A stretch of DNA of 64,000 bases from Ancylobacter aquaticus (GTDB lineage: Bacteria; Pseudomonadota; Alphaproteobacteria; Rhizobiales; Xanthobacteraceae), in contig NZ_SMFY01000001.1 of assembly GCF_004339465.1 (NCBI RefSeq), positions 1,426,001-1,490,000 on the forward strand, written 5' to 3'. Position 1 is the first letter of the stretch, and each line of letters starts with the position of its first letter. The translations under genes were made by a program, and so were the position numbers. The notes under the pieces are model-generated. The model saw only the letters and a list, made by a program, of their open reading frames with translations, ran no database searches and was not told the DNA's origin. Below, in pieces: positions 1-64,000 of this stretch.

Positions 1-194
1 CCGAGCAGTTCGTCGACATGATCGCCGCCGGCATCGTCGACCCCGCGAAGGTCGTGCGTACCGCGCTTCAGGACGCCGGTTCGGTCGCCGGCCTCCTCAT
101 CACCACCGAAGCGATGATCGCCGATGCGCCCAAGCGCGACGGCGGCGCCCCCGCCATGCCGGGCGGTGGTGGCATGGGCGGCATGGACTTCTGA
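1..194 (+). CDS. groEL: Chaperonin GroEL, C-terminal end (5' end outside window)
   Basis: The first 194 bases encode the last 63 residues of a Hsp60 chaperonin, read in the frame that begins at base 3. The reading ends in the Gly-Met-rich tail GGGMGGMDF, which is diagnostic of GroEL. The segment before it ([20 protein letters not shown]) is the conserved equatorial-domain helix pair of the family. GroEL forms the cytosolic 14-mer that folds proteins with GroES and ATP. The gene is cut by the window edge; groES would be expected upstream. A strong intrinsic terminator follows about 40 bases after the stop codon. Confidence 0.95.
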
Positions 195-234
195 GGACGT
201 CCATTCGCCCCTGCGGATGCCTCGATTAGTGAAG

Positions 235-262
235 AGGGCGCGGCGCAAGCCGCGCCCTTTTT
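235..262 (+). terminator. Rho-independent terminator of groEL
   Basis: A perfect 10-bp stem (AGGGCGCGGC / GCCGCGCCCT) with a GCAA loop is followed by five T residues. It lies directly downstream of the groEL stop codon. Confidence 0.9.
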
Positions 263-300
263 GTTGGGCGCGCGTGTGCGACGTCGCTCCGAGAGCACTG

Positions 301-391
301 TCATCCCCGGGGCTCGGCCCGAGGATCCACGACTTCGCATCGCGTCGCCGGAAAGCCGTGGATGGCCGGGTCAATCCCAGCCATGACGTGG
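301..391. repeat. Palindromic intergenic repeat (REP/BIME-like), two modules
   Basis: Two imperfect palindromes stand in tandem: one of the form ATCCCCGG...GAGGATCCA and one of the form GGATGGCCGGGTCAA..CC.GCCATG. The same two-module arrangement recurs at 50672-50755, the second module alone at 16987-17018, and a relative of the first module at 12699-12732. All copies are intergenic. Such repeats usually form RNA hairpins at transcript ends; the function here is not known. Confidence 0.7.
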
Positions 392-457
392 CGTGGGGGG
401 AGGGCGGCTCGTCAACTGCCTTGGGATCGGCGGTGCCGTCAGACCGGCAGACGCCCT

Positions 458-1081
458 TCAGATCGGCGGCAGCTTCAGCCACTGAGCGGTGGCGCTGAGG
501 ATGAGGTCGACCGCCAGCGCGGCCAGGATCATGCCCATGACCCGGCTGATGATCGAGGCGCCCCCGCGGCCGATCAACCGCCCCAGCGGGCCGGCCACCA
601 GCATGATGGCGAGCGTCATCAGCAGCACCAGGCTGAAGGTGGCGATGGTCATGATCCGCTCGGGAAAGTCATGCCGGGCATTGTCGGTCAGCACCGCCGC
701 CGCGAGCATCGCGCCCGGGCTGGCGATGGAGGGGATGGCGAGCGGATAGATCGCGATCTCGACCGGGTTTGTCTCTGCCTGCGCATGCGGATCGCTGTGG
801 CCCCTGCCATGGATCATGGTGAGCGCGAACAGGAACAGCACGATGCCGCCGGCGATCTGGAACGACTCGATCGACACGTCCATCGAGCGCAGCAGCCAGT
901 TTCCCGCCAGGGCGAAGAATACCAGCACGCCGAAGGAGACGAGGATCGAGATGAACGCCGCCTTCTTGCGGTCCGTCGCGCTGAGCCCCGCCGTCACCGC
1001 CAGGAAGACGGGAAGGGTGCCCAACGGGTCGATCACCACCCAGAGGGTGACGAATTCCTGAATGCGTTCCGCCCAGTTCAT
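458..1081 (-). CDS. MarC family integral membrane protein
   Basis: This 207-residue, very hydrophobic protein has about six predicted membrane segments and the MarC-family opening 'FVTLWVVIDPLGTLPVFLAV' in the first helix, including the conserved VIDPLGxxP motif. A second MarC motif is seen around AIPSIASPGAM in the fourth helix region. MarC proteins were once linked to multiple antibiotic resistance, but that role was not upheld; the transported substrate, if any, is unknown. The gene stands alone, convergent with groEL. Confidence 0.9.
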   Translation of the reverse strand: MNWAERIQEFVTLWVVIDPLGTLPVFLAVTAGLSATDRKKAAFISILVSFGVLVFFALAGNWLLRSMDVSIESFQIAGGIVLFLFALTMIHGRGHSDPHAQAETNPVEIAIYPLAIPSIASPGAMLAAAVLTDNARHDFPERIMTIATFSLVLLMTLAIMLVAGPLGRLIGRGGASIISRVMGMILAALAVDLILSATAQWLKLPPI

Positions 1082-1210
1082 GACCCACCCGCCTTTGATG
1101 CTACAGCCTTATAGCCGCATCTGCCGTGGGGCCAAGTTGCATCGCGCAGCCCCCCTAGGCATGGTGCGGGCGCACGGGCGACGTCCCGAATCGCAGGAGA
1201 GACCTCGCCG

Positions 1211-1846
1211 ATGGCCGTGACGCGACTGAAGCCGGACTTTTCGCGGGAGCATGACGCTCACCGCGCGGGCGAGGTGCCGGTGGCGGGCGTCGACGAGGTG
1301 GGGCGCGGCCCCTGGGCGGGGCCGGTGGTCGCCTGTGCCGTGGTGCTGGACCCAATTCGGGTGCCCGACGGGCTGGACGATTCAAAGCGTCTGTCAGCCG
1401 CCCAGCGCGAGCGCCTGTTCGAGGAGATATGCGCTACCGCCGATGTCTCGCTGGCCTTCGCGCCGCCCACCCGCATCGACGGCCATAACATCCGCCAGGC
1501 GACGCTGTGGGCGCTGGCCCGTGCTGTGGCCGGCCTGTCGCGCACGCCGCGTCTCGTGCTGGTGGATGGCAACGACCTGCCCCCCGTACCCTGCGCGGCG
1601 CGCACCATCATCGGCGGTGACGGGCTTGTGGCCTCCATCGCGGCAGCGTCGATCGTCGCCAAGGTGACGCGCGACCGGCTGATGGGCGCGCTCGGGGCGG
1701 CGCACCCGGGCTATGGTTTCGAGCGTCACATGGGCTATGGCACGCCCGAGCATCAGCTGGCATTGGCGGCGCTCGGCGTGTGCCGCCACCACCGCACCTC
1801 CTTCGCCCCGGTCCGCATCCGCCTTGCCGAGACGCCGGCGGCCTGA
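1211..1846 (+). CDS. rnhB: Ribonuclease HII
   Basis: This 211-residue protein hydrolyses the RNA strand of RNA-DNA hybrids and starts repair of ribonucleotides left in DNA. The type-2 RNase H active site is visible: GVDEVGRGP near residues 26-34 (Asp28, Glu29), DDSK near 56-59, and VDGND around Asp119. A further conserved [12 protein letters not shown] block follows near residue 150. The length is typical of bacterial RNase HII. The ATG at 1211 was chosen because it opens the only complete frame; upstream sequence AGGAGAG about 12 bases before it is a plausible ribosome binding site. Confidence 0.96.
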
Positions 1847-1878
1847 GCCGGGCGGCGGCGCCGCAGCGCGCCGGCAGG

Positions 1879-2907
1879 TCAATGATAGCGCTCGCCCTCG
1901 CGCACCTTGCCGCGGAACAGCCAGTAGACAAAGGCGACGTAGCCGAGGATCACCGGCAGCATGAACACCGTGCCGATGAGCATGAAGATCTGGCTCGCCG
2001 GCGCGGCGGCGGTTTCCCACACGGTGAGGGCGTTCGGCACCAGATAGGGGAAGATCGACACCCCGATGCCGAAATAGCCGAGGAGGAAGAGCCCGATGAC
2101 GCCGAAGAAGGGCAGGTTATCGTGGCCCTTGTCGAGCCAGCGCCAGACAAAATAGGACAGCGCCAGCGTGAGCAGCGGCACGGGCGCGAGATAGAACAGG
2201 TTCGGCGTGGTGAACCAGCGCTCGGCGATGCGCGGAAAGGCCAGCGGCGTCCACAGGCTGATGATGCCCATGAACACGAGCACCACCGGCAGCAGCGTCT
2301 TGGCCCGGGCGCGCGAGCGTATGGCGGCGGCACCCTCGGTCTTCATTACCAGCCAGACGCTGCCGATCAGCGCGTAGCCGGCCACCACGGCGAGGCCGCA
2401 GACCAGGGCAAAAGGGGTGAGCCAGTCCAGCGCGCCGCCGGCAAAGGCGTTGTTCTCGACCTTGATGCCCTGCACGAAGCCGCCCAGCAGCACGCCCTGA
2501 AAGAAGGCCGCCAGCGTCGAGCCGCCCGCAAAGGCGATGTTCCACAGGAACCGGCTGGTGTCGGCCACGTGCCGGAACTCGAAGGCGACGCCCCGGAACA
2601 CCAGCGACAGCAGCATCAGGATAACCGGCAGATAGAGCGCCGGCATGACGATGGAATAGGCGAGGGGGAAGGCGACCAGCAGGCCGCCCCCGCCCAGCAC
2701 AAGCCAGGTCTCGTTGCCGTCCCAGAACGGGGCGACCGAGCTCATCATCTGGTCCTTCTCCACCTCGCTGGCAGCGAAGGGGAAGAGGATGCCCATGCCG
2801 AGGTCGAAGCCGTCCAGCACCACATACATGGCGATGGCGACGGCGAGCAGCAGCGACCAGATGACGGGCAGATACCATTCCATGCCGGAGCCGACGACCA
2901 TGCTCAT
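1879..2907 (-). CDS. cydB: Cytochrome bd-type quinol oxidase subunit II (CIO-type)
   Basis: This 342-residue polytopic membrane protein has the CydB opening (MEWYLPVIW, then VVLDGFDLGMG, residues about 9-40) and about nine membrane helices. With subunit I it forms a quinol:oxygen oxidoreductase in the cytoplasmic membrane that has high oxygen affinity and does not pump protons. The start ATG overlaps the stop codon of the upstream subunit I gene by 4 bases (ATGA), so the pair is translationally coupled. An inner Met (MEWY) 8 residues later is an alternative start. No cydX-like small gene is seen after it. Confidence 0.93.
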   Translation of the reverse strand: MSMVVGSGMEWYLPVIWSLLLAVAIAMYVVLDGFDLGMGILFPFAASEVEKDQMMSSVAPFWDGNETWLVLGGGGLLVAFPLAYSIVMPALYLPVILMLLSLVFRGVAFEFRHVADTSRFLWNIAFAGGSTLAAFFQGVLLGGFVQGIKVENNAFAGGALDWLTPFALVCGLAVVAGYALIGSVWLVMKTEGAAAIRSRARAKTLLPVVLVFMGIISLWTPLAFPRIAERWFTTPNLFYLAPVPLLTLALSYFVWRWLDKGHDNLPFFGVIGLFLLGYFGIGVSIFPYLVPNALTVWETAAAPASQIFMLIGTVFMLPVILGYVAFVYWLFRGKVREGERYH

Positions 2908-4313
2908 TCCCCCGGGTTGTTGATGGCCGCGCGCGTCGCCTTGTTGGCGGAAGCGAGCGGACGGGTCGGCACGCCCATCGGCGGCTCGACGGCCGCCCCT
3001 TCGGGGCCCTTCGTGATCAGCCGGTTGATGTAGTAGATGCCGCCGGAGAACACGATGCCGTAGACGACGACGAACAGCGCCAGCGTGGTGGCCACCGCCC
3101 AGCCCTCCACCGGCGAGACCGCGTCCGCCGTGCGCAGGATGCCATAGGCCAGCCAGGGCTGGCGGCCGACCTCGGTGACGAACCAGCCCGAGAGGATGGC
3201 GACGAACCCGATCGGCCAGATGTGCTGCAGCGGCGCGAGATACCAGTCGGTCTCGAACAGCCGGCGCCGCCAGAGCAGGAAGACGCCCAGCCAGCCCACG
3301 GCGATCATCAGCATGCCGATGCCAACCATGACGCGGAAGGCGAAGAAGGGCACCGCGACCGGCGGCCGGTCGGCGCGGGGGAAGTCCTTCAGTCCCTGGA
3401 TCGTGTCGGTCCAGCTATGGGTGAGGATGAGGCTGCCCAGATGCGGAATAGCGATCTGGTAGTCGTTGCTCTCCGTCTCTTCATTGGGAATGGCGAACAG
3501 TACCAGCGGCACGCCGCTCTCCCCCGGCACATTCTCCCAGTGTCCCTCAATGGCGGCGATCTTCACCGGCTGGTGCTTGAGCGTGTTCAGCCCGTGCGCG
3601 TCGCCGATATAGGCCTGCAGCGGGGCGAGAATGCAGATCAGGCCGATCGCCATCCGCATCATGGTCCGCCCCTCTTCCGGGAAGCGGCCGGAATAGACAT
3701 AGCGCGCACCCACCGCCAGCACCACGAAGGCGGTGGTGAGGTAGCAGGCCGTTACCATGTGCGCGAGGCGGTAGGGGAAGCTCGGGTTGAAGATGACGGC
3801 GAGCCAATCCACCGGATGGGCGATCCCGTCGATGATCTCGTGCCCGGCGGGCGTTTGCATCCAGCTGTTGGCGGCGAGAATCCAGAACGCCGACAGCGTG
3901 GTGCCGAGCGCCACCATCACGCAGGAAAACACATGCAGCCCGCGCGGCACCCGGTTCCAGCCGAACAGCATGATGCCAAGGAACGTCGCTTCGAGGAAGA
4001 AGGCGGTGAGCACCTCGTAGCCGATGAGCGGGCCGATGACATTGCCAACGACGCGGGAGAAATGGCTCCAATTGGTGCCGAACTGGTAGGACAGCACGAT
4101 GCCGGAAACCACGCCCATGGCGAAGGAGACGGCGAAGATCTTGGTCAGGAAGCGCGCGATGCGGTGGTAGCGCTCGTGCCCGGTGCCGATCCACAGCAAC
4201 TCGAGCGTCGCGATATAGGCGGCAAGGCCGATGGTGAAGCTGGGGAAGATGATGTGGAAGGAAACGGTGAAGGCGAACTGGATGCGCGCCAATATGGTGG
4301 GATCGAAGTCCAT
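2904..4313 (-). CDS. cydA: Cytochrome bd-type quinol oxidase subunit I, short-Q-loop (CIO) type
   Basis: This 469-residue protein carries the haem-binding subunit features of the family: His20 in the first helix (FAFTVSFHIIFPSF) as the haem b595 ligand, a central His after the NPSFPYRLAHM segment for haem b558, and the GRQPW signature at about residue 383. The length is near 470 rather than the roughly 520 of Escherichia coli CydA, and this shorter Q-loop form is typical of cyanide-insensitive oxidases (CioA). It is the first gene of the cydAB operon. No FNR-like box was recognised in the 240 bases upstream. Confidence 0.93.
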   Translation of the reverse strand: MDFDPTILARIQFAFTVSFHIIFPSFTIGLAAYIATLELLWIGTGHERYHRIARFLTKIFAVSFAMGVVSGIVLSYQFGTNWSHFSRVVGNVIGPLIGYEVLTAFFLEATFLGIMLFGWNRVPRGLHVFSCVMVALGTTLSAFWILAANSWMQTPAGHEIIDGIAHPVDWLAVIFNPSFPYRLAHMVTACYLTTAFVVLAVGARYVYSGRFPEEGRTMMRMAIGLICILAPLQAYIGDAHGLNTLKHQPVKIAAIEGHWENVPGESGVPLVLFAIPNEETESNDYQIAIPHLGSLILTHSWTDTIQGLKDFPRADRPPVAVPFFAFRVMVGIGMLMIAVGWLGVFLLWRRRLFETDWYLAPLQHIWPIGFVAILSGWFVTEVGRQPWLAYGILRTADAVSPVEGWAVATTLALFVVVYGIVFSGGIYYINRLITKGPEGAAVEPPMGVPTRPLASANKATRAAINNPGE

Positions 4314-4552
4314 CGCTCAACCTCTGCCGTCACCGCCTGCGAGGGTGACTTGCGCAGGGTAAGCCCATGCGCGCGTCAATGGAATGACTCAAATCAGCCA
4401 CAACACGGTCGAATTGTCCACGGTTCGCGGGCAGCCCCGCGCCGCGTGCGTTGTCCGCTGCGCCGCGACACCGCATAATTGCGGCCGCCTCGCTGCGGAC
4501 CGGGGTACTCCGCCTCGATTGTTTTCGAGCATGCCAGGGATCAAACAAGAAA

Positions 4553-5356
4553 ATGGCAGCCAAGCTCGCCTTCTCGATCGGCACCCTCGTCACCGACCTG
4601 CATCTTTACGATCAGATGAAGGCCTCGTTCCGTGCGAAGGGGTTCGGGGAGGACTGCGAGTTCCTCATGGTGGACAATACGGGCCCGCAGCAGACCGATG
4701 CCTATGCGGGGCTGAACCGGCTGCTGAACGAGGCTCGCGCGCCGCTCGTCATTCTTTGCCATCAGGACCTGCTGCTCATCGACGATGGCCGCGCCGAGCT
4801 GGAGGCGCGGCTGCGCGAATTGTCGGAGCATGACCCGCATTGGGCATTGGCGGGCAATGGCGGCGGCAGCCACCTTGCCCGGCTGCACCTCCGCATCACC
4901 GACAAGTTCGGCGACAACCAGAATCGCGGCGGTCCATTCCCCGTGCGCGTGCGGAGCCTCGACGAGAATTTCATCGTGGTCCGGGCCGAGGCCCGTATCG
5001 GGCTGTCGCGTGATCTTACCGGCTTCCACCTGTATGGCACCGACATCTGCCTGATGGCGGATATGCTCGGCTGGAACGCCTATGTCGTCGACTTCCACCT
5101 CCGGCATCTCGGCGAGGCCCGCATGGGGGAGGCGTTCGAGCGGTCAGTTCGGGAATTCCGGACCAAATGGAGTCACGCGCTGCGCGAGCGCTTTCTGCAG
5201 ACGACCTGTACCAGGGTGCTGGTAACGGGGAGAAAACAGGGCCGCCTCGTTCAAGACCTGCGGCTGAAGTTTCCGCTTTCCTATTCCGTCTGGTCGGACA
5301 GGTTCCGGAGGAAGGTTAAGGCCTTCCGGCTCTCATCCAGGGCCGGCACGAAATAG
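4553..5356 (+). CDS. Glycosyltransferase family 2-like protein (putative)
   Basis: This soluble protein of about 267 residues begins with AAKLAFSIGTL and contains segments that look like a GT-A nucleotide-sugar fold: a beta strand with VDNTG, then LNRLLNEARAPLVILCHQDLLLIDDG, where a DxD-like acidic cluster would bind metal and sugar nucleotide. A later block, GFHLYGTDICLMADMLGW, resembles the acceptor-side helix of GT2 enzymes. The substrate cannot be told. The ATG at 4553 was chosen over upstream in-frame codons because the family-like sequence begins there, although the ribosome binding site is weak. It stands alone between two leftward genes. Confidence 0.55.
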   Translation: MAAKLAFSIGTLVTDLHLYDQMKASFRAKGFGEDCEFLMVDNTGPQQTDAYAGLNRLLNEARAPLVILCHQDLLLIDDGRAELEARLRELSEHDPHWALAGNGGGSHLARLHLRITDKFGDNQNRGGPFPVRVRSLDENFIVVRAEARIGLSRDLTGFHLYGTDICLMADMLGWNAYVVDFHLRHLGEARMGEAFERSVREFRTKWSHALRERFLQTTCTRVLVTGRKQGRLVQDLRLKFPLSYSVWSDRFRRKVKAFRLSSRAGTK

Positions 5357-5370
5357 GCGGCGCGAGACGT

Positions 5371-6285
5371 CTAGCTTTCGCTCATCCTCGCCTCGATGGC
5401 GAGCATGTCGCGCCAGGCCATGCGCTTGCCGAGCGGGGTGCGCAACAGGTAGGCGGGGTGGAAAGTGGCCAGCGCCGGGATCGTTCGGCTTCCGGTGTCG
5501 TAATCCACCCAGCGCCCGCGGGCCTTGGTGATGCCCTCGCGCAGCCCGAGCAGGGTCTGCGCCGAGGGGCCGCCGAGGCACACCAGCAGATCAGGGTTGG
5601 CGAGTTCGATCTGCCGGCGGATGAAGGGCAGGCAGATGGCGGTTTCCTGCGGCGTCGGCGTGCGGTTTCCCGGCGGGCGCCAGGGCACGACATTGGCGAT
5701 GTAGGCGCTCGTGCGGTCGATGCCGATCGCCGCCAGCATGCGGTCGAGCAGCTTGCCCGAGCGGCCGACAAACGGCTTGCCCTCGATATCCTCGTCACGC
5801 CCCGGCGCCTCGCCCACCAGCATCAGCCGGGCGGCGGGGTTGCCGTCGGCGAAGACAAGGCGGGTGGCGGTGTGCTTGAGCGGGCAGCCCTCGAAGCTCT
5901 CCAGCAGCGCTCGCAGCGCGTCGAGGTCCGGTGCCGAGGCGGCCGCCTCGCGCGCCTCCAGCGCCGCCACGTCCGGCGGCGGCGGGGAGGCCGGGGCGAT
6001 GATGGCGGGGGCATTGGCAGGCGCCGGGGCGCGGCGCGCGGGCTGTGCGGTGGCGCCTGACGCGGCGGCGGAGGGGGCGCCGCCGGCCATGTGCGGCGGT
6101 TCCTGAGCGGCGAGGGACGCGGGCGCGCCCCGCGCGGCCAGGCTCTCGGCGAAGCGATCGACCGGCTCCTCGCCCAGCGCGACATCGACCCCCGCCTCCA
6201 GATGGAAGGCGAGGATGTCGGCCAGGGCGTCGCGGTCGCCGTTCCAGCCGTTGCCGTCCGCGCTATCGCTAAGTGTCGAACTCAT
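5371..6285 (-). CDS. Uracil-DNA glycosylase, family 4-like
   Basis: This protein of about 304 residues has a long Pro/Ala-rich amino-terminal third and a carboxy-terminal uracil-DNA glycosylase domain. Family-4 motifs are present: GEAPGRDEDIEGKPFVG, the block PPGNRTPTPQE, and LATFHPAYLLR near the end. It would remove uracil from DNA in base excision repair. Two of the four cysteines that hold the iron-sulfur cluster in classic family-4 enzymes appear replaced (CPLK instead of CPLC; VVPWRPPGNR instead of VVKCRPPGNR). The start at 6285 has AGGAAG about 9 bases upstream. It is divergent from the ETF-QO gene. Confidence 0.85.
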   Translation of the reverse strand: MSSTLSDSADGNGWNGDRDALADILAFHLEAGVDVALGEEPVDRFAESLAARGAPASLAAQEPPHMAGGAPSAAASGATAQPARRAPAPANAPAIIAPASPPPPDVAALEAREAAASAPDLDALRALLESFEGCPLKHTATRLVFADGNPAARLMLVGEAPGRDEDIEGKPFVGRSGKLLDRMLAAIGIDRTSAYIANVVPWRPPGNRTPTPQETAICLPFIRRQIELANPDLLVCLGGPSAQTLLGLREGITKARGRWVDYDTGSRTIPALATFHPAYLLRTPLGKRMAWRDMLAIEARMSES

Positions 6286-6398
6286 AAGGCGCATTCTTCC
6301 TGTCGGATGGCTGATCCTATCCGTCGCGGAGAGAGTTGTCAGGTCGGGGCAAGCGTGGAAGAAGTCCAATCAGCACCCTGCGGCAGCGGAGAGACGGA

Positions 6399-8069
6399 AT
6401 GGACGCGGCGGAACTGCCAGCAGAACTGCCAGAACGCGAGGCGATGGAGTTCGACGTGGTGATCGTCGGCGCCGGTCCTGCAGGGCTCGCCGCCGCCATA
6501 CGATTGAAGCAGCTCGACGAAAGCCTCTCCGTCGTCGTGGTGGAAAAGGGTTCCGAGGTCGGCGCACACATCCTCTCCGGCGCGGTGGTCGACCCGTCCG
6601 GGCTCGACACGCTATTTCCCGACTGGCGCCTCGAGCCGGACGCGCCGTTGAAGACCCCCGTCACCGACGACCGCTTCTACGTCCTCGGCCCCGCCGGCGC
6701 GCTGCGCCTGCCCAATGCGCTGATGCCGCCTCTGATGAGCAATCACGGCGCCTATATCGGCTCGCTCGGCACGGTGTGCCGCTGGCTGGCGGGCAAGGCG
6801 GAGGCGCTGGGCGTCGAGATTTATCCCGGCTTCGCCGCCGCCGAGGTGCTTTATGAGGATGGCGCGGTGGCCGGCGTCGCCACCGGCGACATGGGCGTCG
6901 GGCGCGACGGCGACATCACCGACCGCTTCACCCGCGGCATGGAGTTGCGGGCGAAATACACGCTGTTCGCGGAAGGCGCGCGTGGCCAGCTCTCCAAGCA
7001 ACTCATTGCTCATTACGGCCTCGACGCCGGGCGCGAGCCGCAGAAATACGGCATCGGCCTCAAGGAGTTGTGGACCGTGCCCGCAGAACAGCACCGGCCC
7101 GGCCTGGTGCAGCACTCGTTCGGCTGGCCGCTCGACAACGCCACCGGCGGTGGCTCCTTTCTCTACCACATGGAGGACAATCAGGTGATGGTGGGCTTCG
7201 TGGTCCACCTCAACTACGCCAATCCCTGGCTCGCCCCGTTCGAGGAGTTCCAGCGCTTCAAGACCCACCCGCTGGTGCGCGACATGCTGGAGGGCGGCAA
7301 ACGGATTTCCTATGGTGCCCGCGCGATCACCGAGGGCGGCTTTCAGTCCGTGCCCAAGCTGGTGTTTCCGGGTGGTGCGCTCATCGGCTGCGCCGCCGGC
7401 TTCGTCAATGTGCCGCGCATCAAGGGCAGCCACAACGCCGTTCACTCCGGCATGCTTGCCGCCGAGGAGGTGGCGAAGGCGCTCGCCGAGGGGCGCCGGC
7501 ACGACGAACTCGCCGGTTACGAGGCCGGCTGGCGCGTCTCGCCGATCGGGCGCGACCTGTGGAAGGTGCGCAACGCCAAGCCGCTCTGGTCGAAGCTCGG
7601 CACCTTGGCCGGCATCGCGCTGGGCGGGCTCGACATGTGGCTGAACACGCTGTTCGGCATCTCGCCCTTCGGCACGCTGGGCCACGGCAAGCCGGATTCG
7701 GCGACGCTGATGCCGGCGGCGCAGGCGAAGCGGATCGACTATCCCAAGCCCGACAACATCGTCTCCTTCGACCGTCTGTCCTCGGTGTTCCTGTCCAACA
7801 CCAATCATGAGGAAGACCAGCCGGTCCACCTCAAGGTGGCGGACATGGCTCTGCAGAAGGCGTCGGAATTCGAGGTCTATGGCGGGCCGTCGGCGCGTTA
7901 CTGCCCGGCGGGCGTGTATGAATGGGTGGAAGAGGGTGGCGAGCCGTGCTTCGTCATCAACGCGCAGAACTGCGTTCACTGCAAGACATGCGATATCAAG
8001 GACCCGAACCGCAACATCACCTGGGTGGCGCCGGAAGGCGGCGGTGGGCCGAACTACCCCAATATGTGA
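6399..8069 (+). CDS. Electron transfer flavoprotein-ubiquinone oxidoreductase
   Basis: This 556-residue, membrane-associated flavoprotein passes electrons from ETF, loaded by acyl-CoA and other dehydrogenases, to ubiquinone. It opens with an FAD-binding Rossmann motif VVIVGAGPAGLAAAIRL (about residues 19-35) and ends with a ferredoxin-like domain that holds the 4Fe-4S cluster: RYCPAGVYEW and then NAQNCVHCKTCDIKDP. The length fits the family. GGAGAG precedes the ATG at 6399; a second Met (MEFDVV) lies 15 residues inside. The next gene follows after 9 bases, but no functional link is evident. Confidence 0.95.
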   Translation: MDAAELPAELPEREAMEFDVVIVGAGPAGLAAAIRLKQLDESLSVVVVEKGSEVGAHILSGAVVDPSGLDTLFPDWRLEPDAPLKTPVTDDRFYVLGPAGALRLPNALMPPLMSNHGAYIGSLGTVCRWLAGKAEALGVEIYPGFAAAEVLYEDGAVAGVATGDMGVGRDGDITDRFTRGMELRAKYTLFAEGARGQLSKQLIAHYGLDAGREPQKYGIGLKELWTVPAEQHRPGLVQHSFGWPLDNATGGGSFLYHMEDNQVMVGFVVHLNYANPWLAPFEEFQRFKTHPLVRDMLEGGKRISYGARAITEGGFQSVPKLVFPGGALIGCAAGFVNVPRIKGSHNAVHSGMLAAEEVAKALAEGRRHDELAGYEAGWRVSPIGRDLWKVRNAKPLWSKLGTLAGIALGGLDMWLNTLFGISPFGTLGHGKPDSATLMPAAQAKRIDYPKPDNIVSFDRLSSVFLSNTNHEEDQPVHLKVADMALQKASEFEVYGGPSARYCPAGVYEWVEEGGEPCFVINAQNCVHCKTCDIKDPNRNITWVAPEGGGGPNYPNM

Positions 8070-8078
8070 GGATTGAGG

Positions 8079-9119
8079 ATGCGCATCCGTTTTCTCGCGA
8101 CCTTGGCAATGGGCGCCGCCCTGTGGATGGGTGCCGACCTCACGGCGCATGCGCAGGAAAAACCCGATTACGCGCCCTATCGTGAAGGGCTGTTCCTGCG
8201 CTACCTCAATGCCGAGCCGGGTGAAATCGACGGCGTCCCGCGCCTCGGCCTTTCCTTCGGCGGCAGGCCGCTGCGGGCGGAGCTGGATTCCGGCTCGACC
8301 GGCATCGTAGTCGCCGCCGAATTCGTGCCCGGCTTCGAGCAGATGCCCTCGCAAGGCCCGGCCAAGCTCACCTACACCAGCTCCGGCCGGGTGATGGTGG
8401 GCCAGTGGGTTGTCACCCCGGTCACGCTCTCGGGCCGAGAGGGGGCGAGCGTTACGACGGAGCCGCTGCCGGTGATGGTGGTCACGGAAGTGCAGTGTCT
8501 TGACTATGCGCGCGCCTGCCATCCGACCACCGAGCCGCGCAACATTGCGATGATCGGCGTCGGCTTCGCCCGCGAGGGCGACAAGCAGAGCCAGAGCACG
8601 CCGGACAAGAACCCGCTGCTGCATGTGACCGGCGGCGAGGGGCGGCGCCGGCAGGGCTACATTCTCTCGCCGGAGGGCGTGCATATCGGGCTGACCGCCG
8701 CCAATACGCGCGGTGCCTTCCGCTATGTGAAGCTCGACCGCCGACCGGACGGCGCCGACTGGGCGCCGCTGCCGGGCTGCATCGCGCTGGGCGACGCGAG
8801 CCTGCCGTCCTGCGGCACGGTGCTGGTCGATACCGGCGTGTCGGTGATGTACATGACCGTGCCGGCCTCGCAGGCGGCGGGAGCGCAGGGCACGCTGCCG
8901 CCGGGAACGCAGGTGGCGATCAGCATCGGCGCGGAGGGCAGCACCTTCCCGCTCTACAGCTTCAATGCCGGTGATGGCGGGCCGATGACGCCGAGCGCGG
9001 TCCATCTGCGGGTGGCGGATGACGCCCCGCCCTTCGTCAACACCAGCTACCACCTGCTGAACGGCTTCGACGTGCTGTATGACGGTGAAGGCGGTTTTGT
9101 CGGGTTCCGGCCGAGGTAG
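8079..9119 (+). CDS. Exported pepsin-like (A1-type) aspartic peptidase homologue
   Basis: This protein of about 346 residues has an amino-terminal signal peptide (MRIRFLATLAMGAAL..., cleavage probably after AHAQ near residue 26). Two catalytic-type motifs are in the correct lobes for a two-domain pepsin fold: LDSGSTG at residues 69-75 and LVDTGVS at 249-255. The second is followed by a YM.VP stretch. Pepsin-like proteins are mainly eukaryotic, with a small set of bacterial homologues known. The first lobe has Asp-Ser-Gly, which is also found in active family members. The substrate is unknown and it may be inactive. The ATG at 8079 has GAGG 8 bases upstream. Confidence 0.65.
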   Translation: MRIRFLATLAMGAALWMGADLTAHAQEKPDYAPYREGLFLRYLNAEPGEIDGVPRLGLSFGGRPLRAELDSGSTGIVVAAEFVPGFEQMPSQGPAKLTYTSSGRVMVGQWVVTPVTLSGREGASVTTEPLPVMVVTEVQCLDYARACHPTTEPRNIAMIGVGFAREGDKQSQSTPDKNPLLHVTGGEGRRRQGYILSPEGVHIGLTAANTRGAFRYVKLDRRPDGADWAPLPGCIALGDASLPSCGTVLVDTGVSVMYMTVPASQAAGAQGTLPPGTQVAISIGAEGSTFPLYSFNAGDGGPMTPSAVHLRVADDAPPFVNTSYHLLNGFDVLYDGEGGFVGFRPR

Positions 9120-9158
9120 CGCTCAGGGGTCGGCGGCGTCGGCATTTTGGGGGATCGA

Positions 9159-10052
9159 ATGGCGAGCGAGATCGACGAGCTGAGGCAGCTCTTCACCGGC
9201 CAGCCGCGCCCGACAAGCTGGGCGGAGCGGCGGCAGCGGATGGACGACATCTGCGCCATCGACCCGCCGCCCGAGGATGTGACCTTCACGGCCTTCGACA
9301 TCGCAGGGCTGCCGGCCGAGTGGTCGCTGGCGCCGGGAAGCGACGAGACGCGCGTGCTGCTGTATTTCCACGGCGGCGGCTATTGCTCCGGCTCGATCCG
9401 CAGCCACCGTGCCATGGTCGGAGCCCTTGGCAAGCAGGCGGGCATCCGCACCCTCGCCATCGGCTACCGGCTGGCGCCGGAGTACCCCTATCCCGCCGCG
9501 CTGGACGACGCCCTCGCCGCCTGGCGTTTCCTGCGTTCGCAGGGCTACGCGCCGGAGGCCATCGCCATCGGCGGCGACAGCGCCGGTGGCAACCTGACGC
9601 TCGCGACGCTGATCGCCCTGCGCGAGGCCGGGGAGGCGATGCCGGCGGCAGCGTGGCTGGTGTCGCCCTGGACGGATTTGACGATGAGCGGCGCGACGCT
9701 CGACAGCAAGGCGGCGGTCGATCCGCTGATCAGCCGCGACTATCTCAACGGGCTCGCGCAGGCCTTTCTAGCGGGGCGCGACGCGCGCGATCCGGCGGTC
9801 TCCCCGCTCTTCGCCGACCTCTCCCGCCTGCCGCCGACGCTGGTCCAGGTCGGGTCGAGCGAGGGGCTGCTGGACGATGCGGTCGGCATCGCCCGCGCGC
9901 TCGGCGCCGCCGAGGTGCCGGTGGTGCTGGAGGTGTGGCCGCAGATGATCCACGCCTGGATGGTGTGGGCGGCGCGGCTTGCCGATGGCCGCGCCGGGCT
10001 CGCGGGCGCCGCCGGATGGCTGCGCGCGCAGTTCGCCCTCAGAACAGGCTGA
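9159..10052 (+). CDS. Alpha/beta hydrolase, hormone-sensitive-lipase (HSL) family esterase
   Basis: This 297-residue cytosolic hydrolase carries the HSL-family oxyanion motif HGGG (residues 71-74) and the nucleophile elbow GDSAGG (139-144, Ser141). The carboxy-terminal MIHAW supplies the catalytic His, and an Asp in LLDDAVG is the likely acid. Members hydrolyse short acyl esters, and the natural substrate cannot be read from sequence. The start at 9159 was preferred over an upstream TTG because of GGGGGA before it. Its end overlaps by 14 bases the end of the convergent membrane-protein gene. Confidence 0.87.
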   Translation: MASEIDELRQLFTGQPRPTSWAERRQRMDDICAIDPPPEDVTFTAFDIAGLPAEWSLAPGSDETRVLLYFHGGGYCSGSIRSHRAMVGALGKQAGIRTLAIGYRLAPEYPYPAALDDALAAWRFLRSQGYAPEAIAIGGDSAGGNLTLATLIALREAGEAMPAAAWLVSPWTDLTMSGATLDSKAAVDPLISRDYLNGLAQAFLAGRDARDPAVSPLFADLSRLPPTLVQVGSSEGLLDDAVGIARALGAAEVPVVLEVWPQMIHAWMVWAARLADGRAGLAGAAGWLRAQFALRTG

Positions 10053-10500
10053 ACACGAACACGGCGAGCAGGATGGCGGCGGCCCACAGATCCGTCACCA
10101 TCGCCACGTTCTCGCGCATGTTCCGGTGCGGGCGCATGAGGTGGTTGACGCCGGCGAGGCCGAGGAACAGGCCGCCGATGAACGCCACCGGCAGCGCCCA
10201 GATCGAGAACAGGATCGACAGCAGGCCGGCAAGGCCGATCGAGAGATTGGCAAAGCCGAGTTCCTGCACCACCACATGAGCGCGGGAATCGTCGACGCCG
10301 AGAATGCCCTTGAGCGTGTAGCCGGGTTTCACGATCTGGGTCACGCCGGCGAGCAGCAGCCGCACGCCCACCGCCCAGAAGGCGAACCATTTGGTGGCGA
10401 CGACGATCAGGCTGCCGAGCCCGGTGATGCCTGGATACTCCGCCGCGATGCTCAGCAGCGGCGCCACCACCATCGTAAATGCGACTATCGCGTAATACAT
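10039..10500 (-). CDS. DUF6790-like membrane protein
   Basis: This 153-residue protein has four hydrophobic segments and the central motif GVDDSRAHVVVQELGFANLSIG in pieces, which resembles the DUF6790 family of small integral membrane proteins. No function is known. It is monocistronic and overlaps the convergent esterase gene at its 3' end. Confidence 0.7.
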   Translation of the reverse strand: MYYAIVAFTMVVAPLLSIAAEYPGITGLGSLIVVATKWFAFWAVGVRLLLAGVTQIVKPGYTLKGILGVDDSRAHVVVQELGFANLSIGLAGLLSILFSIWALPVAFIGGLFLGLAGVNHLMRPHRNMRENVAMVTDLWAAAILLAVFVFSLF

Positions 10501-10702
10501 GCGGCTCGCCGCTCCCGTTCAGCCTGCCCGATCCCGGCGCGAGTGTGCTGACGAAGCCGCGCCGGTGTCAATGAAGTCGATGGCGCCGCAGGGTTTTTCC
10601 CACCGTCCCGGTGCCGGGCGCGCCAACGGGACGGGGAGGCCGGCCCCGCTGCTGCGGGCAGGTGAATACCGGCCGAAAGCCGCGCCGCGCCTTGTCGCGA
10701 GC

Positions 10703-10722
10703 CGTGTCATCGAACTGTAATC
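10703..10722 (+). promoter_or_regulatory. Candidate Pho box upstream of phnC
   Basis: Two near-consensus PhoB half-sites, GTGTCAT and CTGTAAT, are separated by 4 bases (CGAA), matching the 7-4-7 layout of CTGTCAT repeats with one mismatch each. The site is about 70 bases before the phnC start, so induction by phosphate starvation through PhoBR is a reasonable inference. Confidence 0.6.
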
Positions 10723-10791
10723 GAGGTTTCATCCGCCCGTCACGGCGCGGGGCTACCCCAAGCCGGTCTTCAACAGGCCGGCGGAGCACCG

Positions 10792-11634
10792 ATGGCGGCA
10801 GCCCTTCAACTCGACCGCGTGAGCAAGACCTACGGGCAGATGCGTGCGGTGGAGAATGTCTCCCTCACCATCCAGCCCGGCGAGCGCGTCGCCCTCATCG
10901 GCGCCTCGGGCTCGGGCAAGTCGACCCTGATCCGCCTTGCCTCCGGCCTCATCCTGGCCGACCGCAACGGCTCGGGTTCCGGCGCCGTCCACTCCTTCGG
11001 CATAAAGGTGCAGGAAGGTGGCAAGCTGGCGCGTGACGTGCGGGCGGCGCGCCGGCATATCGGCCTCGTCTTCCAGCAATTCGCGCTGTCGGGCCGGCTT
11101 TCGGTGCTGACCAATGTGCTGGTCGGCGCGCTCGGCCGCATGAGCGCGCTGCGCGGCACGCTCGGCCTGTTCAATGCCGATGAGCGCCGGACCGCCTATG
11201 CCGCGCTGGCCGAGGTCGGCATTGCCCCGCACGCCGCCAAGCGGGCGCGCGAGCTTTCCGGCGGCCAGCAGCAGCGCGTCGCCATTGCCCGCGCGCTGGT
11301 GCAGGGCGCCAAGCTGGTGCTGGCCGACGAGCCGATCGCCTCGCTGGACCCAAAAAGCGCCAAGCGGGTGATGGACACGCTGGTGACGATGAGCCGGGAC
11401 CACGGCATCGCGCTGGTCGTCTCGCTGCATCAGGTGGACTACGCCACCGCCTATTTCGACCGCGTCGTCGCGATGAATGCCGGCAAGGTCGTGTTCGACG
11501 GCCCGGCGTCGCAGATCAACGCGGCCTTTCTCACCGAGCTCTACGGCGCAAGCGCCGAGGAACTGATCCTTCCCAGCCAGTTCGTGGTGCCGGCCCCCGC
11601 CGAAGCCGCAGCCCCCTCCCAGACCGTTTCCTGA
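10792..11634 (+). CDS. phnC: Phosphonate ABC transporter, ATP-binding protein
   Basis: This 280-residue ABC ATPase has a Walker A GASGSGKST (37-45), a signature LSGGQQQR (about 158) and a Walker B LVLADEPIASLD followed by a His-loop near SLHQVDYA. The neighbours, a PhnD-type binding protein and a PhnE permease, assign it to the phosphonate (or phosphite/phosphate ester) importer. It acts on the cytoplasmic face of the membrane. A candidate Pho box precedes it. No C-P lyase genes are in the window. Confidence 0.92.
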   Translation: MAAALQLDRVSKTYGQMRAVENVSLTIQPGERVALIGASGSGKSTLIRLASGLILADRNGSGSGAVHSFGIKVQEGGKLARDVRAARRHIGLVFQQFALSGRLSVLTNVLVGALGRMSALRGTLGLFNADERRTAYAALAEVGIAPHAAKRARELSGGQQQRVAIARALVQGAKLVLADEPIASLDPKSAKRVMDTLVTMSRDHGIALVVSLHQVDYATAYFDRVVAMNAGKVVFDGPASQINAAFLTELYGASAEELILPSQFVVPAPAEAAAPSQTVS

Positions 11635-11647
11635 CAGGAGCCACCCC

Positions 11648-12649
11648 ATGAAGCGTCTCATTGCCACCGGCCTCGCGCTTGCCGCCCTTGCGGTTCCGGC
11701 CCGCGCCGAAGAGATCAAGGAGCTGAACTTCGGCTTCATCTCCACCGAATCCTCGGCCAACCTTGCCAAGAGCTTCGAGCCCCTGATCAAGGACATGGAA
11801 AAGGCCATCGGCATTCCGGTGAAGCCGTTCTTCGTCGGCGACTATGCCGGCGTGATCGAAGGCATGCGCTTCAAGAAGGTCGATATCGCCTGGTACGGCA
11901 ACAAGTCGGCCATGGAAGCGGTGGACCGCGCCGGCGGCGAAGTGTTCGTCAAGACCGCCAAGCCGGATGGTTCCTCGGGCTATTATTCGCTGATCGTCAC
12001 CCATGTCGACCGCAACGACATCAATGATCTCAAGGACGTGCTCGACTGCGCGAAGGGCTACAATTTCGGCAATGGCGACCCGAACTCGACCTCGGGCTTC
12101 CTGGTGCCGAGCTATTATGTGTTCGCGCTGAACAATGTCGACCCGACCAAGTGCTACAAGCGCGTCGTCGCCTCGAACCATGAAGGCAACCTGCTCGCGG
12201 TCGCCAACAAGCAGATCGACTTCGCCACCAACAACACCGAGAACGTCTCGCGCCTGCAGGCGACCCGCCCGGCGGAAGCCGCCAAGATCAAGGAAGTGTG
12301 GCGCTCGCCGCTGATCGCCGGCGACCCGATCGTGTGGCGCAAGGACCTGCCTTCCGACCTGAAGGCGAAGATCTACACCTTCTTCATGACCTATGGCCGC
12401 AACGGCACCCCGGAAGAGATCGCCCACGCCCGTGAGGTTCTCGCCAAGACCTCGGACGGCTGGGGTCCCTTCCTCGCGTCTTCCGACGCCCAGCTGATCC
12501 CGGTCCGCCAGCTCGAACTGTTCAAGGCCAAGGTTAAGGCCGAGAACGACGACAAGCTCTCCGCCGACGAGAAGGCCGCGAAGGTCAAGGAGATCAACGC
12601 CAAGCTCGCCGACCTCGACGACCAGCAGAAGAAGCTCCCCAGCATGTGA
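11648..12649 (+). CDS. phnD: Phosphonate ABC transporter, periplasmic substrate-binding protein
   Basis: This 333-residue exported protein has a signal peptide (MKRLIATGLALAALAVPARA) and the PhnD-type segments LNFGFISTESSANLAKSFEP and DIAWYGNKSA, typical of the ligand-binding cleft of phosphate/phosphite/phosphonate binding proteins. The carboxy-terminal 40 residues are rich in Lys/Glu/Ala and helical, an addition often seen in alphaproteobacterial PhnD. AGGAG lies upstream of the ATG, 13 bases after phnC. It would deliver the ligand to PhnE. Confidence 0.93.
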   Translation: MKRLIATGLALAALAVPARAEEIKELNFGFISTESSANLAKSFEPLIKDMEKAIGIPVKPFFVGDYAGVIEGMRFKKVDIAWYGNKSAMEAVDRAGGEVFVKTAKPDGSSGYYSLIVTHVDRNDINDLKDVLDCAKGYNFGNGDPNSTSGFLVPSYYVFALNNVDPTKCYKRVVASNHEGNLLAVANKQIDFATNNTENVSRLQATRPAEAAKIKEVWRSPLIAGDPIVWRKDLPSDLKAKIYTFFMTYGRNGTPEEIAHAREVLAKTSDGWGPFLASSDAQLIPVRQLELFKAKVKAENDDKLSADEKAAKVKEINAKLADLDDQQKKLPSM

Positions 12650-12654
12650 GACAG

Positions 12655-12678
12655 GCGGGGCCGCACGCACGGCCCCGC
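12655..12678 (+). other. GC-rich hairpin between phnD and phnE
   Basis: A 9-bp perfect stem (GCGGGGCCG / CGGCCCCGC) with a 6-base loop lies 5 bases after the phnD stop and lacks a T run. It may stabilise the phnCD message or attenuate phnE, a common arrangement after abundant binding-protein genes. Confidence 0.5.
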
Positions 12679-12698
12679 ATCCTGCCACTGACAAACGC

Positions 12699-12732
12699 CA
12701 TCCCGGACGGCCGAAAGGTCGATCCGGGATCG
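12699..12732. repeat. Palindromic intergenic repeat, single module
   Basis: The inverted repeat CATCCCGG...CCGGGATC resembles the first module of the repeats at 301 and 50672. It lies between phnD and phnE. Confidence 0.45.
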
Positions 12733-12787
12733 CTGCGACAGAGCCCGCCGATGACGCCGGCCGGACGACGATCACGGGGATAGCCAC

Positions 12788-13612
12788 ATGTTTGCCGCTG
12801 CCGACGCCGCCCACCGCACCGCCTCGCGCACCATGCCTGCGCCGCCGGTGACGTCGCTGGCGACCCGCCTGTTCCGCCTTGCCGTCGCGGCCATCACCAT
12901 CGTCGTGCTGGTGGCCGCCTGGTACGAGGCGGAGATGAACCCGGCGCAGCTCTGGCGCGACTCCGGCAACATGGCCACGCTCGGCGCCGATTTCCTGCGC
13001 CCCGATTTCAGCGACTGGGACGTCTACACCAACGCCATGCTGGAAACGCTGGCGATCGCCATCTGGGGCACTGTGCTGGCGGTGATCGCCGGCATTCCGC
13101 TCGGCATTCTCTCGGCCGAGAACGTCTCCCCGCGCTGGCTGGTGTTCACTGTCCGCCGGCTGATGGACGCCTGCCGCGCCATCAACGAGCTGGTCTTCGC
13201 GCTGATCTTCATCGCCGCCGTGGGCCTTGGCCCCTTCGCGGGTGTGCTTGCGCTGTTCATCCACACGACAGGCGTGGTCGCCAAGCTGTTCTCGGAAGCG
13301 GTGGAGGCCATCGACCCCGCCCCGGTGGAGGGCATTCGCGGTACCGGGGGCACCTGGCTGCAGGAGGTCATCTACGGCGTGCTGCCGCAGGTGATGCCGC
13401 TGTGGATTTCCTATGCGCTCTACCGCTTCGAATCCAATGTCCGGTCCGCCACCGTGCTCGGCATTGTCGGTGGCGGCGGCATCGGCATGACCTTCAACGA
13501 GACCATGCGCGGTTTCCTCTATTCGCAGGCCTCGGCGATCCTGATCATGGTGGTGATCACCGTCTCGCTGCTCGACATGGTGAGCCAGCGCATCCGCAAG
13601 AAGTTCATCTGA
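12788..13612 (+). CDS. phnE: Phosphonate ABC transporter, permease protein
   Basis: This 274-residue protein has about six membrane segments and the binding-protein-dependent permease signature around [17 protein letters not shown], where the EAA-like loop contacts Phn[21 protein letters not shown] is typical of PhnE. It would form a homodimeric channel in the cytoplasmic membrane. Only one PhnE copy is present. It lies 138 bases after phnD behind a hairpin and a palindromic repeat, so it may be expressed less than phnD. Confidence 0.92.
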
Positions 13613-13808
13613 GCCGCTCGGCCGGGGCCTACACCACAACGGCTGACAGCGCGGGCGCAGGGCGTCCGCGTTCTCGTTTTGCCCGGGCGCGCGGGTGGTA
13701 GCGGGCCATGGCGCGCAAGCTCTCCAAACGGTAATGTTGCGGCCACCATCCCGCCAGCATCGCGCGGCGTAGATGGGGAGATCGCGACGTCTTCCCGGAG
13801 TAGCCCCC

Positions 13809-15557
13809 TTGCGCGCCATTTCCTCTCTGCTCGCCGACGTCTGGCGGCTGTCGATCCCCTATTTCCGCGGCGAGGACAGGTGGCGTGGGGGCGCGCTGCT
13901 GGCGGCGATCATCGCGCTGGAGGTCGCCTGGGTTTATGTCATCGTGCTGATCAACCAGTGGAACGCGGTTTTCTACAACGCGATCCAGGAGAAGGACTAC
14001 GCCGCCTTCGTCCATCAGCTCTGGATTTTCACCTTCTACGCCGCGGTCGCCATCGGGGTAGGCGTCTACCAGGTCTATCTGCGCCAGTGGCTGGAGATAC
14101 GCTGGCGCAACTGGATGACGGACAAGTACCTCACTGCCTGGCTGGCCGACGAGACCCATTACCGCATGCGGTTGAAGGGCGACGAGGCGGATAACCCCGA
14201 CCAGCGCATTGCCGAGGACATCCGTTCCTACATCGCCCAGACCATCGGCCTGTTTCTCGGGCTGCTCAACTCCATCATGACGCTCGCCTCCTTCGCCGTC
14301 ATCCTGTGGGGGCTGTCGGGCGATTTCGCCTTCAACCTGTTCGGCGCGGACTGGGACATTCCCGGCTATCTCGTCTGGGCCGCCTTCGCCTATGCGGCGC
14401 TGGGCACCCTCATCGCCCACCTCATCGGCCGTGTGCTGATCAAGCTCAACTACGACCAGCAACGCTACGAGGCCAATTACCGCGTCGACCTGGTGCGGGT
14501 GCGCGAGAATGGCGAGCAGATCGCGCTGATGCAGGGTGGCCCGGTGGAGCGCGCCCGGCTGCTCTCCCGCTTCAGCCATGTCGTTCACAATTACTGGGGC
14601 ATCATGATCGCCCAGAAGCGGCTGACCTGGTTCACCTCGGGCTATGGCCAGCTGTCGGTCATCTTCCCCTTTGTCGTCGTCGCGCCGGCCTATTTCACCG
14701 GGGCGATCCCGTTCGGCCAGCTCATGCAGACCTCCCAGGCCTTCGGTCAGGTGCAGGGCTCGTTCTCCTTCTTCATCAACGCCTATACGACGCTGGCCGA
14801 GTGGAAATCGGTGGTCGACCGGCTGGTCGGCTTCGAGCGCTCGGTGCAGAAGACGCAGGCCGAGGCGCTGCGCAGCGCTTTCCGCCGCGTGCCGGCGAGC
14901 GGTCCGGCGCCGCTGGCGGTGAGCGCCATGGAGGTGCGCCTGCCGGATGGGCGGGCGCTGCTGGACGTCGCGGCGCTGGAACTGGTGCGCGGCGAGCGGG
15001 TGCTGCTGTCGGGTCCCTCGGGCAGCGGCAAGAGCACGCTGCTGCGCGCCATCGCCGGCATCTGGCCGCATGGCCATGGCGAGGTGGAGGTCGTGCCCGG
15101 CGCGCGGGTGCTGACCCTGCCGCAGCGGCCCTATCTGCCCGTCGGCACGCTGCGCGGCGCGCTCGCCTATCCCGACCCGCTGGAGGCGTATGACGACGAG
15201 ACGCTGCGCGAGGCGCTGGAGGCGGTCGGCCTGCCGGGCCTCGCGGGGCGGCTGGACGAGAGCGCGCCGTGGGCCACGATCCTGTCGGGCGGCGAGCAGC
15301 AGCGCCTCGCCGTGGCGCGCGCCCTGCTGGTGAAGCCGGACGTGCTGCTGCTGGACGAAGCCACCTCGGCGCTGGACGAGGCGAGCGAGGGCGCGCTCTA
15401 CCTTCTGCTGCGCGCGCGGCTGCCGCAAACCGCGCTGCTCTCCATCGGCCACCGCTCGACCCTGATCGGGCTGCACGAGCGGCAGGTGACGCTGGCCCGC
15501 GAGGGCGAGGGGCCGGCGCGACTGGTCGATCTATCCCCGGCTCCGGTGGCGGCGTAA
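13809..15557 (+). CDS. SbmA/BacA-like ABC transporter, fused permease and ATPase (YddA-like)
   Basis: This protein of about 582 residues has an amino-terminal ABC_membrane_2-type domain of roughly 300 residues (LINQWNAVFYNAIQEKD and LRQWLEIRWRNWMTDKYL are family hallmarks shared with SbmA/BacA) and a carboxy-terminal ATPase with Walker A GPSGSGKST, signature LSGGEQQR and Walker B VLLLDEATSALD. Relatives move peptides or very-long-chain fatty acids; the substrate here is not known. The TTG at 13809 has GGAG 8 bases upstream and aligns with the family start; an in-frame ATG at 13773 is the alternative. It is convergent with the ClC gene. Confidence 0.88.
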   Translation: MRAISSLLADVWRLSIPYFRGEDRWRGGALLAAIIALEVAWVYVIVLINQWNAVFYNAIQEKDYAAFVHQLWIFTFYAAVAIGVGVYQVYLRQWLEIRWRNWMTDKYLTAWLADETHYRMRLKGDEADNPDQRIAEDIRSYIAQTIGLFLGLLNSIMTLASFAVILWGLSGDFAFNLFGADWDIPGYLVWAAFAYAALGTLIAHLIGRVLIKLNYDQQRYEANYRVDLVRVRENGEQIALMQGGPVERARLLSRFSHVVHNYWGIMIAQKRLTWFTSGYGQLSVIFPFVVVAPAYFTGAIPFGQLMQTSQAFGQVQGSFSFFINAYTTLAEWKSVVDRLVGFERSVQKTQAEALRSAFRRVPASGPAPLAVSAMEVRLPDGRALLDVAALELVRGERVLLSGPSGSGKSTLLRAIAGIWPHGHGEVEVVPGARVLTLPQRPYLPVGTLRGALAYPDPLEAYDDETLREALEAVGLPGLAGRLDESAPWATILSGGEQQRLAVARALLVKPDVLLLDEATSALDEASEGALYLLLRARLPQTALLSIGHRSTLIGLHERQVTLAREGEGPARLVDLSPAPVAA

Positions 15558-15564
15558 GCCCGTT

Positions 15565-16866
15565 TCAGCGCGAGGCGGCGGCGCGGGTCTCCGCCTCGAT
15601 GGCCAGCGTGCGCTCCAGCAGGATCTCGTAGATCGGCCGCCCGCCCAGTGCCAGAAACACCATGTGGGCGAAGATCGCGCAGATCATCACCGGCAGCAGC
15701 ACGGCATAGGCGCTGGTCAGTTCCAGCACCAGCACCATGCCGACCAGCGGGGCGCCGATGGTGGCGGCGAACAGCCCGCCCATGGCGGCGATGGCGAAGG
15801 TGGTGTGGGCCTGTTCCGGCAGGGTGAAGAACAGGTCGAGCGTGGTGCCGTAGCAGAGGCCGATGGTGGTCGCCAGCGCGAGGATCGGCGCGAAGATGCC
15901 GCCGGCCACCCCGGTGGAATAGCTCGCCATGGTCATGACGAAGCGCAGCAGCACCACGAAGACCAGCATGGCGAGCGGCAGGTTCTCGCGGGTCAGCTGC
16001 ACCGCCAGCAATTCCCCTCCCTGCGTCGCCTCCGGCCGTACGAACATCAGCACGCCCACCGTCAGGCCGACAAAGGTCGGGAAGATGTAGAACGAGGTGC
16101 GCTGCCCCAGCGTGCGCACATGGTTCAGCGACCAGACCAGCGTGCGGTTGAAGACGAAGCCGGCCACGCCGAGGATGGCGCCCAGCACCACGAAGGCCGG
16201 CAGCCAGTCATAGGGGATGGTGGCGGCTTCCAGCAGCATGTAGGGCCGGCTGCCGGTGAGAAATTCGGTGACGATGGCGCTGGCGATGGAGGCCAGCACC
16301 ACGGCGATATAGGTGCGCGAGGAATAGGGAAACTGCCGGCGGGTCTCCTCGATGACGAACAGCACCGCGGCGAGCGGCGCGTTGAAGGCGGCGGCAAGGC
16401 CGGCCGCGCCACCGGCGGCGAGCAGGCCACGCATGTCCTCGCCCGACCATTTCATCAGGTCCGAGGCCGCCTTGGCGACCGAGGCACCGATATGGATGGT
16501 CGGCCCCTCCCGCCCCAGCACCATGCCGGAGGACAGCGAGAGCATGCCCGCGACGAACTTGACCGGCAGCACGCGATGCCAGCGCACCTCGCGCAGCCCT
16601 TCCATCGCACCCTCGATCTCCGGCACGCCGGAACCGCTGGCCTCGGGGGCGAAGCGGCGCACCAGCCAGAGCGAGGCGACCGTCATCGCGGCGGCAACCA
16701 GCGCGGCAGCCACATAGAGCGGTAACCCGTCGAGGCCGAGGCCGGTGTCGAGATAGGCCGGCCAGGCGGCGGTGAGCGTTTCGACGCCGACATGGAAGGC
16801 CGAGCCGAGCAGGCCGACGACGGCCCCCACCAGAATTGCCACGACGTGATACGCCACGTTCCCCAT
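15565..16866 (-). CDS. ClC-family chloride channel / H+-Cl- antiporter
   Basis: This protein of about 433 residues has the three ClC selectivity motifs: GSGVPEIEGAM, GREGPTIHIGAS (with the gating glutamate) and GGIFAPILALA. It would exchange or conduct chloride across the cytoplasmic membrane, often for acid resistance. No carboxy-terminal CBS domains are present. GAGGGCAGG precedes the ATG at 16866; an upstream in-frame ATG at 16935 would add a 23-residue tail without a binding site. Confidence 0.9.
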   Translation of the reverse strand: MGNVAYHVVAILVGAVVGLLGSAFHVGVETLTAAWPAYLDTGLGLDGLPLYVAAALVAAAMTVASLWLVRRFAPEASGSGVPEIEGAMEGLREVRWHRVLPVKFVAGMLSLSSGMVLGREGPTIHIGASVAKAASDLMKWSGEDMRGLLAAGGAAGLAAAFNAPLAAVLFVIEETRRQFPYSSRTYIAVVLASIASAIVTEFLTGSRPYMLLEAATIPYDWLPAFVVLGAILGVAGFVFNRTLVWSLNHVRTLGQRTSFYIFPTFVGLTVGVLMFVRPEATQGGELLAVQLTRENLPLAMLVFVVLLRFVMTMASYSTGVAGGIFAPILALATTIGLCYGTTLDLFFTLPEQAHTTFAIAAMGGLFAATIGAPLVGMVLVLELTSAYAVLLPVMICAIFAHMVFLALGGRPIYEILLERTLAIEAETRAAASR

Positions 16867-16986
16867 GCCTGCCCTCACCCTCGCTGACGCCCCGTGCATC
16901 GGTAGCATCGGCAGGCGGAGGCTGGAAGGTTTCATGCGGAACGCCGGCCCCGGGCGTGCCCCGGTAACGACCTCTCTTCGGCAGGC

Positions 16987-17018
16987 GTGGATGGCCGGGT
17001 CACGCCCGGCCAGGGCGG
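16987..17018. repeat. Palindromic intergenic repeat, second module only
   Basis: The palindrome GTGGATGGCCGGGTCA..CCCGGCCAGG matches the second module of the repeats at 301-391 and 50672-50755. It lies between the 3' end of the thiY-like gene and the upstream side of the ClC gene. Confidence 0.65.
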
Positions 17019-17031
17019 CGTAACCCGGCGC

Positions 17032-17982
17032 CTATGGCAGCTTCGGCGCGTAGACCGACACCGGCTCGACCGTGTCGATCAGGCCGTGGCCCTTCATGAA
17101 CGCCCCGAAGCGGGCATAGCGGCCTTCGTCCAGCCCCGCCGGGGCGTGGGCAAAGCGGCGCAGCGTGTCGGTCCAGGCGGTGCGGTTCAACTCGTCGTCG
17201 AGCTTCGGGTTGGCCTTGACGAACAGGCCCCACGCCTCTTCCGGGTGGTTGAGAATGTAGATGGTGGCGTCCTCGACGGCGGCGAGGAAGCGCTTGAGCC
17301 GGGGGTCGGCGAGCTTGTCCGTGTGGGCGACATAGATCAACTCGTCGAAAACAGGCACGCCGTGCTCCTCGGGGAAGAAGGCGCGGCCCTCCTTGCCCTC
17401 CAGCCGGATCTGTGTGAGCTCGAAATTGCGGTAGGCGCCGATCACCGCGTCGACCCTGCCGGCGACCAGCGCCGGGGAGAGGGCGAAATTGACGTTGATC
17501 ATAGTCACGTCGGAGGGCTTCAGCCCGGCGCTCGCCAGCATGGTGCCGAGCAGCGCGTCCTCGAGCCCGGCGACGGAATAGCCCACCGTCTTGCCCTTCA
17601 GGTCGGCGATGGATTTAATCGGCCCGTCCTTCAGCACCACCAGCGCGGTGAGCGGGGTGGAAATCAGCGTGCCGAAGCGCGCCAGCGGCAGGCCTTCCTT
17701 CACCTGGAGATAGAGGCTCGGCTGGTAGCTCACCGCGATGTCGGCCTGCCCGGCGGCGACGAGGCGCGGAGGGGCGGACGGGTCGGCCGGGGCGACCAGC
17801 TCGACGTCGAGCTCATGGGCTTTGAAGAACCCTTTTTCCTGCGCGATGATGAGCGGCGCATGGTCGGGGTTCACATACCAGTCCAGCAGGACGGTGAGTT
17901 TTTCCGCCGCGGCAGCGGGGGCAAGGCCGAGCGCGAGCGCAATGAAGGCGGCGCCGGCGTGGGCGGCAATGGTCTTGAACAT
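17032..17982 (-). CDS. thiY: HMP/thiamine-precursor ABC transporter, substrate-binding protein (NMT1/THI5-like)
   Basis: This protein of about 316 residues has a signal peptide (MFKTIAAHAGAAF..., cleavage after AAAA) and an NMT1/THI5-like periplasmic domain beginning LTVLLDWYVNPDHAPLIIAQ, a motif for pyrimidine-precursor binding in ThiY. The start at 17982 has GGAGGAG 6 bases upstream. A TPP riboswitch sits immediately upstream, which ties the gene to thiamine supply. The family binds N-formyl-4-amino-5-aminomethyl-2-methylpyrimidine; that exact ligand is inferred. Confidence 0.9.
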   Translation of the reverse strand: MFKTIAAHAGAAFIALALGLAPAAAAEKLTVLLDWYVNPDHAPLIIAQEKGFFKAHELDVELVAPADPSAPPRLVAAGQADIAVSYQPSLYLQVKEGLPLARFGTLISTPLTALVVLKDGPIKSIADLKGKTVGYSVAGLEDALLGTMLASAGLKPSDVTMINVNFALSPALVAGRVDAVIGAYRNFELTQIRLEGKEGRAFFPEEHGVPVFDELIYVAHTDKLADPRLKRFLAAVEDATIYILNHPEEAWGLFVKANPKLDDELNRTAWTDTLRRFAHAPAGLDEGRYARFGAFMKGHGLIDTVEPVSVYAPKLP

Positions 17983-18072
17983 GGATCTCCTCCAGAGTTG
18001 GAGACCCGGCGCGAGCTTTCGGGGGAAATCCGGCGCGGGTGTCACGCGCCGCGTGAGGCCCCGCCGTCGCTC

Positions 18073-18168
18073 CGTCCCTTCGCCGGCATGACCCGGATCA
18101 GGTTCAAAGGGTCTGGCGGCTGCCATCTCAGCCCCTTGATCGGTAAGGATCGCGGGACACCCCTCGGA
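18073..18168 (-). ncRNA. TPP (THI-element) riboswitch
   Basis: Read on the minus strand, the region carries the conserved THI-box blocks in order: GGGGTGTCCCGCG, then GGGGCTGAGAT, then ACCCTTTGAACCTGATC, then GGGTCATGCCGGCGAAGGGA. This matches the TPP aptamer core, including CUGAGA and the CUUUGAACCUGAUC-like element. It ends about 90 bases before the thiY start, so thiamine pyrophosphate would repress the binding protein, probably by hiding the GGAGGAG ribosome binding site. Confidence 0.95.
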
Positions 18169-18234
18169 CGCCGCGAGGCTAGCATCGCGCGCGGGACAGG
18201 GCAAATGGGTGGGGCGGGATCACTCCGCCGGGCC

Positions 18235-19437
18235 TCAGTCCCCCCGCCATCCGTCGAGATAGACCGTGCGCTCCACCCCGGCGAAGCGGCCGAGGCGGGC
18301 GAGTTCGGCGTCGAGCGCGTCGAGACGGCCCTGCGACGCACGCACGCCCGGCTCCAGCCACAGCCGACGCACATCCAGCGTGCCGGCCTTGCGGTCGGCC
18401 TTCATGTCGATGCGCCCGATCATCCGGTCGCCCTCCAGGATCGGGAATACGTAATAGCCATAGACGCGCTTTTCCGCCGGCACGAACACCTCGATCCGGT
18501 AGCTGAAGCCGAACAGCCGCTCGGCCCGGGCGCGGTCGCGCAGCAGCGGGTCGAACGGGCTCAGCACGCGCAGCCGCGACGGCGGGGCGGGTAGGGAATC
18601 GAACAGGGCGGCGCTGCCGGCGAAGGCGTACGAGGCGCGCGGCTTGCCACCTTCCGCGCCCGCAACCAGCACCGGCTCCAGCCGGTCGCGGTTCGCCTCC
18701 ACCCACCTCTTCGCTTCCTCCGGCGAGACGAGGTTCCAGAAGGCGGCGATCTCGCCCGAGGTGGCAAAGCCCAAACGCTCCAGCGCCGAGGTGCAGGCCC
18801 AGTCGACGAAGGCCTCGCCCGTCACCTCCCCGGCAAGCTGGGGCGCGGGGATGACGCGCTCGGTGAGGTCATAGCGCTTCTGGAACCCCTCGCGCCCGGC
18901 AATGGCAAGCGCGCCGGTGCGCCAGTGATATTCGAGCGCGGTCTTCTCCGGGTGCCAGTTCCACCAGCCGCCGGGCGGGCGCTTGCCGGCGACCGGGTCC
19001 TGCTCGAAGTCCCGCGCCATCAGCGGGCCCTCGCGGCGCACCCGCTCCAGCACATGGTCGACATAGGTCTCGAAGCCGTTCTCGTGCCAGCTTCTCCAGC
19101 GCGTCGCCAGCGTTTCCCTCGCCCGCGCGAATCGGTGCTTCCAATAGGGGAAGAAGGCGCAGGGGATGATGGCCGCGTCATGCGTCCAGTGCTCGAACAG
19201 CGCGCCGTCCTTCTCCAGCAGGGCGGTGAGGTGCTCGCGCTTGTAGGAGGGGTTGCGGGCGAACAGGATGTGGTGATGCGCGCGCTCCACCGTGGAGATG
19301 CTGTCCACCTGCACGAAGCCGATCGCGTGGATCAGTTCCAGCAGCCCGGCCTTGCTCAGCGCGCCGCGCGGCCGGCTGAGGCCCTGCCTGGCGAGGAAAA
19401 CGCGGCGCGCGTCTTCATTGGAGAGGTGAAGGGTCAT
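18235..19437 (-). CDS. Winged-helix DNA-binding protein of the YcaQ/AlkX (HTH_42) family
   Basis: This 400-residue protein matches the HTH_42 family: LHAIGFVQVDSI-like opening (seen as ELIHAIGFVQVDSIS), FEHWTHDAAIIP in the middle, and LSPFDPLLRDRARAERLFGF near residue 300. The E. coli relative YcaQ unhooks DNA interstrand crosslinks and uses a QxQ/QxD-type motif. Here the equivalent segment reads VQVDS, which has the Gln and Asp. A DNA glycosylase role is thus possible. The start overlaps the permease gene stop by 4 bases (ATGA). It lies upstream of the TPP riboswitch. Confidence 0.8.
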   Translation of the reverse strand: MTLHLSNEDARRVFLARQGLSRPRGALSKAGLLELIHAIGFVQVDSISTVERAHHHILFARNPSYKREHLTALLEKDGALFEHWTHDAAIIPCAFFPYWKHRFARARETLATRWRSWHENGFETYVDHVLERVRREGPLMARDFEQDPVAGKRPPGGWWNWHPEKTALEYHWRTGALAIAGREGFQKRYDLTERVIPAPQLAGEVTGEAFVDWACTSALERLGFATSGEIAAFWNLVSPEEAKRWVEANRDRLEPVLVAGAEGGKPRASYAFAGSAALFDSLPAPPSRLRVLSPFDPLLRDRARAERLFGFSYRIEVFVPAEKRVYGYYVFPILEGDRMIGRIDMKADRKAGTLDVRRLWLEPGVRASQGRLDALDAELARLGRFAGVERTVYLDGWRGD

Positions 19438-20216
19438 GCCCGCACGGTTTCCGGCGCCCAGGGCACCAGCCGCGTCAGCCCGCGATCGACCAGCGTGAAC
19501 AAGATCAGCGCCATCGCCAGCAGCACGGCCAGCGCGGCGAACACCATGTCGGTCTGCATGCGGGCGTTGGAATAGATCATGAGATAGCCGAGCCCGGCCG
19601 ACGCGCCGACCCATTCCCCCACCACCGCGCCGATGGGGGCGACGGCGGTGGCGACCTTGAGGCCGGAGGCGAGGGCGGGGAGGGCGGCGGGAATGCGGAT
19701 GAAGCGCAGCGTTTTCACCGTACCGGCGCCGCCCAGCCGGGCAAGATCGACCAGCCCCTGCTCGGTACGCGCCAGCCCGTCATGAAAGGCCGAGGCGACG
19801 GGAAAGAAGATGATGAGGCTCGCCATCACGATCTTGGAGGCGAGGCCGAAGCCGAACCAGATGACCAGCAGCGGGGCGATGGCGAACACCGGCAGCGCCT
19901 GCGCCACCAGCAGCACCGGGCGCATGGCGCGGCGCGCCAGCGGCGAGGCCGCCATGGCGAGCGCGCAGGCGATGCCAAGCACCGAGCCGCACAGCAGCCC
20001 CAGCAGCATTTCCCCCAGCGTGATGCCGGCATTGTGGACAAGCACGTCGGCATTGTTCCACGCTGTCATGCCAATGCGCAGCGGACCGGGAAGTATGTAG
20101 GCCGGCACGGCAAGAAGGAGCACCGCGGCTTCCCACAGGCCCAGCAGAACAAGAGTGACGGAGAGCGCGCGCCCGATGGCGGCCATGGGGGGATTCCTGC
20201 GGGGAGAGTCGTGCAT
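19434..20216 (-). CDS. ABC transporter permease, ThiX/SsuC-like
   Basis: This 260-residue protein has six membrane segments and the BPD-permease loop around LARLGGAGTVKTLRFIRIPAALP. The family serves aliphatic sulfonates, taurine or HMP. Because a ThiY-type binding protein with a TPP riboswitch lies two genes downstream on the same strand, ThiX is the best guess. Unlike most thiXYZ operons, no ATPase gene accompanies it, and the riboswitch is downstream of it. Start choices are 20216 (AAGGGC upstream) or 20186 (CAGGA upstream). Confidence 0.78.
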   Translation of the reverse strand: MHDSPRRNPPMAAIGRALSVTLVLLGLWEAAVLLLAVPAYILPGPLRIGMTAWNNADVLVHNAGITLGEMLLGLLCGSVLGIACALAMAASPLARRAMRPVLLVAQALPVFAIAPLLVIWFGFGLASKIVMASLIIFFPVASAFHDGLARTEQGLVDLARLGGAGTVKTLRFIRIPAALPALASGLKVATAVAPIGAVVGEWVGASAGLGYLMIYSNARMQTDMVFAALAVLLAMALILFTLVDRGLTRLVPWAPETVRA

Positions 20217-20381
20217 GCGTTGCAGCCCTTATAGCCGCCGCCCTGCAAATGCGCGACGTTTGCGCCGGCAAGGGGAGAGCGGATTCAGCGACGGCCGGCG
20301 CGGAGAGACTTGACGGCCGTCAATGCGACGACACTTCTTGAGAGGCAAAGAAGTCTTCATCAGAACCGGGGAGGAAGCCAG

Positions 20382-21227
20382 ATGATCAAGGACATTCTCG
20401 TCAGCCTGCGCGTGGCCGACGTTGGGGACGACGTCGCCGGCGATTATGCGGTCTCCGCCGCGGCTGCGCTCGACGCGCATCTGACGGGCGTCGCGGTGAG
20501 CTACGAGATCGACGTGCCGCCGGTTTACACCGAGGCCTTTTCCACCGATTTCATCGAGGCGCAGCGGGCGGAGGGCCAGCGGTTGGCGCGCTTCTCGGTG
20601 GAACGCTTCGGCGAGGCGGCACGCTCCCTCGGTCTCACCGGCGAGGTTCGGATGATCGACGGCACGCCCGGCGGGGCGGCCGAGCAGATCGGCGTGATGG
20701 CCCGCCTCTATGACCTTACCATAGTCAACCAGGCCGACCCGAACAGGCTCGGCCCGGAGGATGTCGTGACCGAGGCCGTGCTGTTCGATTCCGGGCGGCC
20801 GGTGCTGGTGGTGCCGCGCACGCAGCAGAAGCCCTTCTCGGCCAAGCGCATCATGGTTGCCTGGGATGGCGGCCGCACCTCCGCCCGCGCGGTGGCGGAG
20901 GCACGGGCGCTGCTCGGCCACGCCCATCTGGTCGAGGCGGTGGTGGTCGATAGCGGCAAGCCGCTGAAGAAGAAGGGCGTCGACCTGCCGGGCGCCGATC
21001 TCGCCCGCCATCTGGCCCGGCACGACAAGTCGGTGGAACTGCGCACGCTGGTGCCGGAGCGCGGTGAGAGCATCGCCGACGTGCTGCTCAAGGAAGTGGC
21101 GGAGCGCGATATCGATATCGTCGTCATGGGTGGCTACGGCCATTCGCGGCTGCGCGAATTCGTGCTCGGCGGCGTCACCCGCGACATGCTGGAGCGGATG
21201 ACCGTGCCGCTGTTCCTCGCCCATTGA
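20382..21227 (+). CDS. Universal stress protein, tandem-domain type
   Basis: This 281-residue cytosolic protein contains two UspA folds. The first (DILVSLRVADVGDD...) is degenerate; the second begins RIMVAWDGGRTSARAV near residue 150 and ends with the ATP-binding signature GGYGHSRLREFVLGG and TRDMLERMTVPLFLAH. Proteins of this type are common in Hyphomicrobiales and respond to stationary phase or redox stress. GGGGAGGAAG lies just before the ATG at 20382. A strong terminator follows. Confidence 0.92.
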   Translation: MIKDILVSLRVADVGDDVAGDYAVSAAAALDAHLTGVAVSYEIDVPPVYTEAFSTDFIEAQRAEGQRLARFSVERFGEAARSLGLTGEVRMIDGTPGGAAEQIGVMARLYDLTIVNQADPNRLGPEDVVTEAVLFDSGRPVLVVPRTQQKPFSAKRIMVAWDGGRTSARAVAEARALLGHAHLVEAVVVDSGKPLKKKGVDLPGADLARHLARHDKSVELRTLVPERGESIADVLLKEVAERDIDIVVMGGYGHSRLREFVLGGVTRDMLERMTVPLFLAH

Positions 21228-21252
21228 GGCACATCGGCCGGCGCGAAAAGCC

Positions 21253-21279
21253 AAGCCCGGCGCCCGCGCCGGGCTTTCG
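21253..21279 (+). terminator. Rho-independent terminator after the Usp gene
   Basis: A 10-bp perfect stem (AAGCCCGGCG / CGCCGGGCTT) with a 4-base loop ends in TTTC, 25 bases after the stop codon. Confidence 0.75.
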
Positions 21280-21403
21280 TGCTTCCGAGCGCTGCCGGGC
21301 CGGTCGGGCGCAAGCTGATCTCAAGATGTGAAGGGACAGGTGTGCCGGAAGTGCTTACCTGTCTGCAGTGGGTCGACGGCACGGAAATCCAAAGGGAAAG
21401 ACG

Positions 21404-22504
21404 ATGAAAAGGCTCCTCGCCACCACGCTCGCACTGCTCGCCACCGTCAACATGTCGCTGGCCTGCACGGCGGTCGATCTTGTTGCCAAGGATGGCAGCG
21501 TCATCGCCGGGCGCACCATGGAATGGGCCTATGACATGCAGTGGCAGTTGGTCAGCCAGCCCAAGGGCACCGAGCTGACGCTGATCGCTCCTACGGCCCT
21601 CGACCTCCCGGCCCACAAGGTGACGACGAAATATGCGGTCGTCGGCGTCAATGCCGGCATCATTCCCGGCGGGGCGCTGCTCGACGGGCAGAACTCCGAA
21701 GGCCTCTCCATGAGCGGCAATTTCCTGCCCGGCTTCACCCAGTACCAAAGTGTGACGAAGGACGACAAGGAGTACCAGTCCGTGCTGACCTTCGGCTCCT
21801 GGGCGCTGGGCAGCTTCGCCAATGTCGCGGAACTGCGCGCCGCGCTGGCGACGATGAAGGTGTGGGCGGACGACACGCTTGAGAGCGGCCCGACGCCTCC
21901 GACCCTGCATTTCGTCTTCGTCGACCGCTCCGGCGCCGGCATGGTGGTGGAATATGTGAAGGGCGAGGTGCAGATCCACGACAATGTCGCCCATGTCCTC
22001 ACCAATGCGCCGACCTATGACTGGCACATCAACAATGCGCGCAACTATCTCAGCCTGACGACGGTGGGCGTACCGAGCCAGCAGGTGGGCAGCGTGAACG
22101 TGACCGAGCTTGGGCAGGGCGGCGGGCTGCTCGGCCTGCCGGGCGATTACACGCCCCCCTCGCGCTTCGTGCGCGCGGCCATGCTGCGCCACAATGTCAC
22201 CGAGCCCGCGAACGCCGGCGAGGCGGCGCAGGCGGTCGGCCACATCCTCAACAATGTCGACATCCCGCTGGGCATCGCCCAGTTTCGCCAGCAGGACGGC
22301 ACGCTCGGCTCCGACTACACCCAGTGGGTGGTGGTGAAGGACCTCACCAACAACACGCTGAAGATCGCCGATTACGACAACCGGCTGAACTACCTCACCA
22401 TCGACCTCGCCCCGCTCTTCGCCCAGACGAAGCCGGCGGCACGTCTGGTGACCGAGCTTCCTTACCCGAAGACGAGCGCCGGCGCCGAGGTTCTGGCGCC
22501 CTGA
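21404..22504 (+). CDS. Periplasmic choloylglycine hydrolase / penicillin V acylase family (Ntn hydrolase)
   Basis: This 366-residue protein has a signal peptide (MKRLLATTLALLATVNMSLA) directly followed by CTAVDLVAKDGSVIAGRTMEW. The Cys after the cleavage site is the N-terminal nucleophile that the family needs, and the GRTMEW motif holds the conserved Arg. Later family residues include NSEGLSMSGNFLPG, TNAPTYDWHINNARNY and the Arg in the SRFVRAAML block. It hydrolyses linear amides such as bile salts, penicillin V or acyl-homoserine lactones; which one cannot be told. GGGAAAG precedes the ATG. Confidence 0.88.
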   Translation: MKRLLATTLALLATVNMSLACTAVDLVAKDGSVIAGRTMEWAYDMQWQLVSQPKGTELTLIAPTALDLPAHKVTTKYAVVGVNAGIIPGGALLDGQNSEGLSMSGNFLPGFTQYQSVTKDDKEYQSVLTFGSWALGSFANVAELRAALATMKVWADDTLESGPTPPTLHFVFVDRSGAGMVVEYVKGEVQIHDNVAHVLTNAPTYDWHINNARNYLSLTTVGVPSQQVGSVNVTELGQGGGLLGLPGDYTPPSRFVRAAMLRHNVTEPANAGEAAQAVGHILNNVDIPLGIAQFRQQDGTLGSDYTQWVVVKDLTNNTLKIADYDNRLNYLTIDLAPLFAQTKPAARLVTELPYPKTSAGAEVLAP

Positions 22505-22631
22505 TCGTGCCGCCCGTCCGGCCCGCTCCCGGCGGGCCGGACGCGAGCCTCCTGCGCGGGTGGACGCTTGCCACCCGGGCTGGCCGCCGGCTTGCATGGT
22601 TTCTCGCTCCGGAAGCGAGGAGGCCGTGCCG

Positions 22632-22835
22632 ATGCTCTCGATGCCACCCCGGACGCCGTTGCGCCCGATTCCTTCGCCCCCACCCCTGACCGAGGAGCGG
22701 GTGCGCGCTGCCGAGGCGTTCGCCCTCGCCTATGCCCGCAAAAGGGGCGGGCGGGTGCGGGTGCGCCCGGATGTGTGGCTTGAACTGCGGGCGGCCGGGG
22801 CGGACATGTCGCTTTATATCTGCGACACGCGCTGA
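22632..22835 (+). CDS. Small conserved-type hypothetical protein
   Basis: This 67-residue basic, Pro-rich protein ends with a more structured part (ARKRGGRVRVRPDVWLELRAAG). GAGGAGG stands 9 bases before the ATG, supporting translation. I do not recognise it. It lies between the Ntn hydrolase and a convergent gene. Confidence 0.45.
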   Translation: MLSMPPRTPLRPIPSPPPLTEERVRAAEAFALAYARKRGGRVRVRPDVWLELRAAGADMSLYICDTR

Positions 22836-22853
22836 AGGGCGTTCGCGCGCGTC

Positions 22854-23216
22854 CTACAGGCCGAGCACGGCCTTGAATTCGTCCGGCAGCGTCACATTGG
22901 CCGAAGCGTCCTTGAACATCGGGGCGATGTCCGCCGGGGTGTAACCGGCATGGCCGCAGCCGATTGGCGTGAGCTGGAAGCTGAGGTCCGGACGGGCGGC
23001 GGCGAATTTCAGGAAGCGGCGGACGAATTTGGCGATTTCAGGCAGCGGCAGTGTCTCGATGTCCCAGTCCTTGGTCGGGATGGCGAAGGCGGTTCCGGTG
23101 AGGCCGAAACCGACGCCCCATTCGGCGTCGCGATTGTCGTGCGCCCAGCGCGCCGCCCCGCCCGCATGGATGCCGGCGAGATTCGAGCCGAAGACGAAGA
23201 TCGGGTTGCGCTCCAT
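22854..23216 (-). CDS. Conserved hypothetical protein of the FGSNLxGxHGxGAA type
   Basis: This 120-residue soluble protein opens with IFVFGSNLAGIHAGGAARWA and continues with AIPTKDWDIETLPL and LTPIGCGHAGYTPADIAPMF. These motifs belong to a small conserved family seen in bacteria and phages and resembling macro-domain-like nucleotide-binding proteins. No biochemical role is established. It is the last chromosomal gene before the integrated element. The Met at 23216 was chosen because the conserved part begins there. Confidence 0.7.
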   Translation of the reverse strand: MERNPIFVFGSNLAGIHAGGAARWAHDNRDAEWGVGFGLTGTAFAIPTKDWDIETLPLPEIAKFVRRFLKFAAARPDLSFQLTPIGCGHAGYTPADIAPMFKDASANVTLPDEFKAVLGL

Positions 23217-23350
23217 GCCGTTGCTGCTCCTGTGCCGTGCCGGTGGGCAGCGCATTCCGCCCCTTTAAAATGGCACCCGCGCGGCGCGCCAAGGGCGCGC
23301 ACCACCGGGGCGCGCCGACACTCTCGGGCAAAGGATAGGGATAACGGCGA

Positions 23351-23404
23351 TTCTGGTACAGCTGGGTGGGCTCGAACCACCGACCTCCGGTTCCACAGAC
23401 CGGC
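23351..23404. repeat. attL: partial tRNA-His copy (54-bp direct repeat)
   Basis: The 54 bases are identical to 40492-40545 and hold the anticodon loop to the CCA end of tRNA-His on the minus strand. Beyond 23404 the sequence diverges from the tRNA, so this copy is the displaced original 3' half left by integration. Confidence 0.93.
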
Positions 23405-23488
23405 TTTGAACGCCGTGGTTGTTAGCTTCTCCGCCGATATGTTGCAACTATGTTGCATGGAGCCCGTGGAAAAGTGCTGTAGCGGGTG

Positions 23489-24631
23489 TCACTCGGAGAG
23501 CAGCCGGGCCTCAATCTGGGCCATGGCGTTTCGATCGTCATCGTCCGATGGGAACAGATAGCCATAGAGATCGAACGTCATCTGGATCGACGAATGGCCC
23601 ATGAGCGCCTGCACCTTCTTCGGCGGAAAGCCCTGTTCGATGAATAGCGCCGCAGCAGCGTGCCGGAGGGCATGCAGGCTGAACTTCGCATCGGGAACCT
23701 GAATCGAATTGCCGTCCTCGCCGAGAGCGTCGCGCATCACTGTCACGCCAGCCTTGATCTGCGCCGGCCAGAACACGCGGTTGAGGATATTCGTGTGTTC
23801 CTCGATGCGGCCGGAGGCGTTCGGGAAGACCAACCCGAGAGCGCCGTTTGGGCATTGAAGTTTCCACGCCTTGAGCCCGGTGACGCTGGTCTGCGATAGC
23901 GGAATGTCACGCGTGCCGGCTTTCGACTTGGGCGGGCCAAAGGAGCCCTTCCGGTCGACACGGCGCCGAACGTGGATCATGCCCGCGTCGAGATTCACAT
24001 CCGACCAAAGCAGCCCGCGCAGTTCACTGCTTCGCATACCCGTGAGCATGGCGGTGCGGATGAAGGGCTTCCAGCGGGCTGGGGTGTGCTTGAGGATCGC
24101 GGCCAGTTCCGCCTTGGTCGGCATATCGATATGCGGGCCGCTTCGGCGAGCATGCGGCAGCTTCACCTCCCGCGCGGGGTTGTGGGATGCACGACCGTCA
24201 CGCATGGCCTGGGCGAAGATGGAGGTGATGCAGGAAAGAGCTTTCCGTGCCGACGAGCGCGACAAGATCGCTGCCACCTCATCCACGGCCGACTGAATCA
24301 TCGGCGCTCCAATCTTCGATAGCTTCGTCTTGCCAAGCCTGGGCTTGACGTGATGCTCATACGTCGAGCGGTAGCGCTCGATCGTCATCTGCTCAAGCCC
24401 GACCTCTGCACACTTGGCCAGCCAGCGCTCACCCGCATCGGCGAGCGTGACGCTTGCCGACTCCGCCGTGTGGATGCCACGCGAGACCTCTCCTCGCGCA
24501 TGCACCAGGAAAGAATCGGCTTCCTTCTTCGTCGTGAACTGACGGTGGCGTCGCTTGCCACCGCCGTCCACATAGTCCGCTTGCCAGCAGGTCTTGCCGG
24601 AAGGCAGCGTACGTTTGCGGATGGTCGCCAT
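23489..24631 (-). CDS. int: Tyrosine recombinase (phage integrase)
   Basis: This 380-residue protein has an amino-terminal arm-binding region, a SAM-like core-binding domain (about 60-150) and a catalytic domain with all expected residues: Arg200 in TGMRSSELRGL, a Lys in PPKSKAG near 235, HALRH (His320, Arg323), GHSSIQ (His346) and the nucleophile Tyr356 in FDLYGYLF. It would integrate and excise the element at tRNA-His. It ends 85 bases from attL. Its start overlaps the stop of the upstream hypothetical gene by one base, so it is read as the last gene of the leftward operon. Confidence 0.95.
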   Translation of the reverse strand: MATIRKRTLPSGKTCWQADYVDGGGKRRHRQFTTKKEADSFLVHARGEVSRGIHTAESASVTLADAGERWLAKCAEVGLEQMTIERYRSTYEHHVKPRLGKTKLSKIGAPMIQSAVDEVAAILSRSSARKALSCITSIFAQAMRDGRASHNPAREVKLPHARRSGPHIDMPTKAELAAILKHTPARWKPFIRTAMLTGMRSSELRGLLWSDVNLDAGMIHVRRRVDRKGSFGPPKSKAGTRDIPLSQTSVTGLKAWKLQCPNGALGLVFPNASGRIEEHTNILNRVFWPAQIKAGVTVMRDALGEDGNSIQVPDAKFSLHALRHAAAALFIEQGFPPKKVQALMGHSSIQMTFDLYGYLFPSDDDDRNAMAQIEARLLSE

Positions 24632-25209
24632 CAGGCCTTTCCCTCATCAACCGCGAAGGCGAGATCCTCAAGCGCTTCCGCCTCCGTCAGCGCGATGTCG
24701 AGCGCGTCGTCCAGGAGGTTCCACTCGTCACCGCGAGACTCCCCCTCATCCAGCGCCAGTTTGGCCAGCCGGATCGTCGATCGCACGCGCCCCGCCATGC
24801 CGGGCAAAGCGGAGGTTGCAGGCCTGACGGCCTTGATCTCCGCACCGAACTGCCGAAACAGCTGGCGGTACTCGTCCGGTAATTCGTCGATGTAGGCGTG
24901 CATCATCACCTCATGTTTCGCTGCCAGATCGCTCAGAGAGCCAACAGGCATCGCGAGGATTGCGAGGCCGGCAGCATCCGCTGCGGCGAAGTCCTCGCCG
25001 GTCATGAGCGCCCTGAAGGCCGTCATGCGGGTGCTGATAGTTCTGTCGTCGTCGGTTGCCTCGAACTCCACCGGGGCTTTGTCAGCCGGCCGATCGGGGT
25101 TCGAAGGCCGCCGTGCCGGCGCTGTGCCGGTCTGTCCGGCACGCAGGTCGTGGAGGTGGCGTGCGGCGGCGATGGCGCGATCGACGTCGGTGGGCGTGCG
25201 GAGGTTCAT
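24631..25209 (-). CDS. Phage-type hypothetical protein
   Basis: This 192-residue soluble protein has a polar, disordered amino-terminal third (AGQTGTAPARRPSNPDRPAD) and a mostly helical acidic remainder ending ALTEAEALEDLAFAVDEGKA. I recognise no domain. It belongs to the leftward early operon that ends in the integrase, with one base of overlap to int and 3 bases to the gene before it. Confidence 0.6.
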   Translation of the reverse strand: MNLRTPTDVDRAIAAARHLHDLRAGQTGTAPARRPSNPDRPADKAPVEFEATDDDRTISTRMTAFRALMTGEDFAAADAAGLAILAMPVGSLSDLAAKHEVMMHAYIDELPDEYRQLFRQFGAEIKAVRPATSALPGMAGRVRSTIRLAKLALDEGESRGDEWNLLDDALDIALTEAEALEDLAFAVDEGKA

Positions 25210-25212
25210 TGC

Positions 25213-25449
25213 TCAACCCTCCGCCGAGACGGCGCGGACGGCCGCGATCGACGTGAACCGCGAGAGGAAGACGCCGGCATGCGCGAGGATGCGGCGCGCC
25301 GCTTCATCATCCGGCGGAAGCATGCTGCAGAACTTCGCCGCGACCTGGCGCTCGAGGGCGTCGCGGAGCTCGTCGTTTGTGGCGCGGGTGGCGGGGATGG
25401 GGTCATTCGCAGGCAAGCCGATCCCGGCTGCCGATCGTGTGATCGTCAT
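25213..25449 (-). CDS. Small phage-type hypothetical protein
   Basis: This 78-residue protein begins MTITRSAAGIG; GGAG lies 6 bases upstream, favouring this start over the ATG 12 bases earlier. The body is amphipathic helices (NDELRDALERQVAAKFCSML). No function is recognised. It is in the leftward operon. Confidence 0.55.
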   Translation of the reverse strand: MTITRSAAGIGLPANDPIPATRATNDELRDALERQVAAKFCSMLPPDDEAARRILAHAGVFLSRFTSIAAVRAVSAEG

Positions 25450-25510
25450 GATGGTCTCCATCGATGTTGAGAAAAGAGGCGTCCGAGCCGAAGCCCGGCT
25501 AGAACGAGAG

Positions 25511-25936
25511 TTAGATGTTGGCCGGGCGGCCTTCGGCCATGCGGGCCTGCTCGGCGACTGCGCGGGCAGCTTCCTTCCGCGAGATCAGATAGATTGCGGC
25601 TTGCGTCGACACGTTCGGCATCAGAGCGTGCAGAAGGTCATCGATCACGCGCTGCGGACTGTTGGGGAAAGAGCGAAAGCCAATTGCCCGCATGATCTCG
25701 GAGGTCGCTTCCGACAGAGTGTAGGGCTCACCCTCATCATACGTTGATGCGAGTGCATCGAGAGCATTGACCGGAATGGAGTCCGGCGCTTCAGCCATGG
25801 CCTGCAGGCGCTCAAGCAATTCCGCTGCTTGTTTATTGGCGGAGGAATCGTGCTCCTCAGCAACGCGGCGCCGCCAGTCCGCTGTGTCCGAAAACTGTCC
25901 CGCTAGAGCCTCGGCGGCTTCTTCTCGTGTCGTCAT
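25511..25936 (-). CDS. Phage-type hypothetical protein
   Basis: This 141-residue acidic, helical protein begins MTTREEAAEALAGQF, with GAGGAA upstream. A second ATG two codons earlier is also possible. No conserved motif is recognised. It is the second gene of the leftward operon. Confidence 0.6.
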   Translation of the reverse strand: MTTREEAAEALAGQFSDTADWRRRVAEEHDSSANKQAAELLERLQAMAEAPDSIPVNALDALASTYDEGEPYTLSEATSEIMRAIGFRSFPNSPQRVIDDLLHALMPNVSTQAAIYLISRKEAARAVAEQARMAEGRPANI

Positions 25937-25968
25937 GTGCATATTTCCTCTTGCGTCAGTTCAAGCTG

Positions 25969-26334
25969 TCAGGCGGTAGCGGCCGGGGTGGAGTCCGGCT
26001 TCAAGCTGACGTATCCCGACTGGTGACCACAGTGATGGTCGCGCATCTCGTGCAGTTTGATGTGGTTCTGGTCGAAGATGAAGTCGAACTGGATGACCTC
26101 GCGCGAGGTCTCCTCGACACGGAGATTCACCCGTCGTCCGGCGTGGATCTCCACATCGTAAGCCATCAAGGCCAGTGTCTCGGGCGACACCTTGGCTCGC
26201 AGGATGCGGATCATGTCCTGCATATCGCTCCATTCCTGCCGCTCCTTCGGGAGGCTCTGGATGTAGGCAATGGCGTAGGTAAGCGCCTTGCCTTCGACGA
26301 ACCAATCGCGGCCGCTGATTTCCGTGTCGCTCAT
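25969..26334 (-). CDS. First gene of the leftward operon, hypothetical
   Basis: This 121-residue protein starts MSDTEISGRDWFVEGKAL; GGAGG lies 8 bases upstream. It has a helical first half and a beta-rich second half (VNLRVEETSREVIQFDFIF) and ends with several His residues (HHCGHQSGY). No domain is recognised. Being first after the divergent operators, it is a candidate for a regulator, but no helix-turn-helix is visible. Confidence 0.6.
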   Translation of the reverse strand: MSDTEISGRDWFVEGKALTYAIAYIQSLPKERQEWSDMQDMIRILRAKVSPETLALMAYDVEIHAGRRVNLRVEETSREVIQFDFIFDQNHIKLHEMRDHHCGHQSGYVSLKPDSTPAATA

Positions 26335-26387
26335 GCTCTCTCCTCCTTGCCGGCGCCCCGGCGGGTTCTGATTGGCGTAATCAGAAA

Positions 26388-26485
26388 ATATCCGAAATCT
26401 TGCGGCCGTCAACTGATATCGGATGAAATACGAAAAGATTTCAGATTTTATCCGATATATCGTTGACGTCGGTATGAAATCGGAT
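26388..26485. promoter_or_regulatory. Divergent A+T-rich control region with four operator-like repeats
   Basis: Four copies of a related octamer occur in about 100 bases: ATATCCGAAAT (26388), TATCGGAT (26417), ATCCGATA (26450) and AATCGGAT (26478), in alternating orientation. The segment is far richer in A+T than its surroundings and separates the leftward integrase operon from the rightward early operon. This is the expected layout of a repressor-controlled genetic switch. Confidence 0.65.
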
Positions 26486-26540
26486 TATTTACGAAATCGA
26501 ACTTGGCTTGTAGAAAGGAGGGAGCCTCAGAGGAGTAGAG

Positions 26541-27215
26541 ATGGCCACGCCTGCGCAGTTAGTTGGAGCCGTTGCCGCGACATTCGGCATCCCAGAAACC
26601 ACCGTCATCACTCACGACCGCAACTTGGCGAAGGCCGGATTGCGCACGGTTGGGGGGAGGGGGACGGGTGCGGCTCAGATGACCAGCCGCGACGCTGCTC
26701 ATCTGTTGATTGCGGCGGCGAGTGATGCTCCAGTTAAAGACTCTGTGGAGGTTGTTTTGCGCCATCAGGCGTGCAGGCGCGTGCCTCTAGGGTCGATAGC
26801 TGACGCCTTTCCCTCATCGCATTTGATAGACCTTCCAGAAGATCACAGTTTTGTAGATTTTTTGGAAGCAATAATACAGTCATACGTTAAAGGTGAGATT
26901 ATTGCAGGCAATGATGGTTTAAAAATTGCTTTAGATGAAGAAAAAAATGATGAGGAAAACTTAGAGACCGTGGTTTCATTCTTATTTCGTCTATCAAATC
27001 CCTACTTTAGGGCTCGGATAGAGACTTATAGAATTGTGTTTAAGCCAACAAATAATATTGATTTTGAGTACAAGGCTGAATTTGAAAGAAAAATCAATCA
27101 TTTCTACGTTAATTCGGATGTGAGTGAGTCTCAGGGTTATGATCTGAGGCATGAGCACATTTTCACGGATAGGACCATCAAAACGATCGGCAACCTCCTG
27201 AGGGGAGATCCATGA
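26541..27215 (+). CDS. Early-region protein with mosaic composition
   Basis: This 224-residue protein has two parts. Residues 1 to about 75 (PAQLVGAVAATFGIPETTV, THDRNLAKAGLRT, RDAAHLLIAAA) match an amino-terminal, probably helix-turn-helix-like module common in alphaproteobacterial prophages. The rest, from about base 26815, is strongly A+T-rich, with a sudden change in codon use, and is rich in Asn, Lys, Ile and Phe. The carboxy part is not recognised. GAGGAG stands upstream of the ATG, and the stop overlaps the next start (ATGA). It is the first gene rightward of the operators. Confidence 0.65.
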   Translation: MATPAQLVGAVAATFGIPETTVITHDRNLAKAGLRTVGGRGTGAAQMTSRDAAHLLIAAASDAPVKDSVEVVLRHQACRRVPLGSIADAFPSSHLIDLPEDHSFVDFLEAIIQSYVKGEIIAGNDGLKIALDEEKNDEENLETVVSFLFRLSNPYFRARIETYRIVFKPTNNIDFEYKAEFERKINHFYVNSDVSESQGYDLRHEHIFTDRTIKTIGNLLRGDP

Positions 27216-27412
27216 ACGACAACCAGCCTGTCGCCGCCGATATATTGCGCGGTGCAGATGAGATTGCAGCCTTCCTAGGTCTCGACAAACGCGCAATCTA
27301 CCACGCGGCGAGCCGCCAGAAGTTGCCGACATTCCGCCTGGGGGCAATCATCTGCGCTCGGCGCTCGACCTTGCTGTCATGGATATCCGAGCAAGAGAGG
27401 AAAGCGGCCTAG
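27212..27412 (+). CDS. Excisionase/AlpA-like helix-turn-helix protein
   Basis: This 66-residue protein has the MerR/AlpA-type winged-helix layout: GADEIAAFLGLDKRAIYHAA followed by RQKLPTFRLGAIICARRSTL. Such small proteins act as recombination directionality factors or activators of excision. The start overlaps the previous stop by 4 bases. DNA binding is inferred from fold; the excisionase role is inferred from size and position. Confidence 0.75.
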   Translation: MNDNQPVAADILRGADEIAAFLGLDKRAIYHAASRQKLPTFRLGAIICARRSTLLSWISEQERKAA

Positions 27413-27505
27413 CGCTCCACCTCTCCCGGGGCCCGAGCCTTAGCTCCGGCCCCCCGCCGCGTAGTCGGCCCCAGCTTCCCCACCACCCACACACAGGAGG
27501 CGCCC

Positions 27506-27757
27506 GTGCGCATCCTCTCCATCCGTCCCGGCCCGCCGGGATCGGCAGTGTTGGCCCATGTCGATATCGAAGTCGCCGGCCTCCGCATTTATGACGTCGT
27601 CATCAGACGGGCCGCAGATGGCTCGCTTAGGGCCTTCCCGTCCGAGCGCGGCCGCAAGGCGACGGTCAGTTTCGGCATTGAATTCGCAGAATCCATCACG
27701 CGCGCCGCGCTTCCGGCGATTGAGGGCAATAGCCATGCTGACCGCGACGCAGCCTGA
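27506..27757 (+). CDS. SpoVG-like small protein
   Basis: This 83-residue protein starts at a GTG with AGGAGG 5 bases upstream. The pattern AHVDIEVAGLRIYDVVIRR...FPSERGR resembles the beta-sheet core of SpoVG-type nucleic-acid-binding proteins (short beta hairpin, then a P-S motif). In phages such genes sit beside replication genes, as here. Assignment is by pattern only. It overlaps the primase gene by 23 bases. Confidence 0.5.
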   Translation: MRILSIRPGPPGSAVLAHVDIEVAGLRIYDVVIRRAADGSLRAFPSERGRKATVSFGIEFAESITRAALPAIEGNSHADRDAA

Positions 27758-29900
27758 CCTTCCCACCTCTCCCGTCCGCACCCACGTCGAAATGCTGCAC
27801 CGCCTCGCGCAGGGCGTCGACGGGGTTCTTGTCGTGTCGGTATTCAACGCGAGCCTGTCGCACGACAAGGGCATCATAACCCATCACCGCGTCGGCGATG
27901 TGGGGGGCATGGTAGCGGCGATAGAGGCCCACCAGGGCACCGTCGGCGCCAATGTCTATGTCGGATTGCAGGTAATGCGCAGCGGCCTCAAGCGTGGCCT
28001 TCGGGGCACAGAGGCCGACATTGTCGCCGTCCTCGGACTTGTCGCCGACATGGACGCCGACACTGGCAAGGCCGCCGGCCCGTACCCGCTGCCCCCTAAT
28101 CTCGTCATCGAGACCTCCCCCGGCAATCTGCAGCCGATGTGGACGTTCGACCGACCTGTGGCGCCTGCAGTCGCCAAGGCCGTTGCGCGGGGCCTGAAGA
28201 CGGCCACAGGCTCCGACCATGGAACGGCGGATATCGCTCATGTCTGGCGGGTGCCGGGCACGCTGAACTGGCCGAACGCAACCAAGTTGGCGCGGGGCCG
28301 CAGCGCCGAGCCCGCTCCTGTGACGGTCGCTGAACCCTGGGACGGCACCCTCACGGACCCGGCGGCTCTGGCGATTGCTGTCGGAGGGCATGACACCCCC
28401 GGCGATGCGGCCCCCGTAACACTGGACGACCTTCCGGAGGTGGACGGCATCGAGGTGTCGCCCGACGCTGCTCTTCTGCTTGCCGCTTGCGACGTCGGAG
28501 ATCGATCCGCTCATGCCGCGCGTGTCGTCGAGAAGTTGGCCTTTGACGGCCATCCGGCAGAGGTGGCGGCCGCGCTGTTCCTGTCGGCAAGCGGGGACTG
28601 GCTACAGCGATACGCCAGCGACGTGCGCGCGAGGACGGACTTTGCGCGGATGTGGGGACGGTTCGGCGAGCCGCATGCCCAGGCGCGAGAGGCTGGAGAA
28701 GCCATGGCGGCGAACCTCAAGGCGAAAGCAGCGAACGATAACGAGCCGCAGTCTGCGGAGGTCTCGCGCAAGCCACCTCTGTTCATTTCATCGGGCGATT
28801 TCGTGCGTGGATTCCGTCCGCCAGATTATCTGCTGGACGGCATCATGCAGTCGGGGTTCCTGTACTCACTCACAGGCCAGACCGGCGCCGGTAAGACGGC
28901 GGTGGCGCTCCTGTTGTCCGCCTGCGTAGCCCAAGGGATGCCCTTCGCCGGCCGTGAGACTAAGGCCGGACGGGTCTTCTACTTTGCCGGTGAGAATCCC
29001 GACGACGTCACCATGCGGTGGATTGGCCTATGCCACGCGCTCGGCCTCGATGCCGACGACCTGGACGTGCACTTCATTCGCGGGGTGTTCGATATCGACC
29101 AGTTTCTTGACCACATCCGCGCGGAGGCCGACCGCCTGGGCGGCGTCGGGTTGATCGTGGTTGATACCACCGCGGCATACTTTCTGGGCACCGACGAAAA
29201 TTCAAACGTGGAGATGGGCAGGTATGCCCGCCTGCTCCGCGACCTCGCGCTGCTCCCGCCGCGGCCTGCGGTGCTGGCGGCATCACATCCGGTAAAGAAC
29301 GCGACTGCGGACACTCTACTTCCTCGAGGGGGCGGCGCCTTCTTGAACGAGCTTGACGGCAACCTCACTCTCGCCAAGCGCGGCGACGCATCGTCCCTAC
29401 ACTGGCTCGGGAAGCATCGCGGGCCGGACTTCAAACCGTTGCTCTTCGACATGAAGCAGGTGACGGCGCCGGGGCTCGTAGATAGCCGAGGGCGCGACAT
29501 TCCGACCGTCCTTGCCTCTCCCGTTGGCGAGGAGGAAGTTGCGCAACGTGCGGATGCCGGCAACCGAGACGACGATGAGATCTTGCTGGCCATACGCGCC
29601 AACGGCAATCGCTCGCTCTCGGATTTCGCCGCGGACCTCGGCTGGTACTCGGAAGATGGGAAGGGCGACAAGCAGCGCGCCGCCAACGCTACCGATCGCC
29701 TCAAGCGCCAGGATTTGGTCCAATACGCCGCGCGTGTCTGGAAACTTACGCGGAAGGGTGTGGAGGTGGCCGGCCCCATTGCCGAGCGCGTCCACATGCG
29801 CAAATCCGGCGAGCGCCTCGCCGAGACCGTGGTATCCAACCGGAGAGGCAGGGCGCCTCGGGGCAAGAACCGTAGCGGCTCCAGCCGTAGCGCGGCATAG
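27735..29900 (+). CDS. RepB-type primase fused to a RepA/DnaB-like AAA helicase
   Basis: This 721-residue protein appears to be the element's replication enzyme. Residues about 20-190 match RepB-type primases: VADMDADTG (Asp105, Asp107), VIETSPGNLQPMW, GSDHGTADIAH and VWRVPGTLNWPN. A AAA_25/RecA-like domain follows with Walker A GQTGAGKT near 380 and Walker B LIVVDTTAAYF near 472, then a DNA-binding-like carboxy part. It would unwind and prime element DNA from an origin; a repeat cluster lies directly downstream and overlaps its 3' end. The ATG at 27735 was chosen where primase homology starts. Confidence 0.85.
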   Translation: MLTATQPDLPTSPVRTHVEMLHRLAQGVDGVLVVSVFNASLSHDKGIITHHRVGDVGGMVAAIEAHQGTVGANVYVGLQVMRSGLKRGLRGTEADIVAVLGLVADMDADTGKAAGPYPLPPNLVIETSPGNLQPMWTFDRPVAPAVAKAVARGLKTATGSDHGTADIAHVWRVPGTLNWPNATKLARGRSAEPAPVTVAEPWDGTLTDPAALAIAVGGHDTPGDAAPVTLDDLPEVDGIEVSPDAALLLAACDVGDRSAHAARVVEKLAFDGHPAEVAAALFLSASGDWLQRYASDVRARTDFARMWGRFGEPHAQAREAGEAMAANLKAKAANDNEPQSAEVSRKPPLFISSGDFVRGFRPPDYLLDGIMQSGFLYSLTGQTGAGKTAVALLLSACVAQGMPFAGRETKAGRVFYFAGENPDDVTMRWIGLCHALGLDADDLDVHFIRGVFDIDQFLDHIRAEADRLGGVGLIVVDTTAAYFLGTDENSNVEMGRYARLLRDLALLPPRPAVLAASHPVKNATADTLLPRGGGAFLNELDGNLTLAKRGDASSLHWLGKHRGPDFKPLLFDMKQVTAPGLVDSRGRDIPTVLASPVGEEEVAQRADAGNRDDDEILLAIRANGNRSLSDFAADLGWYSEDGKGDKQRAANATDRLKRQDLVQYAARVWKLTRKGVEVAGPIAERVHMRKSGERLAETVVSNRRGRAPRGKNRSGSSRSAA

Positions 29901-30160
29901 AACACACTACGGGTACAGAGAATAACCCTTCAATATCAATGCACTATAGCCGTAGCGCGCGAGATGTGCAGCAGTAAAAACCCATGCAACGCGGCGAGAG
30001 GGGGGATTTCATCCCCTCTCTGCCGCAAGGGTCGAAAATCAAGTCGTAGCGTAGCTTACCTTTACTAGGGGGCATCAAAACGCTACGGAGTAACAATTAT
30101 ATAGTTATATCAATGATTTAACCCCGTAGCGCAGCATGTTATTGTGGCGCGTGCTACGCT
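29870..30160. other. Candidate replication origin: CCGTAGCGC iteron-like cluster
   Basis: The core CGTAGC occurs seven times in about 290 bases. Forward copies start at 29870, 29885, 29950, 30044 and 30124; reverse copies lie at 30081-30089 and 30153-30159. A 30-base A+T-only-like stretch (30091-30120) sits between copies and could be a DNA unwinding element, and an 8-bp hairpin lies at 29996-30020. The cluster begins at the end of the primase-helicase gene and continues through a gene-free stretch. It has the hallmarks of an origin bound by the adjacent replication protein. Confidence 0.6.
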
Positions 30161-30239
30161 CACGGGCACCCCTAAAAAATAAGTCCGAAACTCGCGGGGT
30201 CGCGCGTGAATGACCCCCGCCGTTCCTGCGGCCGAAGGC

Positions 30240-30295
30240 GCCAGGGGACCTCGACGCCCCCCCCCACCCACAGGGGGGTGGGTCGGTTCCCTAGG
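30240..30295. other. Nested hairpin between replication and structural modules
   Basis: A perfect 8-bp inverted repeat (CCCCACCC / GGGGTGGG, 30262-30282, 5-base loop) is nested in an outer near-repeat (AGGGGACC / GGTTCCCT). In phages this position often carries the packaging site before the small terminase gene. A cos or pac role is only a suggestion. Confidence 0.35.
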
Positions 30296-30359
30296 GCGCT
30301 TTGACCCCGGACCGGCGGGGTAAGAAAAGTTTCACATCCGCAAAATTCGGAATTCCAAA

Positions 30360-30437
30360 ATGGCTCGACCGAGGAAGCCGACCGCTGTCCTCGAGTTGAA
30401 GGGCGCGAGGGCACTGGCGGCCAGTGCCGCGACTTAG
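30360..30437 (+). pseudogene. Remnant of a small terminase (P27-like) gene start
   Basis: A 25-codon frame reads MARPRKPTAVLELKGA and then nine unrelated codons before TAG. The first 16 residues resemble the conserved beginning of P27-family small terminase subunits in alphaproteobacterial prophages. No continuation of the family is seen in any frame, and no large terminase follows. I read this as a deletion junction that removed the packaging genes. The match is short, so it could be chance. Confidence 0.4.
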
Positions 30438-30541
30438 GACAACTCGGCGCCTCCGATCATATTCCGCCCACCGACCGGTGCCCGCGCCTATTTGGCCAGT
30501 AGAAGGTCATGGCGCGGTGCCGGATCCAGAGGGCTTGGCAT

Positions 30542-31441
30542 ATGAACCTGGACGGCAGCACCTGCCGGTGCCCAGCGCTGCATCGCGCCATCGTTGGTCA
30601 CTGGCACCTGCGAGCGCCAGCGAACGACTCCGAACTCATCCCCCGCGACAGGCCGGGCAAGGGCCGTCACCCGGACCTAGCCGACGTAGTGCCAGCGCTC
30701 CGGGCCTGGCGGGATCTGCACTCACCATCCGTGCCGCTCACTACGAACTGGTTGGCGTCAGCCGCGAACGACAATGCTGCCGAAGAGCCCTTCGACGCCT
30801 ATGAAGATGAATGGCGGGAAACCCTGCCGGCGCCCTCGGTAGACTCCCAGATGGAGATGCGCCCCCGGCCGGAAGAGCTTGTCCGGGCAATGGGCGACGT
30901 GGAGATTGCGCATAGCGAGTTCGGCGGCCCAGCCGTGCCCGTTGGCGGAGACATGGACGTCCACCCCGGTATGGAGCCTGCCGTTATCGGCGGCACGCCC
31001 TGCGCCCCTCTGGCCCGCATGGGGGCGCTGCGGTTCGGTAATGGCGAGACGCACGAGCGCGGCATGGTGCGGGCCGCGGGCGGGGTGATCCGTGCTGGGG
31101 AGATCCCGGTGCCGCGTGGCGCGCTTACCCATTGTGGCCCGTTCGCGGTGCGCGACCGTCACACGTCGTGGCATGGCTCGGTTGACGGCAAGATTGACCC
31201 GGCATCAGCATCGCCGTCCATCAGCATCGAGGACCGGATCGACGCCGAGAGGCTGGCCGGACGACTTCGGCAGCAACTGGGCGCAAATGACGTGGCTGTG
31301 CTCGACACAGCGCTCGAGGCACAGAACCTCGCCGACATCGGCGAATTGGTCGGACTCACCGGCAAGCACGCACAACGCGAAGGAAAGGTGATGCTGCGAG
31401 CCGCTGCAGAACGTCTGCGGGAAATGCTGCAGGCCGCCTAG
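30542..31441 (+). CDS. Phage protein with sigma-region-4-like carboxy end
   Basis: This protein of about 299 residues is Ala/Pro-rich and poorly structured through much of its length (GALRFGNGETHERG and PRGALTHCGPFAVRDRH in the middle). Its last 75 residues (RLRQQLGANDVAVLDTALEA..., NLADIGELVGLTGKHAQREG) look like a helix-turn-helix of sigma region 4 type. Relatives occur upstream of packaging genes in alphaproteobacterial prophages. A role in late transcription is possible but unproven. The start is uncertain; 30542 has GAGGG upstream. Confidence 0.6.
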   Translation: MNLDGSTCRCPALHRAIVGHWHLRAPANDSELIPRDRPGKGRHPDLADVVPALRAWRDLHSPSVPLTTNWLASAANDNAAEEPFDAYEDEWRETLPAPSVDSQMEMRPRPEELVRAMGDVEIAHSEFGGPAVPVGGDMDVHPGMEPAVIGGTPCAPLARMGALRFGNGETHERGMVRAAGGVIRAGEIPVPRGALTHCGPFAVRDRHTSWHGSVDGKIDPASASPSISIEDRIDAERLAGRLRQQLGANDVAVLDTALEAQNLADIGELVGLTGKHAQREGKVMLRAAAERLREMLQAA

Positions 31442-31597
31442 TCCCTTTCTGGCACCTGGGCCGGAATAGTAATGAAGGGCTCCTCGCAGCGCCCTCCACT
31501 ACAGCCTGGCTTCGGCCGGTCTCTTCCCCTCGTTGACCGCGGATGTACCGGCAGCGCGGGGATTTCTTTTCTCTCGAAATTGGACATGGGTCCCAGA

Positions 31598-31999
31598 ATG
31601 ACGAACGTCGCCTTGACGGTGGACGACGTCGCGCACGTCGTCGGGCTGCCTGTCAGCCACATCAGAAGTTGGTTGAAGCGCTCCGCCGTCGGGTTCGGCA
31701 CCCGGCTTTTCAATCGACGAGTGCGCTTCAATCTTGATGAGGTCCGCGGCCTAGCCGTAATGCGGGAACTCGTGCGCCACGGGCAGGCGCCCAATCGTGC
31801 GGCTCGAGAAGCGGCAGCAATAGTTCGCCAGGCCGGGGGCAAGGACGCGGTCGCCGTCTGCAGCGCAAGCCCGGACCACGCTCCAGTTGTGGTCCCGCCC
31901 GAATACGTCCGTCCATACCTGGAGAAGGTGCGGATCGTGGTGCCCTTGGCGCCGCTGTGGGCCGAAGTCGACGCGCGCATCGCAGGGTTGCGGCGGTGA
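31598..31999 (+). CDS. MerR-like helix-turn-helix protein
   Basis: This 133-residue protein opens LTVDDVAHVVGLPVSHIRSW and continues TRLFNRRVRFNLDEVRGLAV, the winged-helix pattern of MerR-type DNA-binding proteins, followed by a helical segment without a visible sensor cysteine cluster. It may regulate the late cassette. Another ATG lies 12 bases earlier. Its stop codon overlaps the GTG start of the ClpP-like gene by 4 bases. Confidence 0.65.
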   Translation: MTNVALTVDDVAHVVGLPVSHIRSWLKRSAVGFGTRLFNRRVRFNLDEVRGLAVMRELVRHGQAPNRAAREAAAIVRQAGGKDAVAVCSASPDHAPVVVPPEYVRPYLEKVRIVVPLAPLWAEVDARIAGLRR

Positions 32000-32586
32000 T
32001 CGGTCTGGATATCGGCACCGACGATCAGCCGCTATCTCGGGCTGAAGCAGAGTTAGCGCGTTCGGAAGGCAGAGGTGGCCCGCAAGACGTGTTGCTGGCG
32101 ATCCATGGCGAGATCGACACCAGCACCCGCGACCGTGTGTATGCCGCCCTCGAGGCAGCACAGTTCGCTGCTGAACTGCACATCGATATCGATTCCTGCG
32201 GCGGGCAGCCCGGTGCGGCGATCGATATCTACGCGGCGATCATCAGCTATCCCGCCATCACCAAGACGGCCGTTATCCGCAACGCGGAGTCCGCCGCGTT
32301 GCTCATAGCGATGGCGGCCGACCATCGATGCGCCGTCCCCGGCGCCCGCATCACTTTGCACCGCGCCGCCGGCGAGCCCGAACCTGGACTTCGGTGGACG
32401 GCCGACATGCATGCCGCGTCCGCTGACTTTCTCAACTGGCTGGACACCGAAATGGCCAGGTTATTGGCAATCAGAACCGGCACGCCCGGCGAGGCGTTCG
32501 AGACCGAGATGCAGTCCGAGGACAGCAGCTCATTGGTCTGGTGCCTTGACAACCGAGTTATTCACGAGATCAGGGACATAAAATGA
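31996..32586 (+). CDS. ClpP-like serine protease (phage prohead protease type)
   Basis: This 196-residue protein has the ClpP/crotonase-fold core: LHIDIDSCGGQPGAAIDIYA (residues 61-80), NAESAALLIAMAAD with Ser99, and ITLHRAA with His122. In siphophages such proteins mature the head and precede or fuse to the major capsid. No capsid gene is present in the element, so its substrate is unclear. It starts at GTG overlapping the MerR-like stop (GTGA) and ends overlapping the next gene (ATGA). Confidence 0.75.
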   Translation: MIGLDIGTDDQPLSRAEAELARSEGRGGPQDVLLAIHGEIDTSTRDRVYAALEAAQFAAELHIDIDSCGGQPGAAIDIYAAIISYPAITKTAVIRNAESAALLIAMAADHRCAVPGARITLHRAAGEPEPGLRWTADMHAASADFLNWLDTEMARLLAIRTGTPGEAFETEMQSEDSSSLVWCLDNRVIHEIRDIK

Positions 32587-32882
32587 CTTTGGACACGAAA
32601 GCATTCAGCGACGTGGTCGCCGCCACAGTCAAGGAATACGTCCAGCGGGAAGCGCTCGATCGCATCGACGCCCTTGAAAAGCGCCTCGCCGAGGTAGAGG
32701 CGTCTGGCCTGAGGTTCTTGGGCGTTTGGCAGCGGGCCGTCGACTATCGACGCGGCAGCGTCGTGACCAGCGAGGGAAGTTCCTGGGTCGCGCTGAAGGC
32801 GACGTCTCCCGCCGAGAAGCCGGGAGACTGTGATGCGTGGGCATTGGTCGCGCAACGTGGCCGAGATGGGAGGGTAGCGTGA
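32583..32882 (+). CDS. Coiled-coil protein with phage fibre/carbohydrate-binding-like repeat
   Basis: This 99-residue protein has an amino-terminal helix with heptad character (VKEYVQREALDRIDALEKRL) and a carboxy domain GVWQRAVDYRRGSVVTSEGS then SWVALKATSPAEKPGD, a pattern seen in phage fibre-like or head-decoration proteins that bind sugars. It ends abruptly after GRDGR, where such proteins usually continue into a collagen-like region, so it may be shortened. It is coupled by 4-base overlap to the ClpP-like gene. Confidence 0.6.
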   Translation: MTLDTKAFSDVVAATVKEYVQREALDRIDALEKRLAEVEASGLRFLGVWQRAVDYRRGSVVTSEGSSWVALKATSPAEKPGDCDAWALVAQRGRDGRVA

Positions 32883-33121
32883 TGAATGAGAATGAAATTG
32901 TGGTGGCGCTGGCCGAGAAAGTCCGCCGTCAGCTGCGCGATCGGACGCACGCTGGATCTGAAGGGGCCGAGGCCGAGTTGATCGCCCAGGGGGCATCGCC
33001 AGCGGATGCGGAGACGCAGGCCGCCGCCTTCTTCGGCCTCGCCATGAACGGCGTCGACGCCGAGATGCCTCGCCTGACCGGCGAGATCCGCGAGTTCGTC
33101 CGCGAGGCTGCCCGCCGGTGA
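32882..33121 (+). CDS. Small phage-type hypothetical protein
   Basis: This 79-residue acidic helical protein begins MNENEIVVALAEKVRRQL. The ATG shares its first base with the end of the preceding stop codon. No function is recognised. Confidence 0.6.
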   Translation: MNENEIVVALAEKVRRQLRDRTHAGSEGAEAELIAQGASPADAETQAAAFFGLAMNGVDAEMPRLTGEIREFVREAARR

Positions 33122-33144
33122 CCGGGGGGGACTTCCCCGGTTTA
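33121..33144 (+). terminator. Weak terminator-like hairpin within the structural cassette
   Basis: A 7-bp stem (ACCGGGG / CCCCGGT) with a 7-base loop is followed by TTT. It overlaps the stop of the preceding small gene and may reduce read-through to the tail genes. Confidence 0.45.
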
Positions 33145-33215
33145 GATCGCCTTCGACCGGAGGAACGGCAGGGGTCAATCGCGCACATATCCGCAATTCA
33201 AAAGTTGGGGGTCAT

Positions 33216-33434
33216 ATGACCACAGATGAAGCCGCGCATTCCGCGGCGCAGGACGCCGTGGCCGCCTTCGCAATCGCCGCCGAGGCTAGCGGCTACGACA
33301 TGGCCTCGATTGGCGAGGCGCTTGTTCACGGCGGGATGATCGTGATGAGCCGCGCCCTTGGCGCCGAGCAGGCCGGGTTCACCGGGCTTGTTGCCGTTCG
33401 CGCGGCGATAGCAGGAGAGCTCAATGGCCACTGA
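33216..33434 (+). CDS. Small phage-type hypothetical protein
   Basis: This 72-residue helical protein begins MTTDEAAHSAAQDAVAAF and contains GYDMASIGEALVHGGMIVM. It overlaps the tail chaperone gene by 11 bases, which implies coupled translation. No function is recognised. Confidence 0.6.
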   Translation: MTTDEAAHSAAQDAVAAFAIAAEASGYDMASIGEALVHGGMIVMSRALGAEQAGFTGLVAVRAAIAGELNGH

Positions 33435-33804
33435 CGCGCGCATCGAATTGGACTGGGCGGATGGCACCCATGTCTTCCGCCTGGCCATCGGCCAGCTTGC
33501 CGAACTGCAGGACAAAACCAACGCCGGCCCGCTGGTGCTTTTCGAGCGCCTTCGCACCGGCTCCTGGCGCATCGAGGACATCACCAACACCATCCGGCTC
33601 GGCCTTATGGGCGGCGGCATGCCTCCCGTAGACGCCCTTAAGAAGGTCCGCACTTATGTCGAAGACCGGCCATGGACCGAGAACGTCCCGACGGCGATGA
33701 TGGTGCTCATGGCGGCCCTGTACGGTGCGCCGGAGGACGACTCGGGAAACGTCGCAGCGGCGGAACCGGAGATCGCCTCGACGATCTCCCCAACGGCCGG
33801 TTGA
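33424..33804 (+). CDS. Tail assembly chaperone, GTA gp10-like (Phage_TAC_11 type)
   Basis: This 126-residue protein matches the gene transfer agent gp10-like family: ELDWADGTHVFRLAIGQLAE, then GPLVLFERLRTGSWRIEDI and IRLGLMGGGMPPVDAL. Such proteins bind the tape measure protein during tail assembly. It overlaps the next gene at a TTGA junction. Confidence 0.8.
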   Translation: MATDARIELDWADGTHVFRLAIGQLAELQDKTNAGPLVLFERLRTGSWRIEDITNTIRLGLMGGGMPPVDALKKVRTYVEDRPWTENVPTAMMVLMAALYGAPEDDSGNVAAAEPEIASTISPTAG

Positions 33805-33977
33805 GGTTCCGCCGCATATTCGGCGCCGGCACGGCCATGGGGCTTGGGCCGGCGCAAATTCGCGACTTGTCCCTGTGGGAGTTCGGGGCCGCAGTCGACG
33901 GATGGGCCGACGCCCATACAGAAAGCGGCAGCGAGCCGCCTACTGAAGAGTTCCTAAACTGGGCTTTGAGCGAGTAA
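33801..33977 (+). CDS. Tail assembly chaperone, rcc01693-like (Phage_TAC_6 type)
   Basis: This 58-residue protein, RFRRIFGAGTAMGLGPAQIR followed by LSLWEFGAAVDGWADAHTE, matches the small second tail chaperone of gene transfer agents. The start is taken as TTG at 33801 because it overlaps the previous stop (TTGA) like the other junctions in this operon; an ATG at 33837 is the alternative. Length fits the family. Confidence 0.72.
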   Translation: MRFRRIFGAGTAMGLGPAQIRDLSLWEFGAAVDGWADAHTESGSEPPTEEFLNWALSE

Positions 33978-34381
33978 TGGCCAAGAACTGGTCGACGGAC
34001 GAGCTCCGGCGGGCGCTGCGCAAGGTCGCGCCCGCCGTGGCAAAACGCGGCGATGAAGCGCTGAAGATCAACGCGCAAGAATGGGTGGATGCCGCGAAAT
34101 CAGCGGCGCCGTCCGATCCGGATGGCGGGTCCTTCTTGCGGCAATCGATCCGGAACGAAGAGAGCGACACGGGTGGCCAAATCGTGCGTGCCGGCGGCCC
34201 GACGACGACGCGAGACGGGGCGAACGGTCCCTATGATTATGCCCGCGCGCAGGAGTTCGGCCGGAGCGATATGCAGGCCAACCCCTATTTCTGGCCGACG
34301 TACCGACTGTTGAAAAAGCGATTTATCAGCCGCCGGCGCCGCGCGGTGAACCAGGCGATTAAGGAATCAATTAATGGCTAA
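33977..34381 (+). CDS. HK97 gp10-like head-tail/neck protein
   Basis: This 134-residue protein shows the HK97-gp10 pattern: a helical start (LRRALRKVAPAVAKRGDEAL), a central GGSFLRQSIRNEE, and a late YARAQEFGRSDMQANPYFWP, where family members have YxxxxEfGt..mpa.Pf. It normally stops or links tail to head. Its place between the tail chaperones and the tape measure gene is not the usual one, since it normally precedes the tail tube gene. Start overlaps the preceding TAA by one base. Confidence 0.7.
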   Translation: MAKNWSTDELRRALRKVAPAVAKRGDEALKINAQEWVDAAKSAAPSDPDGGSFLRQSIRNEESDTGGQIVRAGGPTTTRDGANGPYDYARAQEFGRSDMQANPYFWPTYRLLKKRFISRRRRAVNQAIKESING

Positions 34382-36494
34382 CGAACCCGCGCTTTATGCG
34401 CGGATGGAACTGCGCATCCGGGATTTCGAGCGGCAGCTTCAGAAGGCGCAGTCTGCTGCTGACGCTTCCATGGCGAAGATCTCGCGAAGCTCCGAGCGTG
34501 CCACCAAGGCGGTGGAAAGCCGATTTGCCGCCATGGGCAAAGGCGCGGGGTCCTCATTGGCATCGTTCGGCCGCACCGCTGCCGCCGGCCTGCTGGCCTC
34601 GCTTGGCGCCCGCGAGATCGGCCAGGCCGCCGCAGCGTATGTGAACCTGCAAAATACCCTCAAGGTCGCCGGCCTGGAGGGGCAGGCGCTCACCGGCACA
34701 TTCCAGCAACTATTCGAGATCGCCCAGCGCAACGGCACCGCGATCGAACCGCTGGTGACGCTTTATAGCCGGCTTTCGCAGTCCCAAACCGAGCTAGGCG
34801 CATCGTCGGATGACCTTATCAAGTTCACCGACGGTATATCCTTGGCGCTGCGCGTGGGCGGCACCAATGCCGAGGCAGCTTCGGGTGCCCTGTTGCAGCT
34901 TTCGCAGGCCCTTGGCTCGTCTGTTGTGCGAGCAGAGGAGTTCAATTCTATTAATGAGGGCGCCCGGCCCATCCTCCAGGCCGTTGCCAATGGTCTCGAG
35001 GAAGCCGGTGGGTCCGTCTCCAAGCTGCGAACGCTTGTTCTCGCCGGCTCGGTCTCTAACAAGACCTTCTTCGACGCCTTCAATGCAGGAACGGGCGGCT
35101 TGGCGGTCCAGGCAGCGAAGGCCGCCGGCACCACCGACCAGGCGGTGTCGCGCATCAACAACGCCTTCGTGCTGTTGATCGGGAAGCTCGACGAGACGAC
35201 GGGCGCGAGCAGAAACGCCGCGGGAAATCTTGACGGGGTGGCATCTGCGATCGAGAAGATGCCCGGCCTCATCGATCGTGCTGTGGCGGGGTTCAAGAGC
35301 CTGCGAGACTATCTGTCAGAAGTCGGCAACATGCCGGTGTGGCGGAAGCTCGGCGAGTTCCTTGGTGGCGACTACAGCCCCGAGGGGCTCGCAAAGGTCG
35401 GCATCACCTACGTGCCGCCGGGCTCGGAAAAGAAGTCCGCCGGTTCATCCCGCCGAGGCGGCGCTACTATGGCGCAAACGGGCATTGAAACGGTCTCGAT
35501 CAAGGACGCGCCGGTAGACGACGAGAAGGCGACGAAAGAGCGGATCAACTCCTACGAGCGGCTTACTGCGGCCATCACGGAGCGCACTGGCGCCATCCAA
35601 GCGGAGACCGAGGCGCAGGCCGGGCTCAATCCGCTGGTGAACGATTATGGCTTTGCGGTCGAAAAAGCGCGGGCTGAGTATGACCTACTTCAGGCCGCCC
35701 ATGAGGCAGGGCTGACCGTCACGCCGCAGCTGGAAGCGCAGATCGAGGCCCTGGCGACGTCCTACGCCGATGCGTCGGTCGCCGCCGCACACCTCGCAGA
35801 GGCGCAGGGGAAGGTCCAGGAATCGGCGGCCGAGTTCAACGACATCGGCCGGGATGTTCTTGGCGGGTTCATCAGCGACATACAGCGCGGCGTGTCGGCG
35901 GCGGCTGCCCTGGAGGGCGCCCTGGCGAAGGTCGCGGACAAGTTGCTCGACATTGCGCTGAACTCCATCTTCCCCAGTAGCGGGGGCGGCGGCATCGGCG
36001 CTGCAATTGCCTCTGCCTTCGGCGGCTCCGTTAGCGGCTCCGGCGGCATCGGCCACGCGGCGACTGGTGGCCGCATTCGTGGCCCCGGTAGCGGAACGTC
36101 GGATAGCGTCCCCATGATGCTGTCCAACGGCGAGTACGTGGTGCGGGCCAGCCAAGCCAAGAAGCACGCCGCGCTGCTCGAGGCCATCAACAGCGGCACC
36201 GTCGGCATGATGGCGGCGGGCGGGTTCGTCGCGCCCACGCTGCCCCGCATGCCGGCTCGGTCGGGTGGTGGGTCGGTGGGTGGCGCGGCTCCGCAACTCA
36301 ACCTGCAGATCATCAACCAGTCTGACGCGAAGGTCACTACGTCTCAGCCGACACGGCGCGCCGACGGCGGTTTCGACCAGAAAGTCCTCATCCGCATGAT
36401 GGAGGACGTGGTGGTCAACCAGATGACGGACGGGAGCCGAGGGTCACAAGTATTGAAGCGTCAATGGGGCTTGCGCAGGAGCGACCTGGCGTAA
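34374..36494 (+). CDS. Tail tape measure protein
   Basis: This 706-residue protein has the tape-measure amino-terminal domain (YVNLQNTLKVAGLEGQALTG, then LLQLSQALGSSVVRAEEFNS), Ala-rich helices, a coiled-coil stretch at about 390-500, and a Gly-rich hydrophobic segment (GGGGIGAAIASAFGGSVSGS) near 540. It sets tail length in siphophages. At 706 residues it would specify a short to mid-length tail. It is the last coupled gene of the cassette; no distal tail or baseplate gene follows. Confidence 0.88.
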   Translation: MANEPALYARMELRIRDFERQLQKAQSAADASMAKISRSSERATKAVESRFAAMGKGAGSSLASFGRTAAAGLLASLGAREIGQAAAAYVNLQNTLKVAGLEGQALTGTFQQLFEIAQRNGTAIEPLVTLYSRLSQSQTELGASSDDLIKFTDGISLALRVGGTNAEAASGALLQLSQALGSSVVRAEEFNSINEGARPILQAVANGLEEAGGSVSKLRTLVLAGSVSNKTFFDAFNAGTGGLAVQAAKAAGTTDQAVSRINNAFVLLIGKLDETTGASRNAAGNLDGVASAIEKMPGLIDRAVAGFKSLRDYLSEVGNMPVWRKLGEFLGGDYSPEGLAKVGITYVPPGSEKKSAGSSRRGGATMAQTGIETVSIKDAPVDDEKATKERINSYERLTAAITERTGAIQAETEAQAGLNPLVNDYGFAVEKARAEYDLLQAAHEAGLTVTPQLEAQIEALATSYADASVAAAHLAEAQGKVQESAAEFNDIGRDVLGGFISDIQRGVSAAAALEGALAKVADKLLDIALNSIFPSSGGGGIGAAIASAFGGSVSGSGGIGHAATGGRIRGPGSGTSDSVPMMLSNGEYVVRASQAKKHAALLEAINSGTVGMMAAGGFVAPTLPRMPARSGGGSVGGAAPQLNLQIINQSDAKVTTSQPTRRADGGFDQKVLIRMMEDVVVNQMTDGSRGSQVLKRQWGLRRSDLA

Positions 36495-36504
36495 ACGGCA
36501 CCTA

Positions 36505-36530
36505 CCGGGCGCGCCCGCAACCGCGCCCGG
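36505..36530 (+). other. GC-rich hairpin after the tape measure gene
   Basis: A 9-bp perfect stem (CCGGGCGCG / CGCGCCCGG) with an 8-base loop begins 10 bases after the stop codon. It has no T run, so it may act as a message-stabilising or factor-dependent end. Confidence 0.4.
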
Positions 36531-36623
36531 CCACCCGACCAAGGCTCGGGCAAAGATATGGTCAGGCGGACTGCTATAACCCAGATGAGTGACTTTGGGG
36601 AAGATTCCTTGCGACCCGGCCGG

Positions 36624-36800
36624 CTAGCCCTTCGACGCTTCGTCGATCATCGCCTCAACCGCGGCAAGCGCCACCTCAATGTCGCCGATCTTTCGTAGCG
36701 CGTTGTCGGGCGGCGTGGCTCCCGCCTCAGCAGCGGCCACAATCAATGTGCGTTGCGCTGTCAGCAGTCGGGCACGGAGGGCTTGGAGTTTGTCGGTCAT
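36624..36800 (-). CDS. Small helical hypothetical protein on the opposite strand
   Basis: This 58-residue frame begins MTDKLQALRARLLTAQRT and ends VALAAVEAMIDEASKG, two amphipathic helices typical of small phage proteins. No good ribosome binding site is seen. It is the only intact-looking leftward gene to the right of the control region. Otherwise the stretch 36531-36919 holds nothing I recognise. Confidence 0.4.
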   Translation of the reverse strand: MTDKLQALRARLLTAQRTLIVAAAEAGATPPDNALRKIGDIEVALAAVEAMIDEASKG

Positions 36801-36919
36801 GGGCGGGGCTTAACCCGCCATGTGACGGTGAGCAAGCGGCCCCAATCGTTCCGCTCGCGGAATGCCACTTGTTCCGCTTTTGTTCTCATGCGATCCATGA
36901 CTGCCTGATGGAGGTCGCC

Positions 36920-37156
36920 ATGGTCCAACGAAGCAAAAGAAGCCTATCCGCCCATGAGGCCGGGCAAATGCAGCGCGAGCTGCGGGCGTTTCACAGCCGA
37001 GTGCGCGTGTGGTGCGGCGAGGTGCCGATTGGCGAGCCGGCGTATGTGGCGTTGGAAAGCCTGAACAGCGCTCTCATCCTGATGGATCGCCAGTTGCAGG
37101 GCGCGATAGACGGCGATCTAAAGGCTTGGCCGCCTGGGTATCAGGGGCTGCCGTGA
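36920..37156 (+). CDS. Small phage-type hypothetical protein
   Basis: This 78-residue protein begins MVQRSKRSLSAHEAGQMQRE; GGAGG lies 5 bases before the ATG at 36920, which decides the start. The remainder is helical and ends LKAWPPGYQGLP. No function is recognised. A possible 24-codon frame starts at its last base (37156) and ends at 37230; I cannot support it further. Confidence 0.55.
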   Translation: MVQRSKRSLSAHEAGQMQRELRAFHSRVRVWCGEVPIGEPAYVALESLNSALILMDRQLQGAIDGDLKAWPPGYQGLP

Positions 37157-37275
37157 TGGGTAAGAATCCTGTGCCGGCCATTAAGGCCTTCCTCGCTGCT
37201 GGCACAGGAGGGTTAGACACACATGAATGAAATGCAGTAGAAGTCTGGGAGGTAATTTTAGTCTGCGGTGCCAGT

Positions 37276-38001
37276 GTGGGAATCAATATATCGGCCACGA
37301 AAGTCGTCAGTCTTGACGACACCCACGAGCGCTTAGTTGATACCTCGTTAGCGAATAATCCGAAGCTCCATAGTTTAAATTCACTTCCTGTATATGCGAT
37401 TTTCCAAAGAAACAGGACTGGCGATAAAGACCGCGACGGGAGTCCTCTCGTATATGCCTTAAAAGGCATCAAAAAATATACGATTTCGGTCTCACATGAG
37501 GAGCACGCTTACAAGAGAGCACGGGATATCGTTCCCCAATGTCTAGCCAGTTCGCAGGCTGATTACGTCATTCCCATCATGTCAAAGTACGCGGTGTCGA
37601 GCCGGGTTGCGCAGCTTGTGTCCGAGGTGTCCGGAATACCGTTTCTGAATCCCGATTTCTTGCGGAAGAAAACTGTCGGCGAGATGTTGGAGGAGCATGA
37701 TGGAAATGTACCGAGCGGTTTAAATGCGCGAAATGAGCACATGTTCAAGCAGCAGCTGCATACATGGGGAAGAATGCCGAGCGGCACGGCCGCTTCAATG
37801 AAGGAAATAGACACTAAGATCCGACACTGTTTTGCCCCGATCACGATTTGCGGCGCAGTGGAGCATTTGCGGTCTGCGCGCGTTATCGTGGTGGATGACC
37901 TTATGTCGTCTGGCGCGTCTTTAGCGTGCGTATCGAGCCTGCTAACCACTCAGTGCGGGTGTCATGTAGAGCGAGCTGTTTGCCTACTAAGCCCACTTTA
38001 G
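37276..38001 (+). CDS. Phosphoribosyltransferase-like protein, A+T-rich cargo gene
   Basis: This 241-residue protein contains a type-I PRTase/PRPP-binding signature, ARVIVVDDLMSSGASL, near residues 200-216, and an upstream ADYVIPIMSKYAVSSRVAQL segment that in such proteins precedes the hood region (ComF-like order). The central part with FLRKKTVGEMLEEH is not assigned. Base composition and codon use are far more A+T-rich than the flanks, so it arrived separately. The start is uncertain: GTG at 37276 has its GGGAGG 22 bases away, and an ATT at 37255 cannot be excluded. It may be a defence or accessory gene. Confidence 0.6.
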   Translation: MGINISATKVVSLDDTHERLVDTSLANNPKLHSLNSLPVYAIFQRNRTGDKDRDGSPLVYALKGIKKYTISVSHEEHAYKRARDIVPQCLASSQADYVIPIMSKYAVSSRVAQLVSEVSGIPFLNPDFLRKKTVGEMLEEHDGNVPSGLNARNEHMFKQQLHTWGRMPSGTAASMKEIDTKIRHCFAPITICGAVEHLRSARVIVVDDLMSSGASLACVSSLLTTQCGCHVERAVCLLSPL

Positions 38002-38034
38002 TCGTTGTCGGTTGACGAGCGCGAAGGGTGGGAT

Positions 38035-38230
38035 TAAAGTTCCAACACTTCAGGTGGAAACACCTCGACCGCACTTACGCCTTGCGGTCGATAAATATCA
38101 GGTGCGGCGCAAGCTGCACAGGTCCGAGCGAGCGCCAGATGAGGCCAGCCCATAAGGGGCGAGTATCACAAGCCGGGGATCGGTCGGCGAATTTGGCTAA
38201 GGGGATCGGTTGACCGATCCCCTTTTCATT
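38035..38230 (+). ncRNA. Candidate structured non-coding RNA
   Basis: Within about 195 bases without an open frame there are, in order: a 5-bp stem with a GAAA tetraloop (38052-38065), an 8-bp stem CGACCGCA / TGCGGTCG with a 9-base loop (38066-38090), a 7-bp stem with a GCAA tetraloop (38102-38119), and a long intrinsic terminator (38199-38230). Two GNRA loops plus a terminator suggest a folded transcript. No known RNA family was recognised, and no reverse transcriptase gene is nearby. Confidence 0.35.
38199..38230. terminator. Strong intrinsic terminator
   Basis: An 11-bp perfect stem (AAGGGGATCGG / CCGATCCCCTT) with a TTGA loop is followed by TTCATTTT. It ends the transcript that starts with the PRTase-like gene or the candidate RNA. 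Confidence 0.8.
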
Positions 38231-38240
38231 TTAGCACCAC

Positions 38241-38570
38241 TCACATTCGCTCCGCGAACTCCCGAACCTCGTCGAGCGTAGCGTCGTAGGGGCGCTTGGC
38301 GGCGCCCAGCCGCACGGTGTTGGTGTCGTCCGTCACGATGTAGCCCGACCCATACTCGCCGCGTGTCCAGTGGCGGGAAGGTGTCTTCCGCAGGCGGAAA
38401 CCGGCCTTGGTAAGAAAGCGACGGACGCGCCGCCCGTCAAGCCCTCACCCCGCCGCCCGCTCCAGCGCCCGCTGTGCCGCCTCTAGGCGCCCCCAGGACG
38501 CCCGGCTCATCTTGGCGATGGTGAGCCCGCTTAGGCCTGTGACGATGCGGTCAGGGGTGGTACTCTCTTG
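38241..38570 (-). pseudogene. Degraded gene interrupted by an in-frame stop
   Basis: One minus-strand frame reads through 38570-38241 with a single TGA at 38445-38447. The part after it encodes RRFLTKAGFRLRKTPSRHWT and GYIVTDDTNTVRLGAAKRPY, which looks like a genuine small phage protein, but it has no ATG, GTG or TTG start. The part before encodes SGLTIAKMSRASWGRLEAAQ. The frame looks like one gene broken by a nonsense mutation or two decayed remnants. Confidence 0.35.
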
Positions 38571-38663
38571 TTATCGTCGGTGAGACACTAGCACCTCGGC
38601 GGCTGGAAGTTTCGGAGGTTCTTCCGTGCGCTTTCGCTCAACCCATTTGAGGGGAGCAGGCGT

Positions 38664-38942
38664 ATGACCGAGCGCCGACAACAATCTGGCGATCCATCCG
38701 TGTTCGATAGCGCTCTAGCGGATGCCATATTCAGCCCCGAGGAAATCGCGGTTCTTGATCTCGTCTATACGGCCGTGTGCGACCGAGCTGCACTCCATAA
38801 GCCTGTAACGGACGGAATACGTTCGCTCCTCGCCTCGGCAATTTTGGAGGGGGCGATGCAGGGAATTTGGGGGCCGGACGAGTTGTCTTCGTTCGCGCTG
38901 CGGACCCTCCCAGAGTTCCGCAGTCAGCGGTTAGAGGGTTAG
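38664..38942 (+). CDS. Hypothetical protein
   Basis: This 92-residue acidic protein begins MTERRQQSGDPSVFDSALAD and contains helices (FSPEEIAVLDLVYTAVCDRA). GAGGGGAG lies about 8 bases upstream of the ATG. The family is not recognised. It overlaps by a few bases the end of a decayed minus-strand gene. Confidence 0.55.
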   Translation: MTERRQQSGDPSVFDSALADAIFSPEEIAVLDLVYTAVCDRAALHKPVTDGIRSLLASAILEGAMQGIWGPDELSSFALRTLPEFRSQRLEG

Positions 38943-39112
38943 TTTGGCTCGCTCCACTCCGACTTGCCTGTTGCTGCCGACATAGCGGCGGTGAGCCGGG
39001 GAGCTTCGGCCCTCTCACGTGTGTCGCCGATTTGGCGACTTACGCTCGGGCTACCGTGTTTCGTCTCCGGGTGCAGTTCCTCATACCGCACCTTGGCGCG
39101 CCGGATGGCGTG
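38939..39112 (-). pseudogene. Truncated ParB/HTH-type protein fragment
   Basis: The minus strand encodes IRRAKVRYEELHPETKHGS, then TAAMSAATGKSEWSEPN and a stop. The pattern YExxHPETKHG ... ATGKSERSVQRD is common in ParB-like and other DNA-binding proteins of plasmids and phages of Hyphomicrobiales. Here the final helix-turn-helix breaks after TGKSE, and no convincing start is present, so it is a remnant. The rest of 38943-39254 contains nothing else I recognise. Confidence 0.45.
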
Positions 39113-39254
39113 CGCTCCTCCTCCGAGCCGAACGGTTGCATGCAGCGTCTCTAGCAGCAATGCCTCAATGCCTATTGCCGCCGCTACGCCACCCCCGTGC
39201 CGACTCGACTTTTGCGCGAGCCGGTGGAATTCTCTCCTAAGGGGAGAGGGTATC

Positions 39255-40316
39255 ATGGGGTTATGGAACGCGCCGAGCGGCCGGGTGGAAACCCCCGCCG
39301 TCATTGAGGGGTTGCGCCGTGTCGTCGTGCTCGACACCGAGACCACCGGCCTGCAGCAATATGACCGCATGATCTCCTTGGCCGCCCTGCGCTTCGAGGG
39401 CGAGAAGCCCCAAGGCTACCTCCACCGCATTTACGATCCGCGGAAGGACAGCCACCCTGGCGCGCTTGCCGTTCACGGCTGGGACGACTGGACGCTACGG
39501 TTTCAGGATCTGTTCGCTGATGATGCGGAAGAGGTCAGGGAATGGCTTGCCTGGGCCGACGTCTTGGTGATGCACAATGCGGCGTTCGATATGCGCTACG
39601 TCGCAAGGGAACTGCGTAAGGCGGAGGTGTCACCGATCGAGGTTGACGCCTTCTGCACAATGGAGGGCGCCCGCGACGTCTGGAGCGGCTCTGCACGGCT
39701 TGATGATTGTCTCGGACGGATGGGGCTGCGAAGGGCCGGCAGCCGACACGGCGCCTACGAAGATGCGCTCCTGACCGCATGCTTGTATTTCCATTTGCAG
39801 GGCAATTCGTTTCGACCGGCGCTGCCCGAAGCTTGGCCAGCACCTACGAACCTGCGCCCCGCGCCTGCTAGACCGGAGGGCGCGCTACCGAGGCGGACCA
39901 CAAAGAAGCCATCGAAAGGCAAGCTGACCGTCCCCACCCCGAACGCAATGAACCTGGCGCCGCTCATGGAAAGAGCAAGGGGTGGCATCGCGATCCTGCG
40001 GTACGTCGCCGAGGTCGGCCAGGTGAACGCCGAAGCGCAGATCGACATTCTCGATCAGTATCTCGATCACATTTGGCCGGAGGGCGCGTCAGCACCCGTT
40101 GATCGTCACCTCGCTCTTCAGGCAGCCCTAGCCGTGCCAGGCGATGAAGTGGCCGCCCTTTGGGCTGCGCAGCACGTGGCGTCATCGACCGATGAGGTGA
40201 TCGTGCTCGGCCCGCTCATCACCGCGCTGGTGAAAGTCGACGGCCGCGCAACGCCTGAGGAAACGCGCGCCGTGCAGTTAGTGATCTCGACCATCCGGAA
40301 GGCACGCTCTCTGTAG
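39255..40316 (+). CDS. DnaQ-type DEDDh 3'-5' exonuclease with TerB-like carboxy domain
   Basis: This 353-residue protein has an exonuclease domain with all acidic residues and the catalytic His visible: VVVLDTETTGL (Asp27, Glu29), HNAAFDMRYV (Asp112) and RHGAYEDALLT (His165, Asp170). After a Pro/Lys-rich linker (about 190-240), the last 80 residues (ALAVPGDEVAALWAAQHVAS, VKVDGRATPEETRAVQLVI) look like a TerB-type helical domain. GGAGAGGG precedes the ATG. It is the last gene before attR, a position often used for cargo in integrated elements. The substrate is unknown. Confidence 0.75.
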   Translation: MGLWNAPSGRVETPAVIEGLRRVVVLDTETTGLQQYDRMISLAALRFEGEKPQGYLHRIYDPRKDSHPGALAVHGWDDWTLRFQDLFADDAEEVREWLAWADVLVMHNAAFDMRYVARELRKAEVSPIEVDAFCTMEGARDVWSGSARLDDCLGRMGLRRAGSRHGAYEDALLTACLYFHLQGNSFRPALPEAWPAPTNLRPAPARPEGALPRRTTKKPSKGKLTVPTPNAMNLAPLMERARGGIAILRYVAEVGQVNAEAQIDILDQYLDHIWPEGASAPVDRHLALQAALAVPGDEVAALWAAQHVASSTDEVIVLGPLITALVKVDGRATPEETRAVQLVISTIRKARSL

Positions 40317-40491
40317 GGGATGAACCGCGAGCATACGCCCGAATCGTGTTGCATCCGCGTTGCACGGACTTTTTGGTAGCGCGTGGGAAAGCGTTGAAAA
40401 TCAAGGATTCTGGTGGACTGGCACAAAGCGCCAGATCGGGGCGCTAACTTCGCCCCGACTAAGCCTAAGCCATTGATATATATAGGTATTT

Positions 40492-40545
40492 TTCTGGTAC
40501 AGCTGGGTGGGCTCGAACCACCGACCTCCGGTTCCACAGACCGGC
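40492..40545. repeat. attR: 54-bp direct repeat inside the intact tRNA-His gene
   Basis: The 54 bases are identical to 23351-23404. Here they belong to the complete tRNA-His gene, so the element supplies the 3' half of the working tRNA. Confidence 0.93.
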
Positions 40546-40571
40546 GCTCTAACCAACTGAGCTACAGCTGC
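40495..40571 (-). tRNA. tRNA-His (anticodon GTG)
   Basis: All arms fold: acceptor GCAGCTG / CAGCTGT with a terminal G-U pair, D arm around AGCTCAGTTGGTTAGAGC, anticodon stem CCGGT / ACCGG with loop CTGTGGA, T arm GGTGG-TTCGAGC-CCACC, and an encoded CCA. The base before position 1 is C rather than the usual G-1, and the discriminator is A73, as known for alphaproteobacterial tRNA-His. Its 3' half is the attachment site of the element. Confidence 0.97.
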
Positions 40572-40748
40572 GTGCCAGAACGGCGCGGAACCTACTTTGG
40601 CGGCCCGCGCTTTGCAAGGCCACCGCGCAAGCTTCCGCAAACCGGGGTGGACAACCCGGTTCCCCGCCCGCTGCGGCGGGCGCGCGCGGCGTGTGGCATA
40701 GTTCCTGTATGATGCCCGCCCGTGCGGGTGTGAAGGCAGGGGAACGGC

Positions 40749-40964
40749 ATGCAGGCGGGAGACACAATCGACGGCGCGGCGGAGATCAGCACCACTCTGG
40801 GAGCCTTTCTCGATGCTGGACTGAAGGTCGCCGGGCTGCCACTGGAGCCGGAGTTGCGCCCACGCGTGCTGATGCATCTCGAAACGGCGGTCGCGATGGC
40901 GGCGCTGGTGACGCAGTTTTCGCTGCCGGACGAGGCCGAGCCGGCACCGGTCTACCAGCCGTGA
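40749..40964 (+). CDS. atzG: AtzG-like small subunit partner of AtzE (DUF4089)
   Basis: This 71-residue protein has the AtzG pattern: LGAFLDAGLKVAGLPLEPEL, PRVLMHLETAVAMAALVTQF and a late FSLPDEAEPAPVY, where the short tail wraps the partner amidase. AtzG is needed for the stable AtzE amidase. The stop overlaps the GTG start of atzE by 4 bases, so the two are made together. Confidence 0.85.
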   Translation: MQAGDTIDGAAEISTTLGAFLDAGLKVAGLPLEPELRPRVLMHLETAVAMAALVTQFSLPDEAEPAPVYQP

Positions 40965-42391
40965 GCGCAACCATGCCTGACGAAACCGACGCGGCAACCG
41001 CTGCAACCCTTCTGGCCGGCCCCGCCTGCGACCTCGCCGGGGCGGTGCGTGAGGGCCGGGTGAGCGCCCGCGCGATCACCCGGGCGGCGCTGGCGCGCAT
41101 CACTGCGGTCGACCCGGTGCTGAACGCCTTCACTGACGTCACCCGTGACCGCGCTCTGGCCGAGGCCGACGCGATTGATGTCGCCCGCGCCCGTGGCGCA
41201 ACGCTCGGGCCGCTGGCGGGCGTGCCTTTCGCGGTGAAGAACCTGTTCGATCTCAAGGGGCTGGCGACGCGGGCGGGCTCGAAGATCAACCGCGACCGGG
41301 AACCCGCCGCGCGCGACGCGACGCTGGTGGAGCGGATGAGCGCGGCCGGGGCGGTGTGCCTCGGCGGGCTCAATATGGGCGAATATGCCTATGATTTCAC
41401 CGGCGAGAACCTGCATGACGGCGCCTCGCGCAACCCGCACGACCCGCAGCACATGTCCGGCGGTTCGTCGGGCGGCTCGGGTTCGGCGGTGGGCGGCAAG
41501 CTGGTGCCGCTGGCTCTCGGCTCCGACACCAATGGCTCGATCCGCGTGCCGTCCTCGTTCTGCGGCATTTTCGGGCTGAAGCCGACCTATGGGCGGCTGT
41601 CGCGCGCGCGCAGCTTTCCCTTTGTCGCCAGCCTCGACCATCTCGGCCCTTTCGCCCGCCATGTCGGCGACCTCGCCGCCACCTATGACGCGCTGCTGGG
41701 GCCTGACCCCGACGATCCCGCGCTCGCCGACATGCCATTCGCGCCGACCATCTCGGCCCTCGATTCGCCCGGCGATCTCAAGGTCGCGGTGCTCGGCGGC
41801 TGGTTCGCCCGCCAGGGCACGCCGCAGGCCTATGAGGCCGTGGCCCGTGCCGCAAAGGCTCTGGGCGCCACCGCGAGCGTGGAGCTTCCCGAGGTCGAGC
41901 GGGCGCGGGCGGCGGCGTTCCTCATTTCGATGGCGGAAGGGGCGGCTCTGCATGAGGGGCGGCTGCGTTCCCGACCCATGGATTTCGACCCGGCGGTGCG
42001 CGAGCGTCTGCTCGCCGGATCGGTTTTGCCGGCGACGTGGATCGCCCGGGCGCAGATTTTCCGCCGCTGGTTCCGCGAACGGGCACTGGAGCTTTTCGCT
42101 GACTGGGACGTGCTGATCGCGCCCTCGACCCCGGTGCCGGCACCGCGCGGCGGCCAGAAGACCTTCGTGCTGGACGGGCGGGAAATGCTGGTGCGGCCGA
42201 ATATCGGCATCTACACCCAGCCGATCTCCTTCATCGGCCTGCCGGTGGTTGCGGCGCCGATCGCGACCGGTGAGCGCCTGCCCATCGGCGTGCAGCTGAT
42301 CGCCGCCCCGTGGCGCGAGGACAAGGCGCTGCAGGCGGCGCGGGTGCTGGAGCGGGCGGGGATCGCCTTCGCGCCCGAGCCGGTGGTGTAG
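40961..42391 (+). CDS. atzE: AtzE-type amidase (1-carboxybiuret hydrolase family)
   Basis: This protein of about 476 residues is an amidase-signature enzyme with the catalytic Lys in PFAVKNLFDLKG and the Ser-cisSer in MSGGSSGGSGSAVGGKLVPL. The immediate, overlapping AtzG gene identifies it as AtzE rather than GatA. AtzE removes ammonia from 1-carboxybiuret in cyanuric acid breakdown, but no AtzD, AtzF or urea genes are nearby, so a different amide could be the real substrate. The GTG at 40961 overlaps atzG; ATG at 40973 is an alternative. Confidence 0.85.
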   Translation: MSATMPDETDAATAATLLAGPACDLAGAVREGRVSARAITRAALARITAVDPVLNAFTDVTRDRALAEADAIDVARARGATLGPLAGVPFAVKNLFDLKGLATRAGSKINRDREPAARDATLVERMSAAGAVCLGGLNMGEYAYDFTGENLHDGASRNPHDPQHMSGGSSGGSGSAVGGKLVPLALGSDTNGSIRVPSSFCGIFGLKPTYGRLSRARSFPFVASLDHLGPFARHVGDLAATYDALLGPDPDDPALADMPFAPTISALDSPGDLKVAVLGGWFARQGTPQAYEAVARAAKALGATASVELPEVERARAAAFLISMAEGAALHEGRLRSRPMDFDPAVRERLLAGSVLPATWIARAQIFRRWFRERALELFADWDVLIAPSTPVPAPRGGQKTFVLDGREMLVRPNIGIYTQPISFIGLPVVAAPIATGERLPIGVQLIAAPWREDKALQAARVLERAGIAFAPEPVV

Positions 42392-42394
42392 GGC

Positions 42395-43165
42395 TCAATC
42401 GCGCCGGAAGGCCACATTGGCCATGAAGCCGACACCGAGCGCCGCGAGGGCGGTGGCGAGGCCGTAGAGCCAGGGGTGGTCCTGCGCGGCGGTGGCCACC
42501 GTCTGCTCGAAATCGATCTTCGCCACTTCCAGGCTCAGCGTCCCCCGGCTCACCGGCGTGCCGTCGGCAAAGGTCTTCACCACAACCTCATAAGCGCCGA
42601 CGGGGGCCGTGCCGGGAATCGGGATGGTCGCCCGGAAAACGTTCGGAGCGATGAACTCCACCCCTGCCGGCCGCTCGAAATACAGCCCCTGCGCCTGCTT
42701 CACCCGAAGAAATGCCTGCCGGAACGGGTCCTGCGGCACCACGTCGGCATAGTCGGAACCGATGCGTTGCAGCAGGCGGTTATTGTCCAGCCCCGCCTGC
42801 TCCCGCCGCAGCGTTTCCGGGCTGGCGATCAGCTCCGGGGCGCGGCTGGCCAGCACGGCGAGATAGGACGGCGCGGCGAGGAAGCTGCGGCTGTCGACAT
42901 TCACCCAGATGCCGAGAAAGCGCTCCTTGCGCCAGGTGGTGAAGCTCTCGCTCGGCCCGCGCACGGTGACGATGACGTCCTGCGGGGCGGGCCTTGCCGC
43001 CTCGCCGGGGTCGATGACGCCGAACAGCACGATCGTGTCGCCGGTGAAGTTCGAGGTGATGGTGACGCGAGCCTTGGACAGCGACAGCACCATCTCCGCG
43101 CTCCGCGCGTCGCCGCCGGCAAGGACGAGCAGGAGCAGCATCAGCGGCGCGGCGAGCCGTCTCAT
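42395..43165 (-). CDS. TIGR02186-family exported membrane-anchored protein
   Basis: This 256-residue protein has a signal peptide (MRRLAAPLMLLLLVLAGGDA), a beta-rich periplasmic domain (VTITSNFTGDTIVLFGVIDP, VIVTVRGPSESFTTWRKE) and one carboxy-terminal membrane helix. This is the TIGR02186 family, found beside TSUP transporters. Its role, perhaps helping the anion exporter, is unknown. It overlaps the TSUP gene by 4 bases (ATGA). Confidence 0.82.
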   Translation of the reverse strand: MRRLAAPLMLLLLVLAGGDARSAEMVLSLSKARVTITSNFTGDTIVLFGVIDPGEAARPAPQDVIVTVRGPSESFTTWRKERFLGIWVNVDSRSFLAAPSYLAVLASRAPELIASPETLRREQAGLDNNRLLQRIGSDYADVVPQDPFRQAFLRVKQAQGLYFERPAGVEFIAPNVFRATIPIPGTAPVGAYEVVVKTFADGTPVSRGTLSLEVAKIDFEQTVATAAQDHPWLYGLATALAALGVGFMANVAFRRD

Positions 43166-44088
43166 CGCGCCGCCTCGTCGATGGAGACGGCGTATAAATC
43201 GGCGGGGGTGAGGATCTGGTCGACAGCGACGCGAAGGCCGACGGCGAGCACCAGCAGGCCGAGCAGCAGGCGCAGCTTTTCCGCCGGCAGCGCCTGCCCG
43301 GCGCGGGTGCCGAACTGCGCCCCGATAGTGCCGCCAACCATCAACACCAGGCCCAGCACGGCGTCCACCGTCTGGTTGAGCACCGCGTGCATGAGGATGG
43401 CGGCGGTCATCGTCACCAGCGTGAGCATCAGCGCGGTGGCGATGGAGGTGAGCGTGGGCACGCGCAGCAGATAGATCAGCGCCGGCACCAGGATGAACCC
43501 GCCGCCAATGCCCATCAGCGCGCCGAGGAAGCCGATGGCGAAGCCGATCGTCACCACGGGGATGACCGACACATAGATGCGCGACTGCCGAAACCGCATC
43601 TTGAACGGCATGCGCAGAAACCAGGGATGCGCTCCCGGGCGCCTCACATTGGCTTTCTCGCCGCGCCATTCGCGCAGCAGCGCGCGCAGGCTCTCCGCCA
43701 CCATCAGGGTGCCGATGGTGCCAAGCATCACGATATAGGTGACGGCAATGACCAGATCGAGCTGGCCGTGCCGGCGCAGCAGCATGAAGGCAACGACGCC
43801 GGCCAGTGTGCCGGTGAGGCCGCCGGTCAGCAGCACCAATCCCAGCCTCACATCCACCAGCTTGCGCCGGAGATAGGTGAGCGTGCCGGAAAAGGAGGAC
43901 GCGGCCATGTGCGTGGACACGCTCGCCACCGCCACCGCCGGCGGCACGCCGAGGAAGATGAGCAGCGGCGTCATCAGGAAGCCGCCGCCCACGCCGAACA
44001 TGCCCGAGATGAAACCGACCGCGATCCCCAGCGCGAGCAGCGTGAAGATGTTTACCGGCAGTTCCGCTATCGGCAGATAGATCGTCAC
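43162..44088 (-). CDS. TSUP (TauE/SafE) family anion transporter
   Basis: This 308-residue protein has eight or so membrane segments and two TSUP repeats with the conserved GFISGMFGVGGGFLMTPLLI and FLGALMGIGGGFILVPALIY motifs. TSUP proteins carry sulfite, sulfoacetate or other organosulfur anions across the cytoplasmic membrane. It is first in a two-gene operon with the TIGR02186 protein. Confidence 0.9.
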   Translation of the reverse strand: MTIYLPIAELPVNIFTLLALGIAVGFISGMFGVGGGFLMTPLLIFLGVPPAVAVASVSTHMAASSFSGTLTYLRRKLVDVRLGLVLLTGGLTGTLAGVVAFMLLRRHGQLDLVIAVTYIVMLGTIGTLMVAESLRALLREWRGEKANVRRPGAHPWFLRMPFKMRFRQSRIYVSVIPVVTIGFAIGFLGALMGIGGGFILVPALIYLLRVPTLTSIATALMLTLVTMTAAILMHAVLNQTVDAVLGLVLMVGGTIGAQFGTRAGQALPAEKLRLLLGLLVLAVGLRVAVDQILTPADLYAVSIDEAAR

Positions 44089-44189
44089 GGGCAGATCCGG
44101 CGGCGTCGGGGCGTCACCAGCCCATAGCAGGATTCGCCCAACAAGGATTTAACGCCGGCCACCGGGCTGTCGCCGTGATGGCGACGCGA

Positions 44190-44300
44190 CGGTGATATAA
44201 TACATTATGAAAGATAATGTCCTACAGTAACTGTTCGCTGAATGTAGTAGTGGGCTGTTACATTATCGAACGTGGTAATATTTTTTGGCCGCAAAGTTGA
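44190..44300. promoter_or_regulatory. A+T-rich regulatory region with ACATTAT repeats
   Basis: Three copies of the heptamer ACATTAT/ATAATGT are present, two forming an inverted pair with 5 bases between (44202-44220) and one at 44260. They sit in a segment much richer in A+T than the flanking chromosome, between the divergent TSUP and sugar dehydrogenase genes. A dedicated regulator is likely, but I cannot name it. Confidence 0.5.
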
Positions 44301-44407
44301 TTTAGGTGCGGAAACGCCAGCTTTGCTGACTTAACGTTTGCGTAAGGCATGCTAGCGTGCCGCGTCAACGGGCCCGAACGAGGCCCGGCATGTCTAGGAG
44401 GAAACCC

Positions 44408-45688
44408 ATGTCTATTTTCCGGCGCGGTCCGCGTACCGCTGCGCTTCTCGCATCCACCATGTTCGCGGGTGCGGTGATGTTGTCGGCTTCGGCGCATGCG
44501 CAGTCGACCGACAATATGCAGAAGCTCTCGAACTTCCAGCAGACCGGCGCCTCCATGGAAATGGAAACGGTCCCACAGACCGGCCCGCGCGCAGATGCCT
44601 TCAACAAGACGCTGGCGGGCATCAAGCTGCCGGATGGTTTCAAGATCGCGCTCTACGCCATCGTGCCCGATGCGCGCGAGATGGCCGTGGGCCCGACCAC
44701 CGGCGCTGTCTTCGTCGGCACCCGCAAGTCGAAGGTGTGGGCCGTCACCGACCGCGACAAGGACCGCGTCGCCGACGAGGTGAAGGTGTTCGCGCCCTCC
44801 ATCCAGTTCAAGCTGCCCAACGGGGTATGCTTCTCCAAGGACGGTTTCCTGTTCGTCGCCGAGCAGAACCGCGTGCTGCTCTTCCCCGCCGCCGAGTTCT
44901 TCTATGAGGGGCCGGATGTCGCCGCCTTCGAGGTGGTGAAGCAGGGCGAACTGATCCCGCCGAGCGAGGAATCCTACAACCACACCGCCCGCGTCTGCCG
45001 CATCGGGCCGGACGACAAGCTCTACATCACGCTCGGGCAGCCCTTCAACGTGTTCGCGCCGGAGAAATACGACCTTTACAAGAAGGCGGGCATTGGCGGC
45101 ATCGTGCGGATGGATCGCGACGGCAAGAACCGCGACGTCTATGCCTGGGGTGTCCGCAATTCGGTAGGCATGGACTTCAACCCCAAGGACAAGACCCTGT
45201 GGTTTACCGATAACCAGGTTGACGGCATGGGCGACAACATCCCGCCCGGCGAGCTGAACCGCGCCACCGAGGCCGGCCAGACGTTCGGCTTCCCCTATTT
45301 CGGCGGCGGCAATGTCCGCACCGTCGAATACAAGGACCAGACGCCGCCGGCCGACTCGGTGAAGCCGGAAGTGGAGATGGAGGCCCACGCCGCCGATCTC
45401 GGCATGACCTTCTACACCGGCAAGCAGTTTCCGGCGCAGTATCGCGGCGGCATCTTCTCGGTGCAGCACGGCTCGTGGAACCGTACCGACCCGGTCGGCG
45501 CGCGGGTGATGTTCACCTCGCTGAACGAGGACGGCACCGCGGCCAAGAGCGAGCCCTTCGCCGAGGGCTGGCTGGTGGACGGGGAATATCTCGGCCGTCC
45601 CGCCTCGGTTGCGCAGCTCAATGACGGCTCGCTGCTGGTGGCCGACGATACCTCGGGCGCGATCTACCGCATCTCTTACGAGAAATAA
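44408..45688 (+). CDS. PQQ-type soluble sugar dehydrogenase-like protein (sorbosone dehydrogenase family)
   Basis: This 426-residue exported protein (signal peptide with LASTMFAGAVMLSASAHA) is a six-bladed beta-propeller of the GDH/sorbosone type. Family motifs include LPNGVCFSKDGFLFVAEQNR, YAWGVRNSVGMDFNPKDKTL and the late VQHGSWNRTDPVGARVMF. It would oxidise a sugar or sugar aldehyde in the periplasm with PQQ. AGGAGG lies 6 bases before the ATG at 44408. A cytochrome c gene follows and is a probable electron acceptor. Confidence 0.85.
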   Translation: MSIFRRGPRTAALLASTMFAGAVMLSASAHAQSTDNMQKLSNFQQTGASMEMETVPQTGPRADAFNKTLAGIKLPDGFKIALYAIVPDAREMAVGPTTGAVFVGTRKSKVWAVTDRDKDRVADEVKVFAPSIQFKLPNGVCFSKDGFLFVAEQNRVLLFPAAEFFYEGPDVAAFEVVKQGELIPPSEESYNHTARVCRIGPDDKLYITLGQPFNVFAPEKYDLYKKAGIGGIVRMDRDGKNRDVYAWGVRNSVGMDFNPKDKTLWFTDNQVDGMGDNIPPGELNRATEAGQTFGFPYFGGGNVRTVEYKDQTPPADSVKPEVEMEAHAADLGMTFYTGKQFPAQYRGGIFSVQHGSWNRTDPVGARVMFTSLNEDGTAAKSEPFAEGWLVDGEYLGRPASVAQLNDGSLLVADDTSGAIYRISYEK

Positions 45689-45756
45689 GCGGAATTCGCC
45701 CCTTCGTCCCTGCGCCTTCGGGCGCGGGGGCACCCCCTTCTTGCCGGGAACAATCA

Positions 45757-46095
45757 ATGAAACGGATGATCTGCGTGTCGTTGCTTGCGGCAGCAGTGCT
45801 CGGCTGCGCCCCCGCCATGGCGCAGGATGCCAAGGCCGGTCGCGCCAAGGCCTCCGCCCAATGCGCCGTGTGCCACGGCACGGACGGCATCGCCCAGATG
45901 CCCACGGCGGCCAATCTCGCGGGCCAGCAGGAGGTCTATCTGGCCAAGGCGCTGGAGGATTTCCGCGCCGGCCGCCGCGTCAACGAGATGATGACGGTGG
46001 TCTCCAAGGAGTTGACCGACGCCGACATCGCCAATCTCTCGGCGTGGTACGCCTCGATGAAGGTCACGGTGCAGGTGCCCGAGCGCGCGCCCTGA
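45757..46095 (+). CDS. Class I c-type cytochrome
   Basis: This 112-residue periplasmic protein has a signal peptide ending near AMAQD and one haem motif, CAVCH at residues 36-40. A Met in the MMTVVSKELTDADIANLSAWY segment is the likely sixth ligand. It resembles cytochrome c553/c4 single domains. Its location just downstream of the sugar dehydrogenase suggests that it takes electrons from it. Confidence 0.9.
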   Translation: MKRMICVSLLAAAVLGCAPAMAQDAKAGRAKASAQCAVCHGTDGIAQMPTAANLAGQQEVYLAKALEDFRAGRRVNEMMTVVSKELTDADIANLSAWYASMKVTVQVPERAP

Positions 46096-46174
46096 GCGTG
46101 TGCCCTGAGCACGTGTGCAACACAGGGGCGGATGTCGCGCGCGCGGCGTCCGCCTTTTTGTTTTGGCGGCGTGT

Positions 46175-46825
46175 TCACGCGCGCGGGCGGCTCTGCCGGT
46201 ATTGCGTCAGCAGCGCGGCGAGCAGGGCGTCGAGCCCGCGGGAGAGGCGCGCCGGCGCGAGCCGGCCGGGGCGCGGCAGCGGCACATGAACGAAGACGGC
46301 GAGGCGCGGGCCGCCATCGGTGCGGGGCCCCTCGCGCGCCCAGCCATAGGCGCTCCAGGCCAGGGCGTTGCAGACATAGCGGCCGGCATCGCGCGACAGA
46401 TGCGCCGGCACCCCGGCTGCGCGCAGGGCCGCCAATAACGGCACGGGGCGGGCAGCGAGCGCCCGTTGCGCCGGCGCGCCTGCTTGCAGCGGGCGGCAGG
46501 CCGGGCGGCGGTGGGCGGCATCGGGAAAATCGCCGGTGGCATTGCGGGCCACGACTTCGACCGAGACCCGCCGACGCCGCGCGGCGACCCCGAGCATCAG
46601 CACGATATCGGGAGCGGCGCGCTCCAGCACGGCGGGGAAGGCGGCTGCCTCGTCCCAGCGGGTCGGCAGCACATGCAGCGCGATCCGCGTCCCCGCACGT
46701 CGGTACCGCCGCACCAGAAGCCGGGCGAGGCCGGCAGACGGGTTCGCCGGCATGCCGGGAAAGCGGCCGAAGCCGGTGATGAGAAGATGGGGAGCGTCCG
46801 GACACGGGACGTGCCCAACAGGCAT
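46175..46825 (-). CDS. Pyroglutamyl-peptidase I-like cysteine peptidase
   Basis: This 216-residue protein opens LLITGFGRFPGMPANPS, the PCP signature, and retains all three catalytic residues: Glu in VSVEVVARN, Cys in GRYVCNALAW and His in VFVHVPL. It would cut pyroglutamate from peptide amino termini. It is Arg/Ala-rich, as expected from the local GC content. It shares one base with the upstream receiver gene, so the two form an operon. Confidence 0.82.
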   Translation of the reverse strand: MPVGHVPCPDAPHLLITGFGRFPGMPANPSAGLARLLVRRYRRAGTRIALHVLPTRWDEAAAFPAVLERAAPDIVLMLGVAARRRRVSVEVVARNATGDFPDAAHRRPACRPLQAGAPAQRALAARPVPLLAALRAAGVPAHLSRDAGRYVCNALAWSAYGWAREGPRTDGGPRLAVFVHVPLPRPGRLAPARLSRGLDALLAALLTQYRQSRPRA

Positions 46826-47211
46826 CAGGCGGCGCGCTTGTCCAGCGCCCGCGCCAGCGCGCCCTGCAGATCGGCCAGCTGGAACGGCTTGTTCAGCACC
46901 GGGCAGCTGCGCCACGCCGCATCGATGGCGTTGTCGGAATAGCCCGTGGAGAACACGATCGGAATGCCATGGCTGGCGATCGCTTCGGCGATGTCATAGC
47001 TGTGGCGGGTACCGAGATTGAGATCGAGCATGGCAACGTCGATCTCGCCATGGCGCGCGGCGACAAAATTCAGCGCGTCGTCGAAACGGGATTCGTTGCC
47101 GACCACGGTGGCGCCGAGCTCTTCAAGCATGCCCTCGATCATCATCGCGACGAGCGTTTCGTCCTCGACAACGAAAACGCGCTGGCCGGACAGCGTGGGC
47201 TGATCCTGCAT
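46825..47211 (-). CDS. Stand-alone response regulator receiver protein
   Basis: This protein of about 128 residues is a single CheY-like domain with the acidic pair in VFVVEDETL, the phosphoacceptor Asp in VAMLDLNLG, Thr in VFSTGYS and Lys in VLNKPFQ. No output domain is present. Such proteins work in phosphorelays, often with HWE histidine kinases in Hyphomicrobiales. The start is uncertain: ATG at 47211 or GTG at 47226, with AAGGAG too close to the latter. Confidence 0.87.
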   Translation of the reverse strand: MQDQPTLSGQRVFVVEDETLVAMMIEGMLEELGATVVGNESRFDDALNFVAARHGEIDVAMLDLNLGTRHSYDIAEAIASHGIPIVFSTGYSDNAIDAAWRSCPVLNKPFQLADLQGALARALDKRAA

Positions 47212-47326
47212 GATGATGTCCGTCACTCCTTCTGGTCGAGCTTGCCAATTCGGTGCCGACCAGGAACCGTCGCCTGAACCATCAATATTCTTCCATCATT
47301 TCGGTTTTTTTGCGAGAGCAAAGCGC

Positions 47327-48328
47327 TCAAAAATCCGGCCAGCCGAACAGGGCGGCGATTTTGGAGGCGCCGAGCGTGGGCGAAAGCTCGCCCGCTGCGA
47401 CGGCGTGCTCGATGGCGGGCAGTTGCGCCCGCAGGGACGGCGCGGCGCGCAGCTTTTCGCGCACCCGCTCGTCGAACAGGGTCCACATCCATCTCACCTG
47501 CTGGGCACGGCGCCGCGCCGCCAGGGCCCCCGCCGCCTCGCTGGCTGCCCGGTGTCGCAACACCTCGTCCCACACCGCCGCGATACCCTCGCCGGTGAGG
47601 CCGGAATAGGTGAGCACCGGCGTCGACCAGAACGGCTCGCGCCCGCCGAGCACATGGAGCGCGGCGCGGTACTCGCTCGCCGCCACCTTGGCGCGGGTGA
47701 GGTTGGCGCCGTCGGCCTTGTTCACGGCGACGATGTCGGCCAGTTCGATGATTCCCTTCTTGATGCCCTGCAATTCGTCGCCGGCGCCGGGGAGCATGAG
47801 CACGAGGAAGGTGTCGGTCATATCCGCCACCGCCGTCTCCGACTGGCCGACGCCGACCGTTTCCACGAGCACCACGTCATAGCCCGCTGCCTCGCACAGA
47901 AGCATCGTCTCGCGGGTGCGCGCGGCGACGCCGCCCAGCGTACCGGCGGCCGGGGAGGGACGGATGAAGGCGCGCTCCTCCAGCGCCAGCCGCCCCATGC
48001 GCGTCTTGTCGCCGAGGATGGAGCCGCCGGTGCGCGAGGAGGAGGGATCGACCGCCAGCACCGCCACCCTGTGGCCTTGCGCGATGAGATGGCCGCCAAG
48101 TGAATCGATGGTCGTCGATTTGCCCACCCCCGGCACCCCGGTGATGCCGACGCGAATTCCTGCAGCTTGTGATGGCAGCAGCGCCTGCAGCAGGTCGCCC
48201 GCCAACGCGCGGTGCGCCGGCTTGCGCGATTCGACCAGCGTGATCGCCCGCGCCAGCGTGGCGCGGTGCCCGTTGCGGACACCGTCGACAAGCGCGTCGA
48301 GCGCGGGGAGCGGGGCGGCGTGCGGCAC
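47327..48328 (-). CDS. meaB: Methylmalonyl-CoA mutase-associated GTPase MeaB
   Basis: This 333-residue P-loop GTPase has Walker A GVPGVGKST at 64-72, AVDPSSSRTGGSILGDKTRM with switch residues, VETVGVGQSE and NKADGAN. MeaB protects and loads adenosylcobalamin for methylmalonyl-CoA mutase. The mutase genes are not in the window. It is the last gene of a leftward run. Confidence 0.93.
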   Translation of the reverse strand: MPHAAPLPALDALVDGVRNGHRATLARAITLVESRKPAHRALAGDLLQALLPSQAAGIRVGITGVPGVGKSTTIDSLGGHLIAQGHRVAVLAVDPSSSRTGGSILGDKTRMGRLALEERAFIRPSPAAGTLGGVAARTRETMLLCEAAGYDVVLVETVGVGQSETAVADMTDTFLVLMLPGAGDELQGIKKGIIELADIVAVNKADGANLTRAKVAASEYRAALHVLGGREPFWSTPVLTYSGLTGEGIAAVWDEVLRHRAASEAAGALAARRRAQQVRWMWTLFDERVREKLRAAPSLRAQLPAIEHAVAAGELSPTLGASKIAALFGWPDF

Positions 48329-48371
48329 GTCTGTAGCCTGTGGTTTGCGCAGCGTCCGGCTCGGCGGCGCG

Positions 48372-49232
48372 TCAGGAGTGGGCGAAATCCCAGTAGAGTT
48401 CGCGGGCGCGGCGATAGACCGGGCCGGGCTGGAGGTCGCGCGCCTCGATCCGCGTCACCGGCGTCACCTTGGAATAATTGCCGGTGGAGAAAATCTCGTC
48501 CGCCTCCAGGAAATCGCGCCAGGTGAGCGCGCCCTCGATCACTTCGATGCCTGCGGTGCGCAGCAAATCTGCCGTGCGGGTGCGGGTAATGCCGGCCAGG
48601 AACGTGCCATTCGGCGCCGGGGTGAAGGCCACCCCGTCCTTGGCGAGGAACACATTCGCGGTGGCCAGTTCGGCGACATTGCCGATCATGTCGCACAGCA
48701 CGGCATTGTCGAAGCCGCGCGCGTGCGCCTCCACCAGCGCCCGGCTGTTGTTGGGGTAGAGGCAGCCGGCCTTGGCGTCGGTGACGGCGCATTCGAGTGT
48801 AGGGCGGCGGTAGCGCGACAAGGTGATCGAGGTGCCGTGGTCGGGGCTCGGCATCCCGGCCTCATAGAGGCTGAGGCACCAGCGGGTGGATTCCGGGTCG
48901 GCGTCCACCGTGCGCGCGCCGGGATATTCCGCCCAGTACATGGGGCGGATGTAGAGCGCGGCCCCGGGCGCGAAACGCTTGACGCCTTCATGGGTCAGCT
49001 CGACCCATTTCTCCACGGATATCAAGGGCTTCAGCCCCATCGCGAGTGCCGAGCGGTTCACCCGGGCGCAGTGCAAGGCGAGATCCGGCGTCACCCCCTC
49101 GAAGGCGCGGGCGCCGTCGAATACCGAGGTGCCGAGCCATGCGGCATGGGTCCGCACTCCCATGATCGGGATGTTGCCCTGCTGCCATTCGCCGTCGAAG
49201 AAGCTCCAGGTCTGCGTCCAGTGATGCGACAT
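48372..49232 (-). CDS. ilvE: Branched-chain amino acid aminotransferase (class IV)
   Basis: This 286-residue protein is a class-IV PLP aminotransferase. GVRTHAAWLGTSVFDGARAF and YIRPMYWAEYPGA are family segments; the PLP Lys lies in TDAKAGCLYPNN, and GFDNAVLCDMIGNVAELATA carries the conserved Glu. It moves the amino group between glutamate and branched 2-oxo acids. It starts 5 bases after the stop of the M20 peptidase gene. Confidence 0.87.
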   Translation of the reverse strand: MSHHWTQTWSFFDGEWQQGNIPIMGVRTHAAWLGTSVFDGARAFEGVTPDLALHCARVNRSALAMGLKPLISVEKWVELTHEGVKRFAPGAALYIRPMYWAEYPGARTVDADPESTRWCLSLYEAGMPSPDHGTSITLSRYRRPTLECAVTDAKAGCLYPNNSRALVEAHARGFDNAVLCDMIGNVAELATANVFLAKDGVAFTPAPNGTFLAGITRTRTADLLRTAGIEVIEGALTWRDFLEADEIFSTGNYSKVTPVTRIEARDLQPGPVYRRARELYWDFAHS

Positions 49233-49237
49233 GTACG

Positions 49238-50635
49238 CTACTCCGCCAACGCCGCCAGGATGCGGACCCAGCTGCGAATGCCCTTGTGGAAAGAGGTGAG
49301 GTCGTATTTCTCGTTCGGCGAGTGGATGCGGTCATCGTCGAGCGCGAAGCCCACCAGCAGCGTGTCCTGTCCCAGAACCTTCTTGAACTGGCCGACGACG
49401 GGGATGGAGCCGCCTTCGCCATAGGTGACGGCCGGGGCGCCCCATTCATCGCCGAGTGCGGCGGCGGCCTTGGCCAGCAGCGGGTTGTCATGCGCCACGG
49501 CGACCGCGCGGTTGCCTTCGCCGCTGAGGAACTCCACCGTGCAGTCGGCCGGCAGCTTTGAGCGGATATAGGCGCGCACCACGTCGCGCACATGCGCCGG
49601 GTCCTGGTCCGCCACGAGGCGGCAGGTGATCTTGGCGGTGGCGATGGAGGGGATGACCGTCTTGGCGCCTTCGCCGATATAGCCGCCCCACAGGCCGTTG
49701 ACCTCGAAGGTCGGGCGGGTCGACACCATCTCGATCAGCAGCCGGTCCTTTTCGCCGATAGGAGCGGACAGTCCGACAGGGCCGAGGAAATTCTCTGCCG
49801 TCAGGTCGAGCGTGGACCAGGAGTGCTTCACATGGTCCGGCGGCTCGACGACGCCGTCATAGAAGCCGGGGATGGTGATGCGCCCGTCCGGCCCGTGGAT
49901 GCCGCCGATGATCTTCGAGATCACGTGAAGCGGGTTGGCCGCGGCCCCGCCATAATAGCCGGAATGCAGGTCGCGATCGGCGCCGCGCACGATGAACTCG
50001 TCATGCATCAGGCCGCGCAGCGAGAGGATGATGGCAGGGGTCTGCGCATCCCACATGCCGGTGTCGCAGACCAGTGCGAGATCGGCCTTCAGCTCATCCT
50101 TATGCGCTTCAAGGAACGGGCCGATATTGGCCGAGCCGCTCTCCTCCTCGCCCTCGACAATGATCGCCACTTCTACGGGCAGGCTTCCCGTGGTGCGAAT
50201 ATAGGCGCGGCAGGCCTCGACGAAGGTCATCACCTGGCCTTTGTCGTCCGATGAGCCGCGGGCGACGATGCGCTTCACCCCTTCCGCATTCTCGACGATG
50301 CGCGGCTCGAAGGGCGGGCTGTCCCACAGGTCGAGCGGATCGACCGGCTGCACGTCGTAGTGGCCGTAGAACATGACCCGCCGCGCCGCCGTCCCGGACG
50401 AGGTGCCGGTGACGATGGGGTGGCCGGCCGTGTCGTTGAGCTTTGCCGTCAGGCCAAGCGAAGCGAGATCGTCCGCCAGCCACTGTCCGGCGCGCCGGCA
50501 CTCGACGGCATAAGCGCGATCGGTCGAGATAGAGGGGATGCGCAGAAAGGCGAAGAGACGCTCGATCGAAGAGTCGAGGTCTGAATCGACTGTGGCGAGT
50601 ACGCGGTCGAGATCTGCCTTAACGAGAGCGGCCAT
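49238..50635 (-). CDS. M20-family metallopeptidase (dipeptidase-like)
   Basis: This 465-residue protein has M20 zinc-site motifs: VMFYGHYDVQPVDP, the ARGSSDDKGQVMTFVEA segment, IIVEGEEESGSANIG (with the catalytic Glu pair) and LVCDTGMWD. A lid domain lies in the middle and a final His is in AVTYGEGGSIPV-like context. It is close to carnosinase-type dipeptidases with broad specificity. It forms an operon with the aminotransferase. Confidence 0.92.
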   Translation of the reverse strand: MAALVKADLDRVLATVDSDLDSSIERLFAFLRIPSISTDRAYAVECRRAGQWLADDLASLGLTAKLNDTAGHPIVTGTSSGTAARRVMFYGHYDVQPVDPLDLWDSPPFEPRIVENAEGVKRIVARGSSDDKGQVMTFVEACRAYIRTTGSLPVEVAIIVEGEEESGSANIGPFLEAHKDELKADLALVCDTGMWDAQTPAIILSLRGLMHDEFIVRGADRDLHSGYYGGAAANPLHVISKIIGGIHGPDGRITIPGFYDGVVEPPDHVKHSWSTLDLTAENFLGPVGLSAPIGEKDRLLIEMVSTRPTFEVNGLWGGYIGEGAKTVIPSIATAKITCRLVADQDPAHVRDVVRAYIRSKLPADCTVEFLSGEGNRAVAVAHDNPLLAKAAAALGDEWGAPAVTYGEGGSIPVVGQFKKVLGQDTLLVGFALDDDRIHSPNEKYDLTSFHKGIRSWVRILAALAE

Positions 50636-50671
50636 GCCGGGTCCTTGTCGTTTCTGGAGGCCTTATTTGCC

Positions 50672-50755
50672 CCATCCCCGGGTTTGAGCCGGGGATCCAG
50701 ACACCTTGCGCCTCGGTCAAGGACTGGGTGGCCGGGTCAAGCCCGGCCATGCGGG
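50672..50755. repeat. Palindromic intergenic repeat, two modules
   Basis: First module CCATCCCCGGGTTTGAGCCG and following bases; second module GGTGGCCGGGTCAAGCCCGG and following bases. The pair has the same order and spacing type as the repeat at 301-391. Confidence 0.7.
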
Positions 50756-50767
50756 TGTGCGGGGAGC

Positions 50768-52297
50768 CTACCGTCGGCGGGCGCCGCCCAGAACGTTGCG
50801 CAGAATGGCCCTCGTCACTTCATTGGTGACTTGCCGCGTCACCTGATTGACCATTCTCTCGCCCACGCTCATGCCGCCGCGCGGGCCGCGCCGGAAAATT
50901 CCGCCAAGCGTGTCGGACAGCCACCCGCCGCTGGTGGCGCCGGCCTCGGTGGGAGCGGGGGGCTCTCCGGCGGGCGGCGCCGGTGCGGCACTTTCTTCCG
51001 CCCGCTTGGCAAGCATCTCGAACGCGGATTCGCGGTCCAGCGTCTCGTCATAGGCATGGCGCACCGGGCTCTGAGCGAGGGCGACCTTGCGCATCTCCGG
51101 GGTAATCGGGCCGACGCGGGCGGCCGGCGGGGCGATGAGCGTGCGCTCGACCATGGAAGGGGTACCGTTGCCCTCCAGCATCGAGACCAGCGCCTCGCCC
51201 TTGCCAAGCTCGGTGATGACCTGCGCCGTGTTCAGCTTCGGGTTCGGGCGGAAGGTGTCGGCCGCCGCCTTCACCGCCTTCTGGTCGCGCGGGGTGAAGG
51301 CGCGCAGCGCGTGCTGCACCCGGTTGCCGAGCTGGGACAGCACGCTCTCCGGCACGTCGAGCGGGTTCTGGGTGACGAAATACACCCCGACTCCCTTGGA
51401 GCGGATCAGGCGCACCACCTGCTCGATCTTCTGCAGCAACGCCTTCGGCGCCTCGTCGAACAGCAGATGCGCTTCGTCGAAGAAGAACACGATCTTCGGC
51501 TTGTCCGGGTCGCCGACCTCGGGAAGCTCCTCGAACAGTTCGGACAGCAGCCAGAGCAGGAAGGAGGCATAAAGCCGGGGCGAGCCCATCAGCTTGTCGG
51601 CGGCCAGCAGCGATATGGTGCCGTAGCCCGAGCGCGGATCGACGCGCATGAGGTCGGTGATCTTCAGTGCCGGCTCGCCAAAGAACTTGTCGGCGCCCTG
51701 GTTCTCAAGTACCAGCAACGCGCGCTGGATAGCGCCGACCGTGGCGGGCGAGACATTGCCATAGGTGGTGGTGAGCTTTGCGGCATTCTCCGCCACGAAG
51801 GCGAGCATCGCGCGCAGATCCTTCAGGTCTAGCAGCAGTAGGCCCTGCTCGTCGGCGAGGCGGAAGACGACGTTGAGCACGCCCTCCTGTACGTCGTTCA
51901 GGTCCATCAGCCGGGCCAGCAGCAGAGGCCCCATTTCCGAGACGGTGGCGCGGACCGGATGGCCCTGCTCGCCGAACAGGTCCCAGAATATCACCGGGAA
52001 TTCGTCAGGGACGTAGTCGATGCCGATCTCGGCGCAGCGCTTGACGATCCAGTCCTGCCCCTCGCCGGGCATGGCGACGCCGGAGAGGTCGCCCTTGATG
52101 TCGGCGGCAAAAACCGGCACGCCGGCGCGGGAGAAGCCTTCGGCCAGCGTCTGCAACGTCACGGTCTTGCCGGTGCCGGTGGCGCCGGTGGCGAGGCCGT
52201 GGCGGTTGGCGAGCTTGAGGGTGAGGTGTTCGGGCTTGCCGCCGTCGCTTGAGGGGCTTAGCCCGACGAAAATACTGCCGTCGGTGTCACCGGACAT
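50768..52297 (-). CDS. HerA/YjgR-like ATPase (DUF853)
   Basis: This 509-residue P-loop ATPase opens LTLKLANRHGLATGATGTGK (Walker A at 38-45) and shows KIVFFFDEAHLLFDEAPKAL as Walker B, with a late Arg finger region in LGNRVQHALRAFTPRDQKAV. This fits the HerA-like DUF853 group, whose role is not settled. The carboxy end carries a Pro/Ala-rich linker and a basic tail with TRQVTNEVTRAILRNVLGG. Confidence 0.9.
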   Translation of the reverse strand: MSGDTDGSIFVGLSPSSDGGKPEHLTLKLANRHGLATGATGTGKTVTLQTLAEGFSRAGVPVFAADIKGDLSGVAMPGEGQDWIVKRCAEIGIDYVPDEFPVIFWDLFGEQGHPVRATVSEMGPLLLARLMDLNDVQEGVLNVVFRLADEQGLLLLDLKDLRAMLAFVAENAAKLTTTYGNVSPATVGAIQRALLVLENQGADKFFGEPALKITDLMRVDPRSGYGTISLLAADKLMGSPRLYASFLLWLLSELFEELPEVGDPDKPKIVFFFDEAHLLFDEAPKALLQKIEQVVRLIRSKGVGVYFVTQNPLDVPESVLSQLGNRVQHALRAFTPRDQKAVKAAADTFRPNPKLNTAQVITELGKGEALVSMLEGNGTPSMVERTLIAPPAARVGPITPEMRKVALAQSPVRHAYDETLDRESAFEMLAKRAEESAAPAPPAGEPPAPTEAGATSGGWLSDTLGGIFRRGPRGGMSVGERMVNQVTRQVTNEVTRAILRNVLGGARRR

Positions 52298-52438
52298 GGC
52301 CGTCTCCTGCGCACGCTCGCGTTGCCTCCTTTAGAGCGCAGGCGGGGTGCGAGGTCAAAAAGTGTTTCTCGCTAGAGAGTCGCTTGCGTTCCGCGTGGCG
52401 GCGGGCGATCTGGGAGGCAAGATACCAACGCCGGGAAC

Positions 52439-53284
52439 ATGATGGCCTCTCTTATCCCGCCTATCCAGCGCATCTTCGATGCGCGCGGCCGCCGGCTCGA
52501 CTATGCCGGCCGCACCCTGGTGATGGGCATTCTCAACGTGACGCCGGATTCCTTCTCCGATGGCGGGCGCAGCGCCGCGCTGGACGACGCATTGGCCAAT
52601 GCCCGCCGGCTGGTGGCGGAGGGTGCGGATATTCTCGACATTGGCGGCGAATCCACCCGCCCCGGCCATATTCCGGTGCCGGCCGAGGAAGAACTGCGCC
52701 GGGTGTTGCCGGCGGTGGAGGCGCTGGCCGGCCTGCCGGTACCACTCTCCGTCGACACCCAGAAGGCGGCGGTGGCCGAGGCGGCGCTGAAGGCGGGCGC
52801 GAGCATCGTCAACGACATTTGGGGGCTGATGGGCGACCCTGACATGGCGCGGGTAGCGGCGGCGTATGACGCCGGCGTGGTGGCGATGCACAACCGGGCG
52901 CGGGTCGAACCGGAGGTCGATATCGTCGCCGACATCCTCGCCTTCTTCGAGCAGTCGCTGGAGCGGGCAGCGCGCGCCGGCATCCGCCCCGAGCGCATCA
53001 GCCTCGATCCCGGCATCGGCTTCGGCAAGACCTTCGAGCAGAACCTCAAGGCGCTGGCCTCGCTGGAGCACTTCGGCCGCCTCGGCTTTCCGATCCTGCT
53101 CGGCACCTCGCGCAAATCGCTGATCGGCAAGGTGATCGAGGCGACGCCGGCGGAGCGGCTGCCGGGAACCATCGCCTCCAACGTGATCGGCATCCTGGCC
53201 GGCTGCGCGATCATCCGCGTGCACGATGTGGCCGCCCATGTGCAAGCGGCGCGGGTGACGGAGGCGATCCGCCATGCCTCCTAA
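52439..53284 (+). CDS. folP: Dihydropteroate synthase
   Basis: This 281-residue protein condenses pterin pyrophosphate with p-aminobenzoate. Signatures are MGILNVTPDSFSDGG (about 24-38), DIGGESTRPGHIPV, a SVDTQKAAVAEAAL barrel strand and SLDPGIGFGKTFEQN. It overlaps folK by 11 bases. Confidence 0.96.
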   Translation: MMASLIPPIQRIFDARGRRLDYAGRTLVMGILNVTPDSFSDGGRSAALDDALANARRLVAEGADILDIGGESTRPGHIPVPAEEELRRVLPAVEALAGLPVPLSVDTQKAAVAEAALKAGASIVNDIWGLMGDPDMARVAAAYDAGVVAMHNRARVEPEVDIVADILAFFEQSLERAARAGIRPERISLDPGIGFGKTFEQNLKALASLEHFGRLGFPILLGTSRKSLIGKVIEATPAERLPGTIASNVIGILAGCAIIRVHDVAAHVQAARVTEAIRHAS

Positions 53285-53825
53285 GCTGCCCCCCGAATTC
53301 TTTGTCCGCCGGCCGCGAACGGTCGAGAAACGCCTCGCCTATCTCTGCCTCGGTTCCAATCTCGGTGACCGTGCCGGCACCATGGCGAAGGCGGTGGGGC
53401 TGATCGCCCGCTCGGGGCTGAAGATCGTCGCCCGCTCCTCGCTCTACGAGACCCCGCCCTGGGGGCCGGTGCCGCAGGGGCCTTATCTCAACATGGTGGT
53501 GGCGGTGGAGACCGAGCTCTCGGCGCGCGAGCTACTGCACATGCTGCTCGGCGTCGAGCACGCGTTCGGGCGCGACCGCACCCGCGAGGTGCGCTTCGGG
53601 CCGCGCACCATCGACATCGACATTTTGCTCTATGGCGACGAGGTGGTCGCCGAGCCGGACCTCGAAATCCCGCATCCGCGCATGATGGAGCGGGCGTTCG
53701 CGCTGATTCCGCTGAGCGAGCTGGCGCCTGATCTCATGATCGAAGGCGTCGCGGTGACGGCGGCGCTGGCGGGGCTCGACCGCAGCGGCATCGTGAAGGT
53801 GGATTCGCGGCCGGTCAGCGACTGA
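53274..53825 (+). CDS. folK: 2-amino-4-hydroxy-6-hydroxymethyldihydropteridine pyrophosphokinase
   Basis: This 183-residue HPPK shows AYLCLGSNLGDRAGTMAKAV, SSLYETPPWGP and RFGPRTIDIDILLYG (metal-binding Asp pair) followed by EIPHPRMMERAFAL. It makes the substrate for FolP. A basic 20-residue amino extension precedes the conserved start. The two genes overlap; folB, which often lies between them in this order, is absent. Confidence 0.95.
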   Translation: MPPKLPPEFFVRRPRTVEKRLAYLCLGSNLGDRAGTMAKAVGLIARSGLKIVARSSLYETPPWGPVPQGPYLNMVVAVETELSARELLHMLLGVEHAFGRDRTREVRFGPRTIDIDILLYGDEVVAEPDLEIPHPRMMERAFALIPLSELAPDLMIEGVAVTAALAGLDRSGIVKVDSRPVSD

Positions 53826-53904
53826 CGGGCGACGCGCGAAGGGCGACGGATCGCTCCGCCGCCCGCTCGTTCGTCGCGCCTTGGGAAATGGGGGAGGGTG
53901 CCGT

Positions 53905-54288
53905 TTAACGGCACACCTCGACATCGCGGTAATAGGGCTGGCCCCAGCTGTTGTAGAGCGTGCGCGTCTCCATCCAGCAGCTCGGGCGGTAATAATTGTT
54001 GGCGGCGCCGGCGGCGATCGCACCGACGGCGAGGCCGCCAATGATGCCGGCGGCGACGGCGGCGCCGTTATTGTTGCGACGCGGGCCGTAATAATAGCCC
54101 GGGCCACCCCAGCCGGGACCGCGCCAGCCCGGGCCGGGGCCAGGACGACCCCAGCCGGGGCCGCCGCCCCCATGGCCGCGCCAGCCCGGGCCACGCCAGC
54201 CATCGGCGGAGGCGGGAACGGCGGAGAGAAGAGTGGCGCCCGCGAGAGCGAGCGCGGCGAGCTTGCTAGCTTTGGTGAAGCGGATCAT
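53905..54288 (-). CDS. Exported Gly/Trp/Pro-rich small protein
   Basis: This 127-residue protein has a signal peptide (LAALALAGATLLSAVPASA), a Gly-Pro-Trp-Arg repeat region, a glycine-zipper-like segment (AAVAAGIIGGLAVGAIAAGA) and a carboxy part with two Cys (PSCWMETRTLYN ... DVEVCR). Such proteins are common and variable in Hyphomicrobiales and probably sit in the cell envelope. Function unknown. Confidence 0.75.
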   Translation of the reverse strand: MIRFTKASKLAALALAGATLLSAVPASADGWRGPGWRGHGGGGPGWGRPGPGPGWRGPGWGGPGYYYGPRRNNNGAAVAAGIIGGLAVGAIAAGAANNYYRPSCWMETRTLYNSWGQPYYRDVEVCR

Positions 54289-54375
54289 GGCGTAATCCTC
54301 GGATGGATCTGCGGGTCGCTCGGGCCGGGCGGCCTCTGATGAACCCACACTAGCCGCGCCTTGCCGAACCTAATC

Positions 54376-54411
54376 TGAACCCGCTGTTGCAAAAGGTTCA
54401 TCAAACTGAAC
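54376..54411. promoter_or_regulatory. Palindrome GTTCA-N6-TGAAC in a divergent promoter region
   Basis: A perfect inverted pair GTTCA / TGAAC with 6 bases between lies at 54396-54411, and a further TGAAC at 54376-54380 precedes it. The site is between the Gly-rich exported protein gene and the transporter gene and may be an operator for either. Confidence 0.4.
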
Positions 54412-54467
54412 GCATTCCATTGCGCGCGTTCATCAGCCATTCATTCGCGACACGTGGGAGCCAGGCT

Positions 54468-55457
54468 TTGCCCGACTACGACAAGGAAGGTCTCGTTTCC
54501 GCCTGGACCTTCGACGGCAATGGCGGGGCGCGGCGGATCGGCTGGGAGGAAATCGGACAGGGCGTCCCGGCGGGCGAGCGCTTCCAGTGGATCAACCTCC
54601 AGCAGATGGACCATCGCCACGGCCACGGGACCTGGCTCGACGACCAGAGCGGCATTGATCCCTCCATCCTCGAATCGCTGGTGGCGGCGGAAACGCGCCC
54701 GCGCTGCGCGCTGTTCGAGAATGGCGCGTTCCTCAATCTGCGCGGCATCAACCTGATGCCCTATTCGCTGCCCGACGAGATGCACTCCATCCGCTTCTGG
54801 GTGGAGCCGCACCGCATCGTCTCGGTGCGCCGGCGGGCGCTGTCGGCGGTGGGCGATTTCGAGGATGCGATCCAGCGCGGGCGGGCGCCGCGCACGCCGG
54901 GGGAGTTCGTCGCGGACCTCTCCATGCGGCTGGTCGACCGCATGGACACGGTGATCACCGCTCTGGCCGAGCAGGCGGACGAGCTTGAGGAACAGGTGCT
55001 GAGCGCCACGCTGTCTAATCTGAGCCCGAAGGTTTCCGAGGTGCGGCGCGTCGCCATCATCCTGCGCCGCTACATCGCCCCGCAGCGCGAGGCCCTGAAC
55101 CATTTCTCGCTGGAAGACGCCGAATGGCTCTCCCCGCGCGACCGCAACCGGCTGCGCGAGGCGGCCGACCGGGTGACGCGGTTCGCCGAGGAACTGGATT
55201 CCGTGCGCGACCGTGCGGCCGTGATCTACGACCAGATGGTGGAACGGCGGGCGGAACAGATGAACCGCTCCATGCTGGTGCTGGCGGCCGTGACGGTGAT
55301 TTTCGCGCCGCTGACGCTGATCACCGGGCTGATGGGCATGAATGTGGAAGGCATTCCCGGCTCGCAGGACCCGAACGGCTTCTGGGCCGTGACCATCCTC
55401 GCCGGCCTGCTCGGAATCGGGCTGGTGACGTTGCTGCGGAAGATACGCTGGCTGTAG
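54468..55457 (+). CDS. ZntB/CorA-type divalent metal transporter
   Basis: This protein of about 329 residues has a large cytosolic amino-terminal domain and two carboxy-terminal membrane helices with the GMN signature in LITGLMGMNVEGIPGSQDP. The missing long acidic loop of CorA and the GIPG continuation fit ZntB-type zinc transporters. TTG at 54468 is preferred: GGGAG lies 8 bases upstream and the family sequence begins here. Confidence 0.87.
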   Translation: MPDYDKEGLVSAWTFDGNGGARRIGWEEIGQGVPAGERFQWINLQQMDHRHGHGTWLDDQSGIDPSILESLVAAETRPRCALFENGAFLNLRGINLMPYSLPDEMHSIRFWVEPHRIVSVRRRALSAVGDFEDAIQRGRAPRTPGEFVADLSMRLVDRMDTVITALAEQADELEEQVLSATLSNLSPKVSEVRRVAIILRRYIAPQREALNHFSLEDAEWLSPRDRNRLREAADRVTRFAEELDSVRDRAAVIYDQMVERRAEQMNRSMLVLAAVTVIFAPLTLITGLMGMNVEGIPGSQDPNGFWAVTILAGLLGIGLVTLLRKIRWL

Positions 55458-55541
55458 GGCGCCCCTTTCCCTCGCCACGCCGGCGCATACATTGACGGGA
55501 TGCCGGCCGCGACATTTCGTCGGCCGCGGGAGGGAAGTGCC

Positions 55542-55916
55542 ATGCGCGGGAAAGCGATTGCGTCGGCGGCGGTGTTTGCCGGTTTCATGCTGGGGGCGGC
55601 CGGCGGCGCGGCCGAGGCCTATGAATTCACCGGGACGTTTGCCGGCGGCGACTGCCGAAAGATGGCGGCGGCGACCCCGCCGGGGCAACTCTGGTACGGG
55701 CATTTCACCGGCCGCCGCCAGTCGCCGTGGAACGTCGATTTCATCGAGGGCCGTACCGCCGACGGGTGTTTCCGCAGCAAGGCCGAATGCGACAACTGGC
55801 TCTACCAGTGGCGCTCGGCCTGGCAGCTGAATTTCTGGAACGACTATTGCGTGAAGGGCTGGCCGCCCAAGGCCCGCCCGGCCGGGCCGCGCACGCAGGT
55901 GCCCTTCGGGCAGTAG
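55542..55916 (+). CDS. Exported Trp-rich hypothetical protein
   Basis: This 124-residue protein has a signal peptide (FAGFMLGAAGGAAEA) and a small mature domain with four Cys (GGDCRKM, DGCFRSKAECDNW, DYCVKGW) that could form two disulfides, plus many Trp. GGGAGGGAAG precedes the ATG. The family is not recognised. Confidence 0.6.
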   Translation: MRGKAIASAAVFAGFMLGAAGGAAEAYEFTGTFAGGDCRKMAAATPPGQLWYGHFTGRRQSPWNVDFIEGRTADGCFRSKAECDNWLYQWRSAWQLNFWNDYCVKGWPPKARPAGPRTQVPFGQ

Positions 55917-55954
55917 GGCGAGTGCCGAGCGGGCAGCCGGGCGAGCCTGCTCAT

Positions 55955-55995
55955 GAAAAAGGGCGCCGTCGACCCGCGACGGCGCCCGATTTTTC
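55955..55995. terminator. Bidirectional intrinsic terminator
   Basis: An 11-bp stem (GGGCGCCGTCG / CGACGGCGCCC) with a 5-base loop has AAAAA before and ATTTTT after, so it can end both the rightward hypothetical gene and the leftward superoxide dismutase gene. Confidence 0.88.
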
Positions 55996-56008
55996 GCGTG
56001 AGAACCGC

Positions 56009-56605
56009 TCAGACGGCCTTGGAATAGAGCTCGGCGACGTAGTCCCAGTTCACCAGGTTTTCGACGAACGCCTTGAGATAGTCGGGGCGACGGTTGCGGT
56101 AGTCGATGTAATAGGAGTGCTCCCACACGTCGCAGCCGAGGATCGGGGTGGCACCGTGGACCAGCGGGCTCTCGCCATTGGCGGTCTTCATGACGACGAT
56201 CTTGCCGTCCTTGACCGCCAGCCAGTTCCAGCCCGAGCCGAACTGGGTCACGCCGGCCTGGATGAAGTCTTCCTTCATCTTCTCGACCGAGCCGAGGTCC
56301 GCGACGATCTTCTTCTCAAGCTCGCCGGGGATGGCGCCGCCGCCATTCGGCTTCATCCAGTTCCAGAAGTGGAGGTGATTGTAGTGCTGGCCGGCATTGT
56401 TGAACAGGCCGGCGTTCTTGCCGAAAGAGCCCTTGACGATCTCTTCCAGCGACTGGCCTTCCCACTCGGTGCCCTTCAGCAGGTTGTTGCCGTTGTTCAC
56501 ATAGGCGAGGTGGTGCTTGTCGTGGTGATATTCGAGCGTCTCGCGCGACATGTAGGGGGCGAGGGCGTCGTGGGAGTAGGGAAGCTCGGGAAGCGTGAAG
56601 GACAT
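56009..56605 (-). CDS. sodB: Superoxide dismutase, Fe/Mn family
   Basis: This 198-residue enzyme turns superoxide into peroxide and oxygen. Metal ligands are visible: His27 in LEYHHDKHH, His77 in QHYNHLHFW, and Asp and His in CDVWEHSYYIDYRNRRPDY. The sequence is of the alphaproteobacterial Fe/Mn type; the metal cannot be decided. The start at 56605 gives the normal length. Confidence 0.94.
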   Translation of the reverse strand: MSFTLPELPYSHDALAPYMSRETLEYHHDKHHLAYVNNGNNLLKGTEWEGQSLEEIVKGSFGKNAGLFNNAGQHYNHLHFWNWMKPNGGGAIPGELEKKIVADLGSVEKMKEDFIQAGVTQFGSGWNWLAVKDGKIVVMKTANGESPLVHGATPILGCDVWEHSYYIDYRNRRPDYLKAFVENLVNWDYVAELYSKAV

Positions 56606-56876
56606 GGAATCTGTCTCCGCAGAAATGAAATCCGGCCGCGCCGTGTCGGCGCCCCTCGCGGGTGCGCGGGCACCGTGAAAGGTCGGCACCGATTAGATAG
56701 GGCGCGACGGCGCGGGCGACAACCAAAAGCGTCGCGCGCGGCCGAATTCTTCCCCGTCCCCGCGCGCGCCGGCGGGCACGGGGACAATCGTCCTGCCCGC
56801 TTTCGCTAAAGCTGTACTGGACGTAAAGTCTCCTACAAGAAGGACCGACGGCGAATCGGTCCGGCGGAGTTTCTTC

Positions 56877-57893
56877 ATGGGTGCAGTAGTCATCGGAATC
56901 GGCGCGGCTCTGGTCGCGCTTGGCGTCGTCTTCGGCGTAATTGGGTTCGGTTCCGCGGAGACGACTTCCGGCGCGGGCCTGATGATGGTCGGAAGTACCG
57001 TTTTTGTCGGCGGATTTCTGATGCTCGCCCTCGGCTTCATTCTGCGGGTCTTGGGCGACATCGCCGAGAAGCTGGAAGGCGCGGTGCATTTCGAGGCGCT
57101 GGAGGACGAGCACCCTGCCGGGCGCGTGGAGGCCACCACGGCCGCCATCGCCGTCGAAGCCCTCGCTCCCGTCGCGTCGGCCTTCGAGGACGCACCCCCG
57201 GCACGCGCGCCGCAGGAACGGCCCCCGCTTGAAGAGGGGCGCGCCCCGCCGGCTTGGTTCGGCCGCCCGCGTGCCGGCGAGCCGCCGAGCGCAGGCGCTG
57301 CGGTGTTCGAGCCGGAGCGGACGTTCGCGCCGGAGCCGGAATTCGCGAATGAGCGAGAGTTCGAGCCCGAGCCGGCGTTTGCGCCCGAGCCGATGTTCGA
57401 GCCCGAGCCGGAGCCTGAGTTCGAGCCCTTGCCGCCCTTCCGTTCCCCGCTCGCCGAAGCCGCGCGCCTGGAGGGCAAGCGGGCCGAGCCTGTGCGGGCC
57501 GAGCCCCCGCGTCCCGATCTCCCGCGCCGCGAGCCGCCGGGCTTCGCGCGCCCCGCCGCTGGCGCGAGCCTGCCGGTGGAGCGGCCTGCGCCCACCCCCG
57601 TCGTCGTTGCCCCTGCCGACGAGGAGGCGAGGCAGCCGCATCCGCGCGACGAGTTCACGGACGAGCCGGATACGGCGCCTCCCGCCTTTCTGCGCGAGAC
57701 GGACCTGGTGACCGAGGAACCGTCGCCCGAGGAGCCTTCCATCACCGTGCTCAAGTCCGGCACCATCGGCGGCATGAGCTACACACTCTATTCCGATGGC
57801 TCGATCGAGGCCGACCTGCCGGACGGCATGCTGCGTTTCGCCTCGCTGCAGGAATTGCGCAGCCACGTCGCCGGCAGCGTCGCCCGCGACTGA
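56877..57893 (+). CDS. Membrane-anchored Glu/Pro-rich repeat protein
   Basis: This 338-residue protein has two amino-terminal membrane helices, then a long disordered region with repeats of the form FxPEPEFxxE (about 140-190, with variation), a Pro/Arg-rich stretch and a short folded carboxy end (GGMSYTLYSDGSIEADLPDG). The last segment resembles the end of other alphaproteobacterial membrane proteins of unknown role. It may work in envelope organisation; no evidence for a specific function. Confidence 0.7.
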   Translation: MGAVVIGIGAALVALGVVFGVIGFGSAETTSGAGLMMVGSTVFVGGFLMLALGFILRVLGDIAEKLEGAVHFEALEDEHPAGRVEATTAAIAVEALAPVASAFEDAPPARAPQERPPLEEGRAPPAWFGRPRAGEPPSAGAAVFEPERTFAPEPEFANEREFEPEPAFAPEPMFEPEPEPEFEPLPPFRSPLAEAARLEGKRAEPVRAEPPRPDLPRREPPGFARPAAGASLPVERPAPTPVVVAPADEEARQPHPRDEFTDEPDTAPPAFLRETDLVTEEPSPEEPSITVLKSGTIGGMSYTLYSDGSIEADLPDGMLRFASLQELRSHVAGSVARD

Positions 57894-57917
57894 GGCGGCC
57901 GCTGCCGCACCCAATGC

Positions 57918-57943
57918 AAAGGGCGCCCGAGGGCGCCCTTTTT
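57918..57943 (+). terminator. Rho-independent terminator
   Basis: AAGGGCGCCC / GGGCGCCCTT with a 2-base centre (effective small loop) and TTTTT follow the Glu/Pro-rich protein gene. Confidence 0.85.
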
Positions 57944-57982
57944 CATGAATGCGGCATTCCTGCGTGTGCGGGCCGGCGCCTG

Positions 57983-60085
57983 TCAGCGCCCCGCCACGGC
58001 GAGGGCGAAGGCGTAGATCATTGCAGTTTCCTCCAGCCGGTCGAACCGGCCCGAGGCGCCGCCATGGCCGGCTTCCATATTGGTGCGCAGCAGGAGCGGG
58101 CGCGTGTCGGTCTTCAGCGTGCGGAGCTTCGCCACCCATTTCGCCGGCTCCCAATAGGTGACGCGCGGATCGGTGAGGCCGGCCAGCGCGAAGAGGGCGG
58201 GATACTCCTGCGCCGCCACGTTGTCGTAGGGCGAATAGGCCTGGATGGTGGCGAAGGCCTGCGCGTCGTTGATCGGGTTGCCCCATTCCGGCCATTCCGG
58301 CGGGGTGAGGGGAAGCGTATCGTCGAGCATGGTGTTGAGCACGTCGACAAAGGGCACTTCCGCCACGATGCCGGCGAACAGGTCCGGCCGCATGTTGGCC
58401 ACCGCGCCCATCAGCATACCGCCGGCCGACCCGCCATGGGCGACAATGCGGTCCGGCGCCACGATCTTCTGCGCCACGAGGTGCTCTCCGGCGGCGATGA
58501 AATCGCTGAACGTGTTGGTCTTGCTGGCGAGCTTGCCCTCGCGGTACCAGCGCCAGCCCTTTTCCGTGCCGCCACGAATATGGGCGATGGCGAAGACGAA
58601 GCCGCGATCCACCAGCGACAGGCGCGCGGTGGAAAAGCCTGACGGAATCGAAAGGCCATAGGCGCCATAGCCATAGAGCAGGCACGGCGCGCTGCCATCC
58701 AGCGGGGTGTCGGCGGCGAAAAGCAGCGACACCGGGACGAGTTCGCCATCCACCGCCGGGGCCATGAGACGCCGGGTGACATAGCGGCTGGGGTCGTGAC
58801 CGGAGGGCACTTCCTGGCGCTTGCGCAGCGCCCGGGCGCGGCTCGCAATATCATAGTCCCACACCTCCGACGGCGTGGTCATGGACGAGTAGGTGTAGCG
58901 GATTTCGGTCTTGTCGAAGCCGTAGCCGGGATCGAAGCCGAGCGAATAGGCGTCCTCGGCGAAGACGACGGCATGCTCGGCCCCATCCGCCAGCGTCCGC
59001 ACCACGAGGCGCGGCAGGCCGTCCTCGCGCTCCAGCCGCACCAGATGGTCGCGCAGCACGCTCGTCGACAGGAGCAGCCGGCCCGGCTTGTGCGGCACCA
59101 GATCGCGCCAGTGGGCGCGGCCGGGCGTCGCCAGCCGCACGGTGACGATCTTGAAGTCCTCGGCCCCGTCGGCATTGGTCTCGATGACGAGGCTCTCGAT
59201 GCCGGCGAGCGCGGGATGATGCTCGACGCCGTAGCGCAGCCCGGCCTCGCGCGGCTCTACCCGCACCGGGGCTTTGAGCGGGGAGGCGAGGTCGATGAGC
59301 CAGACCTCGCTGGTGTCATGGTCGCCGCAGGAGATGAGGCCGAAGCGGCGCGACTGGGTGCGGCCGAGCGAGACGAAGAAGCCCTTGTCCGGCTCCTCAT
59401 AGACCAGCGTGTCCTCCGCCGGGTCGGCGCCCAGCCGGTGGCGATAGACGAAGCTCGGGCGGTGTTCGGTGTCGCGCCGGATGTAGAAGAGGTAGGCGCC
59501 ATCGGCGCTCCACAGCACATCGCCCGTGGTTTCCGCGACGAGATCGGGCAGTTCGGTGCCCGCCTCGATGTCGCGGATGCGCAGCGTGTAATATTCCGAG
59601 CCGGCCTCGTCCGCCGTCCAGGCGTAGAGGCGATGGTCGGGCGATTGCTGGGCATCGCCGAATTGGAAATAGGCCTTGCCCTGCGCCAGCGCGTCGCCGT
59701 CGAGCAGCACGGTCTCACCGGCAATGGCACCGGCCGGGCGGCGGCAGATCAGCGGGTGCTGCCCGCCCTCGCGGAAGCGGGTGAAATAGGCGAAGGGGCC
59801 ATCCGTGGACGGCACGGACGAATCGTCCTCCTTGATCCGCCCGCGCATTTCCTTGACCAACTGCGTGCGCAGGGCCGCGTGAGGCGCGAGCCATACCTCG
59901 GCGGCGGTGTTCTCGGCCTCCAGCCAGGCGCGGATATCTGGGGCGAGAAGGGCCGGATCGCGCATCACCTCGCGCCAATTGTCGGCGCGCAGCCAGGCGT
60001 GGGGGTCCGACAGAGTCTGGCCGTGAAAGCTGCGGACCAGCGGCGGATGGGCAGGGGCGAGGCGGTCAGCGGTGTCGGACGTCAC
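57983..60085 (-). CDS. ptrB: Oligopeptidase B / S9A prolyl oligopeptidase family
   Basis: This 700-residue serine peptidase has an amino-terminal seven-bladed propeller and a carboxy-terminal hydrolase with the nucleophile in AHGGSAGGMLMGAV and the His in NMEAGHGGASGR. FAIAHIRGGTEKGWRWY is the S9A hallmark. It cleaves after basic residues in short peptides. It starts at GTG overlapping the stop of msrB (GTGA), so the two are co-translated. Confidence 0.92.
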   Translation of the reverse strand: MTSDTADRLAPAHPPLVRSFHGQTLSDPHAWLRADNWREVMRDPALLAPDIRAWLEAENTAAEVWLAPHAALRTQLVKEMRGRIKEDDSSVPSTDGPFAYFTRFREGGQHPLICRRPAGAIAGETVLLDGDALAQGKAYFQFGDAQQSPDHRLYAWTADEAGSEYYTLRIRDIEAGTELPDLVAETTGDVLWSADGAYLFYIRRDTEHRPSFVYRHRLGADPAEDTLVYEEPDKGFFVSLGRTQSRRFGLISCGDHDTSEVWLIDLASPLKAPVRVEPREAGLRYGVEHHPALAGIESLVIETNADGAEDFKIVTVRLATPGRAHWRDLVPHKPGRLLLSTSVLRDHLVRLEREDGLPRLVVRTLADGAEHAVVFAEDAYSLGFDPGYGFDKTEIRYTYSSMTTPSEVWDYDIASRARALRKRQEVPSGHDPSRYVTRRLMAPAVDGELVPVSLLFAADTPLDGSAPCLLYGYGAYGLSIPSGFSTARLSLVDRGFVFAIAHIRGGTEKGWRWYREGKLASKTNTFSDFIAAGEHLVAQKIVAPDRIVAHGGSAGGMLMGAVANMRPDLFAGIVAEVPFVDVLNTMLDDTLPLTPPEWPEWGNPINDAQAFATIQAYSPYDNVAAQEYPALFALAGLTDPRVTYWEPAKWVAKLRTLKTDTRPLLLRTNMEAGHGGASGRFDRLEETAMIYAFALAVAGR

Positions 60086-60519
60086 GCGGGCGTTTCCTCG
60101 GCCTTGGGCGGCTCCGCCTGGAACGTGAGAGCGACGCCGTTGATGCAGAAGCGCTGGCGGGTCGGCGGCGGCCCATCGGGGAAGACATGGCCGAGATGGG
60201 CGTCGCAACTCGCGCAGCGCACCTCGACCCGGTGCATGCCATAGGAGTGGTCGTGATACTCACTGACGGCCTCGGCATCCACCGGCTGGAAGAAGCTCGG
60301 CCAGCCCGTGCCCGATTCGAACTTGGCGTTGGAGCGGAACAGCGGCGCCTCGCAGCACACGCAGCGGTAGAGCCCCCGCTCCTTCTGGGAGAGGTGCGGA
60401 CCGCTGAAGGCGCATTCGGTGCCGTGGCCCCGGGTCACGGTGTACTGTTCGTGGGTGAGCTGGGCGCGCCATTGCGCGTCCGACTTCACCACGCGGGGGC
60501 GGCGGGAGATCTGGTCCAT
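60082..60519 (-). CDS. msrB: Peptide-methionine (R)-S-oxide reductase
   Basis: This 145-residue enzyme has the zinc-binding pairs CVCC (53-56) and CASC (102-105), the motif SGTGWPSFFQPV and the catalytic Cys125 in RFCINGVAL. It reduces methionine-R-sulfoxide in proteins. It is first in an operon with ptrB. Confidence 0.96.
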   Translation of the reverse strand: MDQISRRPRVVKSDAQWRAQLTHEQYTVTRGHGTECAFSGPHLSQKERGLYRCVCCEAPLFRSNAKFESGTGWPSFFQPVDAEAVSEYHDHSYGMHRVEVRCASCDAHLGHVFPDGPPPTRQRFCINGVALTFQAEPPKAEETPA

Positions 60520-60802
60520 GGGAAAATCCTTGAGGTTGGAAAATCCTTGAGGTTTCCCGTTGAGATAATGGCCCCTGAGGGCAGCGGCAAGTGTTGTTGT
60601 GCTTCACGAAGTTTTGCCCGGCAGATCGCGGGCGCGTTGTCGCGCCGCCACAGGCTTTCGCTACAGCTGAGCTTGCGGCGGCCGGGCGACAGTCTCACGG
60701 CTGCCCCGCATTGCACACACCATTGCGACCAAGGGCGCTCGAAAAACCTTGTTATCGCTCCTGTTCAAGTCTATCTGTGGTCTTGTGGCCGTCGACGGAA
60801 GG

Positions 60803-60825
60803 AATACGTTTGGAAAAGACGTATT
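60803..60825. promoter_or_regulatory. Inverted repeat AATACGT-N9-ACGTATT upstream of mucR
   Basis: A perfect 7-bp inverted repeat lies about 78 bases before the MucR-like start, followed by another ACGTA at 60829. It may be an operator, possibly for autoregulation. The rest of the gene-free stretch 60520-60902 shows nothing I recognise. Confidence 0.45.
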
Positions 60826-60902
60826 TGGACGTACAGTGGCAGCACGCAGGGCGCGCTTCGGTCTTGCACGAGATTTTTGCAAAATGAATTGAAGAATGAG
60901 CC

Positions 60903-61328
60903 ATGAGCGATATCAACGACGCTGACAGCTATATCGAACTCGCCGCCGATATCGTCTCGGCGTATGTGAGCAATAATGCGGTCTCGACCAATGAACTTGT
61001 CACCCTCCTTGCAGATGTGCACGGCGCATTGCAGCGGGTCGACAAGGGTGAGGTCGAGGTGGTGGTGGAGCCGCTGAAGCCGGCCGTTCCGCCGAAGAAG
61101 TCGGTGACGCCCGATTACATCGTGTGTCTCGAAGATGGCAAGAAGTTCAAATCGCTGAAGCGGCACCTGCGCACGCAGTATGACCTCACCCCCGAGGCGT
61201 ATCGCGAGAAGTGGGGCCTGCCGGCGGACTATCCCATGGTTGCGCCCAACTATGCCGCCGCGCGCTCGGCGCTGGCGAAGGAGATGGGCCTGGGCCAGCA
61301 GCGCCGGCGCACGCCCGCCGCCGGCTGA
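60903..61328 (+). CDS. MucR/Ros-family transcriptional regulator
   Basis: This 141-residue protein has the family layout: a helical oligomerisation start ([19 protein letters not shown]), then the DNA-binding domain [20 protein letters not shown] and [20 protein letters not shown]. MucR proteins act as H-NS-like silencers of envelope, motility and symbiosis genes. The zinc-finger set is unusual: Cys75, Asp78 and His88 are present but the next expected His is Gln92. GAAGAATGAGCC precedes the ATG. Confidence 0.93.
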
Positions 61329-61362
61329 ACACCGGCGCCCATAGTGGTGTCCGCAAACTGAT

Positions 61363-61396
61363 TGAAAAGGCCGTCACCCCGGGTGGCGGCCTTTTT
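61363..61396 (+). terminator. Rho-independent terminator after mucR
   Basis: A stem of AAAAGGCCG..CACCC with GGGTG..CGGCCTTTT is followed by a T run. It also overlaps the last codons of the convergent small gene. Confidence 0.78.
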
Positions 61397-61670
61397 CGTG
61401 GCGCGCCGGCCGTGCCGGCAGGGGTGTCGCCTCAACCTCCGCCAGCAGCCGGCACAGCGCGGCATGGCGCGCCGCGTCATACCCCACGCCGGAGCCGGCC
61501 GCCCGCCGCTCGGCCCGCAGCAGGCGCTGCAATGTCGCGCCATGGCCGTCCGGCGGTCGCCCGAGAAAGGGCCGCAGTGCCGCCGCGCGCCCGGCAATAA
61601 TGGCGTCGCGTTCCTCGCTGCGGGCGGCACGGATGCGGGGGCGGTGGGAAGTGGGGGGAGGGCTTCTCAT
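61374..61670 (-). CDS. Hypothetical helical protein
   Basis: This 98-residue basic protein has a helical central region (ALRPFLGRPPDGHGATLQRL, GYDAARHAALCRLLAEVEA). GAGG lies 6 bases before the ATG. The last residues are encoded by the mucR terminator, which is unusual but possible. I do not recognise the family, and it may not be real. Confidence 0.45.
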   Translation of the reverse strand: MRSPPPTSHRPRIRAARSEERDAIIAGRAAALRPFLGRPPDGHGATLQRLLRAERRAAGSGVGYDAARHAALCRLLAEVEATPLPARPARHEKGRHPG

Positions 61671-61868
61671 GGTGAACCTCGCTGAACCGAGGCCAGTATC
61701 GGGCCGGCGAAGGCTGTGCGGATAAAAATCCTATCCTCGCGATTCCACGCACCCGCGATGGCGTCATTCGGCCACGATATCGCCGGCCTCAAAATAATGT
61801 TCTGTTTTTGTTCTTGCTGGGCGACGATTTCGTTAATAGGCTTAAATTCCTTTACCGGAGATGTCCTC

Positions 61869-62246
61869 ATGCCTGATCCCCTCTCCCCATCCACCACGGT
61901 GCGGCCGACGGCCGAACCGTGCCTGATCGCCGCCCGGCTGGCCGCCGACGCCACGGCCATTCCCCTGCCGCTCGTGCTGCACCCCAGGCGGCTCGACCGC
62001 CGCTGCGCCTCGGCTCGCGCGCTGGCGATGTATCTCGCCCATGTCGGGCTGGGCCTGCCGATGAGCCGGGTGGCGATCGGTTTCGGCCGCCATCGCTCCA
62101 CTGTCGCCCATGCCTGCCGGCGGATTGAGGAGCGCCGCGAGAGTGCCGGCTGGGACCGCTGGGTCGCGGCGCTGGAAGACGATGCACGGCGGCTGTCGCC
62201 CCCCGCCGGCGCCGAGGGAATCGTCGTGGGAGGAGCGCATGGCTGA
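61869..62246 (+). CDS. DnaA carboxy-terminal-like helix-turn-helix protein
   Basis: This 125-residue protein contains SARALAMYLAHVGLGLPMSR and GFGRHRSTVAHACRRIEERR, which match the DnaA domain IV (Bac_DnaA_C) helix-turn-helix. There is no ATPase. The pair with a DUF6456-like gene is frequent in Hyphomicrobiales near mucR. The DNA target is unknown. Confidence 0.75.
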   Translation: MPDPLSPSTTVRPTAEPCLIAARLAADATAIPLPLVLHPRRLDRRCASARALAMYLAHVGLGLPMSRVAIGFGRHRSTVAHACRRIEERRESAGWDRWVAALEDDARRLSPPAGAEGIVVGGAHG

Positions 62247-62784
62247 GCGCCGCATCGACCATGTCGAGGTGGAGGTCGACGGCGTGCGCCGCGCCGTCGC
62301 CATTGATCTGGAGGAGAGCCCGCTCGGCTGGCTGGCGCGGCGGCGCGGGCGCGATGGCAGAAGCTTCATCGCGCCGGTGCAACTCATTGCCGGCGAGCGG
62401 CTGCGGGCCGATTTCACCCGCGCCGGCATGGCCCCGCGTCTGACCGCGAACTGGGACGCGGTGACGCGGGCGGACCGTTCCGGCGGGGTCGCCGGGCTCA
62501 ACGCTTCCGAAGCCGTGCTCGCCGCCCGCCAGCGCGTGGGGAGGGCGCTGGAGGTGGCAGGGCCGGAATTCTCGGGCCTGCTGATGGATGTGTGCTGCTT
62601 CCTCAAGGGACTGGAGCAGGTGGAGCAGGAGCGCTGCTGGCCGGCCCGCACCGCCAAGGTGGTGCTGTCGCTGGGGCTGGACCGGCTGGCCCGGCATTAT
62701 GGGCTGAGCGAGGCGGCGCATGGCCCGGCTCGCGCCCGTACCCGCGTCTGGAAGGCGCCGCCGGAAAGGACGGAGGACGGCTAG
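62239..62784 (+). CDS. DUF6456-like protein
   Basis: This 181-residue protein contains ESPLGWLARRRGRDGRSFIA, AGERLRADFTRAGMAPRLT and FLKGLEQVEQERCWPARTAK, blocks typical of the DUF6456 family. It looks like a DNA-binding or replication-related helical protein, but no role is proved. It starts within the previous gene (8-base overlap) with GGGAGGAG upstream. Confidence 0.78.
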   Translation: MAERRIDHVEVEVDGVRRAVAIDLEESPLGWLARRRGRDGRSFIAPVQLIAGERLRADFTRAGMAPRLTANWDAVTRADRSGGVAGLNASEAVLAARQRVGRALEVAGPEFSGLLMDVCCFLKGLEQVEQERCWPARTAKVVLSLGLDRLARHYGLSEAAHGPARARTRVWKAPPERTEDG

Positions 62785-63215
62785 AGTGGAGCGTCTTCGA
62801 GTGCCGCCCGGGCGTCGGCGCGGATGCGCTCGACCATCGAGCGCAGGCCGTTGGAGCGCTGCGGGGTCAGATGGTCCTTGAGGCCGATGCGCGCGAACAC
62901 GGCAGCGGGATCGGCCGCCAGGATGTCGCGGGCCGGGCTGTCCGAATAGAGAGCCAGCAGGATGGCGACGAGGCCGCGCACGATATGGGCGTCGGAATCG
63001 CCGTGAAAGGCAAGGCGGGGGGCTTCCGCGCCGCCGCTGGGCTCGCTCACCAGCCAGACCTGGCTGGCGCAGCCCTGCACCTTGGCCTGCTCGGTGCGGC
63101 GCTCCTCGGGGAAGGGCGGCAAGGCCCGGCCCAACTCGATGAGGTAGCGGTAGCGGTCGTCCCAATTGTCGAGGAGTTCGAAGTCCTCGATGATGCTGTC
63201 GATCTTTGATGTCAT
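62781..63215 (-). CDS. sufE: SufE-type cysteine desulfuration protein
   Basis: This 144-residue protein has the SufE pattern: FELLDNWDDRYRYLIELGRA, the active Cys49 in VQGCASQVWL and LVAILLALYSDSPARDILA. It takes persulfide from SufS for iron-sulfur cluster building. The suf operon is not near. It is convergent with the DUF6456-like gene with 4 bases of overlap. Confidence 0.93.
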   Translation of the reverse strand: MTSKIDSIIEDFELLDNWDDRYRYLIELGRALPPFPEERRTEQAKVQGCASQVWLVSEPSGGAEAPRLAFHGDSDAHIVRGLVAILLALYSDSPARDILAADPAAVFARIGLKDHLTPQRSNGLRSMVERIRADARAALEDAPL

Positions 63216-63286
63216 CGGCGCCTCTCCGGCCGCATATAGGGGCGCGGGGGAGCCAAGCGCAATGGCGGGCGTTGCGCTCGCGCGGC

Positions 63287-63823
63287 TCACGCGGGGCGTT
63301 TGGGCGGTAGCGGCACGCCGCCGGGGGTGGCCGGATGCACCGGGAGGGCGCCGGGCGGGTTCGCCGGGGCCGCTGCCGGCGTGGCACCGGCCGAGCCGGT
63401 GATGTCCGACGGCGCGCCCCCCGCGGGCGGGCGTGGGCCCTGCCAGGCGGGGCTGAGATCGTGGGTGGTCAGCGTGTCGCCGGCGCGCGAGCCGTCGGAC
63501 CGGGCCGCCGCCTTCCGTTTCTCCTCGACAATCTGCTCGGAGAGATAGCTGAGAGCGAAGCGCGCGCCGGCCTCGGCCCGCTCGCCGATCAGCTCGATCA
63601 GGCTGCCGCCGATGGCGCAGGCCTGCGGCTGGCGGGTGCAGAAACCGCCGGCATCCGCCGCCGCCGCCGTGGCGGCCGAGAGCGCGTCCATCGCGCTGAC
63701 CTTGGGCTCGCCGGTCTGCGCCGTGCTGCCCTGAGGCGCGTGCGTCGACGGCCCGCCGACCACCGCCGGCAGCAGCAGGAAGACGACGGTGAGCCAGAAA
63801 CCGATGCGCAGCAGGAAGAACAT
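63287..63823 (-). CDS. DUF5330-like membrane-anchored protein
   Basis: This 178-residue protein begins with one membrane helix (FFLLRIGFWLTVVFLLLPAV), then FCTRQPQACAIGGSLIELIG with two Cys, and a Pro/Gly-rich tail. This is the DUF5330 pattern, restricted to Hyphomicrobiales. Function unknown. The remaining 177 bases to the window end show no gene. Confidence 0.75.
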   Translation of the reverse strand: MFFLLRIGFWLTVVFLLLPAVVGGPSTHAPQGSTAQTGEPKVSAMDALSAATAAAADAGGFCTRQPQACAIGGSLIELIGERAEAGARFALSYLSEQIVEEKRKAAARSDGSRAGDTLTTHDLSPAWQGPRPPAGGAPSDITGSAGATPAAAPANPPGALPVHPATPGGVPLPPKRPA

Positions 63824-64000
63824 GAGCGGTCTCGCGGAAGCCTGAAACGGGAGGATAGAGGCTGCGGGTTGCCCAAGCGGTTTCGAAAACCCGCAAAATC
63901 AGCCGATCGCGGAAAGGCGATGTTAAGCACGACGGCTGCTTTTAGGGTTCGCTTAAACCCGGCATGGCATGGTCATCCCGTCTTGCCGCCTGCGTCCCCC

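Follow-up and report, generated by a model that had tools for sequence, protein, structure and literature searches.

The segment that begins at the end of a replication gene (rep) in Ancylobacter aquaticus and runs past its stop is very probably a replication origin, bound by the C-terminal domain of the helicase-initiator (Rep) that the gene itself encodes. We analysed the segment within a window of 64,000 nucleotides (contig NZ_SMFY01000001.1, positions 1,426,001 to 1,490,000), and all coordinates below are those of the window. An origin recognised by a dedicated initiator had been proposed in the initial annotation of this DNA, and comparison among homologues argues for it: the nearest homologous locus, L025, has such a cluster and the hairpin, more distant loci have clusters of other words at the same place, and the repeated words track a segment at the predicted recognition helix of Rep.

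In the mechanism that we envisage, the element would first excise. Rep would bind the 7-bp iterons on both strands through its C-terminal winged helix, the A+T-rich DNA beside them would melt, and helicase rings would load there. The primase domain of the same Rep chain would begin DNA synthesis, possibly at the conserved hairpin, and host polymerase would then copy the circle.

The repeat region and its element

The features of the region are collected in Table 1. Eight exact CGTAGC cores lie within 29871-30158, six on the plus strand and two on the minus strand; the initial annotation had counted seven, so that its cluster and its two orientations stand and the number changes. When one mismatch is allowed, the longer word CGTAGCG has nine sites in the same interval (six exact). 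The first two cores still belong to the replication ORF (stop at 29900), and the A+T-rich segment and hairpin that had been noted by the end of the gene are found past this stop, at 30091-30121 and 29997-30021.

Table 1. Features of the predicted origin, of Rep and of the element that carries them (window coordinates; a dot marks features given without strand)
Feature	Position	Strand	Basis or remark
attL-like 54-nt direct repeat, copy of part of tRNA-His	23351..23404	.	100% identical to 40492-40545
Tyrosine integrase	23489..24631	-	Phage_integrase E 2e-20; phrog_1 E 1.6e-71
Small helix-turn-helix protein	27212..27412	+	HTH_17 E 5e-5 (below curated cut-off); phrog_18541, function unknown, E 2e-19
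Rep: primase + helicase + predicted winged-helix initiator, 722 aa	27732..29900	+	RepB_primase, AAA_25; AF2 model
Predicted C-terminal winged-helix domain of Rep, residues 598-722	29523..29897	+	AF2 model of the domain alone, 62 rows, pLDDT 92.0
Predicted recognition helix, residues 647-659	29670..29708	+	Helix assigned in the model, which used no iteron data
Predicted origin region: iterons + hairpin + A+T-rich segment	29870..30160	.	Anatomy; alignment to L025
Iteron CGTAGCG within rep	29871..29877	+	Exact
Iteron CGTAGCG within rep	29886..29892	+	Exact
Iteron, one mismatch	29905..29911	-	
Iteron CGTAGCG	29951..29957	+	Exact
Hairpin, G-rich 5' arm, T-rich loop	29997..30021	+	Compensatory changes, 27 selected loci
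Iteron CGTAGCG	30045..30051	+	Exact
Iteron, one mismatch, overlapping preceding copy	30050..30056	+	
CTAG box downstream of hairpin	30060..30072	+	Similar patterns in 22 of 27 hairpin loci
Iteron CGTAGCG	30081..30087	-	Exact
A+T-rich segment, candidate unwinding element	30091..30121	.	4 G+C in 31; conserved in L025
Iteron CGTAGCG	30125..30131	+	Exact
Iteron, one mismatch	30152..30158	-	
attR-like 54-nt direct repeat overlapping tRNA-His (tRNA 40495-40571, minus)	40492..40545	.	

No other 300 bp of the window hold as many copies of CGTAGC as this neighbourhood. The 4.83-Mb genome has 88 exact occurrences of CCGTAGCGC; three of them fall together in under 250 bp at 29885-30132, and the genome matches listed include no other three as close. 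The window as a whole contains 26 CGTAGC, compared with a mean of 24.5 in dinucleotide shuffles; because this is no more than chance, we dropped raw motif frequency as evidence. What stands out is how closely the cores crowd here. Three other G+C-rich 7-mers also reach six copies per approximately 300 bp in the window, so it is conservation, rather than repeat density in this window, that decides. The lowest-GC 50-bp stretches of 24631-40316 are located elsewhere (starts 26411 and 26896-27056), and an 80-aa ORF on the minus strand (30172-30414) lies beyond the repeats. Rfam has no match in 29000-31000, and a terminator scan gave a single match, on the minus strand.

The segment lies in an integrated, phage-derived element. 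The 54-nt direct repeats bound 17.1 kb, the integrase adjoins the left copy, and in six sister genomes (G010, G012, G013, G016, G018 and G029) the site is empty, with the matches to the two flanks abutting exactly. The small helix-turn-helix protein is presumably AlpA- or excisionase-like, judging by its position. Genes downstream of the origin encode a Clp-type head maturation protease and tail tube, neck/tail-completion and tape measure proteins. Family scans of 20 element ORFs found no terminase, major capsid or complete portal; a 99-aa ORF matches the end of the portal family phrog_1289 (E 2e-6). Matches to Rep are rare both in the genus (3 of 30 genomes, its own included) and in the order (5 of 397 genomes, using a 19-row profile of the C-terminal half at E 1e-60). 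We encountered members of the family in genomes of Hyphomicrobiales and in viral contigs from metagenomes.

Conserved position, changing word

In the nearest homologue, L025, Rep is 78% identical, and the origin has six CGTAGC cores, a hairpin, a CTAG box and an A+T-rich segment. The non-coding stretch 29901-30165 aligns to L025 with 188 of 249 aligned bases identical (75%), i.e., it is conserved about as well as the gene; over the next 300 bases the alignment is no better than that of shuffled sequence. No other compared gene of the window's element matches the L042/L043 stretch around the nearest homologue (tblastn, E 1e-4).

The wider comparison started from 117 sequences (the window and 116 loci). 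We excluded thirteen for lack of a usable plus-strand match to the C-terminal half (L017-L023, L035, L037-L039, L044 and L127, the last with its match confined to the minus strand), merged 21 whose downstream sequences were identical and set aside three that were too short, which left 80 loci; L040 and L041, whose gene ends are broken or displaced as judged by eye, were retained among them. A 7-mer with at least five copies in the 500 bp at the rep end is present in 51 of the 80 loci, versus 31 of 2309 control windows, and the rep-end count is above every control window of the same locus in 50 of the 80. The remaining 29 loci are without any 7-mer at five copies. The word itself differs by lineage: CGTAGCG is shared by the window and L025, and others include CGGTACG, CGGTGCG, CGGGACG, TCGTGCG, CGGACGA, CGTTCCA, CGTAACA, CGGGACA and more. 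At least four copies of a 7-mer ending in [AG]C[AG] occur in 48 of the 80 loci (44 non-redundant), and a frame of four bases followed by ACA or ACG (N4-AC[AG]), read off the same data that it describes, fits 36 of the 44. The position of the repeats is therefore conserved more widely than the word. The motif had been expected to be conserved beside homologous primase genes; this holds widely for the place of the repeats, and for the exact motif only in L025.

A hairpin with a G-rich 5' arm starts 69-179 nt after the rep stop in all 19 members of a close group with intact origins (the window, L009-L016, L025, L027-L034 and L036). A strict search found 13 of these and a looser pattern, applied after viewing, added the other six (L011-L014, L016 and L031). 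The strict G-run search picked up 23 of the 80 loci; the alignment omits L061 and L067 of these, and its 27 loci are thus a set selected for the hairpin. In this set four of the six consensus pairs include double substitutions that preserve pairing, and every one of the six is disrupted or gapped in between 2 and 8 loci. Unaligned hairpin strength was rejected as an origin test, being above 95% of controls in 13 of the 80 loci; the claim of a hairpin rests on its position and on the compensatory changes because strength did not separate origins from controls. In 17 of the 27, ATCAA (a pattern chosen by eye) precedes the hairpin by 44-64 nt, and a CTAG-like box, counted as any of six similar patterns chosen after viewing, is found downstream in 22; in L032 the CTAG-like pattern is elsewhere than in the remaining loci. 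Inspection by eye of the sequence after the hairpin showed no constant GTG priming start like that of RSF1010 ssiA. The RepB' primase of RSF1010 recognises the 40-nt sites ssiA and ssiB, the former having a hairpin (PMC4434180). This makes a priming role for the hairpin reasonable, and by this analogy we regard it as possible, at somewhat less than an even chance.

Could the repeats be operators instead, through which Rep or another regulator acts on the downstream operon while replication starts elsewhere? Several relatives would suit this idea, since by eye they have a tandem repeat pair shortly before the following ATG and after a CTAG or CTATAG box; in the window, the promoter scan gave a single, weak promoter-like match on the minus strand (29970-29943). 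However, the repeats here start inside rep and span approximately 290 bp with the hairpin and the A+T-rich segment in between, and the next plus-strand ORFs of at least 100 aa begin only at 30424 and 30509, about 270 and 350 bp past the last repeat. Moreover, in the first locus set no upstream window rose above its shuffles at the 7-mer level. We consider the operator explanation unlikely, and the segment could in any case serve as operator and origin at once.

It is far less probable that the cluster is decayed, or a product of chance, in a dead prophage. The structural genes missing from the 20 scanned ORFs, together with the three other words of equal raw density in the window, would fit such a relic, but Rep is open over 722 residues and the non-coding segment has kept pace with the gene in its conservation relative to L025.

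Rep and its predicted recognition helix

We placed the start of Rep at 27732 (the first listed start is 27558). Pfam matches RepB_primase (PF16793; E 8e-7, 29.5 bits, cut-off 24.3) and AAA_25 (E 1e-25) in Rep and has no match in the C-terminal region; a phmmer match of the primase to 3h25 is weak (E 0.09). The AlphaFold2 model of Rep, made from 81 aligned rows, has a mean pLDDT of 89.9 and a pTM of 0.55, which makes the arrangement of the domains less sure. In this model the helicase is closest to RSF1010 RepA (1g8y; Z 21.7, 2.8 A over 216 residues, 21% identity), and because DnaB chains are tied with it, scoring within 1 Z, the RecA/DnaB-like fold class is surer than RepA itself. The model of the C-terminal domain matches winged helices in the PDB (MarR and PadR regulators) with Z up to 11.4, a value under the caution level of the fold tool for mostly helical folds; Foldseek on this domain returned nothing with E below 0.001. 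With a RepB'-type primase matched by Pfam and a RepA-type helicase matched at the fold level, the modelled Rep resembles a one-chain fusion of the RSF1010 RepB', RepA and RepC functions.

The repeat word tends to vary together with a short part of the C-terminal domain. Among the 44 non-redundant loci, the distance between iterons (either strand, small shifts allowed) correlates with differences at residues 646-654 beyond those in the rest of 560-700 (partial r 0.290, reached in 0 of 3000 permutations; since the loci are related, the permutation figures are not exact probabilities). When 120 nine-residue windows over 345-713 are compared (mean partial r 0.016, sd 0.097), 642-650 ranks first (partial r 0.351) and 645-653 second (0.336), and 648-656, wholly inside the helix, comes tenth (r 0.145). 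An earlier per-residue scan had column 572, outside the winged helix, as the best and 648 as the second. As the helix of the model spans 647-659, the signal falls at the start of the recognition helix. Residue 651 gives an example: Glu goes with GGG before AC in 6 of 6 cases, Gly with A in 3 of 3, and Gln with T in 7 of 12, with one more ambiguous.

Predicting the repeat from the nearest helix beats chance at all four identity cut-offs, and it beats prediction from the nearest rest of the protein only at the <50% cut-off (p 0.013; at the others p 0.087, 0.12 and 0.6). We also looked at ten fresh divergent loci, from which L173 was left out as lying on the same contig as L101. Two of them reach five copies of a repeat, three have four copies and five are without a clear repeat; by eye, the helix-based prediction was exact once (a tie among the nearest helices), near twice and wrong twice. 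Two near relatives of L085 were kept outside this count: L158 (94% identical) has the expected CGGGACA six times, and L159 (91%) has no clear repeat. From these comparisons it is tempting to suggest, at a little under even confidence, that the repeats are a 7-bp address, partly readable from sequence, which has been rewritten repeatedly along with a few residues where the recognition helix begins (approximately 646-651).

This tracking of Rep itself by the repeat word also bears on whether the repeats might be packaging sites (cos or pac) for a small terminase. In two contigs of 41-42 kb (L009 and L011) rep does lie upstream of terminase and portal genes, at approximately 4 kb and more. The element in the window, however, keeps rep and the repeats with no terminase among its 20 scanned ORFs, and none was found near rep in L028 or in L042/L043 among the part of the proteins that was scanned (5 and 10, respectively); head-protease and tape measure genes are near rep in these loci. 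Packaging sites are thus very improbable.

Comparison with known replicons

The system with the nearest parts is that of RSF1010 and the IncQ plasmids. The likeness extends to the Pfam family of the primase, to the fold of the helicase, which matches RSF1010 RepA, and to the combination of iterons, which RSF1010 has at oriV, an A+T-rich segment and a hairpin as a possible priming site. Whereas RSF1010 uses three proteins (RepB' primase, RepA helicase and RepC initiator), there is one polypeptide here, and no family match naming a separate RepC was obtained among the 20 element ORFs scanned; the predicted winged helix is fused to the helicase. The repeats here are of 7 bp and in both orientations. 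RSF1010 has two ssi sites (ssiA and ssiB), one per strand, compared with the one conserved hairpin that we recognise; and RSF1010 is a plasmid, whereas the present element is integrated and phage-like.

In layout there are other parallels. In SaPI, short repeats immediately 3' of the rep gene form the origin and are read by the C-terminal domain of Rep, and the same layout and reading have been proposed for SCCmec Cch2 (PMC7581432). The likeness to SaPI/PICI Rep-ori and to Cch2 lies in a helicase-initiator with a C-terminal DNA-binding domain and in short iterons directly 3' of its gene. The SaPI/PICI and Cch2 helicases described there are of the DUF927 and D5/Primase_Cterm types (PMC7581432), whereas the one here is of a different family; in addition, a RepB'-type primase is fused here, and some relatives are found in contigs that carry terminase and portal genes. 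The place of the iterons, directly 3' of the initiator-helicase gene, is a SaPI-like feature; recognition by the C-terminal domain would be a second one, suggested here by the co-variation.

The origin of pRN1 is a stem-loop 3' of the gene for its primase-helicase-winged-helix protein, in which the sequence varies and the structure is kept (PMC4234260). pRN1 and BIP-1 resemble the present module in the order of these domains and in the stem-loop 3' of the gene, and some homologues here carry a Prim-Pol domain. The helicase there is SF3, in contrast to the other superfamily here; the pRN1 origin is without iterons, and its stem-loop is approximately 100 nt, as against a hairpin of approximately 25 nt. 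By analogy, the module would work like those of SaPI/Cch2 and pRN1; in its domains it comes closest to the RSF1010 proteins joined in one chain.

The two halves of Rep have different distributions. L044, from the same genus, is approximately 74% identical to Rep over some 330 residues, in the primase half only; it has DUF3987 where Rep has AAA_25, and AGGCATGTC occurs five times after the gene. DUF3987 replaces AAA_25 also in L037, with ACTTGCGC three times, and in L017, and L039 has neither domain. Like L044 and L037, the loci L017, L038 and L039 share the primase half only, and they have no clear repeats at the gene end. Conversely, L099, L111 and L126 keep AAA_25 and the repeat cluster, with Prim-Pol as the primase. 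Because the loci that share only the primase differ and the Prim-Pol loci keep the cluster, the half with the helicase and the winged helix seems to move as one unit with the origin, the primase being swapped. A further locus with the primase half is L035, in which the ORF seems to be interrupted before the helicase is complete. An exchange of origin modules with a change of iterons inside one element family is described for the PLE satellites of Vibrio cholerae, where the nuclease Odn of ICP1 may select for origin exchange (PMC8263062). The likeness to PLE RepA and its origin is in this exchange and is drawn at the level of the repeats only; the PLE iterons are three semi-palindromes of approximately 30 bp, compared with 7-bp repeats here.

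The layout had also been likened in the initial annotation to that of P4-type satellites, in which the alpha protein goes with ori and crr repeats. P4 has its integrase at a tRNA gene, and the same logic of one multi-domain protein, origin repeats and an integrase at a tRNA gene applies to the present element. The helicase of P4 alpha is SF3-type. Neither enzyme domain fits membership of this type: the primase of P4 alpha is a TOPRIM primase (PMC4234260), but the primase here is RepB'-like, RepB_primase and AAA_25 being the only Pfam matches of Rep, and the helicase has an RSF1010-RepA/DnaB-like fold. A P4-type origin is the least likely explanation of all.

An origin bound by the C-terminal domain of Rep thus remains our preferred reading. 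In the literature searched, which covered few subscription papers, we found no description of the replication of this element family. The members of this family, temperate phages and short phage-like elements, may replicate with a one-chain version of the RSF1010 RepB', RepA and RepC functions, with origins in which the address is rewritten and the layout of hairpin and box is kept in the closer group; we advance this tentatively, with confidence a little below even. Because many natural pairs of initiator and word exist, a change of origin specificity without loss of function could be tested with native parts alone. For a group of phage-like elements, these results offer a predicted origin and a predicted initiator contact, and, if true, the rewriting of the address would let replicons escape cross-initiation or counter-defences that target the origin.

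Different primase halves in Rep homologues

The helicase-winged-helix half of Rep is common to elements that differ in their primase. In three loci with Rep homologues (L126, L099 and L111) it is fused to a Prim-Pol domain (PF09250), whereas in L009 and in the window the same half is fused to RepB_primase (PF16793).

Sequence around rep and at the right end

Within the scanned range (24631-40316), the 50-bp windows of lowest GC start at 26411 and at 26896-27056, the latter immediately upstream of the small HTH gene that precedes rep. The low-GC stretch is perhaps an early control region. The word CCGTAGCGC, present in three copies within the candidate origin, also forms two pairs elsewhere in the genome with near-equal spacing (123 and 125 bp). 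Toward the right end, ORF 37276-38001 has a third-position GC of 0.56, far below that of neighbouring ORFs, and matched nothing in Pfam or PHROG; it is possibly recent cargo.

Coordinates of features in the window and of repeat-word pairs elsewhere in the genome (G000; C1 and C5, contigs)
Feature	Position	Remark
Low-GC stretch	26411-27105	
DnaQ/RNase_T-type exonuclease gene	38964-40316	directly adjoins attR
CCGTAGCGC pair	G000:C1:124521-124652	
CCGTAGCGC pair	G000:C5:252630-252763	

Gene content of the element

The element (23351-40545) carries an integrase gene, the rep-ori module and genes for a protease, a tail tube protein and a tape measure protein, but the 20 ORFs scanned in it yielded no terminase, major capsid or complete portal. 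Because the proteins scanned at two other loci, L028 and L042/L043, include a similar partial set, the element may represent a satellite type and not only a decayed prophage.
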